From positions 32,681,351 to 32,745,350 of the forward strand of contig OZ029914.1 of assembly GCA_964023275.1 (NCBI GenBank): DNA of 64,000 nt, read 5' to 3'. The translations under genes were made by a program, and so were the position numbers. Below the pieces are notes generated by a model. The model was not told where the DNA came from. It worked only from the letters and a program-made list of their open reading frames with translations, and did not search any database. This document shows positions 1 to 64,000 of this stretch, in pieces (the stretch's first letter is position 1; each line of letters begins with the position of its first letter). Source of the stretch: Norana najaformis (lineage: Eukaryota > Annelida > Clitellata > Crassiclitellata > Hormogastridae).

Positions 1-18
1 TATTTTTTACGTGGCTAG

Positions 19-3000
19 CGCGATTTGGTTGGGCATTATGGTGATGTATACTGCTGTCGTTTCTTTCCATCTGGCATCGTGGTTCTGAGTGGTGGAGCAG
101 ACACTCAGCTGAAGATCTGGTCAGCTGAGGATGGTCAGTGTGCAACAACTCTAACTGGACACAAAGCGGGTCAGTGGTTATGGTTTTCAAGGTTGATGAC
201 TTTTAAAGTAAGATAAAATTTAAGGTAAAGTAGGGTAATTGCTTATTTATTTTTCTACTCTGTCATCAGTAAAAAGACTTGCAATCACAGAAGCATGGTT
301 CTAGGTTTACATGATCTGAGTCCTGAAACTTGAAAATAACAGTAAACCAAGAACAGCTATATGACTAGAACCTGAGGTGTGCATGCCTCTTGCAAGACAT
401 CAGTTTTGGATGTAGAAGGGAAAGGCTGGCACATTAGTGAACACCTGGCTATTCCGTAGTCAAACTAAATTCAGACAATTCCAAAATTACTGTGTAGTTC
501 AGTTTTAGATAATGCAAGGCCTTTTTGTATGTAATTTAAAAAGCCTCACTGTGTGATTCGTTTTTAGGTAATGAAAAGTCTACATAGTTAATTTAAGATT
601 AGTGCTAAATCCTTACAGATGCAATGAAATGATTGTTGATCTATTGGATAGTATTTACTTGTAGAAAATTCTTGTGAAGTGTCGTGCAGCTGGTTCTGTG
701 GCACTTTGAGATTTTGGTCAGTTGCCATATACTGTTTCTATAAAATTAAGTCAGCAAGAAAAGCACAAACTATTAGCAAGAATTTAGTATCTCCATTTTT
801 ATTCATTTGCAGAGACTTAGACATACACAGTTGATGTTTGCCTAATTTATTCCTGTTCGTTTTCATAAAGGGATCATGGATTTGGCAATAGTTGAAAGAG
901 GTCGCAATGTGGTGTCAGTTTCACGTGACGGAACAGCAAAGCTGTGGGACTGTGGTCAGTCTTCGTGTCTGGCTACATTTGATGACGTTGGAGGTGGAAT
1001 TATTAATGGCTGCCATACTGGAGTGTCACCAAGTGAATTGAATCTAGGACATCCAGATGTACCACCAGGTAGTAGCTGTTGAAAAATATTTCTTAATAGC
1101 TCAAGATTTCTTCGATGCTTAGCAAAATATTTTTAGTTTAGGCATTTTCTGTGTGTATTGTTTCTAGAGTCTTTTTTGCCTGAAATTTAGGAAACTAAAC
1201 TTCTTTAAAACCATTTAATTTCATTCTGTAATTCGTTAAGAGAATTTATATAGCACCCCTTCAAGATGTATACTGAGGTGCTCCCAGCCCAGCAGAAGAG
1301 AACAGTTTTCAAGTGTTGATGAAAGGTACTTGTAGCATCCCTGGCTAGAAGAACATGCAAATGCAGAGGGAGGCTATTCTAGGTAGATGATCCAACCACT
1401 GAAAATTTATCATTCAAGATATGCGGTTAGCCAACATTTAAGTCCTTGACTTATAATAAACTTAAGTGCAAGTGTAGGTCATAGTGGCCGACTATACAGA
1501 ACTCGTCTTTTAGGGTTCACATACTTTGCTTCATGTCAAATTGACAGTTCATGATTTGGCCATTCAGTCAGTAAGGAAATATCAGATTGTGTGATTGTCA
1601 TGTCAAGGTCTTTCAGCACAGTGGCCATCTGTCTGAGGACTAGTGTTGGTAGAGGTTAATGATAAATAACCAGAATGATTTGTTGATGTCTAGAGTTGCT
1701 ATAAGTTTTTGATACATGTCTTGATATTTGAAAGGACAATTATGTAGCACCTTTAAGAGGTTCTTGTGTGTATGAGTAACACAGTGACTTGCTGGCCGCT
1801 TGTTTGAGCACTAACATTGTAGCAGAATCTTCCTTAAGATTGTTGCTTTGTGAGGACCTTGAGCATGCTTTTTATATACAGTTGCATAGTGTAAATTTTG
1901 GTTAGGCATAATAATAATAACAATAATGATAATATTAATAATAATCATCATCATCTTGCATTGCATTTCATTGCTTTAACGCCATTTCCTTCTGTGGCAG
2001 TTCTGCTTTGCCAGAACTTGAAGAGATGTAACTGTTCCAGAGGTTTTTTCCATTTTATCTGACTTTTTAAAAATCCTGAGGGATATTTTCTACCTTGAGT
2101 TAAAAAATAATAGTAATAATTTGATGTCCAGGTACATACATACGTTTATTTACAGGGGAAAGAGAAATATTAACAGAGGGAAAACTGCTTCTACTTGCAT
2201 GTGAGAATAAATCACTCAAAGCCTATGGACTTCACAGCAGAAAGAAGGCAAGTCTTTCATTGCTTACAAAGATTTTTGGATTCTCTGTATCTTGCATTAA
2301 TCAAACCTTTAGATGTACAGGATCTGAAATACCATCACGGTCATCATGTGCAAGGGCGCACATAGAAATTTGTGCAGGAGGGTGCTAACCTGAAAACCGG
2401 GACTCGTTAACATGGCCTCATGTGGGTAAAAATGGTTAGATGTTAATTCCAGGAGAGGTAAAGTTCCTCATCTTGCCCCTGTATGTGGGCACCCGTGATC
2501 TCATGTCTTAATATTTTTGAATGTAGTGTTCTGCCCCATGAAGTCCTTTCTTAGACTTTCTGTGGGTTGTTCTTGTCTTTGGTCTGCAATTAATTCCTCT
2601 TTCCCAGAGGGGGTTTTAACACTGGTATATTCAGTGTAAACACTGAGGGGCCCCAATGGCAAAGTACAATGGGCCTTTTAACACCTTGGTTACATCACGT
2701 GAGGCCAACATGTGGTTGGTGGCCCCTAGGAGAGCTAACATCAAGATATTAAAAACCAAAAAAGCGCCTCTGCTTTTTCCTTTGGTTTACTTCTTTGTCT
2801 TCCTTTGGTTTACTTCTTTGTCCAGTGGTGCATACTTATGTTGCAGCTGCTCACTTGACACCTTTCTGCTTTTCTCATTGTGTTGGATTTTTGCCTACGG
2901 ATCGAGTTTTTATTTCTTTCTGTTTACGTGCAATATGGAACTCCATCACTTGTGCCCTTGAAGTGCTTTGGCAGCTTTGCTGTAAGAACAGAGCTTCAGT

Positions 3001-5248
3001 CATTTTCAAGCTCTGACATGAAGCAGACAGTTGGTGTTGGTTGTTTATTCTAGTATGTATTCTGTATGTCTAGGTGTTTGATGTTGCCTGTTCAGAGGCC
3101 GTCAACTGTTGTACTTTTCTGTCCGATCATCTGGTCATTTGTGGAACAGATGATTCACATGTTAACCTTCTTGATACACGTAACACAAGGTAGGTGTGCC
3201 AGATCTAACCTTGTACTTTACAACACCATTGAAACAGTGCACCTGTGGTTGATTGGAAGGCAGTAGTGTCCTATAAACTGTGATGCACATGTAAAGACAA
3301 TATTGAGCACAGGGCTATTAAGTAGTGGTGATAGCCGTCGCCTAGAAATTCTTAACCCTTTGACTAATTTCAGATTGTGTTACCGGTATGTAAGGAATAG
3401 CAATAGTCACGGCAACTGGAAACCAACGCGCGTACCAATAAAACTTGACAATCCGTTCATACAACCATCAGGTGTGAGATTTACAGATGGCACATACATA
3501 AAGACCACATGGTCTACTTAGGACAACTTGGACTAGACTTGCAGAAAAGGATTTTAAAGACCTAAATAGAGGCCTTCGTACTGCATGGGGGAATGCCGAG
3601 TTAGCTGATGCAAGGGTTACATGGTAAACTACGGTGCAAATAACTTTACACAAAATGCAGAGGACTAGTGTGAACAATTTGTGTTGTCTGAATTTAGTGT
3701 TAATGATTTTTTTAGTTTCCAATTTTTTTATGTGTTTACCGTAAACACAACAAATTATTGAGTATAGCAGCCATAACAGAATAGTAGAACAAACTACACA
3801 GAAGTAGAACAAACTACACAGAAACGACAAAACTTCATTTAATTCTACAAGGAACAAATTACATTTAAAACCACTGATGCTGGAACATACTGTGCATCTT
3901 TTTCATGTTGACTGATGTTTCGTGTAAATTTTTTGTGTCAAGTGCATTCCACTGTTGGATGTACCCAATATTACACAAATCAAATACTTGCTGTTGCCCC
4001 AACTGTTTCACTTCTATGACTCTGGTTCAAATCCAGAGCTCTTACACGAAATTGACATTACTGAATCCATTGCATACAAAGCAAAGCAGCTGCAAGAAAG
4101 ACATCTCCCTTAAAAAGCAGCCATAGCCATAGTCATTTTAGTAATTTTCTGAAGTAGTTTGATGTTATGATTATGCAATAAATTCGCCATGGCTTGAGCA
4201 TTTATAACTGCATTTATAAGTGTAACTGTTTATTACGTTTGTTTTTATCAGTTCGTTTGTATCATCATTTCATGAAACTCGATCAGCAATTCTCTCCTTG
4301 CAGCCCTACAAACAAGGATGTTTCATTTCCACAGGTATGTCTTCACCTTCTCCCTTACACTTACCAAGCACTCTTCTGCTGTATTTTCTGGTCATAGGCA
4401 CATCTTCGCTTTTGTTGAAGAGGTGCTGTGTAAACGTGCAGTTATTAGCATGCTTATGATATGATAATGTGATTAAATGAATCAACATCATTTCATTTTT
4501 GCTCCAAGATGCCTGACTTTCCAAACACAAGTTATCCATCCCATCTACATGATTTACTCAAATCATATCTGGAAGACTGTTTACAACAAAGATGACTTTA
4601 ACCTAGCTTGTCCTAGAAAGTAAGCATATGGTTGTAACAATAATTTCTGTGCTGTAACACTTATAAATGCTACTGTAAATCCACAAATGTTTGCAAGCCA
4701 TTTATTTAGTGAACTTCGTGAGTGGCCAAACATTGCAAACTTTTCTGGCTGCCAACAGTTTCTGGTACAATGCATCATCTAGCAACACCATCATTACAAT
4801 TTAATACAGCTTCTCCAAAAACGCAAACTTTTCTGGTACAAAAATAATGTTATTCAAATTTCGTGAACTTTAATGGCCGCCAACATTTGTGGATTTACAG
4901 TATTTTGTTACCTTGAGTTTAATTATCCCATAAACCATTTACATTGTTAATCTGCCTTTTCCAATTGTTTTGTTTGTCCCCCAACAATCTGACAGGACCC
5001 TCATTTCTCATACACCAAACACAAGTGCCATATGTGAAATGAATGCATTACTTTGTGTGTTAATGTTCATTTGCTTGCTTTTAGGGGATGGCTCCTGTTT
5101 CTTCCTCGACAAGAATTTAAAATGTGGCCTTGAACTCACTGGATCTGATTGTGATCCTTTGTATCGAGTAGTCACTGATGGACGGTCAATCTACACATGC
5201 TGTCGTGATGGAAGTATTAGAAGATACCACATGCAAGGTGTTCTGTAA
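19..5248 (+). CDS. PAAF1: PAAF1-like WD40 proteasomal ATPase-associated factor, 3' part
   Basis: Coding exons read at 19-169, 871-1068, 2156-2247, 3074-3189, 3374-3471 and 5085-5248 (TAA). All junction phases agree, giving about 272 residues; human PAAF1 is near 390, so roughly 120 N-terminal residues lie left of the window. Visible family signatures are CRFFPSGIVVLSGGADTQLK, GRNVVSVSRDGTAKLWDCG, VNCCTFLSDHLVICGT, GDGSCFFLD and a C-terminal YTCCRDGSIRRY, all typical of the PAAF1/Rpn14 beta-propeller. In vertebrates PAAF1 binds the ATPase subunits of the 19S particle and restrains 26S proteasome assembly; that role is taken from the family. The third exon ends at AAG|GCAAGT, a probable GC-AG intron. 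The exon 3374-3471 diverges most from the family and was chosen because its phases fit and it ends FIQPS before GDGSCF. It is convergent with RPS28. Confidence 0.9.
1069..2155. other. PAAF1 intron 2
   Basis: Intron between the exons ending at 1068 and starting at 2156. It holds the decayed repeat at 1240-1440 and an AATAATAAT-type microsatellite at about 1908-1950. No coding content was seen. Confidence 0.6.
1240..1440 (+). repeat. Decayed interspersed repeat in PAAF1 intron
   Basis: Segments TATAGCACCCCTTCAAGA, CAGCAGAAGAGAACAGTTTT, CAAGTGTTGATGAAAGGTA and GGCTATTCTAGGTAGATGAT correspond in order to ATACAACACCTCTTCAG, CAGCAAAAGAGAACAACATT, CAAGTGTTGGTGATAGGTAA and GGCTGTTCCAGGTACATGGT at 20955-21135. 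Same family as the copies at 9.2 and 39.0 kb. Confidence 0.55.
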
Positions 5249-6316
5249 TCAGCACCAGGGACAGACTGGCAAAAGGCATTTGTGTCCTCACATCATCAAA
5301 TAGTCTTTCGTTTTAAAAGTACTATGACCAGTTAGTACAAAACAGTAACAAGTTTTTGTGTGACTGTATTTTTTTCTCACCAGTCTTTTCTAAGAATATT
5401 CAAAAGTTCACATGTGAGTTACATGCTCTTAAAAGAATATTCTTATGATGGTACAGATGTGAAAAGGTAGATTTCTGAAGATGGTAACACTTGCTGTTCT
5501 GGAATACCTACAACCAGCAAAAAGCATGTAATTTAAGATAAGGTGCACTAAAAGTTAGGGACTTCCACACAAATCAAGAATTTTTAAAATAATTAGTAAC
5601 TTCTAATGCACCAGCGTCTAATTATACCATGGTGATGCCTGTGCATAGACGTAGACTTATATCAATCTACACTAATGTGACCATTTCATTTCTGGGTATA
5701 TTTTGTCTGACAATAAAGGACACTAAACCAGTCACATGGCGCATTTATGGTAGTGAGATGTGCAACCGTTAGATGCATCAGACAGTTTAAGTATCTTCGA
5801 ATACTCTAGCCAGATTAGTGCCTGCTGTTATCATACATACCTGTATCAGAGCATAATATCCTTGTTGCAAGTCTGCCATACAGTGATCAATGGCCAGAAT
5901 CTCCAAGCGTTGCAATATACAGAGGCATCCACCCCAAATCTATCAGCGCACTGTACTCTCTTTTGTAGGCTTCTCACTGTCTGACAATAATGCCTCTGTC
6001 TGAGACCGATTCTGATTCGCTGTTGAAATGATGTAATGGGGTGTATCAGCATTCACCGTTCCATAAAACCTTAAAATGCCCCTAAAAATGGCCGCTAAAG
6101 TTCATTGCCTACCGTGATCATATACAGTGATGCATCATTTGCTACTGCATGGTAAATTGTGCAGCCATAATGCGTTTCTGGCTGGCATGCTGCGCTTTTT
6201 TTTTGCCCAACAGTTAACACGAAATGTTTACTCTGGTACCTTGTACCCTGTCTTTTGTCGTAACCGAACAGCACTGTAATAAAGCATATTTTAAGAACGC
6301 TGTGGTGTTAGCTACC
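5249..6316. other. Convergent 3' intergenic region between PAAF1 and RPS28
   Basis: This segment of about 1.07 kb holds the 3' UTRs of PAAF1 (+) and RPS28 (-). Apart from the AATAAA at 5712 I see no gene, RNA or clear repeat in it. The short open frames here show no family resemblance. Confidence 0.5.
5712..5717 (+). promoter_or_regulatory. Candidate PAAF1 polyadenylation signal
   Basis: An AATAAA hexamer lies about 465 bases after the PAAF1 stop and before the convergent RPS28 gene. It is the first canonical hexamer I saw in the downstream segment. Use is inferred only. Confidence 0.4.
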
Positions 6317-7788
<1,472 letters not shown>

Positions 7789-7933
7789 ATTTAAACTTTA
7801 TTCAAACTTTCTGCAGAAACTTCACGCCACGGATAACAGAAAACCCGAAAAGAACGATTTGACACTTGTTCCAGATCTTGCAAGCGACATGCGCCACCGC
7901 GTGGTCAACAAAGTTGTTGAAATTTATGTAGCG

Positions 7934-7943
7934 CTTTTATATA
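7934..7943 (-). promoter_or_regulatory. Possible TATA box upstream of RPS28
   Basis: On the minus strand the sequence reads TATATAAAAG, about 146 bases upstream of the RPS28 ATG. A TATA element is plausible for a strongly expressed gene, but the distance implies a longer 5' UTR than most ribosomal protein mRNAs have, so the true start may lie closer to the ATG. Confidence 0.3.
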
Positions 7944-8124
7944 ATATTCAAACGTCGGAATAACCCGTGCCAAGAAGCGTTTTGAGAGTCCGCATATGTA
8001 CCAAGATCGAGCTAAGTTCGTTGCTGCATCGAGACAAGCATGCAAAATTGCTACATGACACGATGTAAGATCTGAAATGCTTGGCAGATCATAATCCGAG
8101 AACACGTTTTAATATACAAATAAA

Positions 8125-8345
8125 TGAAAATGTACACGTTTTCTATAGCGACCGTAAGGCCTCAACCGTGTTCATTTTTCAATGAATAGATCGGGTGCTG
8201 TACGTTTGAATGGACACCACGCCATGCACGTTCCGTGTTAGCACGAGATTCAAATCTCTTAAATAAGCCACGATAGGTATACGAACGGGCCTCCTCACGC
8301 CCAGAGGCGCTTTAGTCCTCAGCCAATAGTCACTATTAAGCAAAA
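8125..8345 (-). repeat. tRNA-like SINE, family with TATAGCGACCG end, copy A
   Basis: Shares with 16005-16300 the order ...TTTTCTATAGCGACCG..GGCCTC, then (A/G)ATGG(G/A)CACCACGCCAT, the TCAAAT motif and a region that on the minus strand resembles a tRNA: TGGCTGAGGACT as box A and CCGTTCGTATACC as a decayed box B. It lies just upstream of RPS28. Confidence 0.55.
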
Positions 8346-8431
8346 TTGTTATGTACGCCAAATTCCTGGGTAAGTCTGGTCAAGAGCCAACAGAGGAATC
8401 CGAGAAAAGATGGAACAAGCCTACAAAAGAA

Positions 8432-8545
8432 GGCAAAACGGGTTTGGTTCCAGTTCCTGATCCAAAAGTCAGGCAGAGAGACAGCATGGCAGCTACGGTG
8501 AGTGATGTTTGGGACTGGAGTGGAAAGAGATAAGAGGAAGTAAAT
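8432..8545 (-). repeat. Interspersed repeat with TTACGA-type tail family, internal fragment
   Basis: The stretch containing GTTTGGTTCCAGTTCCTGA, AGAGAGACAGCATGGCAGC and GTGAGTGATGTTTGGGACTG closely matches 61845-61945 and the reverse complement of 27577-27700. It is one of six copies of a family whose 3' end is an ATTACG microsatellite. This copy lacks the tail. It creates spurious open frames on both strands. Confidence 0.6.
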
Positions 8546-10760
8546 AGACAGAAAAAAGCTTGCTGGTATATTAGACATGGCCAGTTGGAGAAGGTAAAAC
8601 ACAAACATTGATGAAGTAAATTAGGCATTAGTTTCAACAACGACGTGGGGTTGAATCCTGTGTAGATTGAGGACTGTGTATATGGTTCTGCCTGGCCCTG
8701 CAATTCCCGACGTTTAACGACAGATATCGTATGGCTGCCAAGGCTACTGACGTAGACCCTTACCTTGTTTCATTTGTTATTTTTCATTCTGGCTGTTTTG
8801 CTGGCTCTGATGGAACCCATCTGTTCAATTTTTTGCCTGAATTGTTTTCTCATGCCGGCTTGTAGGAGAAAAGCAGCAAAATTAAAATTCCATCATCTGG
8901 CTAGGAGTCCACCTGTTAGCATATACTGCAATAGAGAAAGCATTTCTTCAACTGCACAACGTTATGTTTACTGTCAACTGATGCCTACTGATGAGGTGCT
9001 ATAAAATTTCGTGATCGACTGATGCCTTGTGCACTACATAAGTTCCAGATTAGATTAGAAGTTCTAGGATTAGATTATACATTTAGTCCCAGTAACTCTG
9101 CAATGAGTCAAACAAGACATTAATCCAATAAGAAACAAAACAAACTTAACGAATGGATACCATGTTCAAATAGGCATAGTGTTTCTTAAATAAGCGTAAA
9201 CTAGGCAATGAATGAACACCATGAGGCAATTTGCTCCATGTGAAGGGCCAGCACACTTAAAATAAAATATCCTAGTATCTGTATGGGTGCAGCTTTCATA
9301 GCACTTATTCTCTGACATATGAACATAAGGTCATATGAACATTTCCTCTGAACATATTGTGTTCAGATTAAGTTGGAAAAAACAACTGAAAGATAAGCAA
9401 AGTTGATGCTCATAACAATACTTAAATTTATGAATTTGTACCTTATTTGATTAATTTTTAGAATGTTCAGATAAATAAAATGTTTTTCAGCACCAGAGTA
9501 GTGTGGTAGCGCTGCAATAATACAGACTCATTAATCTATAAACAAAGTCTCTGCAGTATCATGAATTTATGATCATTCCCATGATCAGAAATAAAATGGC
9601 AGCAGTCAAGGACAGTGATCTTCAGTGATGGCATCAACATCATCATAATCATCAACATCATCATAATCTTCTGCCAAACCCAGAAACTACAACAGAAAGA
9701 CAAATTTTTTTACATCACGCCAACTGATCAGAACCAAATCTGAACAGAACAGAATCTGCTAAGGTAACATATAGGATAGACAAATGTTCATCTCAGATGA
9801 ACATGATGAATCAAATTTGACGATTTGGTTCTCCTTGTTGAGATCCTGGTCCTACTGCATCAGTCTGAAATTAACCAGAGGCCAACACAAAAGCCCACAG
9901 AGTGGTAGAATCGTTCTAATCACTGGATCGCATACAGGAAGCAAGACTGAGCTAGTTCAAGAGTTCACCTGCCTCAATTTCACATCATCATAATATAACA
10001 GCAAACAAGCATAAGTAAAATAGCAAACAACCGTTGCTTGAGACTGTACGAGTAGGCAGCAGTTACGAATCTGAAGCATTACCATCCGCCTGGACACCAG
10101 TATTGGCTTGCTCAAACCCTATACATAACTTTATTAGCCTGAGACCTGGAATAGAATCTGGAGGGCATCCAACAGTGGTGATTTAGGATGATCCTGTGCA
10201 TTCTGACCAGTCTACAGATCCTTGTCTAAGAGACAATTATCCAAACAAAGTGGCTCCAGATATTCAGACATACTACACACTAGAAGGTCAGGCAGGACCA
10301 AGTCAGGGCACCCCAGGGTATAAATGGCCTTCTGACAGGAGGGAAGAGACTGGCTGAACATCCTATGCCTTCAACAAGAATGATGAAGCCCAACTTCCAC
10401 CCACAGAAAACTGGAGTACAATGAAGACAAGAATGGCTCTGGCAGTGCGTCATGGAAGTGACAACACTTCAGAAAGGGCATGACACTGATGATGATGAGA
10501 TTATTAAGACAACACATGTTCATTCCATATATGGTCAGGGTCATCACATTCATCAGAAAAGTAATCCACATGATGATGTTGAGAAAACGCACCAAGGGAA
10601 AGAGTTGTAAATTGCATTCTTTAGTTACGTTAACAATGCAGACATTAACAGCATAGATATTGAACAATCAATGACATGAAATGACATAAATGTTTTTCAG
10701 AATCAGTAGTAGCATGTTTAGGCAAAAGTTGAATTAAAGCAAATGTAATGTTTTAAAAGA
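8546..10760. other. Non-coding intergenic sequence between RPS28 and RBCK1-like gene
   Basis: About 2.2 kb with one decayed repeat (about 9190-9300) and a CATCATAAT-type microsatellite near 9635-9670. I scanned the minus strand here for the RBR exons expected of HOIL-1 and found no cysteine/histidine-rich open segment. No gene is called. Confidence 0.4.
9190..9300 (+). repeat. Decayed interspersed repeat, shared with 1.25, 21.0 and 39.0 kb
   Basis: The segment around TTTGCTCCATGTGAAGGGCC followed by a C/A-rich stretch and ACTTAAAAT aligns by eye to TTCCAGGTACATGGTCCTGC..ACTGAAAAGGC at 21117. All four copies are in the plus orientation. Divergence is high, so the boundaries are approximate. 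Confidence 0.35.
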
Positions 10761-10761
10761 C

Positions 10762-11650
10762 TGTTGCCACGAGACGTAATGTATAGAAAGACGTTTGGCA
10801 GTCAATCTAAAACACTAGTCAGTGGTCAGTCTTAAAACATTAGTTGGTGGTAGCGGTGCTATTGGCGTCTCTTCGGGTTTCCTCGGCGTGTTGGTTCGTT
10901 GATGAAGAATGTTCAATTGATGCTTTTTATTTCTAACAACAAGTCTATTACAACCTATTTACAAAGTCACGGTGTTCTTAGACATATCTAGTTTCACTCT
11001 CAGCTCCTAACTTATTTCTCCCCCACCCGTTTCGTCGGTTTGTCCTTTGTTGCTGCTTGCTTCAGCCGAGATAGGATTCCTCTTTCGCACGTTGCTGAGA
11101 GTCAACCGCTCTCCGCACGTCACTGAGAGTGCTCCGCTGTTCTCGCGTCGCTGAGAGTGAACCCTGACTCTCTTGTTCACTCCCTTTTTATTCTTTCTTC
11201 CAGCTCCTGGCGGCAGACATCAAAAGCATTGTTTCTCCCATTCCTGCCTCGCCGCATTATCATGGCTTCCTTTCCTGTAGTCTGCTAGCGGCAGACTTGA
11301 ATCGCATTCCTCTTTTCCTCTTCCTCCACCTCTGCCTCATCATGGCTCGCATTCCAGTGCTCTGCTGTTTGTCTCGTAGATCGCACTCCTTCCAGTCCCC
11401 TCGCTTGAACGCATTGCCCTTTGGAGCCGTGTCTATGTGCCTTTGTCTCCCTCTTTTCCTCTGTCTGTTCTGTCTGTCGTCCTTTAGTCTTTGCATCAGT
11501 CATGCTTAAATGTTTCTGCCCTTATCTACTACTAATTTAGTTCTAAATACTAAGTTTATTAATTGTTTATCTAATTAATTGTTCATCATATTATATAATG
11601 TTGGTTATATGGCCGTATTTCGCATCATCATCTCCTCGGTTTCCATTACA
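10762..11650. repeat. Repeat-like island bounded by TG...CA, possible solo LTR or unknown element
   Basis: Base composition changes abruptly to C/T-rich, CpG-containing sequence. Within it are three diverged copies of a CG(T/C)xxCTGAGAGT motif (about 11088-11165) and two diverged copies of a GCGGCAGAC(A/T)T...ATCATGGCT block (about 11208 and 11290). The segment starts TGTTGCCACG and ends CCATTACA, the TG...CA pattern of an LTR, but the 5 bp flanks (AAGAC and GCAAA) do not match, so an LTR identity is unproven. The open frames on both strands look like composition artefacts. Confidence 0.3.
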
Positions 11651-11781
11651 GCAAACAACCAACAATTGTCAAATATCTGAAACTATATTCTTGTACCTCC
11701 ATAACAGGTAAGTGAATGCAACAAAATTTAAATGTGTAGCAGTGCTCATGTTTTCACATTTGCAAACGTTCTGCATCTCAC

Positions 11782-14700
11782 CTCTGTCCCATGATGCATC
11801 AGTTGCATCTCATGATCTGTGGGTGTGTAGTCAGAGGGTACTGTGTATGTAGCCGGCCTGTCTGCGGCACACATCTCGCATCCCGGTCGAGTTGGTAGAT
11901 TTATATAAGTGCACTGTTGGCAGGCCCATCCAACCTGTAATGAGGGGAATATCAAGCAGCGACATCAGTCATAAACCTTATTTTTATCTCAAACTCGAAA
12001 GATCATCCAAGTACATAAATTGTAAAATGTTGTAACACACCCTTGCGAAATGTTTTTACTAGAGGAGCGCATCGACTAAACTTCTAATCAAAATGAATTA
12101 CATATTAAAATCTTTAGTCTCCAATTACTTGCAGGAAATATAGAAATTAGTAATGTAATGTATAACTGAGAGTTTTAGTAACTTAATTAAACTACACAAA
12201 TGTAAAGTAAAAATAATCCTAAATTTTACAATATAATTAAAAATTTGGCAAAATTGTTTGCAATTTTAATAATGTATTTTAAGACAATGTTAAAACTTCA
12301 AGAATGTCTTCCTGTTCATAAGTTTCTGTAGGTTCTACTTCACATTAAACCAGCTGTGGAAACAGAATAGTTTGTTGCCATTTCCTGGTGTATGAGCTGT
12401 TCCGCATTTGTTCAATATTACGGCCAACCACGGTAATAAACACTCGCATGGCCCTGTTGTATCTGGCGTTCATAGATACCCTCTGGCCAAGACGTTAAAG
12501 GATACACCAAAGTATATCACTTAAGCTGCCCAAAATGTTGGTTTCTTTGTACAAGATGGACTACAATTTGTACTGCGGTATTTCAGCAATAACACCATCT
12601 TTGCACTGTATATATTCATAATTCAAGTCCGTTTGTAAAAATTAACAGCATTAAGATTTTTAATTAAATTACAGTTTTAACTAATAATCACTGTAATAAT
12701 GCATTAAATGCCCACCTCTAGTTTTTTACATTATAAATTAATACAGACAGAAATTCTATTTACTGCATAACTCTTAGTACTTGGGCTGACTTTTGACATT
12801 GCAAACCACCCTAGGAGTAGCCTGCTACTTACCATGCTATATAAATTGTCGTCATTACTTTACATTACAGTTACAATGAAAATAACATAAGTAGTGATAA
12901 TAAAAGTAATGTGCAGGTACAGCAAACACTTGATACACTACCTTTTTGGGGCCTGATGACAATAACACTGGAACAGGAGGAACTGTTTGTGGTTGGATTG
13001 GAATTCCTCCAGTTGGAGTCAGCACTGAAATGGGTGGAGTGGTATCTTCCAGTGAAGATGATCCACTCATGGGATCACGAATCTGAAGACCTAAAAACAA
13101 AGGCTAATATCATCAGGATGGAACTGCAGATCATAACCTCCTACTTTTCACTGTTCCCTATCTTCATGCAAAGCCAGTTTATATGCAGGATGGAAAAGCC
13201 TGGACCAAAAGGCCTTCCCAGGTGGCCTGTTGAACATCTTGAACCTGGTCTGCTCAGTAAAGACCTGCCGACAATGAAGGCTGCTCCTTAGACGACTCTT
13301 AGTCATCTATGAGTCTTCAATGTGCACCCTCATCAACCTTACCCTTAGGACTGCAAAGGCCTGCCAGAGGCCCATCACCCAGTGATTCAATGGGGCTTCT
13401 CGTAATCTTGGTCAAGAAATCAGAAGACTCAAGTGATTCTTCAAGTGAATGTGCAGTGCTGAGGACCATGCCACCTTGATCCATCACAAAAGACAAATGC
13501 ACAGCGCGTTAAAAGGAAAGCAGAGGCTCTTCTGGGAGACAGCGATAGAATGGGATGCAGACAAGCCTCGATGACTATTATCATTGTCACTGATATTATT
13601 ATTATTATAAACAGACCAGAAAATTATTTAAATCTCATAGAAGTTGTTATAATTATCAACAATATCATGAATGCAGCCGTTTGCACTTCTTTTGTGTGTA
13701 AACATGGCCCCGCTTGCATCTTTTGCTCATTTATATTATTTTCCTATGAAAAATACTTTAGTACTGATTTTATTTTGAGTAGTTTGCTTAATAAATGACT
13801 GTTTATAATATCTTACATTACATCATTAATCATACGAAATCAAAGCAGTTTGTCACAAACCCTGTGAATGTTTTGAATCTTTCGGTGTGATTAAGTAAAG
13901 AAACATAACAGCTCCACTGAAGTTGACTCCACACTCTGCCAATGTTTCTCCATCGCGAGCCAATCGCCTTCCAACAATCCACTTCTGAAGTTCAGGCAGA
14001 TACCCATGCTTCCGATACATCTGCAGCCATAAAATTTGCATTATTTAAGATCAGTTTCCTCTTGTTCAGACTGTCAGGAAATCGTTTTTAAAGTGTGTCC
14101 TGGATCTGAAAGCCAGCCACGGATTTTTAAAAACCGTAATAAGGTTTCAAACTATTTGAAATGTCTAAGGTTTGCATAGACTTCAAGGCCTGTACAAGGT
14201 TTCAGGCATGCTACAGAATTTAAAGATTGCCACAGCTTTCTAGAGTTGACAGATTTTAAGACCTGCCACCAACTACACTGGCACACATTTAAGACTTATC
14301 AAAATTTTTAAGGGATACAGATTTTGTCCTGGTTTTGCAGACTTACCACTAACTTCAGTGTTTCAAAAGTCATGGTTGGCCGAAGATTCATTGTGATATA
14401 ATTTTCCGTCGAAGCCAAGTCCTTGTTACAAACGTGGATTCTAACGCTGCAAAAGAAGACATATCTTCAATTAAACACAAAATTCATTCACAATTTTAAG
14501 CCAGCAACAGATAATAATTTTCCCCTACCTGGAGAAAGCAAGCGCTGAATGACCCTAAGCCTCAAAGCAAAAGATCTTAAATACAGAACTTGGTCGACGA
14601 CTGTGTAGATATGGAGATCTTCCTCATGTTACATTTTTGCAGAAGTGTTCTAACTGCCTTGAAAAGTCCAGGATATGAACCATGGAAGTCATTCTATGAA

Positions 14701-15349
14701 AGATGTTAAACAGGATAAGTCCAAATAACCTAGTCAACAAGCATACACTGGTACAATGTTATACAGCGTCGGTCCAACATTGTCCCAATGTGCAAGTAAT
14801 TGAGTAATGCACTTTTTTAACATGCCATATGTCCACTGACAGCGCAAGGAATCAAAGGAGTGCTGGTTGGGAATGGCGGTTACAACCACTGTAGCTGTTG
14901 TACCTTTTGTTGGATACGTTTTGACCTGGTAATCAAAACTAGGTCTTTCAACACTGGTCAAACCCTGTAACCAACATTTGTCCATTCAAAATGTTTTGCT
15001 AACAGGGGCCATATCTAACGTATTAGCATTGCAGACAATCCTATATAGGAATATAGTTACCATACCTTATCTCCTGCTCCACTGCCTTAAAATCTGAGTT
15101 CCTTTCCAGGCTGGCAGTGACTGACAGGCGCATGCTGGCAAGTAACTTTGCCACTTCCATGGCAAGTCGTTCGTTGCCCGAATGAATTGCCTTCTGGAGC
15201 TCCTCTGTCAACTCAACTGCTGACTGTTCCATTGACGGGCTTCCGTAGATGCGAATGCTAGGTCGACCAGTATGAGGCCAGTTGGGTCCGTCTAGTGTGT
15301 CAACATTCTCATACAAGAAACTGTCCGGATCTGATTCTGCATCGATCAT
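11782..15349 (-). CDS. RBCK1: HOIL-1 (RBCK1)-like UBL + NZF protein; no RBR exons found
   Basis: Five coding exons on the minus strand: 15349-15066, 14446-14347, 14020-13861, 13090-12942 and 11934-11782. They sum to 846 bases (282 codons) with consistent phases and GT-AG boundaries. The ATG lies 4 bases inside an exon after TTTTAG, so a 5' UTR exon lies upstream. Residues about 50-95 form a helical segment (AVELTEELQKAIHSGN), 95-180 a ubiquitin-like domain with LQKWIVGRRLARDGETLAEC, and 232-265 an NZF finger (GWACQQCTYINLPTRPGCEMC). The stretch after the finger (RPATYTVPSDYTP) resembles HOIL-1 rather than SHARPIN, which ends near there. Both are LUBAC subunits; the UBL binds HOIP and the NZF binds ubiquitin. 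The RBR was not found down to RPS28. Read-through of the last donor adds 11 codons before a stop. Confidence 0.85.
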
Positions 15350-16004
15350 GATCTAAAATTATGTTAACAATAACTGCAGACAAACATAACGAAATGTATC
15401 ATCCTTCCTAAAGAAGTGCAATGCATCATTGCGGTTTTTAAAAGCATGATCTTATTTGTTTTGAAGATTTCCTATGAGTAACAAGCCAACTATGCTCTTC
15501 TAGCAATTTCTGCATAAGCCTTTCATTCAAAACTGAAAACATTACTTTATGTCAAAAATTCTATCCTGATTCCATCTTTCCTCATCTTTTTCGCCCTTCC
15601 AATTCCAATAAATATGCCCCGTAGCCTTCTGTCTACCACCCAAGCCTCAATAAATTTTGTTTTTGAGCACGAGCCAGAGACGGAGATAACGAATTTCGCA
15701 AATGCGTAGTATCGATTGAACTAAATCACCTGCATTAACAAAGAGCTGATGATGAATTAAATACAGAGTTAACGTAAAACAAATATTAAAAGGCTGACAG
15801 GCCTAGAAGTCCCACGGATATGTCATATAGGATTTTACAACTTGAGACCAAAATTACCCTGCATCATTTACACCTTCCGGTTCTTGGCTCCTTGCCCAAT
15901 ATGTAAATATATGGTGGCTTAAAACGGCTAATACTTCGGCCTCTCTATTTGGACTCATCTCTATGGTGGACGGTAATGAAAATTATGTATTATTTCTAAA
16001 TGTA

Positions 16005-16300
16005 AATATACAGTTTTCTATAGCTACCGCATGGCCTCCACTCTGCTAATTTTTCAGTGAATTTATCTGTTGAGATCCTTTACCACCGCTGCCCGTCTGA
16101 ATGGGCACCACGCCATTTAAGGGCCCCGTGTAATATCCGTGCTAACCCTATATTCAAATATCTGGAATATGCCACAATTGGGTTGTGAACCGGCATCCTT
16201 ACGCACAGAAGCCTTGACGTACGCTTTAACCAAAGTAGCTAACCAAGCCAGCTTTATCACTCAGTCGTTATAGAAAACGTGTACATTTATGCCTACATTT
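16005..16300 (-). repeat. tRNA-like SINE, family with TATAGCGACCG end, copy B
   Basis: On the minus strand it starts TTGGTTAGCTACTTTGGTTA, with TAGCTACTTTGG resembling a tRNA box A and a later GGTTCACAACCC resembling box B. It ends with a conserved segment that on + reads TTTTCTATAGCTACCGCATGG. It matches copy A at 8.1 kb over most of its length. It lies upstream of the RBCK1-like gene. Confidence 0.55.
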
Positions 16301-16539
16301 GTTTTACGTTTACCCTTACTAGTAATTATACTATGATTTATAAATGTTTTCCACTTATCTGAAGGGAACCTTCACGATCGTCGTACTGAATATTTGCCTG
16401 CTACTGCACCGGGAACTAGGTTATCTGTGATACGGCTTTTGCATGCACTGAGATATCTTTCAATTTACATTACAGGCCTGGTTCTCCACATTGGTTAGCA
16501 TGGCATATCAATCGTGGCTGTATTGAGAGGCGTGAATCT

Positions 16540-16790
16540 TGGGCTACGGGCAGAGGTGATGGAGGATCTCACCTGATACATTCATTGGTCAAAGACACAC
16601 GGTCGCTATATAAAAGCATATACATTTACATTTTGCGTTTAGCACGATCTGTATACGGGGATCTTAAATGGCGTGGCACCCAGTCAACTGGGCAGCTGTG
16701 ATGGAGGATCTCACCTGATACAGTCATTGAAATATGAGCAGAGTCGAGGCCATACGGTCGCTATAGAAGAACATATACCTGTCATTTGCT
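16540..16790 (+). repeat. Two partial copies of the TATAGCGACCG repeat, inverted relative to copy B
   Basis: Two segments (about 16545-16620 and 16685-16775) both contain GTGATGGAGGATCTCACCTG, then GATACA(T/G)TCATTG and CGGTCGCTATA. The second CATACGGTCGCTATAGAAGA is the reverse complement of the family end seen at 8142 and 16010. Together with copy B they form an inverted arrangement spanning about 0.8 kb. The open frame 16673-17062 overlaps this repeat and is not considered a gene. Confidence 0.5.
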
Positions 16791-19342
16791 TCAGTCGAAC
16801 AGAGAACATTTTACTTTACGGTGATTATGCATTCATACTCGTGAAGTATAAATGTGTCAGAGCAATAAACGTGTGTTCTGAAGACAAAGGGAATCGTTGT
16901 ATTCTTGTAACTATGAATGTTAATAGAAATCCCCCAAATATCTCTGCGCCACACAAAATCCACATCAGGGAGACCAGCTTATTTACCTGTAATATATCAA
17001 ACCAATTAGCACAATCTGTTTTAAACGCATTATCGCCTCAACAGCCTTTTGCAATGTGTTGACAGCAAACAGTCAATCGTATGATGACTTCATTGTTTTA
17101 ACTTTACATACGTCATTGGGTGTAGAGGCTCTATAAATAAATTTGTAGTCTCGTTCAAAGCAACACGGTCATAGCAGAACGGGGGGTTAAAAGCAGGTGC
17201 GACGGGAAGGAGTATCGTAGAGGTGTGTTATAGCTTAGTTGAGTTTGTAGAAATGAATAGCAGTACCGTATTGTGTGAACGTTGGATGTAAAAAAGCTTT
17301 CGTGTCGCTAGTTATCAGGCTATTCGTCTTTCGTAAGATAAAAATACAATTCTTGTGAGCACTTGGTATTTAGAAGTTTAACGTGATCGCTATTCAACTC
17401 TTTGTGCAACTCGCAATTCAAGTTGACACGGCATTAAACTTTCTGGTATATTTCGCGTTACCCTTGATTTTTTTATCCGACTGGTATTCACATGGGCGTA
17501 GAATAAGTGCTTGTTAACTGGTTTCTAAAACTGCTCTATTATGGGGGAAAAGATAGAAATGCTTTCAGTTTGGCATGTGGTGTTTTTGCATTTAAGTCTG
17601 CGTGGTTCATTACGGAGTGCAGTATACTGTCACACAACTATTGGCAATCGAAACCCTATTGCGGTTCTGATGTCTGATGAAATGCCAGACGTGAACCAAA
17701 GGTGCTTCAAAGCCGAAAAACAAACATTCCAGGCCAGTGTGTGAAGAAGTCTTTGCAAAAGCGGATCATCGTGGATTTGTCCAGATAGCAACAGATGCAA
17801 AATAATACTATACATTAGGCCTACAATATATCACAGTCTGAACAGTTCGAAAAAATGCTGTGCAATGTAGTATTTTAGCCTACAATACAAAGTAAACAGT
17901 ACTGTGTATTTACATTTTACAGTAAAGCACAATACCATGCAATCAACTTTAATGGGGCAGGTTTGCCTTTTACGAAATCATATAATTATAAATTCAGTTT
18001 TAAAGGATGCTGTAGATATTAGATGTATTAAATGACATTTTGTGTTTTTTACAATTTAATTAACCATGCAGAAGGTAATCCAACTGAAGCATGGTAATAT
18101 GGTTTAAAGGGTTAAAGTCTAATTTGCAATGTAATACGTTGATTTTTCGGCAGTTGTTGATTTTTCGGCAGTTGCGGTTGTGGTTTCTCAACCAGCATTT
18201 ACCAATGTGTGGCAAAACCATTATAGACCACTATATGCCTACACGCTGAGCCATATAGGCTTATACAGTATTGTGTATCAGAGTTGAGGGAGGCACTGTG
18301 ATGTTGGCAGATGATCTTGGCTGTATTGGGATGGTGATGGTAGTGACAAAGATTGTGATAGCAGATACAAGGTTGGTAACAGTGGTGGGGTTTGACTTGG
18401 TGATGATGGATATACAGTAGTTGTCTGACTGCCTGTCTGACTCTTTGATCTTGACCTGGAACTGAACCCTTCTTGCCTATCGATTTTGTTTTGACTGAAT
18501 ACCTGTGAATAAGCTGGTTCCTGTGACTTAGCTTTTGTTAGGCACTGTAGAAATCTTGAGCTTACGATTACAATGTGTTAAAACAGACGAGTTAAATTGA
18601 TATTGAGTTATAGTATGTCTGTACCATTATTACCATATGATGCTGTTAAACTTTAGAATCATAAAGTTATTATAATGTTTGGTCTATCTGTTAAACAATA
18701 AAATTGTTAGTATTCATAATTGTATAATTATTAATAATAAGGACATTAATATTATATATTGGGCATTGCTTTCAAAATGACCATCAAAATGACCAAATTG
18801 GTGATGCAAGTACAGTGACATTAAATAGCATTGACCCCAAATTATACATGGATGAGTGACCATCTGTGGGATACCATGCCATCTGTGTTCACTCAACCGT
18901 CCTTTCTTTTGGGATTTGGGATCAGTCAGTGACTACCAACACAAGTTGTAAGATTAAAAAGATGGCTGTGTTTGGATTGGGATGGTCATGTATGTATCCC
19001 CGCTAAATGATTGTTTGACCTCAAAACCACTCTTCCAAGGAGTTTCTGTAGAAACTTGTAAACAAATGTATTAAATTTACATGTTATAATTTTAGTGTGC
19101 CATAGGGTACTTTTTAGACTCTTTTGAAATCAGAATATGAAAACATCATCAAACAAACCAGTATGCTTATTAGTTAAGAAATGACTTTGGATTAGTTTGG
19201 TATTCTTTAGAGCTAACTGTATGTTGCTCATACAAGAATGTAAAGCTTCACCTATGAGCAAAAACACCACATTTGAAATTCACTTACCTGCTTTGTTTTA
19301 TTTAGAGCATTTGCTTGACTGGATCAACAGATCAAGGGAGGG
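16791..19342. other. Intergenic region / probable MTSS1 5' UTR and promoter area
   Basis: About 2.5 kb lies between the head-to-head RBCK1-like (-) and MTSS1 (+) genes. The coding start of MTSS1 at 19343 follows a possible acceptor (TTTATTTAG at 19298-19306), so untranslated exons may lie here, for example in the more CpG-rich stretch 17150-17320. One ATTACG-tailed repeat is at 18417-18574. No protein gene is supported; the short frames at 17541-17815 show no family signature. Confidence 0.35.
18417..18574 (+). repeat. ATTACG-tailed interspersed repeat (SINE or LINE tail)
   Basis: Contains GTTGTCTGACTGCCTG, TCTTGACCTGGAACTGAACC, GCCTATCGATTTTGTTTTGA and GTGAATAAGCTGGT, and ends GCACTGTAGAAATCTTGAG followed by TTACGATTACAAT. 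It matches 27577-27812 closely and 63505-63603 in its 3' half; 59097, 61737 and 8432 are minus-strand copies. The short ATTACG tail instead of poly(A) is like CR1/L2-mobilised elements. Confidence 0.65.
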
Positions 19343-22300
19343 ATGGACAAGGATTCAAACGAACTTGGAATACTTTTCCAGCAGATTGTTTCTGACATTA
19401 AGGTAAGTTTTAACTCAGCTTGTATATATAAATCTTTTTGATTGATAAAGTCTTTAATTGGTTAAAGTAAAAATTTAACAAAATGTAAACCTATGCTGTG
19501 GCTAATTTTTCTTAACTTTTGACAGCACGATTGAGTGTTTAACTTGGTAAGTGTCTTGTTTAAATAGGGCAGGTGTTCTGGGTTGTGGAGTCAATGCCCT
19601 GTTAGTTATTGTAAATAGGTCATGGTAGAATCAGTGGTTTGAGACTGAGTCATTTCAGATACTTAGATTCTTGTTAAAGGAAACAGACACAGTGGCTTAT
19701 TACTGGATATTACTGGTTTATTATTACTAATGCAACTGTTAGTGATTTAAACGCAACATAATGCCATCACAGCAGGTTATTTCTAAGTTTCTGTTCTTTG
19801 TTAGTTTAAAATGGTTAAGAGTTAACGCTTGATGGGAAGCCTTAGTTTTTGACCAATTCTTGGTTGTTGAGGTCTGCCATGAAATTGATATTGTTCAAAC
19901 TTTATCTGTTTACCTGGATGTGTAACCAAATACTTGTTGGTGTGATGTTTATGTGATAGTTGATAAGCATCAGGTTCATCACCAGATTCTTGTGATTCTT
20001 TCTTATGTGTGCATGATACCACTTCATCACAATTCTCAAAAGTACTTGAAGAGAAATTTGTAAATAAATTGTATCAAATTAACTTTTTATTCAGTTTTGT
20101 AGGTATTATTCTAGAAACTTAAGCATTGCATTAAACATGTTACATCATAATGTAGTTTGACTAAACTTTAAAATTTCAACGTTCGTGTTTTCAAGCATCA
20201 TGGGAAGATTCGATCAGTTGTTGTGCTTAAGTGTTTTGAGTAGGATGTGCAGACAACTTCTCTTAAATATTCTGGTTAATGCTATAAACAATATTTAAGA
20301 TAATAGAAACTTTGATGACATGTTTGACATGAGTTCTGCATTGGGCCACAGACTGTTTGCTTGCTTAAGAACAGGTGGCTGACTGGTCACTGAATGACTT
20401 GACACAGGGATGGCTGTTCTAACACACCTCCTTGAGTGGCACATGTGTGACTGTTCTAAAACACCCCCTTGAGTGGCTGTGCTACATACTATGCTCTGTC
20501 TCTATGCTACATACCTGCTTTACATCCTACACTGCTGTTTGCCTGAGCTGAAATATCTGGTTTTCTCTGCTTGGTATGTGTTAGCTTAAAACATTGAATG
20601 GTGACCAAACACAGTACAGTAGAAGACAAGTAGTATTAACTTACCATTTTCAGTTGGCTTATCCACCCCAGGCTGCCTTTCTGTCTCAGCAGACTGGCTT
20701 TCAGCAATTGACCTGGCTATGGTTTGGTTTTGGTGTGCCATCTTTTGATGTTTTGTGCATTAGACGCCAGCATTTTGGAAGTTGCAAATTTTTAATTATT
20801 AGTTGTCTTCTTTTTTTGGATGGATTAATTTTCATGACTTATTCTGATGTTAAGCCCCCTAGAAAAGTGTGACTTACGAAATGACCTTGAAGTGGATTCG
20901 TTCATTCGTCCATCCATTCATCCATTCATTTATCCATCCATCCATCCATCCAGTCAGATCATTTATACAACACCTCTTCAGTTCAGAGACACTATTTAGA
21001 GACACTTCCAGCCCAAACTCCAGCAAAAGAGAACAACATTCAAGTGTTGGTGATAGGTAACTGTAGCATTTCAGACATTTCCAGAAGGACATGAAGATCC
21101 AAAGGTGGGCTGTTCCAGGTACATGGTCCTGCCACTGAAAAGGCATGATGATGCATTGTCAAAAAAACATGCAAAAGGAACAAAAAGATCAAAATCACAA
21201 AGAAGTCATACTTCACCGCATAAACCACATGTGTATAAGGTGAAGTATGAAATTCTGAAGGGCATTTTGAAGTGACTATTTGATTTATGGAGCATGTCCT
21301 TGTGTACTCCTATTAAACAGGAAAAGGCAAGCATAATATTAAGTCATCTTTTAAATGCTGTTATTAATATGTTGCCATCTCCTGAGTGTTGTGGAGGCTC
21401 TGACAGGTATTCAGAAAGAAAGGCTCATCACAATGAAGTTCCTGTTATTAACTGTGTGTGCTCACTCAGGTGTTGACATTTTGCTCTGCCACCTCCTCCT
21501 CCTCCTTTGCTTCTTCTCCTCCTCTTCTCTCCCTCCCTCTGCTTCTCCTACCTCTTGGCTTCTTGTGAGGCTTGTTGCGGCAGGGCAGGGTTTTCTGTGT
21601 TGGTGTATGATTTATGAACCATGTACTTAAAGGAGAAGTTAATTAATCTGACAAATAATAACCTTAGAATGTATACACAGCCTCAAGTGTAGGATTGAAA
21701 CAGGTCTAAAGGCAAATAGGATTGGCCAGTTGTGACTAGAGTAGGTCCAGGTCTAGAATAATTTTACTAGACCTCAAAGTATGAAATAAGCCAGGCTGAG
21801 GTTGGCCATTTGGACTGAGATTGGCCATTTGGGCTGAGGTTGGCCATTTGGGCTGAGGTTGGCCATTTGGACTGAGGTTGACCATTTGGGCTGAGGTTGG
21901 CCATTTGGGCTGATAATGGCCATTTGGGCTGAGAATGGCCATTTGGGCTGAGAATGGCCATTTGGGCTGATAATGGCCATTTGGGCTGAGAATGGCCATT
22001 TGGGCTGAGAATGGCCATTTGGACTGAGGTTGGCCATTTGGGCTGAGAATGGCCTGTTGGATGAACTAATTATACGTTTGGCAAACTGAAGTTTTGTTAA
22101 CTGGGTTGGTTTGAGTGGAGGGGTGTCTAAATAGTGGCTTTGTAAAAGCGTAACGTGATTCACATAGAAACAAGACATAGACGTCAAGCGTAGACAAAAC
22201 CAGCGAACAGCCTCTCAAGAAGAAACGCACAAATCCACCAACAGATGGTGACAAAAAACGGCTCAAAGAGAGCCAAAGCGGCAGAATGACTCAGAAGAAC

Positions 22301-25300
22301 CAAGCAGGTCATCAGTGCAGGGAGACTCAAACATGACTAGCCAAAAGAGACTGAGAAGAAAAAATAGTCATGCAGGACCTAAACCAATATCTAGTCTGAG
22401 CCAGACTTAAACACAACATCTTTATAGGGTTGGGTTTCCTGCCAAACTGTACAGAAGTTGTATAGCACGCAACAACTCAATCTATGCTGTCTTGTCCTAT
22501 ATGCCACATGTAACAATACATAAGTTACATACATAAGTTGTTTATTGCTCAGAAAAACAGAATAAAAAACATTGCAAATGTAAATAACAAAAACATTTAT
22601 TTGTATGCAAAGGTTTACCCAAAAGGGGCCAGGATCCTGTTAATATAATCTAGGGCAACCTATAACACAATAATATACCGATGGCTAATGTCTGATATAG
22701 AGCAGCTAATCAATTGTTAACTAAAATGAGAACAACATCTGTATATATATATATATATACAATATATACACACATTTATACATACATTATATATACATAC
22801 ATTAGTGTATGTTTTTATGTAGCCACTAGTAAAATACAGTGATGTAGTAATTGAGTCCTGGACTTGGACTCAGATTTGGCCTATCGTGACTTTGACTCGG
22901 ACCCAAAGCCCTGGACTCAAATTTGACTTTATGACTATAATTTTTTTATATAATTATATAATTAGAATATAATTAGAATTTTGTTTGAGACATCAGAGCC
23001 AAAAGTTTTGTTTATGCTTATAACAACTACATTATTTCTGATGAAAACTGGTGCTTCACAGCTTAAGGTTAGCTGTACGTGGTGCAGTAAGAATTTGATG
23101 ATTGCTGAAAAATATGCAAGAACTTCAAAGTTTAGTGAACATTTCAGTGATTTCACACAACACAGTGAGGTTTCTACTTGTATTCTGATATTACATAAAT
23201 TGTTTAATGAAGTTGGGTAAGCATACAGCACTGGTGACCTAAGTTAGAATATAAGTAATATTTAGGCCTACCATAAGATAAGAGAAGTTCATCTGTGTGA
23301 AGTTGGGGACTTTTTCGGATGGTTTGACACTAATGGAAACTTACTTTGACAGTATATTCAGATAGTTTCTCCTGTAGTCTATTTTCTTATATCTCTGTGT
23401 TTTTGGATGATAATATATGTATCTGCATTGATAATAGGATACTTGTGTTACTTGGTATTTCACATTTTTCAAATAACGGACTAAGGAATGTATTCCTGAA
23501 ACAAATGTCACATGATAAAATGTGTAACACATTAGCTTTACTGTTGTTAGAACATATGCTGTTGTGGATAAGTAAGTAACACATGCTGTGTATATGTCAT
23601 GTGCAGTGAGCTGCTTTTAGGCAAAGTGAACTTGTTTATTGACTAGTTGTTATCAATGTTGTGTTAAATGTAACATAATTATCTTACTGTAACTTTAGAC
23701 AGATTATGCTTAAGGCCCATTATTCAGACTTTGTATTTGTAAAATTGTTTAGACGTTATTCCCATGGCAACAGAATTTAACAAAACTTGACATCTCCTGT
23801 GGTGACTTTGATGAAATTGAACCTCCTGTTCCCAAGAAGAGACAGTTATTTGATAATTATCTCAGTTATTTGATAATTATCTCAGTTATTTGATAATTAT
23901 CTCCACTTCTTATCCACAGCGTGCAGCGGAAGAATTTCTGAAATACTGAAAGTTGTGTGACATTTTTGTTCAACTGCTCTGCTAGAACTTTGGCAGAAGA
24001 GACAACTGTGTCACTATCACTGCACCTAGTGGCATTTGAAGTGTTTAGCTGTTCCTGTCATGAGTACACTTGTTGAACATTTGTTTAGCATTGGAAAATT
24101 TTTATGTGCCCTCATCTTTTGCCAGACTGTCAAACAAAACTTTGGCCAGTTTTGTCGTTTTGAGTGGATTATAGGCAAATTACAGTGACACTTTGTTTTG
24201 CATTAATATTAATGTCATTTTGAAAAGCTTTCATTTGCTTGTTCCATTCTGTTGTGCTGTTGATGGACTTAGACTTGAACTCAGTTTATAGTGACTCTGG
24301 ACTCACACTCGAGAGCTGGATGACCTGGACTTACTAAGACTCGAACACAGAGTTCGACCGTACGTACGGAACGTACGCTATTTTTTCTGCTGAAATGCGT
24401 ACCGTACGCGTACGCTATTTTTTGGCTAAATTACTAAATATCATACGCTAATTTTTCTGCATTACGTGTTAGCCGAAATATTTTTTTATTATAGAAATAT
24501 TTAAAAACTCTAAAGTGACGTAATAAAGAATAGAAAAAAAACGACGAGAAAATGACGAGAAAAAAAATGTGACGTCACGAGAAGCAACTAATATTAAAGG
24601 CTGCTCATACGTACGGAATACGAACGTACCGTATGGTGTACGCTATTATTTTTAGTAAATTACGTACCGTACGCGTACGCTATCTTCTGCCCTAACGTAC
24701 GGTCGAGCTTTGCTCGAACACATCTTGACTCGGACTTGGCTTAAATAGACTCGACTACATCACCGGTAATTTAACATATTTAAACTCCAAATTATTATTT
24801 AAACTCCAAGTCAGTGAAGACATTTTCTTACATGGGAAGAGTTTCATTTGTTTTATCTCCATGTATTTAAAATAAGTTTAGGATTTTTAATATGACAGTA
24901 TTATCGTTAAATGCTTTCTGGGTGGTGATGCAGTGATGTAATGGGTGTTTTTCCCATGTCTCTTTGTGCAGACTGTAAACTGAGAAGTTTGTCATCTGAC
25001 TTTTAATCAATGTGATTCAGTAATGCATATCAGCTGCATGCAGATGTCTAGGTATCAGATTTCATGGAATTTATTCTCTCGCCCCTGCCAAAGTTTGCCT
25101 AACTGTGCATTAACTGGCTATGCACCGACTTTTACTGTGAATGTTTTGAGCAAAAGTTGGGCTGTTCTGCTGCCGGAAACACCAATCATTGTCCTTTAGA
25201 TAATGCTGTAATTGTGCAGACAATGCCCATTAGTTCTGAGTGCATCTTATAGACAGCCAGAGTTCTTAACCTGGCATTTCTGGGTCACATTTGGATGAAT

Positions 25301-28300
25301 TAGACTACAAGCAAAACTATCTGAACCCACAAAGTGAAAGTCAAAGGATTAAGAGTTGGTGACCCTGTCAACCCAGAAAGTGAAATTCAGACAAAGAGAT
25401 GGGTAGGCCTACTGGTGATAACACGGCTTATGGGGGTGGGGTGGGTGGGGGGGGGGGGTGTGGCGCTTGTTTGGAGTTGAATAGCTGATATGTGGTTGTC
25501 ATTATCTCCTAATTGTGGTTTAGTTGTATTTGTTTTATATGGTACCTTGTGCTAAACCAGCTGCTTTGGGTTCTGGATGTCTCATTCTGTCTCCCTCTGT
25601 CCCTCAACCTATCTCTTCCCTAGTATGGTTGCATGCATCTTTCTGTTTGTGCTGATGTCTCTTCTTGCAGCTTGCTTTATGGTTCTTTCTCCAAATGTTT
25701 CTGTTTTGATCTCTGCCTGTCTTTTTGCTTGTCTATCTTCTATCTTTATGCAACTTTCTGTCTACTTGTGTCTGTGTGCATGTTGTTCATATTAATATAC
25801 TTGTTTTCCCATGGTTTCCCTGTATGATGTCTTCCTTTATCCTGGTTGTTTTACATTTGTCTTTCATTAAGGTCATATAAGGTCACATGAGGTCATTGTT
25901 CCCAGAATTTTCTTGCAGTAAGTTTCCATTATCATATCACTAATCTGTTATCTCAGTCAGTTGTTATCTGGATGATCAATTTCTGTGTCTTGTCTTCAGT
26001 ACAACTTTGGTGATAATGTTCTGTTTGAGTGCTGTCTGCTATAAAATGAGTGCAGCGACTGTGCGCTGTTGGTGGGAAGATCTGGCAGCAAGGGAGAGGA
26101 CTGGCCACCCACCCTTATATACTGAGGCTAACAAAATGAAGTCACTAACATTTCACACCCATGGCTGCCACTCAGGATTAGAGCAAGGGACAGCTCTTCC
26201 TGTTCATCTCTTCCATGATGGTGTGGCATTTCTTGCTTATCAAGACACCTTTCCATGTCAGTTTGGAGCAGAAGGTAAAGAGCTGCTAAGAGAAATACAA
26301 CTGATATCTCCATATGGGATGTGGTGGTGTAGTGGCATGGTTGGTGAGTCGTAACCCGAGGGTCACAGGTTCGAATCTGCCTCAGGGCACTGGGTAGCAG
26401 CCTTAGGCAAGTTGCTCACCCACAGTTGTCTTTGAGGAAGGCAATGGGAAATCACCTCACTCTTCTCATCCCCAGGTGGCATAAAGCCAATGGACCCGTC
26501 TCTGGGCAGAGAACTCGTCATCATCATCTCCATGTGCCATCCACAAGGCAATTTCTATAGCCAAGGGGTATATGCTAATTGGCACCTTATGAATTTGGCT
26601 GGGAAGATCTAATATTTAGATCACCATGACTTCAGACTGTAGTAAAGCAGGGCTCTGGTTCTTGGTGGCAACCACTTATTGATCTTGGTTTTTAAGGTCA
26701 CTCATTCATTCATTCATTGAGTCATAGTGATATAATCCAGTGAGTGTTTTTTAGAAAACGTTTCATGGCTATACCATTCTAGCTGGTAACTGCTATCGCG
26801 TGACCTGGTGTAGTTCTATAAGTCATGGAGTTCTAAATTCTGATATTTAGATCTAATTGTATAAGTTTGTCCTAATTAACCCAGAGAAGCTATAGGGCAA
26901 AGCACCCAAGGAAGCCATGAAGGGAAAGTGGAGGGGGATAGAGCCTAATACGGGGATAAATTGTGACTCTTCCTGATTCAGAAGATACCAGACCTAGTTA
27001 CCATGTTTATGTAACTCGAGGAAGCTAACCCGGACCTTCAGACGCCAATGTAACAAAAACACTTGTGTATCTCGTGTCTTGCTGCACCAGTTGATTGATA
27101 TTCAAATGAAAGTTTAGTCTTTGCAAAACTTCATGAATTTTTTTGTTCCTCCTTCCTGCTTCCCCAAGCTTGCACCAAAGAAAACCAGCCCTCGTGGTAG
27201 CTGTAACTAAATCTGCTGTTATGATTACCATAATTTTACTGTGAAAAAAAGGGACAGACATGATCTTTCTGTTGAGAGAAATATCCTGTTTTATATTTGA
27301 AACTCTTTTGAACATATTTGTGTGTATATCCAGGCTGGGAACTTGGCTTAGGAGCTCACTCATGTATGTAACAACTCTGGTGACATAATTAGTGTCATAC
27401 GGGTGTCCATTTTATTATGTGAATTTGTCCATCTGATTTTATTAATTATCTGTCATTTGATGAGCTAAGTCTGTTTTCTGTTTCAGTCAAGCTTTCCTCT
27501 CTGGGAAGACTTCACAAACAAAGCTGTTAAACTTCACTCAGCATTAAGGTAATACTATGTAACTGCTATCCTGGTTCTTCTTCTTCCCCTTATCTCTCCT
27601 GCAGATCCAATTCCAAACATCACCCACTGTAGTTGTCTGACTGACTGACTGACTGCCTGCCTGACTTCCTTGTCTTGACCTGGAACTGAACCGTTTTTGC
27701 CTATCGATTTTGTTTTGACTGAGCGCCTGTGAATAAGCTGATTCCCATGACTTAGCTTTCATTATGTGCTGTAGAAATCTTGAGTTTACAATTATATTTA
27801 CGATTACGTTAGATTACATTAGGCAACAGTAGCATAAACAGCGGAAGTGACAACTGTAGCAATACCTAAATTACCATCAACAACAACAACATTGACAACA
27901 ACTAGCATAGCACCCTTGTTCGAGTTGGAGTTTTGCCCACTCTTGGCCTGCATTCCTCCTTTTTTACTTTTCAGTCTTGATCATCTTCTGAAACCGGGCA
28001 GAGTTTCATGATATCTTCTCCACACATTCCTCTGATCTCTTTAGATCAACCTCTCTTCATCCAGCTATCATACAAGCACATAGCCTAACTCAGTCTTCAA
28101 TGTTTGCTGTCTGGGTCTCTTATGCAAATAATGGCTGATAAGTACTGAAAATATATTCATTTATCACCTTTCTCTTGTAACATGTTTGTTTAGCCAAGGC
28201 GTCCTGCTAATTTGATACAGATATGCTACAACTCTGCTGAGCCTAGTGGTGACTTTCTGTTGTGGTATGACACTGGCAAGCACACATAAGTAAAGCAGCA

Positions 28301-31300
28301 TTGAGCCTTATGAAATACGAGGTCACCTGAGCCAGCTTGGCTTTCCATCTGACATTGGCAAGCACACAAAAGTAAAGCAACATGGAGCCTTATGAAATAC
28401 GAGGTCACCTGAGCCAGCTTGGCTTTCCGTCTGACATTGGCAAGCACACAAAAGTAAAGCAACATTGAGCTTTATGGAATACCAGGTCACCTGAGCCAGC
28501 TTGGCTTTCCATCTGACACTGGCAAGCACACAAAAGTAAAGCAACATGGAGCCTTATGAAATACGAGGTCACCTGAGCCAACTTGGCTTTCCCTCCCTTT
28601 GCAGTAGCAACACAAATTGGGAGGTTAAGAAGGTGTCCTGTCTGATGGATTGCTATGGTGTCATTTGCACTTCTGCCATGAAATCCTTCCTACCTTGGGA
28701 CTGTGCTTCTGAGCAGTTTTGATTAGAGGCATGCAAACCAGCGTGTTATCTAGAATGTTTGTTATCAGTGTCTGTTAATTGCAGATGTACTGTGGTAGCT
28801 TCGTCTAGTTTTCTTGATGCCTTCCAGAAGTTGGCAGACTGTGCATTGGGTACTCGAGGTTTGTAACCCATCTTAGTTTCCAAACTGCTGTGAACAGTTT
28901 CTTTGATCTGTGAAATATCATAGTTACTGTTGTTAAGCATCAGCGGTTTTAAACTGCTTAACACAGATATTTTATTGATGGTTTTTCATTTTCATGATTA
29001 ATTTGCATCGTTTATTTATTATGTAATCCATACTATAATATCCAACTTGATGTAAAATTGATCTCTGACAAGACATATGCGATACTGTATTTCTCTGTGA
29101 AAACATATGTGGAATGCTTATGCCTAAGCTTCCGTTCAAAGGCAGTATACACAGTTGTACTGAATGAAATGTAATGAATGAATGAAATAACTATATATTG
29201 ACTGAACTTCAACATCATATTAGTTAATACTATAACAGCAGTGAAAAATCTATATTACCAGTGATTGGTGTAGAATTCAAAAGTGTCCAAGGGACCTGCT
29301 GAGGCTGGATTTTGACCTGTTTTCAGATTGCATTTTGGTGACACTGCATTTGGCCGTTGCATTTGTACAACATGTGCAGAAACAGTTTTTTAGCACATCC
29401 ATTATAGAATTTAAAATTTTTTTATTTCTGTATTGTTTATTTTGCATATATTTATTTATGTGATTTATGAGAGTGTTAATTGCCAGTGTGATTAAGTAGA
29501 TGCATGTTGATTGTTTTTCATGACAGGTGCAACAAAAGATATTGGGTCGTCACTGACGAGACTTTGTATAAGGCATAAAGCAATTGAAAACCGATTGAAG
29601 AACTACACCATGTATGTGAAGTATAGCTGAAGCGAATTGTAGCTCGTATTTTTGCTTAAGCAGAAATCAATATTGAAGACCTTGACTTCTCAAACTTCTG
29701 GGTTTTCTGCATAAAATTTCCTCATTGATTTCTCAGATTCTAACTTTATAGTTAAACGTATCTTGACTCCTGATTTTATTCTTAGTATTTAATTCATGGG
29801 TTATTATAAAGAAGATCTGTTTAAGTTTTTGACCTGTTGTGTAGGCCTGTGACTTTTCTGATCACTGATCATTGATCATTGATCATTGTAGGTCACTAGT
29901 TGAATCATTAGTGGTACCTGTGCAAGATCGAATGGATGACTGGAAGAAGGCAGTTGTTCAGCTGGAAAAGGACCGTGCTAAAGGTAATTTCTGTGCTTTA
30001 CTATATGTAATTTTGTCAGGGGCAGCTTTCACGTGATACCAGTTTATGATACTTTGCTTGCGGAACACTGGAGCAGGTTTAAAATTACTGGGAGATACAG
30101 GAATACTGCTATGCATTAGAAATGCTATTATCATGCTATCATGAAGGTGGGGCTATAGAAGTCATTTGAGTCATTTTCTTATGTGCAGAGTACAAAAAAT
30201 GTCACAGTGAATTGAAGAAGGCTTCAGGAGAAACATGTAGACTGCGGAAAAAGGTCAACAAAGGTCAGAGTTCACTGAATAATTTTGTTTACTGATGACA
30301 GTCATAAAAGCTAATTATTATACAGATGACTGTTTTCGTCACAAGCATATTAGAACTAATTGATTGGATTGGGTTTTATATTAGATTCAGGCCTATATTC
30401 GGTTAATTATCAGCAAATTTCAGTGGTAATAAAATCCAAACAGTCAATTAGGAAGTCACTTAGTCAGTTCATTTATCATCAATTCATCTGTTCATCTGAG
30501 TAATTAATTAGATGAATGACATGGACAGAAACTGATTGATTGCTTGATTGATTGAATGATATTGAATGATTTTGACAGTCATAAAAGCTAATTATTATAC
30601 AGATGACTGTTTTCGTCACAAGCATATTAGAACTAATTGATTGGATTGGGTTTTATATTAGATTCAGGCCTATATTCGGTTAATTATCAGCAAATTTCAG
30701 TGGTAATAAAATCCAAACAGTCAATTAGGAAGTCACTTAGTCAGTTCATTTATCATCAATTCATCTGTTCATCTGAGTAATTAATTAGATGAATGACATG
30801 GACAGAAACTGATTGATTGCTTGATTGATTGAATGATATTCATATGTTCGCTCATTCTTACATTCGGTATCACTCACTGAACTTGCTCGATCGCTAACTC
30901 ACTCTTGCTCTCTCACACTCACCCTCTCATTCGCTCACTCTCTCACCCTCTCATTCTCATTCTGTCACTCTCACTCTCACTTGCTCACTCTCTCACTCAC
31001 TCACTCACTCACTCACTGACACACACACACACACGCACACAAACAAATGCACTCGCTTGCTCACTAGAGGCTATGATTTTAGTAAAATTGTAACATTAAT
31101 AATAAGCCATTGCTGTTATAATTTTACTGCTGTTTACATCCCTTACAGTACTGATGCTTTAATAGTTTGCATGGATAACTTTATGTTTTCGATTCTGCAA
31201 TATATAGGAAAGACAGAAGTTCGAGGCCATTTGGAAGAAGCCATTACAGAATTAAATTCCAAATTTGCTGCACTGGAGGCATCGGAAAAGAACTCAGTGA

Positions 31301-34300
31301 CCTTAGCCCTGACGGAGCAACGGAGTCACCTCTGCCATCTCATTTCCTGCCTGACACCACTTGTGGTCAGCCATCTTTCTGGTTTTACAGAAAAATATCA
31401 TGTTATTTGGAATTTTGAAAAGAAGCCTTGGACTTAGATTTTCATTTTTCTGATAATGTTTAACTTCTAGGATATTAATATCGTGATACTGTATAACTGT
31501 TGCTTCGTATCACTGATACGTTTCTTAATATCATATCCTGTGTGGCAAGATGTTTTATTTTTGGTAGAAAGGATGATGGGGTGTCGAATTGTTTTATATA
31601 ATTATGTGCATGTGTGTGTGACCTGCTGAATTGAATTTATATGGGGTCAGCCTTTGCAAATTATGTTTTAGTTGGTTTTGGCTTTTACTGAAACCAAATA
31701 ATGCTGGGACATCAAAATTTTATTTACTGAGTAAATAAAGCTTGTTTTTTAATGAAAAGTATAACAAAGAAAAGATATCATAAATGGGGCTCAACTTAAT
31801 CTTATCATTATTACTTTACTTGCCATTGTTTTCAAACTGTGTCAATTTTACAAGCAGAGATCAAGCTATGTTGAGTTTATGGTTTCAATGGTTTATGCTG
31901 ACTTACCTCTTTTTGAGTAAAACAAATTTGTTACTAAGTCTGACTTGTATACTTGTGAGTACAGTATAGTTTTAGTGATTTTTACTCTACCTTTCCTCCC
32001 AGTGGGTGATGCACACACACACATGCACACACACACATGTACACATACATGAACACACGTGCACACATGTACACACACATACACACACAATATATATATA
32101 TTTAGGTAGTTTGTATTGGTAAAAGTATTGGTATTGGCAATAATTTTTGAATACAATGCTGGTCTTGGTATCACCAGTACTTTTGAAAAACTGTATTTGT
32201 ATTGACAATCATTTTTTCTAGTATTGTTAGTAGCCATGTTAAAATCTTTCATGCAGCATAAGAGACAATTTTGGGCTTTTTTCAAACGCTTCATTCTGTA
32301 ACATTTATACGTGTAACAGAATTTCATAGCGTTAAGAATAATAATCATGTAATTGAATTTTTCTTTTATCCCAGGATAATAATCATGTAATTGAATTTTT
32401 CTTTTATCCCAGGATCAAGAGATAGCAATGATCTCTGAAGTGGAGCATCTCAAGGAAATTATTGAAAGTCTGTCCAAAATGGCGGCCAAACCTCCCACCC
32501 TGTCTGTTACAAGTGAGGAAGTTCTTGCAGATGCCAATCGTTGTCTTCATTCACAATCAACCATTGAGCGAAAGGTTTAAACATTTCTGGTTACTTTTGT
32601 TTTGTTTGTTATGTACATCTGTAGAAAAACAAAGAAGATAAAAAATTGTTTTCGGTGATTAAAATCTATTCTGATCAAGAGTCTTTATAGACCACTGTAA
32701 TAATGCACAAGAAATAAACTGATTGTCACATTGAAATGAAATCACATTTTGTGTAAAAAATCCATTGCATAGGCCTGGCAGAAATAAAAAAATCAAGTCA
32801 GAAAGTTATTTGAAACATAAAATTTTAAAAGTAATATAGAAACTAGAACTGAAAATTTTGAAAGCTACAGAAGTTGAGAGGATAGAGCAGTAATGGTGAC
32901 ACGGCAGTAGAAACTGGAGAAAAACTGAAGACTGCACAAATATCTCTTCATTGAGAACCTTCAGAGAATGGGCCGCTTGGCAACCTGTGGCAAAACCTGC
33001 CAGCCACTGCTGCGTCTGCATTTAATTACTGTTGTAGGTGGGCCATCAGTGATGAGCACCACTGATGATTTTCTTGAAATGGTGCCTTAAGAAGTGCTTT
33101 AAAATTAAATTATATTTTTGACAGATTATATAGATTAATAGTTACATAGTGTGGCTGAATAAAAAGTTTTCTAAAAATAAGTCATGTGTCAAGTTAGAAG
33201 CAAAAAAGAAAATCTAAACACTCGCTGTAAAACAGTCTTTCAGCAGACCTTCCAAAATAGCCTCGTTTAACCAGATTTGTAGAAAAGTTGTGCTTAAAAT
33301 TCTGGCCCTTGTGCGCAGCTGCCTTGTTGGCAGTGCACCTATTTATCTAAGGGAACTCTGTGTCCCTGTTTCTTCTGTCCCTGGCCGCCGACTGCTGCGA
33401 TCGGCAGTCCGTGGAGACCTGGTAGTTCCTATGGCTCGCACTACTGCACAGCGTCGCAGCTTTGCCTTTGTTGGCCCTGCCTCATGGAACAACCTACCTG
33501 GTGACCTTAGGCGGGAATTCCTCTCTCTTCCTCCCTCTCTTTTCCGCAAGCATTTGAAGACCGTGTTATTCCCCACTAGTCATGGAAAATTGGGCCGGGA
33601 GCGTCTCTGATGAGTTTTATCTTGAAGTGGCGCTTTATAAGTTTTTGATTACGATTATGATTTGAGTGAAAAACTAGCCAATAATATTGAACCAAAGGAA
33701 TACAAGCAGAGGTCTGCAGTAGTAAGGTCTGCTGTAACAAAGTTTCACTGCATGGTTTTTATTTTGTTTTTTGTTGATTTACTAGAAAAGAGTTTTAAAA
33801 GACGACGTTGAGTGTGAGTTGGTGTCAAGTTCTTCTGGCTCAAATGCTGCGTCATTGGATGCTCTAAACCTTTGCGTCAGTTCAGGCGCAACAGTTGATT
33901 CCTCTGCTGGCAAGAATGCTGAACCTGTACTGCATACTTCTGTTTCAATGGACAAATCCCAGGCTCTTTTTTATGGTAATCAGCAAGTGAGAACACGACA
34001 GAGTTATGCATGTGACACATATAATCCGGTGACATCAAGTTCTACTCGACAGGGAGAAATCTGTGCCACGTCAAAGCCAGAAAACCCCTATGCAGTTCCA
34101 ACAACCCTGCCTTCACAGTCTTGGAACAACACGGTCAAAGTTGTAGATAAGATCTATGCCAGGCCTGCGCTAGTGACAAATAAGGAACCTGGGTCAACAC
34201 TGAAGTGTGTTATGACTCCTACTGTGCCAAGTTCGACACAGGCTGATGAGTCTAACAAAGGTAGGACAGGTATGGCAATCTAATTTCATTACAATTTTAA

Positions 34301-37116
34301 TATCTTATCCAATATAGTTACCGGTACAGTTCTAATTTCACGTTTCTGATCTGTTATGTATTTACGGGTACATGACTTGTTCTTGAAAATATCTTGCTGA
34401 CAAACTTGTAAACTGTCATTTATTATGTTACCTGATTATTGACCTGAGAAGTTCATGATTATGTAATGATGGATTGTGATGGATTTAAATATGTGAAATC
34501 TTCTTGTTTAATGTAATAAACTTTTCAGGAAAAGTTCAAAATATTTTATTTTATTTGTTTTTGTAAACATTTGGCAATGTAGTCTCTTTGAAAAAGAGCT
34601 TTACCAGTAGCATTTCTCACTTTGGTAAAATTATCCTGCTGAAACTTGTCTGTTTCTATTCTAGGTTTTCCAACAAGTGGTTATGTCACAAAGAACGATT
34701 TGGCCGGACTTGCAAAGTTGTGTGAGAGGTCTGAAGACTTGGAAACCAAAAGCGCTGGAGAGAGCCAACATAGCTCAGCTGTGAAGAAATCAGGCTTTAA
34801 AGGTGTAAGTGAATGATGTGTTGATGAATATCATAATGGACGATTAGGTTTGGGTGAGGCTAGAGTTATTGTTTAATTGATTTTCGCTTATTTGGGAGCA
34901 TGTATGACTCGTTAATGTTCACAGATGGAGTGTGTGAAAGCAATTTTATGTAGATCTGATATTGTTTGAATGGTCTGTTGTTGTGATTGAGGGACTCTTC
35001 TTTCCTGCTTCTATTGTCACTGTTCTGATATGATTACTGGCATGATCCATATCTTAATGCTTGGATCTTTGGTAATGATGTAATCGTCTGACCAAATTAT
35101 GTGCAGGATTCAGCCGAAATGATGTCACTGGCTGATGCCCTACGTGAACTGGAAGCCAGTACAGCCTTACTGCAAGTTCCGTATGAGACCTCAAGTGCAC
35201 AGAGCTGTCAGTCACTTCAGTGTTCCAGTGGATACGGGACAATGACAAACATCAGTTCAAACTCTGTGGAAAAAATTGCCTCATTTCCAGCTGGTAATCT
35301 CTCTGCTATTCTAGTGCAAATTTCATTAGTTTGTTTGGGTAACACTTAAACCTCAAGTTGAAGATTCATATTTTATGTGAAAAATTGTTTAGCAGTGTGC
35401 TGAAGTGAGCAAAAACTCAGATTGCTTTATTTTTATGTACACCAGAGACTCATAACATGCTTCTGTATAACACGAGTTCTGATACAACGCAGTCGGGGAC
35501 GTGGATCCAGAAATTAATTTAACACTTAGAAAATAAACCCATTGTAACATGACCTCAATGTGAGGTAGTTCTTGATGCAACTTCCAGAGACATTGTTACA
35601 ACCAGTTTCTGGTGTAATTATTTCAGCTTCTTAGTGACCGTTGTACATAGAGTTAGTACGTGGATTGAGAGTGAAGATGGAAAGGACCTTACCAGATCTA
35701 TTGTTGTATGTTAAGAGAGCCTAGAAATGCCACTTTAAAAAAATTGCTTGTCTGTCTTGATCTTATTTTGGCAATGTTGTAATCATATCATTTTGTAAAT
35801 GTGTGTCAGCAATTGTGAATTTCTGAGTGTTCTGGTGAAGTCTCGTTGTGGGTTGCTTTTGCTGTTGACACCCAGAGTCCTTGCGCTTGATACATTTTTG
35901 TCTATGGCTGACTAGTTGGTCATCATATGTGGTTACTTTTTCAGATCTGGATGCCTTGGCTAGTGCATTATTGGCATCGTCTTGTGATTTTCCTGACCTT
36001 GATAAATGTTCAACACTCCCCAGTAAGCGCCAGATGTATGGTGTTACGGAGCCAGATCTTAGACGACCTGCATCAGCAGCAGGTATGCAAATTTCTTCCC
36101 TTAGTACAGACAAATTCTAGACAAGCATAGTCTTGTAATTGGCATTTTTGGATTAAAATTAAGGACAATGTGCACAGCACTGTAATTGTATATGAAATGT
36201 TTTCTGAAACTCCTGAATGATTTTTAATAAGTTTTTGCAGATGTTTGAATTCTGTGAATAGGGCTTCACTATTCACTGAACGATCCTTATTTGTTTAGCC
36301 AACATTCAATGTTCCATTCTTTGATGTTGGCAACTTAAGGAATTGGCTTCAAGGATATCAGATCATAATTCTTTTGGTTTAAGTGGCATCTTGATGACCT
36401 AGATGTCACTAGTGTTGATTCTGAATTACACTTATTAGCATGTGGTCTATGATGACACGAGAATTGCTAGTCTTTTTGTGGTTGAAGGTACTAATCAGAC
36501 CTATTATGAATGAATACCTATGTGTCTTACTCTAGAAATAGAATCCGTTGGAACTGAAACGAAGTTACCAGCTCAAAAAGATGAAATGTTTGAATCAGCT
36601 GGGTCCTTGAAGCATAACCCCTTCTTCGCCATGGCATCGACCAGTCGCACCATGAGACCTCAAACTGATTATTCTCCACTACCAACAAGGGCTGCCTACA
36701 ATCTTCCTTATCATCTGCTTACCAGCAGCATCCAGGAGGATGATATGGATGACTTACCGTTACCACCTCCACCTGAGGATCTCAATACTTATGCTTTGCC
36801 AACGCCAGTCCAAACCGTTGGGAAGTCACAAGCACTTTCGATGCACGCCAATGTCATGCAGAGCCTCAACGAGAAGCTGTTCACGAGGAACTGCGTTGCA
36901 CAGACACCTGCACAGGTTCAGAGGTCGTCATCGGTGATGCAGCACGTGGCTCCCAGTCACCGAGTAATGCTTCGATCGACTCAACATGCCAAGGAGATGA
37001 CTTCAGAAAATGCAGCTTCAGATCCAAGCAGCTTTGATCATCAGATCCGAAGAGGTGTAAAGTTGCGACACACCATCTGCGACGATCGGTCAGCACCGAG
37101 GTTGTTCAAACGTTAG
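19343..37116 (+). CDS. MTSS1: MTSS1 / missing-in-metastasis: I-BAR and WH2 actin-membrane scaffold
   Basis: Thirteen coding exons: 19343-19402, 27487-27548, 28785-28858, 29527-29611, 29892-29983, 30189-30263, 31208-31365, 32413-32574, 33786-34260, 34665-34804, 35107-35293, 35945-36082 and 36536-37116 (TAG). They sum to 2289 bases (762 codons plus stop), and every junction is phase-consistent with GT-AG ends; human MTSS1 is near 755 residues. Residues 1-250 form the I-BAR (IMD) dimer that binds and curves PI(4,5)P2 membrane: NELGILFQQIVSDIK, SSFPLWEDFTNKAVKLHSAL, FLDAFQKLADCALGTRGATK, TRLCIRHKAIENRL, MDDWKKAVVQLEKDRAKEYK. A Ser/Thr-rich middle follows with the family motif CQSLQCSSGYGT, then a LPLPPPPEDL proline run (about 640). 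The C-terminal WH2 motif QIRRGVKLRHT..DDRSAPR (about 735-755) binds G-actin. The exon 8 donor (AAG|GTTTAA) is weak. Introns carry the hAT elements, SINEs and a LINE fragment described separately. Confidence 0.94.
20900..20952 (+). repeat. (CCAT)n tetranucleotide microsatellite
   Basis: About 50 bases of TCCATCCATTCATCC-type repeat in MTSS1 intron 1, directly before the interspersed repeat at 20953. Similar CCAT tracts occur at 44620-44690, 52378-52470 and 55660-55700. Confidence 0.85.
20953..21150 (+). repeat. Interspersed repeat, best-preserved copy of the 1.25/9.2/39.0 kb family
   Basis: Contains TCATTTATACAACACCTCTT, CCAGCAAAAGAGAACAACAT, CAAGTGTTGGTGATAGGTAA and GGGCTGTTCCAGGTACATGG. Aligns in order with 1240-1440, and its 3' half with 9228 and 39024. 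Probably a SINE or truncated retroelement; no tRNA boxes were recognised. Confidence 0.55.
21793..22060 (+). repeat. 19 bp minisatellite, about 14 units
   Basis: Tandem units of GGCTGAGGTTGGCCATTTG with two positional variants: the left units carry GAGGTTGGCC, the right units GAGAATGGCC or GATAATGGCC, so the array is built from two subtypes in blocks. On the minus strand it reads as repeated SPNG/QPKWP-type peptides in all three frames, which is a consequence of the 19 bp period and not evidence of a gene. It lies in MTSS1 intron 1. Confidence 0.95.
22741..22800. repeat. (TA)n-rich microsatellite
   Basis: A (TA)n tract followed by TATACA and CATACAT variants, in MTSS1 intron 1. Confidence 0.85.
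22981..23220 (+). pseudogene. hAT transposase fragment, possible BED zinc-finger remnant
   Basis: An open stretch inside the hAT relic reading LKVSCTWCSKNLMIAEKYA, then HFSDFTQH. The C-x2-C followed by a later H is compatible with a degenerate BED finger, as is usual at the N-terminus of hAT transposases. Function is lost; the neighbouring catalytic region is not recognisable. Confidence 0.4.
23830..23905 (+). repeat. 22 bp tandem repeat, three copies
   Basis: Three perfect copies of CAGTTATTTGATAATTATCT (20 of the 22 bases of each unit when the linking bases are counted) inside the hAT relic. Likely a local slippage duplication. Confidence 0.8.
24348..24712. mobile_element. hAT-like MITE nested in the hAT relic
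   Basis: Left end CAGAGTTCGACCGTACGT and the reverse complement of the right end CAAAGCTCGACCGTACGT form terminal inverted repeats of about 18 bp with 2 mismatches. Perfect 8 bp target duplications, CTCGAACA, lie at 24340-24347 and 24713-24720. The interior has no coding potential but repeats ACCGTACGCGTACGCTAT twice and is densely packed with CGTACG palindromes. The 8 bp duplication and CAG/CAAAG termini fit the hAT superfamily. It inserted after the outer element. Confidence 0.88.
25436..25462 (+). repeat. G-rich tract with quadruplex potential
   Basis: GGGGGTGGGGTGGGTGGGG continuing into a run of G. At least four G-runs separated by single T bases fulfil the standard quadruplex pattern. 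It is in MTSS1 intron 1. Confidence 0.7.
26318..26545 (+). repeat. tRNA-derived SINE
   Basis: The head is tRNA-like: TGGTGTAGTGGCATGG resembles a box A and GGTTCGAATCT is a near-perfect box B, spaced as in a tRNA, inside GGGTCACAGGTTCGAATC. A non-tRNA body follows (GGGCACTGGGTAGCAGCC, GTTGCTCACCCACAGTTGTC, GGCAATGGGAAATCACCTCA), ending in an ATC-rich tail (GTCATCATCATC). It is a SINE rather than a tRNA gene because the acceptor stem does not close and the body continues. It lies in MTSS1 intron 1. Confidence 0.85.
27577..27812 (+). repeat. ATTACG-tailed interspersed repeat, longest + copy
   Basis: Starts around CTTCTTCTTCCCCTTATCTC and contains CCAATTCCAAACATCACCCA, TCTTGACCTGGAACTGAACC, GCCTATCGATTTTGTTTTGA and GAGCGCCTGTGAATAAGCTG, ending with GTGCTGTAGAAATCTTGAG and a TTACGATTACG tail. 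It lies 29 bases after MTSS1 exon 2. It is the most complete plus-strand member of the family. Confidence 0.7.
28260..28594 (+). repeat. 82 bp tandem repeat, about four copies
   Basis: CA(C/T)TGGCAAGCACACA recurs at 28271, 28353, 28435 and 28517, an exact 82 bp period. Each unit also carries GAAATACGAGGTCACCTGAG and CCAGCTTGGCTTTCC. Units differ at a few positions. It lies in MTSS1 intron 2; the minus-strand open frames here come from the repeat. Confidence 0.93.
30297..30837 (+). repeat. Tandem duplication, 277 bp period, in MTSS1 intron 6
   Basis: The block starting GACAGTCATAAAAGCTAATT at 30297 recurs at 30574 and continues without a visible mismatch for about 263 bases, to GATTGATTGAATGATATT. 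The identity indicates a very recent event or an assembly artefact. It starts 34 bases after exon 6 and does not include coding sequence. Confidence 0.93.
30880..31040 (+). repeat. Pyrimidine-rich (TCAC)n / (CA)n simple repeat
   Basis: About 160 bases of CTCACTC, TCTCACTCTC and CACTCACTCACTCACTC, ending in (CA)n. It lies in the intron before MTSS1 exon 7. Confidence 0.9.
32009..32092 (+). repeat. (CA)n microsatellite
   Basis: Interrupted CA repeat with CATG and TACA variants, followed by (TA)n to about 32100. It lies in MTSS1 intron 7. Confidence 0.9.
32338..32415 (+). repeat. 38 bp tandem duplication of the MTSS1 exon 8 acceptor
   Basis: AATAATCATGTAATTGAATT, then TTTCTTTTATCCCAG|GAT, occurs twice with a period of 38 bases. 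The first AG ends at 32374 and the second at 32412. The downstream AG gives the family-consistent reading DQEIAMISEVEHL; the upstream AG would add 38 bases and shift the frame. Confidence 0.92.
33264..33655 (+). mobile_element. 3' fragment of a CR1/L2-type LINE
   Basis: The frame to 33610 reads LKILALVRSCLVGSAPIYLR and later SFAFVGPASWNNLPGDLR, corresponding residue for residue to the C-terminus of the reverse transcriptase protein of the LINE at 44.7-52.4 kb (KILTLIRNCLVGSAPSYLR ... SFAYVGPNSWNRL). It is followed by a 3' UTR with TCTGATGAG and AAGTGGCGCTTTATAAG and a GATTACGATTATGA tail. 5'-truncated and diverged from the 44.7 kb element, so it is a different subfamily. It lies in MTSS1 intron 8. 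Confidence 0.9.
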
Positions 37117-38990
37117 ACATCAGTTGATGAGGTCATAAATGCTTTTCAGGATGACTTGTTTGAGTGCTTTCAGACCTTAACTTTCTTGTTTCAGATGGTG
37201 CCATATGCAACTCACAGAAAATTGCTCTCGGCTAAACTTCAGGATCATCTAGTTTTGCTGCTAGGTTTTTTCTGAGAGGAAACAGAGAATTTTGAGAGAT
37301 ATTGTTAATCAGGTTTACTACAAAAAAGAGCAAGGTAGGTAAAACTGATGAAATTAGGAGGAAAATAGTACTTTTATAAGTAGGAGATGTAACTTAGATT
37401 AAGTGTAAACCACTGACATAACAATGAAAGTACTGAGAACTGGAATGCAGTTTGTTGTTGGTGGAAAATACCTTTGGCAGAAGTGACATTTATGGAGAAA
37501 CGTATCTTTGATGGAAGGTAGTCTGAAACAGCAACTGGAGGGATGTGGTTCCCTTTATCGTCCATAAATCACTCGGTGGTCTTCGTGGAATGACTTTCTG
37601 GATATTGACCTGATTGCAGCTTCGTTTTGGTGCACCACTGACATTACATTAGACACCGGTGCTGTAGAATCTGCCAATTATCTTATTATAATTATTTTAT
37701 TATAAATTGCACCTTGACAAGAACAGTACCACAATAACAATGTAAAATACTTACACCAGTTGTATTCATGTCTGTAATAAATGAATATGGTAATATTGGG
37801 TATTTTTGTCACTTATCCTTTCAACAGAATAATTAGGAATTTGTTTGAAAAAATATTGCAAGGGAACATGATTGTATCATTGTTAGATACATTTGCTCAA
37901 AGTTTTCTTCTGCATTTGAAAACAGTATTGTTTTTCTGAGCTTCATCACCTGTACATTAGCAAAGTGAACATTTTTCAGAGTCAGTATGTTTGTTTTAAA
38001 TTGACTGTAGTAAAAGGTTCAGGTGGTTTGTGTTGAAGTAATCATAGTCTAACAAAAGCTAAGCAATGACTACAGAGTAACGAACCTGCATTGCTTATTA
38101 ACATTGCTACTAGGATTTTAAAGAACAGAAAACTCTCAAAGACCAATTTTTTGTTTTGTTTTCTGATCTGGAATGCAGATACACTGTACTTTCTAGCGGA
38201 ACATTCAAGTGTTGTAGTGGATGTCTAAGTTTCACCAAATTCCACATTTTGGTTAAGATTTTCTGTTAGTAATCGTGTTTCATTAGCTTTTCGTTCAGTG
38301 CCAAGTTTCTGTCATTTGTTAGGAGCAGTGTTAAGTCATGTTCAAATCGTCAGTTGTTTTTAAATGTAGCTGTTTTCTGCAAATTTTTAGCATTTTAGAG
38401 TCTTTAACTTTGACACAGCTGTATATAGATGATGATACCTATTTGTAGATGTAGAGTGTGTACTGTTATTCTGTGAAGCAGTAACTAACTTTTTTGATTT
38501 TAACATAATACGTTCTTTTTTCAAACTTTTATTAGGCCCAGTTGATTTCTAAGAAAGGACAAAATTAAAGTTTTGTGTGTTAATACTGAAGACTGTAGGC
38601 CTTTCAATGTCTCGTTTTGATTGTGGAATTCTTAGATGTAGCTTCTTTTGTGATTCTAGAATAATTACTTTGAAACAGATGTTGGTCTTTGCTGGATTTA
38701 AAGTTTTTAATACACAAGTTTTAATTTTTGTTAAAACAAATAGTTTTGGAGAAGATCTTTACTAAGCAGTGTATATAATATAATCTAATGACTTCTGTAG
38801 CGCTGTTATCGTAATGCCTAAGGCATCAGTCGATGTTGGTTTCTAGTCAGAATCGCAATCCGAAATCATGGCCCACTGGAGAAACCAGGTCGAGTTCTGA
38901 TAGGTCAGAGAAACCTGAAGTTAGTCTACGGTGGGTAAGCTATTTGAAACAGATGAGTTTTGCGTTTAGACCTGAATGACATCACTGAAC
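37117..38990. other. MTSS1 3' UTR and intergenic sequence
   Basis: AT-rich sequence with no coding features. It probably contains the MTSS1 3' UTR. A repeat-like segment begins near 38.85 kb. Confidence 0.4.
37776..37781 (+). promoter_or_regulatory. Candidate MTSS1 polyadenylation signal
   Basis: AATAAA about 660 bases after the MTSS1 stop codon. Longer 3' UTRs are possible, since no repeat or gene interrupts the sequence until about 38.8 kb. Confidence 0.35.
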
Positions 38991-39135
38991 TCAGTGAACT
39001 GATAGAATGAATTGAACTTGACAGCGAATTCCACAGCCATGGACCAGCAACCAAGAAGGCCCGAGAGCCCAACACAGCTCAGGTACAGAGCACAGCAAGA
39101 GCAAAGAGTGTACCCCATGAAAGCTTGTGATTTGA
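38990..39135 (+). repeat. Decayed interspersed repeat, same family as 20953-21150
   Basis: GCGAATTCCACAGCCATGGA then CCAGCAACCAAGAAGGCCC aligns with GCTGTTCCAGGTACATGGTCCTGCCACTGAAAAGGC at 21115 and with 1375. Boundaries are approximate. Confidence 0.4.
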
Positions 39136-39834
39136 TGGACATAATTATGCTCAAAGCAGAGAATGGGATCGTAATGATACGAAGTATCATTACGACCTAC
39201 ATTATATACATATATACATTGTATACAATCTACAATATATACAAGTGGTTTTTGAAAGTTATATTGAAAAATACTCGAGCATTCAGGAGCAGAAGTTTTT
39301 ACCCATATTAAGGAAGAGAAGTGTGTGTAAAACTCCCAGAATTGGTGTTTTGGCTATTACTTGGATTTCATTTAGACTTAAGGGACCATATGGTTTTCTA
39401 CAGCATGGACAAGCGCCATCAGATGTGCATTTAGTAATTCTTTACTTGTACGACGATTTCCAAATTTTAAGGATGAAGTCACGGGAGGGCAGAGAAGTGT
39501 TAGGGCAGAAGAGCAGCGGTTTGAATGGAGTGGTTGGATTGTAAATAACTGAAGAAGATAGGAGGGTTGGGAGGACTGAAGTTTGTTTTAGGTAAGTGAT
39601 ATGACTTTGTACTCTATTCTTTCATGTATTTTAACCCACTGAAGTGATTTGAGAACAGGAGTGATGCTATGGTGTTTAAGAGATTTGGTGACAAGTACAG
39701 TAATCGTAATCTCGAAAATTTTAAAGCGCTACTGTATAGCAAATCGCATGATACCAGCTTATTCACGAACGCAGCGTCTAGTCAAAGAGATTGTCCCAGA
39801 TACCATGTGAAGATCAGTTCGGCTGCCTGTAGAG

Positions 39835-39875
39835 AGAGAGAGAGACAGAGAAGAGAGACAGAGACAGAGAGTCAC
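39835..39875 (+). repeat. (GA)n-rich simple repeat
   Basis: AGAGAGAGAGAGACAGAG-type purine tract of about 40 bases upstream of the CpG-rich segment. Confidence 0.8.
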
Positions 39876-39964
39876 TAATACGGTGGGTTACACAAAAGTC
39901 AATGCATCTTTTCTGCTTTGAAAAAGATGGCGTCCTGCGTTTTTTGCCTTTTAATTCTTCTTTG

Positions 39965-40570
39965 CCCGCATAAACGCGTGTGCAGCGTCCTTCTTCTTCC
40001 TCGACGTTTTCCGCGATTGTTAAACGCTTTCCCAATGCTAAGTCGTCGATTTTCTCCGGTCTAGAGGCTATTAATCGACCGCATCCGACGGGGCCCAGGG
40101 CCGTCGACCCGCAGGCGAAGACACGGGCGATACTAGGACGAATGGCTCGGGGTCCGGCATCCGCCTTATTGGGCGGCCGCGCGCCTTAGCGATCGACTGA
40201 CCAACCAAGCGACTGACCGATGGACCGATTCGGCTTTGGAAGGATTGGAAATTTCGCGCTCGTTGATTGCGTTGCCCCTGCTTGAGCTCGGTCGGGTGTA
40301 CTGCGTCCGTCGATGATATGAGAGGGTATCAGGCGATCCATTCGGCGTCTATATACACGATCGAGTCGTTTAGGCGTGTTTTCAGTTGGCTGTAGGTATA
40401 ATATACCTGCAGGTCAAGCGTGTATGCGACATCGCTTCCAGGAACTGCCCGTTTAGGATGTCTAGGGTGTCTGCGAGGCGACGTTTCTCCGCTGGATTCC
40501 TCGGACAATAAAGATGCTCAAAGGAATGTTGCTGGAATCTATCGGCTAACACGCATCCCGCTGTTTGTCA
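39965..40570. promoter_or_regulatory. CpG-rich segment, candidate CadN promoter / first exon
   Basis: About 600 bases with far higher G+C and CpG content than anything around it (for example TCGACGTTTTCCGCGATTGT, CCGCATCCGACGGGGCCCA, GCGGCCGCGCGCC). It ends about 200 bases before the CadN ATG. Enrichment of CpG in an otherwise AT-rich, CpG-poor stretch suggests an unmethylated promoter. No TATA box was recognised. The frame 39980-40189 in it is not supported as a gene. Confidence 0.5.
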
Positions 40571-40765
40571 GTGCATCGTTTCCAGTCCACTTTTGAGCTG
40601 TCTTTACAACAGCCTCTGTTCATAGTTGCACGTAGCACAATAGCTTACAATTAGGTGACATTATAGTAGCAGTTACATTACATTTGCATTACAATATCTG
40701 TAATGTGACTTGGCTCACAATTGGATGGTAACACATATGGCACAGGAGGTGGACTGATTTTCAGA

Positions 40766-43700
40766 ATGCCGTATAAGTTTCTTGCTCGGATTTTATTCCT
40801 TTCTAGCTGCTTTACCCGACTAGGATTCCTTGTGCATCTTTGCCATGCATGGCGTTTTGATGCTGATGCTGAGGGAAAGAGCTTCCATGCACTTCGTCGG
40901 TTGGTTTTGCCTCATGATTGTTTTCCTGGACATATTGTTATATCAGTGCCATTCCTTGGGCAGAGGTTCAGTCTGACAGTTTTGGGTTCTGATTGGAAGC
41001 TACAAGGGTTCAATGCTACAAGGTATTTTACAGTTCTCGACAATGGCGATGTTGTTACAACCGCAGATTTGTCGTCACACATGAATCAAGATTTGGAGAT
41101 GACCATCTTCAGTCATTTTGGTTGGAACACGTGGAGAGAAGATTTGGTCGTTGACATTCGAAATGGTAGCCAACTGCTTCAGTTTTCACATCAAGTCTAC
41201 ACAGGACATGTGTCTGAAAATGTTCCACCACACAGCCTTGTTGAGGGACTGGAGAACCTTGGAGCTACAGTTGCCGCAGATGTTACTGTGTTTGTGTGGT
41301 ATGCCATTGTTTCAGGTCCTCGTGAACTGTTTGAGTTAAACCACGAGTATGGCTGTAGGCCGGTTCTTCGTACACTTGCTCCACTGGACTTTGAAAATGA
41401 GTCACAGTTTCTGGTTACAATCATGGCAAGTACAAGGAACTTTACAGAGGAACCAGCAATGGCACGAATCTGGATATCAGTTGACAACATCAATGATAAT
41501 GCTCCTCAGATGGAAAACCTGCTCTACTCTGGAAGAGTTCAAGATGGAAGTGCGGAAGGACAGGCTGTTGTTCAAGTGAGTGCATCAGATGCTGACAGAA
41601 GTCAAGTGGAATATAGAATGGAATACTGCAGTGATTTTGGCATAAGTTCTAGTAATGGTACAGTCTTCCTTCGAAAGAACAACAAAGAACTACATTCCAC
41701 CAGGTACAAACTGATTGTTTATGCTGTAGATGAAGGTGGTAAAAGAAGTGATTCGGCGGTAGTGTATGTCAATGTTGAAAGCAGACATCTGAGAAAATTC
41801 ATACCGCCACGAAATGATCGAACCAAGAGAGAAGTTCGACCACTGAGAGTGGTAGAAGTGGCAGAAACTAAGACTGGCGAGCTATTGGATTTGGAAAACA
41901 ATTATTACGAGGTGTTTGCCTTTAAGGAGCCTAGTCCGAAGCAAATGGAAATCAATCCAGTCACTGGATCTGTGCAACTACGTGCCGGAGAAAAGCTTGA
42001 CTTTGAGAGTCAGCCAGAGATAGAATTTACAATCCAGATCACTCGAGTGGATGGTCCACTTTGTAAGTCCTCTGGTTCTAATATTATTGGTCTCCTTTGC
42101 AGAGGTGATATAGGATGCTGTATGGTGAACCTGATGATGAAGTTGAATGATAAATACCTATATGCCTAGGTAGTGAGGTTGGTTGGGAAGGTATGACCTA
42201 ACAAAAAGCTTGGTTGCTGTAGTTATGTAAAATGTTGGTTTTTATACTGTTGCATCAGGGTTACGCTTTTGCCTAATACCATCGTAATTGTAATCATAAA
42301 TTTGTAAAGCGCAGCTTCGAGATAGTCTCATCAGAGGCGCTCCCATCCCATCCCAGAACTGGGGGATAATACGGTCTTCCATGTGACACGAGGACTGATT
42401 GCTCACCTTGTAACATGGAGTGTTTAGGTTCAAGACTTTCAAAGATAGTCATTACATAAGGACCATGAGCGTCAAAGTCTGTCAGTTGATGCTGTATTGT
42501 TGCATTGCATTGCATCATTATTTGCGTAATACAGAAATAATAACAACTATAATAATAACAACAACAACAACAATTTGCTCAGCATTTCCTCACTTGAAAT
42601 TGTTGGACTGCTTCATGGAGTTGAGCTTGGACTAATTCCTGACACTTCTGGTTCCTTGGACTTCACCCTTCAATTTTAACTTGCCTTTCTTTAGATGCTT
42701 CAGATGCCCCTGTTCAAAACTAATTAATTATGATTACTATATTCATGATCTTAAGTGCATCTTAAAATTTATAGTGCATTATTCAAGCTTTACTCTTCTA
42801 AGAAGGTTGTGGAATTATGAAGTCATTCATTTTCTAATTGATGTGCTCACTATCTTCTTGTATGATCAGTCAGTTCTGTGGAGAGATGTGACATTTTTAT
42901 TATGAAAGATGAGTTTTAAATTGATAATTTATAGTCGCTAATGGACATCTTCCTCTGAAGGACATCCTTGTTCATCCAAAAAATCCCTGTCCGATTGTTG
43001 GGTGTAATAGTTTTTCTTTTGCGTAAATCCTTCTAGATGGCACTCTGAGGGAGTCCTTTGTCGCACGCAATTGAGGCTGCAGATTTTCCCGGAGGCCTTT
43101 GCCCGCATAAGAAACTCATCAATTTTGGAATTACCATTTCCACAGCTGCCAGTCCTTGCTCTCCTGCTTGATCTCTCGTTGTCATCTCCTAGACCCACCG
43201 GCTTTCTATATTTTATTACCGCTGAAATTCTAGTTGCCATGACAACTGATGTTGCCAGATGCTTGGACAGGCTGTCAGAAATTCCTTTGCACCAGTCCTA
43301 GCGTGCATACAGAATGTGCTTTAAGACAAAAGAAGTCACGAGAAACTGTGACAGGAAAGAGAGGTGACCGTCTGCTTAAAGAGGCTCACTTGTGTTTCAC
43401 CATTTTTTTCTTCACGCAACTTGTCTTCATTCACCTGAGTAGATAAATAATTAAGTTGATGGGTGTGATAATAATCAGTTAACCGCAGGCAGCATCAGAA
43501 GTGTCAGGTTGGATTTGAACTGTGTATAATTTATAAGACCGGGAAGGGTGTTGTGCCCCATTGGTGTTAGTCGTTGGTGAATGGGTGGATGGCTGAGTGG
43601 AGAGGGGTTCACATATTCTTGCTTGCAGTGATAAAAAAGGCCGCTTCCATTTAGGCAGTTGGTTATATCACTTAGTGATTAAGTTATGTTGCAATTGTGT

Positions 43701-46700
43701 AGATTTTGACAATGTTCAATTGCTGAAATTATGAATGACAGTAATAAAAAGTAATAAGACATCCTCCATCCTCTGCAGTTTGGTGTTAAGATGCGCTTCT
43801 CAAGTTTCCTGTTACTTCTATTTTAAAATGCAGGGCATCTATAGAAGTTGTTTTTCGTCGGACCCAGTGATTTAAATTGGTGCCATCTGTCAAAACAGGC
43901 ATCTGCAGAATAATCTGCTGCATATCAGAATAAAATGCCAATACATCCAAGTTCGTTAACGTAGTTGTAAGTACAGATAGAGAAAGAGACACAGAAAAAG
44001 GCAGGGAAAGAAAAAGAGGAAAAAAGCAGAGATAAATAGAGATAAAGAGCAGAAAAAATGAGTGGAAAAAATGAATTAGCACGTCAGCAGAGGAGACAAG
44101 GAGGTAGGGTTTAAGGGAGGGAGGAGAATGCTACTGTAAATGCAGAACAGAGTTACCTAAGCTTTGCAAGAAATGACACACTGGCTGTGGAAAAATGCTG
44201 CACTGTAGTACCGTGTGCCAAGAAGGGGAAAACGATTTCATCATGCAGCCTGACCTTTCCAGGTTAGGTCGTTTCAAAAAGAGGAGATAAATGACAGGCT
44301 TAGAACCTGCTGTTCGTTACTTCTCCTGCCCTTATCTTTCTCCTCATCTGCTCTTTCTCTTTTCACTCCTTTGGCTTTTCCTTTTGGTTGTGCTGGTGAG
44401 TGGGAACGAAACTGCGGAAGATTCATTGATCCTGTAGAGGTTGATTCTAGTCAGCTAGAAACAGGAAGCCAATTAATTTGAGGAGGGCAGATGCAGTAAG
44501 GCAACAGAGTGTCGAAACGACGGCTCCAAATGACCGTCGCTCTGTGTCCAGCAATGAATCATTCTCTGCGTCTCATGTTCAGCTGTGAGTGTCTTGCATC
44601 ATGCTTCCATTTGTCTGTCCATCCACTTGTTCCATCCATGAATCCACCCACTGTTTCCTTTCATCCATCCTTACATCCATCAATTCGTGCGTCATCCTTG
44701 GATGACGTCATGTTTGCGCTTCGGCGTGTTGTTGCCGACCCGTTTGTATTTGAATTTTCATCGGATTTTCGTCAACTTCGGGCGTTTTTTGCGTTTTCTG
44801 TTGGATTATACCTACGCTATCTAACTTGTGGATTACTACGGCTTGTTTGTTCTTGGGTTAACGAGCGTAAGTTATCTTAATTTTGTTTGAATTAAGTTGA
44901 CGATGATGGCCGCTCCTTCCCCCACTCCTCCGACTCGTGTGTACGCTTCCGCTGAGCTACTTACCTACAACCAACCCGCTCTCACCATTCGACGTTCCTT
45001 ACGTAAGACTCTATTCAAGCTTCATCTATGGCGACCGGCATCTTCACGGCCTGGATTATTGTCTCCCTCCTGCCAATCTCAGCCTACACCTCTGGACTCT
45101 GCTCCGTCGCCTACCTCTCGGCTGCCCTCAGACCTGGGTGGCAGTGATGGACTTAGACTTGGGACACTGAACGCTCGGTCACTGAGAAATAAGGTTATGG
45201 AGATCGCTAACTCTATCTCTCAGCATAATCTGGATATACTCGTCGTCACGGAGTCTTGGCACTCATCTTCCTCTGATGTTCCGGTTCGACGCGCTGCTCC
45301 TCCGGGCTACCTATTCCTCGACGCTCCTCGCCCGGTTGATCCCTCACGTGATTCGCATCCTCTTGCGCAAAATCGTGGTGGCATTGTAGTCTACCATCGA
45401 GAACATTTTCGGGTCAAAAAGATCCCTCTTCCTCTCCCTGTTTCCACGTTCGAAGCATTATGCCTCTCCTCCGCCACGACTCGTGGTCCAGTCACCTTTC
45501 TTGCCCTCTACCGGCCAGGCTGCTCTCCTGTTACATCGACCTTCTTCTGGAAGTCTTCGCCACCTTCAACTGCCAGCTAATCATAACCGGAGACCTGAAC
45601 ATTCACCTCGAGAACCCAGATCTTCCAGAGTCTGTCCGCTTCAACTATCTGCTTTTCCAATTTGGCTTCATTCAGCATGTCGCTGAATCTACTCATGTGC
45701 TGGGAGGCTGGCTTGATGTCATTATCACCCGTGATGACTGTAACATCTCAGATGTTATAGTAGAACCTCCAGCTCTCTCAGATCATGGACTTCTTCTATA
45801 CAAGGTTCCTTTTCTATGTACCCAGCCAACATACGCGCTTCGGCTTGTACGTGGTTGGAACAACTTGGACCGTGAGGCATTCCGTGCTGGTCTGAACAAT
45901 AGTCCTCTCTGCGGAGACCTCTCCTCCCTCGCTGGTCGCTCGTCTGAAGAGCTCTTTGCTCTCTTTCACTCTTCAGTTCGCCTCCTCATCGATCACCTCC
46001 TTCCGCTTCGTCCGCAGCGGGCCCGTCGGAGACCGTTAGCACCTTGGTTTGACCGATCCTGCCGTACTTTACGTCGTGATGTCAGGCGGCACGAGCGAAG
46101 GTATCGACGAACACGTGATCCTGCCGATCATCTCGACTGGATCCACCATCTTCGCTTAATGCACCGGGAGTTTCGAGCCAAAGAAATGGCATACTGGGAG
46201 TCATTGATTGAGCGGGAGAGGAGCAATCCACGTCGGCTCTGGTCTTCGCTCTCCGGTGTCCTCGGCCGTCCTACCGCTTCTAACTCTCCGGCCCAGCCTC
46301 CGTTCACAGCGAACGACTACGTCGACTACATGCGCGGGAAGATCAACTCGATCCGCCAATCCACTGATGGTTCTCCTCCTCCTTCCTTTCCTCGTACGTC
46401 ATCTAGGCTTTCGTGCTGGAAGCCTCTGCCTTTGGACGTCCTTCGTCGGCTCCTGCTGGAGTCACCTGCTAAGTCCTGTGAACTGGACTTATTACCACCA
46501 TTTTTAATCAAGGATTTTATAAATGACTTAATTCCGTTCTTACACTTGCTATGTAATACCTCCCTGGGTCAGGATTCACTCCCGGCTACTCACAAACGTG
46601 CTGTAGTCTTTCCCTCTCTCAAGCGCCAGGGTCTTGACCCCAATGATATCTCTAACTACCGACTTATCTCTAACCTTTCCTTCCTCTCTAAGCTTCTTGA

Positions 46701-49700
46701 AAGATGTGTGTCCGTCCAACTGGTTGGCTACCTTGACTCTAACTCCCTCATGCCTCCTCTTCAATCCGGATTTAGCAAGTTCCACTCTACTGAATCACTT
46801 ATTACACGTCTCCTGGCTGACGTCTTTGGAGCTTTTGACCGTGGACATGTTACTCTTGCCCTCTATGATGTTAGTGCTGCTTGTTCTCCTTCCCATGGGT
46901 GTTGCTGTCCATCAGTATGCAGACGACACTCAGGCCTTCGTTCATGGCCCAGCGGAAGCGGCTTCCTCTCTGGTTGAGAGTATTCTTGACGCAACATCTT
47001 CCCTTCGTCTCTGGATGTCCTCTAATCGCCTCCGACTGAACTCTGCTAAGACCCAGTTCATCTGGCTTGGTGGTCGTGCTCAGCTGGCAAAGATTGATTC
47101 ATCATCCTTACGCCAGAGGTTTCCGGACATTCTATTCTATTCCGAAGTACGTGATCTTGGGGTTGTTCTGGACCGGGAACTCTCCTTGACCGATCATGTT
47201 AACAGTGTCTCCCGCTCATGCTTTTACCACCTTCGTCAGCTTCGTACCATCCGCCGCTCCCTCTCCTTTCATGCCGTTACTACCCTAATTCATGCCCTTA
47301 TCTGCACCAGGGTGGACTTTGGTAACGCTATCTTTGCTGGACTCTCACTTGCCAATATTTCCAAGCTTCAATCTGTTCTCAATGCTTCTGCCCGTCTTAT
47401 TGGAGGCGTCCCCAGGTATGGCCATATAACTTCCTTTATACGGGAAACTCTGCACTGGCTTCCCATTCAGCAGCATATCCAGTTCAAGATCCTAACGCTT
47501 ATTCGTAATTGTCTCGTTGGCTCTGCTCCATCATATCTTAGGGACTTCTGCATTTCGGTCTCCTTGGTTCCAGGCCGTAGCACTCTCCGGTCGGCCTCCC
47601 TCGGACTTCTGACTGTCCCTCGTATGCGCACTGCTACAGCGCAGTCTAGAAGCTTTGCCTATGTTGGACCCAATAGCTGGAATCGCCTTTCCCGAGAGTT
47701 CCGACTAGTATTCCTCAGTTTGTCTCTTCCGCAGTTTCGCAAGCGCCTGAAGTCTGTATGATTTGCCAGTGGTCTCACTGGTTTGGGTCGTGAGCGCTTC
47801 TGATGAGTCTATTCTTGAAGTGGCGCTTTCACACCGCAGATGTGTACATCTACTACACACCGCAAACGTGTGCATCTACTACACACCGCAAACGTGTACA
47901 TCTACTACACACCGCAAACGTGTACATCTACACACCGCCAATGTGTACATCCACTACACACGCAAATGTGTACATCTACTAGACACCGCAAATGTGTACA
48001 TCTACTACACACCGCAAATGTGTACATCCACTACACACCGCAAATGTGTACATCTACTACACACCGCAAATGTGTACATCTACTACACACCGCAAATGTG
48101 TACATCTACTACACACCGCAAATGTGTACATCTACTACACACCGCAAATGTGTACATCTACTACACCGCAAATGTGTTCCTCGACTACACACCGCAAATG
48201 TGTACATCTACTACACACCACAAACGTGTACATCTACTACACACCGCCAATGTGTACATCGACAACACACCGCAAATGTGTACATCTACTACACACCGCA
48301 AATGTGTACATCGACAACACACCGCAAATGTGTACATCTACTACACACCTCAAATGTGTACATCTACTACACACCGCCAATGTGTACATCCACTACACAC
48401 CGCAAATGTGTGCATCGACAACACACCGCAAATGTGTACATCTACTACACACCGCAAATGTGTACATCTACTACACATCGTAAATGTGTACATCTACTAC
48501 ACCGCAAATGTGTTCCTCGACTACACACCGCAAATGTGTACATCTACTACACACCACAAACGTGTACATCTACTACACACCGCCAATGTGTACATCCACT
48601 ACACATCGCAAATGTGTACATCTGCTACAAACCGCAAATGTGTACATCTACTACACACCGCAAATGTGTACATCTACTACACACGCAAGAGTGTACATCT
48701 ACTACACACCGCAAATGTGTACATCCACTACGCACCGCAAATGTGTACATCTACTACACACCGCAAATGTGTACATCTACTACACACCGCAAATGTGTAC
48801 ATCTACTACACACCACAAACGTGTACATCTACTACACACCGCAAACGTGTACATCTACTACACATGGCAAATGTGTACATCTACTACACACCGCAAATAT
48901 GTACATCTACCACACACCGCAAACGTGTACATCCACTACACACCGCAAATGTGTACATCTACTACACCGCAAATGTGTACATCTACTACACACCGCAAAT
49001 GTGTTCATCTACTACACACCGCAAATGTGTACATGTATTACACACTGCAAATGTGTACATCTACTACACACCGCAAATGTGTACATCTACTGCACCCGGC
49101 AAATGTGTACATCGACAACACACCGCAAATGTGTACATCTACTACACACCGCAAATGTGTACATCTACTACACACCTCAAATGTGTACATCCACTACACA
49201 CCGCAAATGTGTACATCCACTACACACCGCAAATGTGTACATCCACTACACACCGCAAATGTGTACATCTACTACACACCGCAAATGTGTACATCTACTA
49301 CACACCGCAAATGTGTACATCTACTACACACCGCAAATGTGTACATCTACTACACACCGCAAATGTGTACATCTACTACACACCGCAAATGTGTACATCG
49401 ACAACACACCGCAAATGTGTACATCGACAACACACCGCAAATGTGTACATCTACTACACACCGCAAATGTGTACATCTACTACACACCGCAAATGTGTAC
49501 ATCGACAACACACCGCAAATGTGTACATCTACTACACACCGCAAATGTGTACATCCACTACACACCGCAAATGTGTACATCTACTACACACCGCAAATGT
49601 GTACATCGACAACACACCGCAAATGTGTACATCTACTACACACCGCAAATGTGTACATCTACTACACACCGCAAATGTGTACATCCACTACACACCGCAA

Positions 49701-52700
49701 ATGTGTACATCCACTACACACCGCAAATGTGTACATCTACTACACACCGCAAATGTGTACATCTACTACACACCGCAAATGTGTACATCTACTACACACC
49801 GCAAATGTGTACATCCACTACACACCGCAAATGTGTACATCTACTAGACACCGCAAATGTGTACATCCACTAGACACCGCAATTGTGTACATCCACTACA
49901 CACCGCAAATGTGTACATCTACTACACACCGCAAATGTGTACATCTACTACACACCGCAAATGTGTACATCGACAACACACCGCAAATGTGTACATCTAC
50001 TACACTCCGCAAATGTGTACATCCACTGCACACCGCAAATGTGTACATCGACAACACACCGCAAATGTGTACATCTACTACACACCGCAAATGTGTACAT
50101 CGACAACACACCGCAAATGTGTACATCTACTACACACCTCAAATGTGTACATCTACTACACACCGCCAATGTGTACATCCACTACACACCGCAAATGTGT
50201 GCATCGACAACACACCGCAAATGTGTACATCTACTACACACCGCAAATGTGTACATCTACTACACATCGTAAATGTGTACATCTACTACACCGCAAATGT
50301 GTTCCTCGACTACACACCGCAAATGTGTACATCTACTACACACCACAAACGTGTACATCTACTACACACCGCCAATGTGTACATCCACTACACATCGCAA
50401 ATGTGTACATCTGCTACACACCGCAAATGTGTACATCTACTACACACCGCAAATGTGTACATCTACTACACACGCAAGAGTGTACATCTACTACACACCG
50501 CAAATGTGTACATCCACTACGCACCGCAAATGTGTACATCTACTACACACCGCAAATGTGTACATCTACTACACACCGCAAATGTGTACATCTACTACAC
50601 ACCGCAAACGTGTACATCTACTACACACCGCAAACGTGTACATCTACTACACATGGCAAATGTGTACATCTACTACACACCGCAAATATGTACATCTACC
50701 ACACACCGCAAACGTGTACATCCACTACACACCGCAAATGTGTACATCTACTACACCGCAAATGTGTACATCTACTACACACCGCAAATGTGTTCATCTA
50801 CTACACACCGCAAATGTGTACATGTATTACACACTGCAAATGTGTACATCTACTACACACCGCAAATGTGTACATCTACTGCACCCGGCAAATGTGTACA
50901 TTTACTACATTTGTAGTCTTTCCCTCTCTCAAGCGCCAGGGACTTGACCCCATTGATATCTCTAACTACCGACCTATCTCTACCCTTTCCTTCCTCTCTA
51001 AGCTTCTTGAAAGATGTGTGTCCGTCCAACTGGTCGACTACCTTGACTCTAACTCCCTCATGCCTCCTCTTCAGTCCGGATTTAGCAAGTTCCACTCTAC
51101 TGAATCACTTATTACACGTCTCCTGGCTGACGTCTTTGGAGCTTTTGACCGTGGACATGTTACTCTTCTTGCCCTCTATGATGTTAGTGCTGCTTTTGAC
51201 ACTGTGGATCACTCTATTCTTTTGGAGCGTCTAGAAAAATCTTTTGGCACCCTTCTTTGGTTTCAGTCATTCCTCTCAGACTGCTCTCATTCTGTTATCT
51301 TTGGGCCTACACGTTCCGCCTGGTCCGTTATACCTTTTGGCCTTCCTCAGGGTTCTGTTCTGGCCCCTCTCCTCTACATTCTGTACACTGCCGACCTGGC
51401 ACGGGTTCTCCTTCCCATGGGTGTTGCTGTCCATCAGTATGCAGGCGACACTCAGGCCTTCGTTCATGGCCCAGCGGAAGCGGCTTCCTCTCTGATTGAG
51501 AGTATTCTTGACGCAACATCTGCCCTTGGTCTCTGGATGTCCTCCAATCGCCTCCGACTGAACTCTGCTAAGACCCAGTTCATCTGGCTTAGTGGTCGTG
51601 CTCAGCTGGCAAAGATTGATTCATCATCCTTACGCCAGAGGTTTCCGGACATTCTATTCTGTTCCGAAGTACGTGATCTTGGGGTTGTTCTGGACCGGGA
51701 ACTCTCCTTGACCGATCATGTTAACAGTGTTTCCCACGCATGCTTTTACCACCTTCGTCAGCTTCGTACCATCCGCCGCTCCCTCTCCTTTCATGCCGTT
51801 ACTACTCTAATTCATGCCCTTATCTGCACCAGGGTGGACTTTGGTAACGCTATCTTTGCTGGACTCTCACTTGCCAATATTTCCAAGCTTCAATCTGTTC
51901 TCAATGCTTCTGCCCGTCTCATTGGAGGCGTCCCCAGGTATGGCCATATAACTTCCTTTATACGGGACACTCTACACTGGCTTCCCGTTCAGCAGCATAT
52001 CCAGTTCAAGATCCTAACGCTTATTCGTAATTGTCTCGTTGGCTCTGCTCCACCATATCTTAGGGACTTCTGCATTTCGGTCTCCTTGGTTCCAGGCCAT
52101 AGCACTCTCCGGTCGGCCTCCCTTGGACTTCTGACTGTCCCTCGTATGCGCACTGCTACAGCGCAGTCTAGAAGCTTTGCCTATGTTGGACCCAATAGCT
52201 GGAATCGCCTTTCCCGAGAGTTCCGACTAGTATTCCTCAGTTTGTCTCTTCCACAGTTTCGCAAGCGCCTGAAGTCTGTATGATTTGCCAGTGGTCTCAC
52301 TGGTTTGGGTCGTGAGCGCTTCTGATGAGTCTATTCTTGAAGTGGCGCTTTATAAATGTCAGATTGCAATTACAATTACAATCCATCCATCCCCTTCTTT
52401 GTCTGTCCATCCATCCATCCACTCCATATTTCCACCACCCTCCAATCCATCAACCTATCGACTTGTTTAAGCCATTTGCCCATTTTCTCATCTGGATCCA
52501 TTATCTGTCTTGTCTCCATTGCACAATGCTAACACAACCACTCATCCACTGATCCTTCATTGCTTCTATCTATTTTTCATTTGCCTATCAAGTTCAGCGG
52601 ATCCATTCATTCATCCACGCATATATCCAAGCAGCCAGATCATCTGTCCAGCAGTCCATTCAACCCTCGGTACATCCAGCTACCCATCCCAGCCACCATT

Positions 52701-55618
52701 CAACTTTTATGGTCGTCTTAGTATTCCTCAGACTGAATTTCAACATGTAGACTTTGCATCTTGTACAGCAGTCCTAATAACGTCTTATATCCATCGATTC
52801 ATGTCACCAGAAATATACTTTCTGCTGGTAGTAATTACACAACTGACCTAGTTGGAGGAACCAATTGACTGCACAAGAACAGAGGTAACTGACTATCAAC
52901 AGGATAGTGACCATAGTTGTAAATGACCCCACAGAGCAAAGAAACTGACCTACAAGTCTCTTCTAACCAAAAGGTTAATTACCTAGTGATAGGCTACTGA
53001 CCTGAAGGGTAGTTGACTATTGAGACCACAAGGGTAATCCACAAGCAAGACCCTAATGACTCCAATGAGGCTGGTGAGGACAAGGGTAATTGAGCACCAA
53101 GAGGTCACTGAATACAGAGTTTATGGACCAATGATTGTTTAAAAGCCTAGGGTGGTAGGCTGTGAGCGAGATGTTGAATGGATGTACTAAGTTTGATCTT
53201 AATGGAAGCTCTGCTGTTGGCAGAGAACACTAAATTACCGGGTAGAGTGCAGAATGCTTCAGGGAGAGGAAGTGATGGTGCTGTCTGATTCCCTCAGAGA
53301 GTCTGGAAGTACAAATTTAGCATTTAATATGAGTTGTTGTAATTGGTTGTTGCTGAGATTCTTTGCTTAGAGCTGTTGCACCTTGGTCAGTTAGGGACAA
53401 ACATACATCACTTTGAGATAGAACCTTCTTTCACTGCATTCTGACCTCAGATCGATAGACATCCATGCAAGTACTGCATGGTCTCAGTGTTACTTAATTT
53501 CAGTGTACTTTACGGTGCTTGCCAGCATCCTTTTAACAGCGCCAAGCAGCCACCCGTCTGTGATTGGCATGCTGATGGTGGTAGTGATATTGAAAATAGG
53601 ATCATTCATTCATACATATCACTCATTCATTTGTTCATTTATTCATTCATTCATTATTCATCATTCTTTTGACAATGATAATGGGGAAAATGATAATGAT
53701 GTTGATGGTGATGTTGAAAAATAGGATAATTCATTCTTCCAATCTGCTATGATCGAATGACTACTCTACATCTAGCATATCTCATAATGTAATAACAATG
53801 ACATTTCTACTTTTTGATGAATTTATCTTAATCTGATCAAAGAACCGTGCACTGATCTGCCTGTCACCCTGTGATCATATCTGATACAATATTTCTGGAG
53901 GAAGAACCAAAAAATGACTTGTTTATAGACTGCTGCTTTTCATGCTTCTGTTTTCGTCGACAAAATGGCAGTCAATCTGTTTCCACTTGCCATCGACTTT
54001 GGTGATAATCTGGTCAGCTTGACATGTGACAGCAGAAATCGTGAAATTAAAATTTCGTTCTGCTGTTCTGTGACTTTTTTCAGTGCCATCTCCCTTTAAC
54101 GATAGTGCATGCTTCGCTTGTATCTCTTTTATAATTGGATGTGTCCTTTCTTGAGTGCCTGTCGTCTAAGAGTAACGGAGGTCAGCAGTAACCCTGTGCA
54201 TTTCCTGCAATGCACTGGTTCCCTAGCAATCTGTATATTGCAGTGGACTATCAGTGCGTGTGACAGATGACGATGTGCTCGGACTGACGTGACTTACAGC
54301 AGTGATTTCAGCTGTGCGTGGCTCCGATAACACGAATGCTTGATCGCTTTGATAGCAAGATATCAGCCGAATGGCTGCTTCGAGAATCATTTGAACTCTT
54401 CTTTGTCTCCAATAAATAAATTCACGCCATGAATACGGTGAAATTTCTCATTTATGGGCATAGCTAGCATTCCAATGCTTTCGAGTTTTGGTAAACATCT
54501 TCAGTTTGTAGTTTAAAAGATGCCAGCATTTTATCCACCAGTAGGTGAGCATTTTATTCTAATCCCCGCATACATCATGCACAGCTTAAGCATGCATAGA
54601 TGCATTCATCCATCCATTAAGGCATGTGCACAAACAAAGTTACTGCACCTTTAAGCGCTATGCTACTCAACTCTTGAAGAAGACATCTTGTGTGAGTTGC
54701 ATCTAATCAACAGAACTCAGCCAACTCTTTCTCTATACATACTCTACATCTGACTCTGTGCATACTCACATACATCTATACACACATCTACTCTATGCAT
54801 ACAGTCTGACCAAACTCTTGTATTAGTGTGAAACATTGATTTTTGGTGGAATTGTTTAGAGATACCTGCCTGTCTGCACCGACCGACATTGAAACAGAAT
54901 TGTTTTCAACAGTAGATAGAACAAAGGCATAGAAGGCTTATTAAGGCACCAGAAAGAGTTGTCACAGGTTACTAGGCTAATGTTCCAGAAAGATGGTTTA
55001 CAATTTAATTGTAACCAAACGTTTCTGCAGGAAACTTTTAAATTATCACAAGGCTAATGCTGCAATTCTGTTACTTCTCAACAGTGGTGTTGTGTAACAT
55101 GATACAAGCGTCACCTGGGAATGTACTTCATGACTGCACTTCTAGGTTAACAAAATACTTTCACATAGGTTGATTGCCATTCTTTAGTGCAGTGGCTTCA
55201 TGCAAGCTGTAATTTAGTAATGATATCAATTATAATGATTACAATGTCAATAATGCAAATGCCAGTTCTGCATGACCCTTAGCCTTAGCAAAGAAAGACT
55301 TCATGAGTCTGATACTGCAAATTTTATGTTCTGTGAATGACTTTTGCTTTGGTTTTGATAGTTTTGTGACATTATAGGACTCTGTTTAATTTACAATTAT
55401 AGTAAATACTATATAAAGAACTGTTGTTTCAGATCTTGAAGAGCAGCAAGTAAAAATTCGATTGCTAGATGTCAATGATGAAATTCCGGCATTTAAGAAT
55501 GTCCCGCAGCCATTCCTGGCGACAGTTGCTGCAAATGCTGCTATGGGAACCAGCATCTACCAGCTGATGGCTCAGGATGCCGACCAGGGTGGCGCTGTGC
55601 AGTACATTCTTGAGTCAG
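40766..55618 (+). CDS. CadN: CadN-type neural cadherin, 5' part (continues beyond window)
   Basis: Two coding exons: 40766-42062 (from ATG, ending T|GTAAGT) and 55433-55618 (after TTTCAG, ending in phase 1 at G|GTTGGT); their phases join. Together they encode about 494 residues; fly CadN has about 3100, so most exons lie to the right. Residues 1-29 form a hydrophobic signal peptide. The LVLPHDCFPG and YFTVLDNGDVVTTADL segments are the N-terminal region typical of invertebrate CadN. Cadherin-repeat landmarks follow: PLDFENESQ, VDNINDNAPQ (about 240), ASDADRS, then a furin-like site RTKR (about 352) ahead of EVRPLRVVEV, KLDFESQ, and in exon 2 LLDVNDEIPAF and AQDADQ. DxNDx and DxD motifs bind calcium. 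Family role: homophilic adhesion through catenins in neurons. An in-frame TTG-initiated extension exists upstream, but the ATG directly precedes the signal peptide. Confidence 0.85.
42279..42380 (-). mobile_element. 3' terminal fragment of a CR1/L2-type LINE
   Basis: On the minus strand: CGTATTATCCCCCAGTTC, then GGGAGCGCCTCTGATGAGAC, AAGCTGCGCTTTACAAAT and a GATTACAATTACGATGG tail. This matches the 3' UTR of the LINE at 52.3 kb (GAGCGCTTCTGATGAGTC, AAGTGGCGCTTTATAAATG, ATTACAATTACAATCC). It is only about 100 bp. It lies in the CadN intron. Confidence 0.8.
42535..42575 (+). repeat. (AAT/AAC)n microsatellite
   Basis: AATAATAACAACTATAATAA followed by (CAA)n; short simple repeat in the CadN intron. 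Confidence 0.8.
42576..44520. other. CadN intron segment without recognised genes
   Basis: About 1.9 kb of unique-looking intron sequence. It includes an A/G-rich tract around 43975-44060 (AGAGAAAGAGACACAG type). The short frames here have no family signature. Confidence 0.4.
44903..45550 (+). pseudogene. LINE ORF2 N-terminal part: AP-like endonuclease, frameshifted
   Basis: The frame from the ATG to about 45540 encodes a proline/serine-rich leader of about 90 residues and then the first half of the endonuclease (LRLGTLNARSLRNKVMEIAN, DILVVTESWHS, NRGGIVVYHRE, LALYRPG). The frame closes at 45580. The second half of the fold (ITGDLNIHL onward) continues in the frame that is open from 45460, so a short indel lies near 45545. 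In intact elements this enzyme nicks target DNA for target-primed reverse transcription. Confidence 0.85.
45540..46885 (+). pseudogene. LINE ORF2 middle part: endonuclease C-half and RT fingers
   Basis: Encodes LLEVFATFNCQLIITGDLNI, WLDVIITRDD, SDHGLLLYKV (catalytic SDH), a basic linker with repeated RR/HERRYRRTRDP, then RT fingers KRAVVFPSLKRQG and NYRLISNLSFLSKLLERC up to VTLALYDVSAA. It ends where the palm deletion shifts the frame. Confidence 0.88.
46880..47761 (+). pseudogene. LINE ORF2 C-terminal part: RT YADD to C-terminus
   Basis: Downstream of the 209-base deletion the frame reads VLLPMGVAVHQYADDTQAFV with an intact YADD catalytic box, then RT thumb-like helices and the C-terminal domain (FYHLRQLRTIRRS, LQSVLNASARLIGG, ILTLIRNCLVGSAPSYLRDF, SFAYVGPNSWNRLSREFR) to a stop at 47761. 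Near-identical to 51405-52283 in copy 2. Confidence 0.9.
48301..49110 (+). repeat. Higher-order block A inside the minisatellite
   Basis: A run of variant units (CGACAA, CACACCTC, CGCCAAT, CACATCGT, GTGTTCCTCGA, CACGCAAGAG, CACATGGC, CATGTATTAC, GCACCCGGC) in a unique order. The same order recurs at 50090-50899, offset by 1789 bases, with about two visible changes. This proves a block duplication rather than unit-by-unit homogenisation. Confidence 0.9.
50090..50899 (+). repeat. Higher-order block B inside the minisatellite
   Basis: Second copy of the variant-unit series described at 48301-49110. It runs to within about 12 bases of LINE copy 2, so the duplication endpoint and the LINE junction almost coincide. 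Confidence 0.9.
50912..52374 (+). mobile_element. 5'-truncated second copy of the same LINE
   Basis: Starts TGTAGTCTTTCCCTCTC, equivalent to about 46601 in copy 1, and runs to the true 3' end (AAGTGGCGCTTTATAAATG then ATTGCAATTACAATTACAAT). Only scattered substitutions separate it from copy 1, so the two are recent relatives. It keeps the 209 bases of RT palm missing in copy 1 (FDTVDHSILLERL, FGLPQGSVLAPLLYILYTAD) but has YAGD in place of the catalytic YADD, so it too is probably inactive. Confidence 0.93.
50920..52283 (+). pseudogene. LINE reverse transcriptase, 5'-truncated, YADD changed to YAGD
   Basis: A continuous frame from VVFPSLKRQGLDPIDISNYR to the C-terminus. RT landmarks: SNYRPISTLSFLSKLLERC (fingers), VSAAFDTVDHSILL (motif A aspartate present), GLPQGSVLAPLLY (motif B) and VHQYAGDTQAF (motif C, second aspartate replaced by glycine). 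Loss of that aspartate should abolish polymerisation. The frame is open upstream through the whole 26 bp array, forming an 808-codon chimeric frame from 49857 that is unlikely to be a gene. Confidence 0.88.
52375..52470 (+). repeat. (CCAT)n microsatellite after LINE copy 2
   Basis: CATCCATCC/CTTTGTCTGTCCATCCATCC-type tract directly after the LINE tail; more diffuse CCAT words continue to about 52690. Confidence 0.7.
52700..55432. other. 3' part of the CadN intron, no genes
   Basis: About 2.7 kb before the second CadN exon. It contains ATTCATTC simple repeats (53600-53660) and a GAT(A/G)ATG-rich stretch (53680-53720). No coding or RNA feature was recognised. Confidence 0.45.
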
Positions 55619-55659
55619 GTTGGTCGTTTAGCAAGTGCTGTATTAGTTGGTCAGTAATG

Positions 55660-55700
55660 TCCATCTGTCCGTCTGTCCGTCCATCCATCCATCCATCTAT
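55660..55700 (+). repeat. (CCGT/CCAT)n microsatellite at the CadN exon 2 donor side
   Basis: GTCCATCTGTCCGTCTGTCC followed by (CATC)n, about 40 bases into the intron after the exon ending at 55618. Confidence 0.8.
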
Positions 55701-57315
55701 CATGTGGCCTGTAGAAATGGTTACTGTGAAACCACAAGCATGAAGTGCTGCTATTTGGCAATTTCATCTTGTGTGAGAGAAATGAGGCGACTTTGATTTT
55801 ACAAGAAGGTAAAGTCATCTGATTTGTATAGCGGTCGAGGATGAGTTTAATATCATCCTTGCTGAATCACTGCTTCGGTCTGCATATGTATCTGTTTCGA
55901 TAGATTGCCTGTTGTCTGTGTTATTTCCTTATGTGTATGCCTTTCTTTCCATCTTTTCCTTGCTGTTTCTTTTAGAGTGAGTTCTAGTTTTGCTGTTTGT
56001 CAGTCTTTCTTCTGTGCAAGTCCTTCTGTGTCTGTGCGTGCCTTTGGTACTTTTATTTTCTCTCTTGTTTATTGTAAATGTCTTTGTTATTTTATCTGTA
56101 TTTTGTATAATGCTCTTTGTCAGTCTCTGCTTCTTTCCAAAGCAGAGTCATTTGGTAGTTGTTCTGGATCTCACCATTCAGTGTATGAAAGTATGTCCTC
56201 TTGTAATAATCCATATGTAATAATCATCCTTAGCGATAAAGATACATCAGGTCACGTAATCAGGAAATACAGAATTTGATTTATGCTGTTGCTAAGAGGA
56301 TCAGCCACCCTTACCTCATTCATTCATTTATCACTGGCTTTGGACGACACCAAGTAATAGCCATTCCAGCCCCATGAGACAAAGCACTATTCCTCAGCCC
56401 CTCTTGCTCTTAATTCTGAATGTGGCATCTTCATCTGTTGCCAGAGTCACAGGAGAAAGATCCGTCATTTTCGGTTCTGTAGAAAGATGTTGTGTGGATT
56501 AGCTGATATCTTATGGCGACAGCCATTATCTGGCTGTTCAGGTCACAGCAATGTATACTTTCTAGTGTGCACTCTTGTCCTTTAGTCATTTCGGGTCCTA
56601 ATTGATGTCTGTCTTGGGTCAGTCAAAGGAGTCCGAAAAATGGCTCTGCAGAGTTGTATGTCTTAGGATATTTTGTGGGATTTGGCAGCAGAGCAGAAAG
56701 GAACTTTGCTTAGCATATAAATGCACACGTCATTTAGCGGCCTTTTTGGCAGATGTATTTATAGTGAGGTCAACTGTTTTGCCTCTGTAATGATCCCTAG
56801 AGGCCTAGGTGCCTTCAGATTCCTTTCTGGTCTGCTTGTATGATATGCTGAGAAGTCAGTTCTCCTGTTCTAACTTCAAGACTTTAAGACTTTGATAAAA
56901 TGTCAGATAGCTTTAGATTTTCCAACAGGAAGAACTAGGTTGATTGACATCTATCATGTACACGTGGGTTTGCCTCTGATTCTCTCTCCTATCATCATTT
57001 CGCACATTTCATTGTTATGAGCATATATATTAGTTCAGCTTTATTTTTTGTTTACCCATCTTTAATTCGACGTGGATCTTGAACTCCAAATAAGTAAATG
57101 TCTATAATTATATAACATTTATTGCATGTTTAATCATGACATTACACGTTTAATATCTTAGCACATGACTGTTTTTTGGTAACACTCTGGGCCTTTTTCC
57201 TTCTGCTTACACCGTATTGATCTGTTTACCTATCTAATGTGCCTTGTTGTCTTTATATGTTGCCAAACTAACTAAAGCTCCATGCTAATTTACTGCTGTA
57301 AGTTCATGCTTTCAG

Positions 57316-57641
57316 TTGGCTTTGCAGACTGGCTGAATGACTGTTTTTGGTTGGCTTTGCAGACTGCCTGAATGACTGTTCTTGGTTGGCTTTGCAGACT
57401 GGCTGAATGACTGTTTTTGGTTGGCTTTGCAGACTGGCTGAATGTTTTTGGTTTGCTTTGCAGACTGGCTGAAGGACTGTTTTTGGTTGGCTTTGCAGAC
57501 TGGCTGAATGACTGTTTTTGATTGGCTTTGCAGACTGGCTGAATGACTGTTCTTGGTTGGCTTTGCAGACTGGCTGAAGGACTGTTCTTGGTTGGCTTTG
57601 CAGACTGGCTGAATGACTGTTCTTGGTTGGCATGCAGCTAG
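57316..57641 (+). repeat. 35 bp minisatellite, about 9 units
   Basis: TTGGCTTTGCAGACTGGCTG followed by AATGACTGTTTTTGG repeats with a period of 35 bases (for example at 57316 and 57351). Variants are AAGGACTG for AATGACTG, TTCTTGG for TTTTTGG, and one unit shortened by loss of GACTG. The minus-strand frame of KANQEQSF/SASLQSQP-type peptide is an artefact of the array. Confidence 0.94.
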
Positions 57642-58234
57642 CTAGGTGACTGCTGTATTTAAATTTTGTGCAATTTTCTATACAATTTCATTGCAAGGAT
57701 CCACGAACTTCTGTATGAAGCGACATGGTCTGCTGCTTATTTCAATGTTCATACATTCAGTTTGAGTACTGGCAAACTTAGAAGTATGCAGGTGGGGCCA
57801 CAATAGGGGCTTGAGGATGATGCCCTATTGGAGCATCATCTACAAAATTACAAAACATTTTAAGGAAACAATTTTAAAGTGTTTGAGAAAATCAAGCATA
57901 AGCATCGATCATAAGCATTTAGGAACGGAATTTTAAGCCACATACTTAAAAAATATTCCAAAAGGATATTGAGCTGCATATGAGACAGCTTTTATATATG
58001 ATATTAATGGAGTTTGCAGTGTTTCTGGTGTTATGGTAACTGTCTTTGATTTAGTGCAAAATTTTTCTTTACATTTGTAAATCTATTTTGCTTCAGTGTT
58101 TCATTGCTTCCATTCCTTGATGTTGCGTGGATTGAATGCCTTCTTGGTTCCCTTAGACCCTTGTTGTTTTTGACTTTAATTTGCATTTGGCAAAAGAAAG
58201 AAAATATTGTCACTGTGAAAATGCACAGACACAC

Positions 58235-58252
58235 ACTATATATATATATAAA
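58235..58252. repeat. (TA)n microsatellite
   Basis: Short TATATATATATATA tract in the CadN intron. Confidence 0.8.
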
Positions 58253-58719
58253 ACATTTTGCAGTAGTGATGATATTGCATTGGTGTTGCTCATTTTCAGT
58301 GAGGGAATTCAGTGAGATCCTTTGCTAGCTGTAAGACTAGTCAGCTTGTATAATTTTTTTACTAGACAAGAAAAATATTAAAGCACCCTTAAAATTTATA
58401 AGTTGCATGTATAGGCCATAATGTGACGTGCCCTTGTCAAAGCTTCTGCACTTAAGTGCATTGTCTTCTAAACAGTAGACAGTATCATCGGGGCTAGGTG
58501 GCAGACTGACTAATGACCTGATTGACTTTCAAATGACTTCGCTGAAGGATTATACTGTATTATTCAAATATACATACATGGTTTGTTTACATCTATAGTC
58601 TTTATTTATGACTACCTGCAGTGTTAACTCACATAAAGTATGCACATATTTCGGCAGTGGTGACAGAGTCATAGCGAGCAGAGCCAGGTACAGATCTGAG
58701 GGAGTAAGCAGATCTTCTA

Positions 58720-58737
58720 TGGGGGGGGGGGGGGGTG
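58720..58737 (+). repeat. Homopolymeric G run
   Basis: About 16 consecutive G bases after CTAT and before TGCATG. Such a run is prone to length error in assembly and may form a quadruplex with nearby G. Confidence 0.85.
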
Positions 58738-59096
58738 CATGCCAAGATTGCCTCTGTATCCACCAATGGCTACAGCCAATGAGTTTTTTAAGTGAAAGAA
58801 ACTGGATAAATCTTACCTTGAAGTTAGAAGTCTCTTTTCTAAATAGGACTACAATTGCACGTCATATGAGGTCTTGTCGGTTGATCAGTTGATGTCTTGT
58901 GCATTAGACACTGGTGCATTAGAAGTTTCTCATTATTGTCATGTGATCCTGATCACCTGTTGCATTGTTTTGTTAGATGAGCACAGTATGTATAGCTGCT
59001 TGTGCATTGTTTTAAGTCACATTCTGTGATATTTTTGTTTTGTTCTCCTTGTACTCATATTGTTTTAGTTTCTTTTGTTTTGTAGTTCAATTTTTA

Positions 59097-59185
59097 TCAT
59101 AATCATAATCGTAATTCCAAGATTTCTACAGCGCCCAACGAAAGCCGTGCTGCGGGGACCAGTTTATTCACAGGCGCTGTCATCT
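59097..59185 (-). repeat. ATTACG-tailed repeat, 3' end fragment
   Basis: On + it begins CATAATCGTAATTCCAAGAT, then TTCTACAGCGCCCAACGAAA, GCCGTGCTGCGGGGACC and AGTTTATTCACAGGCGCTGT, the reverse complement of the 3' end of the 27577 copy. Confidence 0.65.
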
Positions 59186-61736
59186 TGTCCATCCGGAGTA
59201 CTTATTATTACATTGATGTATATAATCAGACATGTATATTGCACCAACTACTGCATTGGCGACATAAATGCAAAAAATTGGCACCCTTTTATTGCATCTG
59301 TTGACTTCTTTGGTGCCAGTGCTTCACTGAACAAGTGCTGTTCACCAACATGATTTCAGCAGTTGAATGAATGCTTGAGGTTTACCAGATTCAAATGCCG
59401 GGTCGAACTTGGTGACCTTAATAATAATAATGCATCTTGATTGCGTATGATGCTTGTTCCCTGGTGACCGGCTTGATGGAGCTGTCAGTGGCTGATCGAT
59501 TTATCAGCCAGCCGTTCTTTCGATGGAAATATTTAGTTTAAGACTGTTCTGGCAGGCTGATATTTCTTCCATCTGATTTTGTCCTCTGTTAGTTTGGGAG
59601 TCACGAATTAGATGCCTTAGATGCCGGGCCCATCAAACTTGCAGTCAAATCTGGCGAATGTCAGATTACTGAAGTCTTTCAACTTTCACTGGGGAATGCT
59701 TCGCACAAATACTTACCGTTGTTGCTGGTGCTGTCCTGTATATCCATGATTCTGGTCCCTGGCTCTGTAGCTTAGTCTGCCTTGCATTGAAAGATTAAAC
59801 CTCTTTTATGCTTAGTCTGTTTTATAGGCCTACCATGCTCCTATATCTGGATTTCTGAGTGCACCTAAGATATTATAATACTACAAGGGCAAATGTTATC
59901 AGATTTCACATCTGTTAAGTTCTAACGGCTAAATACTTATTTGTCTGGTCTGCCAGTTGAAGTTTAACCCAACTGTGCTACATTTAATTTCTGTGATGGG
60001 GAACCAACATACCTTAATAGCCGAACTGAAAGTCAGTTTTAGAGTGACTCGGTCAGACTGTTTTGACCACAGTTGTTGCCGTATTTGGTGTCTGGCTACA
60101 GAACACAGAGGTCTTTTTTGGATTGAAATATGTGGGCATCTGATCTATGACGATGGATTATTTCACTTCTTTAGATAGTTTTTACTTGGAAACTTTCATC
60201 ACTAGACCTGCTTTTCACACATACACAATGGTACTGACCAATTCATGAGATCACAATGACATCTCACAAGATCAATAAGCCGTTTATTGGGAGAAAGGTA
60301 TATGTGACAATGCCTGAGAAACCCCCACAAAGTCAGAAAAATACTCTCAAACTCAATGAAATGGAAACCATGCCAGACAAGTTGCCATAACTAGGCGCTT
60401 TATAAAATGGCTTTTTAAATAACCTGTCGAAAGGGTTTTGGACTATTATGCATGCATACGTGCATGAGTAAATGTGTACATTGGTATGTATTATCTTTTA
60501 ACAGAAAGTGATCTTTGCAGAGTGTTTTTCTTGAATTATTGCCGCAGAGATTTATCATATATTTTGGGAACCACCTATTAGCACATTAACAGTAACACTG
60601 TTGCCTCATTACTACATGTTCTTAACCTGATATGAAGGAATCACAGTTCCTGTGGATCCTTTGTCTTTTGATTTAAATCTGCCTTTCCGCTGCACGGGCA
60701 TGCCCGCAGGATGTTCGCCATAATGGTCTAAACACGTTTAAGTTCTTTCTATCGCCTGATTAGTTTTCCGAGGAAAGCCGTCTCGTTGTTCTGAGTTAGC
60801 GGTACGGACAGTGAAAATAGAATTATTGTGCCAAGACATGTGCAGATATCCATTATCGATTTGGATCCGGCCGTTAGATTTTATCTTCCTTGTAATGAAA
60901 ATTGGCAATGCTTATTGAAGAACAGCCCACGGTTAGAATGACTTAATGCCGTTTATTATCTCTAACTAATTGTCTTTGTGTTTTATTATGTGGAACGTTC
61001 TGTGTGAATGGCCATTGGGTAAATCCATTAGGTTGTTTTAGTATTAGATTCTTTAGGTGTTACATCTCACTGCACTTTGAAATTATATATGTTTGCTGCT
61101 GTTTTTAAAGATTTGACAGCTCTTGTGAAGATTAGCTTGTGTTGTTTTTTATTTTTGTTTTGTTTTTTAGCTTGTGTTGTTTTTGTTTGTTTTTCATCTG
61201 GCTTTTGTTCAAGTAGCTTTATTTCTTACTGTTGCTGTTGTTTTTTGTTGGTGTTGATGATGATGTGTTGGTTGCTTTGGCTTTTGTTGTTATTACTGTT
61301 TTATATATTAGGCTGTTACTGTTTATTTAGATCTTATCATGAAGTTCTGCTATCTTAATTGTTATACCTTCAGTTACACTCTGTCAAGTGTTGTAACTGT
61401 TATTATGTTATTGTTAGAGAACTGTGAAGAGATTAAAGTCTCTGTCTGAGTTATGGAAACCTGGAAAACGGGCAAATGCTGCCATTCCAAAATATATTAT
61501 TCAGTGATTCAGACTGTAAATTTTCATTCTGCAAGCAAAAAGCTGACGTTAACTGCTGCATGCCTAAAATTCAAGGTCAGCTTTATCAATTACTGCATGC
61601 AAGGTTTGATGTTTTCTGCACGACTTTGAAGTGGAAAAACTTGTCTTGCTAGAAGAACATCTCTTACTGGTTCTTTAGTAATTGCTTTATGAGTGTGACT
61701 ACACTGACCAACATGTCAGATTGTAATCCAGAGAAA

Positions 61737-61945
61737 CATGTCAGGTTGTAATCCAGAGATTTCTACAGTGCCCAGTGAAAGCCACTTCATGGTGACCAGC
61801 TTATTCAAAGGCGCTCAGTCAAAACAAAATCGATGGGCAAAAGTGTTTGGTTCCATGTCAAGACCCAAGAGTCAAGCAGAGAGACAGCATAGCAGCTACG
61901 GTGAGTGATGTTTGGGATTGGAGGAGAAAGAGGGATAAGAGGAAG
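61737..61945 (-). repeat. ATTACG-tailed repeat, long minus-strand copy
   Basis: On + : GTAATCCAGAGATTTCTACA, GCCACTTCATGGTGACCAGC, TTATTCAAAGGCGCTCAGTC, AAAACAAAATCGATGGGCAA, GAGAGACAGCATAGCAGCTA, GTGAGTGATGTTTGGGATTG. It spans nearly the full family consensus as seen at 27577 (+) and 8432 (-). The AGGTTGTAATCCAGAGA motif at its left edge is duplicated just upstream (61722). Confidence 0.7.
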
Positions 61946-63504
61946 AAGGGAAGTCAAAGCTGTCTGTCATCCAAGAAAACCTTCAGAATTCTAGAAACAA
62001 ATACTTATTACTCATATTTAAAAATTAATTGCTGTCGCTAACATCATACAGACTGACAACCCATTTTAGTCACTTATCATTTCTAGATTTGTCAAAAAAA
62101 AACTGTTGTACATAATTTGTCTTCTCCAGCATGGCTTATTATAGATTAATCTATTTTGCTTGGGTAATTGTTCCCTTAAAGCTTTGCTGTAAAACTGATG
62201 TTAATCAGCATAAACTCTTGTAAGTCATCTATGGTTTGAACTCCCTGGAACTAATTTGGACTAGTTTGAACTGAAGTAGTTTGAGCTGACCAGTTGAGCT
62301 GACCTACATATTTTCATAATTGACAGTGTGATTCAGGCACCATCCACCACAGGTGCAGACCCTGGCCTACTAGTATTCCAACAGCCGTGGTCAGGATTGA
62401 AGTGATGGTGCTTTTATGGTAGAAGGGGGGGACCTAGTATACGCGCTGCGTGATGACAGGCAACCGTCAAGGTGGATGCGGGACTTGTTGACGCCAGAAA
62501 GTAGGCCACTTTTGTTCATTTCCCGCCGAGGCTGTTATGATGTGGAATGATTTGCCTGTCTCCAGTTATGCAATACATGTAATTGGTAACTCCAGTGAGA
62601 GATCTGCTATTAAACAAGTGATTGTGGTTTCGTATTAGTCAAAATGAGGCTTGTGAATTTGGTGGAAAATTACCCAGTTGTTTTACTGTGTTAAAGTTTG
62701 TAGTGGTGAAAGTCACCTGTGAGTCCACAGTCTGTATCATTCATGCAATAGAATGTTGCTACTGGAAAAGTAGTTTTTGTGAACCTTTTATTTGGCTGTG
62801 AATTGCTTATTACAACGTGAGTCAAACCATTTAAATAGCTAGATAAGCTTCTTGAACGTAATTTGTATTCCCATAAGTTCGTTGTCTGTGTCTTGATTTT
62901 CAAAAGCATTAAACTATCAATCATCAAATTCTCTTCCAGAAACTGAAAGCCCTCCTGAAAGTATTCCTCCTAGCTCTTTAATTGAATTGTCAGTTTTCTT
63001 AGTGATCACACTTAGGCTGTTCTAGTAGACTGAAGTTATCAAACTGGCTGCCATGCACTCAAAGTACCAGGATCTCATATGAGACTAGTTATAATTATAT
63101 TTGATGGGTATCAATTTTTTATTCTGCTTGTATGCAGAAGACAACTGCTTGTGAAATATGCCGATGACTTAACCTTTCTAAACCCTGAAGTCTGTTTCTG
63201 CCACTCTATAATTATCATGTTCTACTTTGTGTTCTTAAAACTGCAGTTGATAATAATGGCTGTGGACAGGTCGTAAACTTAACATTAACCCTAACAGACC
63301 ACATTATTTTGAGGCCTACCAGTACTTATCTCAGAGCTTGGCAACATTTTTCAAGCGATCATTTGTTCAGGAATCCTAAAAGCACAGTCCACTTATGCTG
63401 GATTCCTCGCATCTCATGATTCTGCATGCAGTAATCATAAAGCATCTCTTCAAAGGGCATAAAGTTGGCAAACCTGGGAAAATCTACACTACTGAAGAGT
63501 TTTT

Positions 63505-63605
63505 CCTATCAGTTTGGTTTTGACTGAGCACCTGTGAATAAACAGGTCCCCATGACGTGACTTTCACTGGGTACTGTAGAAATCTCGAGATTACGATTAC
63601 GATAA
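63505..63605 (+). repeat. ATTACG-tailed repeat, 3' half
   Basis: GTTTGGTTTTGACTGAGCAC, CTGTGAATAAACAGGTCCCC, TGACTTTCACTGGGTACTGT, AGAAATCTCGAG and an ATTACGATTACGAT tail. It matches the 3' halves of the 18417 and 27577 copies. Confidence 0.65.
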
Positions 63606-64000
63606 CTGTTCTAGTGGATAAGAAGCTTTTTCTGAAGTGCAGTTTGCTAACCACTGCTGTCACCATCTCTTTATCACCTCTTCAGGAAGGCTTGCACTCT
63701 CTCTTTGTAAGACAGGACTGCTCTGGTTAGTTTGTCATGGATGCGTCTTTGTCTATGTTTGGTTTTGCAGTTCCACATATTATATTTGCTTGTACTTATA
63801 GTTGTACCAGTTGTTCTAACTGGTCTATACCTTGTAATACATGAGCTTATCAGATGCAAATAAAGGCTACTTATTTATTTCCTTATTTACATATTGTCGG
63901 CATAATTGTTTATGTCTGTATTTGTACATTGGGATAACTATTATCATTATTCTTATGTCCACATTTACACATAATGGTAGCAAATATTAATAATAAATCC

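Follow-up and report, generated by a model that had tools for sequence, protein, structure and literature searches.

A 26 bp minisatellite between two near-identical segments of a LINE in the annelid Norana najaformis

The start of minisatellites is less well understood than their growth. Slippage between short flanking repeats is a standing model of minisatellite birth (Haber and Louis, 1998; Taylor and Breden, 2000; cited in PMC6947457 and PMC3389668). For the arrays derived from transposable elements in human, the postulated mechanisms account for only 6% (PMC3389668). A relation between a LINE and a tandem repeat is also described in chicken, in which satellite HinfI is related to part of a CR1 LINE (PMC9659126). 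Furthermore, the repair of breaks produces small tandem duplications, at times with additional mutation (PMC8355091). Among the titles and abstract openings listed by a literature search of partial coverage, none described a duplicated LINE that has an array at the seam.

The window considered here is a stretch of 64,000 nucleotides from N. najaformis (contig OZ029914.1), and all positions refer to it. In this window a 26 bp array sits between two near-identical LINE segments, called copy 1 and copy 2 (Table 1). The original prediction, made from the letters alone, that two closely similar LINE copies flank such an array is confirmed by Tandem Repeats Finder and by an alignment of the two copies, with 26 substitutions over 1228 positions. 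The clade name CR1/L2 for the LINE and the word "neural" for the cadherin belong to that prediction. Copy 1 has the 5′ part of the element and copy 2 has the 3′ end and tail, so that a single 5′ end and a single 3′ end enclose the whole structure. Because the sole 5′ part belongs to copy 1 and the sole 3′ end to copy 2, both are regarded as parts of a single LINE that has become directly repeated in its interior. The simplest history is that of one LINE that underwent an internal tandem duplication, with an array that nucleated at the junction and expanded later; a probability of roughly 0.6 is given to it. Features that the original prediction did not contain are a loss of 209 bp in copy 1, the CATCC-rich outer flanks and an 847 bp block duplication within the array.

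Table 1. Features of the locus in window coordinates. The 5′ boundary of the LINE is approximate (about 44705, range 44700-44710) and was set by eye.
Feature	Position	Strand	Basis
CATCC-rich 5′ outer flank of the LINE	44601-44706	.	motif count
LINE 5′ part, present once; endonuclease-like at 45146-45553, then coding in another frame	44707-46601	+	Pfam, frames
Copy 1 of the duplicated LINE segment	46602-47829	+	alignment to copy 2
26 bp minisatellite	47830-50909	+	Tandem Repeats Finder, unit map
Array block B, left copy	48266-49112	+	845/847 identity to 50055-50901
Array block B, right copy; stops 8 bases short of the array end	50055-50901	+	
Copy 2 of the duplicated LINE segment	50912-52351	+	translation, alignment, Pfam RVT_1
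Sole 3′ end of the LINE, with ATTACAATTACA tail at about 52375	52352-52375	+	sequence
CATCC-rich 3′ outer flank	52376-52475	.	motif count

A cadherin exon lies upstream of the LINE, which is probably intronic. This placement is based on an upstream ORF (40709-42169) with a cadherin domain (Pfam Cadherin, E 2.7e-17) and on GTAAGT at 42063, a candidate splice donor. At a threshold of E 0.001, 139 distinct PDB sequences match the ORF, and CELSR1 is the best match among the 60 of them that were listed. The location in a cadherin intron, as originally predicted, is thus supported on the upstream side, but no Pfam family was matched at E 0.01 by 10 downstream ORFs of the + strand that were chosen for their length. 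A scan with short cadherin motifs returned four rows, none of them useful.

Copy 2 contains a reverse transcriptase domain: its RVT_1 match (E 1.5e-23) scores 84.1 bits, the cut-off being 29.6, and its frame is open as far as the stop ending at 52283. A motif that reads YADD in copy 1 is YAGD in copy 2, the latter having lost an Asp. The 5′ part has a weak Exo_endo_phos match (E 1.2e-4) in a frame-broken stretch; its 22.4 bits, like the 20.8 bits of the match on the longer ORF (E 3.6e-4), do not reach the curated cut-off of 24.5. Two coding frames overlap between 45352 and 45580, and no Pfam family match was obtained for 45550-46881.

The array is confined to the seam of the duplication. On its left side, copy 1 closes with GCGCTTT (47823-47829) and the array starts at the next base, exactly as had been proposed (47829/47830). 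On its right side, copy 2 opens at 50912, the predicted position, with TGTAGTCTTT, of which the only other exact occurrence in the window is at 46602. The two bases ahead of it, TT (50910-50911), match neither the unit nor the LINE. Any junction gives an exact boundary, so that the abutment as such is no evidence of a common origin. At 46601/46602, the counterpart in copy 1 of the start of copy 2, there are no array units and the LINE is uninterrupted. Likewise, no array units are present at 52351/52352, at which copy 2 passes from GCGCTTT directly to the 3′ end of the element. ATAAATGTCAG and CAGATTGCAATTACA each have a single exact match in the window, at 52352 and 52360, and no exact copy of the last bases of the LINE was found between the two copies. 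The array has two occurrences of the short motif ATTACA, near 49037 and 50826, which belong to a unit variant. An inverted repeat at the seam between array and copy 2, ACTACA-TT-TGTAGT, was considered as well and is not significant, with 49 of 1634 background positions alike and four seams examined.

These boundaries bear on the order of events. That array and duplication share one origin, as had been suggested, is favoured as the most economical reading, but both concrete routes offered for it are less economical. In the first, the 26 bp array arose in an intact LINE at GCGCTTT/ATAAAT and a later duplication put a second reverse transcriptase segment behind it. Minisatellites inside transposable elements are indeed common, with at least 7,276 arrays, or 23% of human minisatellites and satellites (PMC3389668). 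However, an ordinary tandem duplication should leave the array after copy 2 too, and the direct passage from GCGCTTT to the 3′ end of the LINE would require a second event of loss; the chance of this order is very slight. The second route belongs to a history of two insertions, in which copy 2 is a 5′-truncated LINE from the same active source that landed beside copy 1 or beside an array grown at the 3′ end of copy 1. Truncation at the 5′ end is common in LINEs, and a target preference for simple repeats could bring two of them to one place. Against this, copy 1 must have lost its last 23-24 bases as well as its tail, and inspection by eye showed no target-site repeat between copy 2 and the end of the array. 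The preference is for an array that arose with the duplication or later, because a pre-existing array should follow both copies after an ordinary tandem duplication, and an insertion beside an array should leave the last bases of copy 1 in place unless these were lost.

The seam could also have formed within a single insertion. Reverse transcriptases are able to jump between templates, and the enzyme may have copied a LINE RNA from its 3′ end to TGTAGTC and then switched to a second LINE RNA at GCGCTTT, which it followed to the 5′ end; extra bases added at the switch would have seeded the array. One such event would yield the same order of parts, and non-templated junction bases are described for R1 and R2 (PMC2718515). 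The acceptor RNA, however, would have to stop about 23 bases before the 3′ end of the element and be tailless.

The outer flanks provide additional information on the number of insertions. CATCC/TCCAT motifs number 12 in the 106 bp of the left flank and 12 in the 100 bp of the right flank; further out on the 3′ side, successive stretches of 100 and 125 bp add 3 and 5. The background mean is 0.23 motifs over 1047 overlapping windows, 5 of which hold at least 6. These 5 windows represent two places (about 20830-21040 and 55598-55756), so that such density is rare in the window but not unique. Both outer flanks look like the halves of one tract that was split a single time, which would be a coincidence under two insertions; a target-site duplication is not readable in such a tract. 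As CATCC-rich places exist elsewhere in the window, two such flanks could indeed coincide, which is a counterpoint to the history of one LINE.

The two copies differ in a way that fits neutral decay after duplication. BLAST aligns them in two blocks with 928/947 and 274/284 identical bases, and two gaps lie in copy 1, one of 209 bp between 46882 and 46883 and one of 3 bp near 46853, where copy 2 keeps the sequence. In the frame of copy 2, the substitutions fall on codon positions 1, 2 and 3 in the proportion 7:8:11; for third positions, the probability of at least 11 of 26 is 0.21. Silent changes make up 10 of the 26, compared to 7.9 ± 2.3 expected without selection from random changes with the same transition share (P(≥10) = 0.24), and random changes leave no stop with a chance of 0.52. 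A signature of a source element, sought in these 26 differences, did not appear as an excess of silent changes in a test of low power. The neutral pattern fits equally two separate, near-identical copies of one source that were inserted independently and then decayed. It is in this respect a point for two insertions and a counterpoint to the history of one LINE; two insertions nevertheless seem unlikely given the missing end of copy 1 and the paired flanks. The pattern argues weakly against two different active sources, and against nothing else. For a template jump, two different active sources would lead to the expectation of an excess of silent changes, although a single source for both RNAs is possible; such a jump is considered rather improbable. 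A further explanation is an assembly artefact, by which two LINE loci were misjoined or the array was wrongly resolved. Arrays of 3 kb and near-identical LINE copies are typical places of misassembly. The 26 substitutions and the gaps of 3 bp and 209 bp show that copy 2 does not echo copy 1, and the resemblance of the outer flanks also counts against a misjoin.

The array itself, described from one haplotype, has a period of 26, 119.1 copies, 91% matches and a score of 5166 in Tandem Repeats Finder. With 119 units of 26 bp in head-to-tail order, it belongs to the minisatellites, a class with units of about 10-60 bp. The consensus unit is CACACCGCAAATGTGTACATCTACTA, and 42 of the 119 units in the unit map are identical to it. 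The left and right copies of block B, 847 bp each, differ at two bases only, the right one lying near the right edge of the array. This pair (0.24% divergence) appears younger than the LINE copies (2.1%), with the reservation that it counts two differences only and that conversion may have erased others. The pair could also be an assembly echo, which is a point for the artefact explanation; as a whole, this explanation is assigned a slight chance. Between the blocks the array is almost uniform: 32 of the 36 units there belong to one of three types, compared to 6/17, 10/33 and 11/33 in the other zones. A uniform middle and variant-rich ends are usual in growing minisatellites.

A source of the 26 bp unit was sought in several places, and the seam provides no more than a lead. 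The 10-mer CACAAACGTG lies at 46591-46600 (+ strand), one base short of the point at which copy 2 begins, and elsewhere in only four array units; AACGTG is found in 12 of the 119 units. In a gapped scan that compared the seam (46570-46613) with other windows for two AAACGTG variants, 1.4% and 2.3% of 3514 overlapping windows score as well or better. For the common unit this share is 9.4% and for the reverse strand 21-23%. The best scores of the scan lie away from the seam, near 54750, 42857 and other places in the flanks. The seam has at least three 8-mers in common with the array, as do 34 of 2897 background windows, while the window 52331-52372 has none. The match of CACAAACGTG at the seam is regarded as no more than suggestive of a unit source, with several seams and variants having been examined. 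The full-unit match at 46305 in the LINE (19/26) is no better than chance. When the consensus unit was aligned locally to the 5′ part of the LINE, to copy 2 including its tail, to the tail by itself and to the two flanks, none of 10 comparisons exceeded shuffled sequences (p 0.31-1.0). A profile of allowed variants fitted 1119 places with 6 misfits or fewer and was uninformative. In viral contigs neither the exact unit nor an encoded relative was found, two stretches having fitted a pattern without either being confirmed, and a 23-base part of the unit was not found in prokaryote genomes. As this is an animal sequence, such absence is expected and uninformative. No convincing source for the unit is thus available, which is a counterpoint to the history of one LINE.

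According to that history, a single LINE would have inserted into a CATCC-rich tract, probably in the intron of a cadherin gene. A segment of about 1.44 kb would later have been tandemly duplicated at the DNA level, possibly by break repair or re-replication; it starts at TGTAGTC in the reverse transcriptase and reaches GCGCTTT close to the 3′ end. The join may have carried extra bases, in which the first 26 bp units could have arisen. These units would then have expanded to 119 by slippage, unequal exchange or gene conversion, including the later duplication of the 847 bp block, by whichever of these means the observed pair came about. Both LINE copies would have decayed neutrally afterwards, copy 1 also losing the 209 bp. 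The density of CATCC in both outer flanks, the restriction of the array to the seam, the neutral differences and the uniform middle of the array support this history. A more specific and doubtful proposal is that the seam itself bore the minisatellite: templated repair synthesis would have recopied about 26 bp beside TGTAGTC, where CTACT and CACAAACGTG are located, so that duplication and array would be one repair event. If so, the locus would be a readable record of the birth of a minisatellite. No function is indicated for the structure.

The position of the array at a duplication seam bounds its age, as it cannot be older than the duplication if it was born there. The locus moreover indicates where the state before the array might be sought in relatives. 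Apart from the question of birth at the seam, it is simply another repeat in what is probably an intron. Compared to the minisatellites and satellites derived from transposable elements (PMC3389668, PMC9659126), it is likewise a tandem array that is associated with a retroelement and expanded in place, but its unit has no clear match to the element and the array lies at the seam of an internal duplication. With the slippage model of minisatellite birth it has in common an initial short duplication followed by growth; short flanking repeats belong to that model, while this locus is known in its post-array state alone. The duplications by break repair (PMC8355091) are direct as well, but they are small, whereas about 1.44 kb was duplicated here and a 3 kb array is found at the join. 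The junctions of R1 and R2 (PMC2718515) also have extra bases, at the target and not, as here, at a seam between two parts of a LINE. Altogether, the locus is a product of ordinary repeat evolution, a new instance of known phenomena with an unusually clear order of parts.

The open frame of 811 codons at 49848-52283 extends out of the 26 bp minisatellite array and into the reverse transcriptase of copy 2, the LINE segment that follows the array. The frame remains open from the array into copy 2 because the common 26 bp unit contains no stop codon in any frame. This open frame is probably meaningless.

Besides the array, several other repeats are present in the window. The members of the dispersed short repeat family share 76-87% identity between pairs, among the matches listed by BLAST within the window, and may be SINEs or copies of a small DNA transposon. 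The 130 bp inverted repeats may mark the two termini of a DNA transposon. The 277 bp two-copy unit, for which BLAST returned two mutually identical copies of 268 bp, either was duplicated in tandem very recently or is an assembly echo.

Repeats of the window outside the 26 bp array
Feature	Position	Basis or remark
Inverted repeat pair, 130 bp, 80% identity	16016-16145, 16639-16768	BLAST
Dispersed short repeat family, at least 5 places	8432-8540, 18422-18574, 27580-27794, 61746-61948, 63491-63603	Both orientations
Minisatellite, 19 bp x 13.7	21794-22054	TRF, as are the next two
Minisatellite, 82 bp x 4.0	28268-28592	
Minisatellite, 35 bp x 9.2	57315-57631	
Two-copy tandem repeat, 277 bp unit	30296-30840	TRF, 100% matches

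The CRE-like palindrome TGACGTCA (44703-44710) sits at what appears to be the LINE's 5′ end and occurs at two other places in the window, 7412 and 24570.
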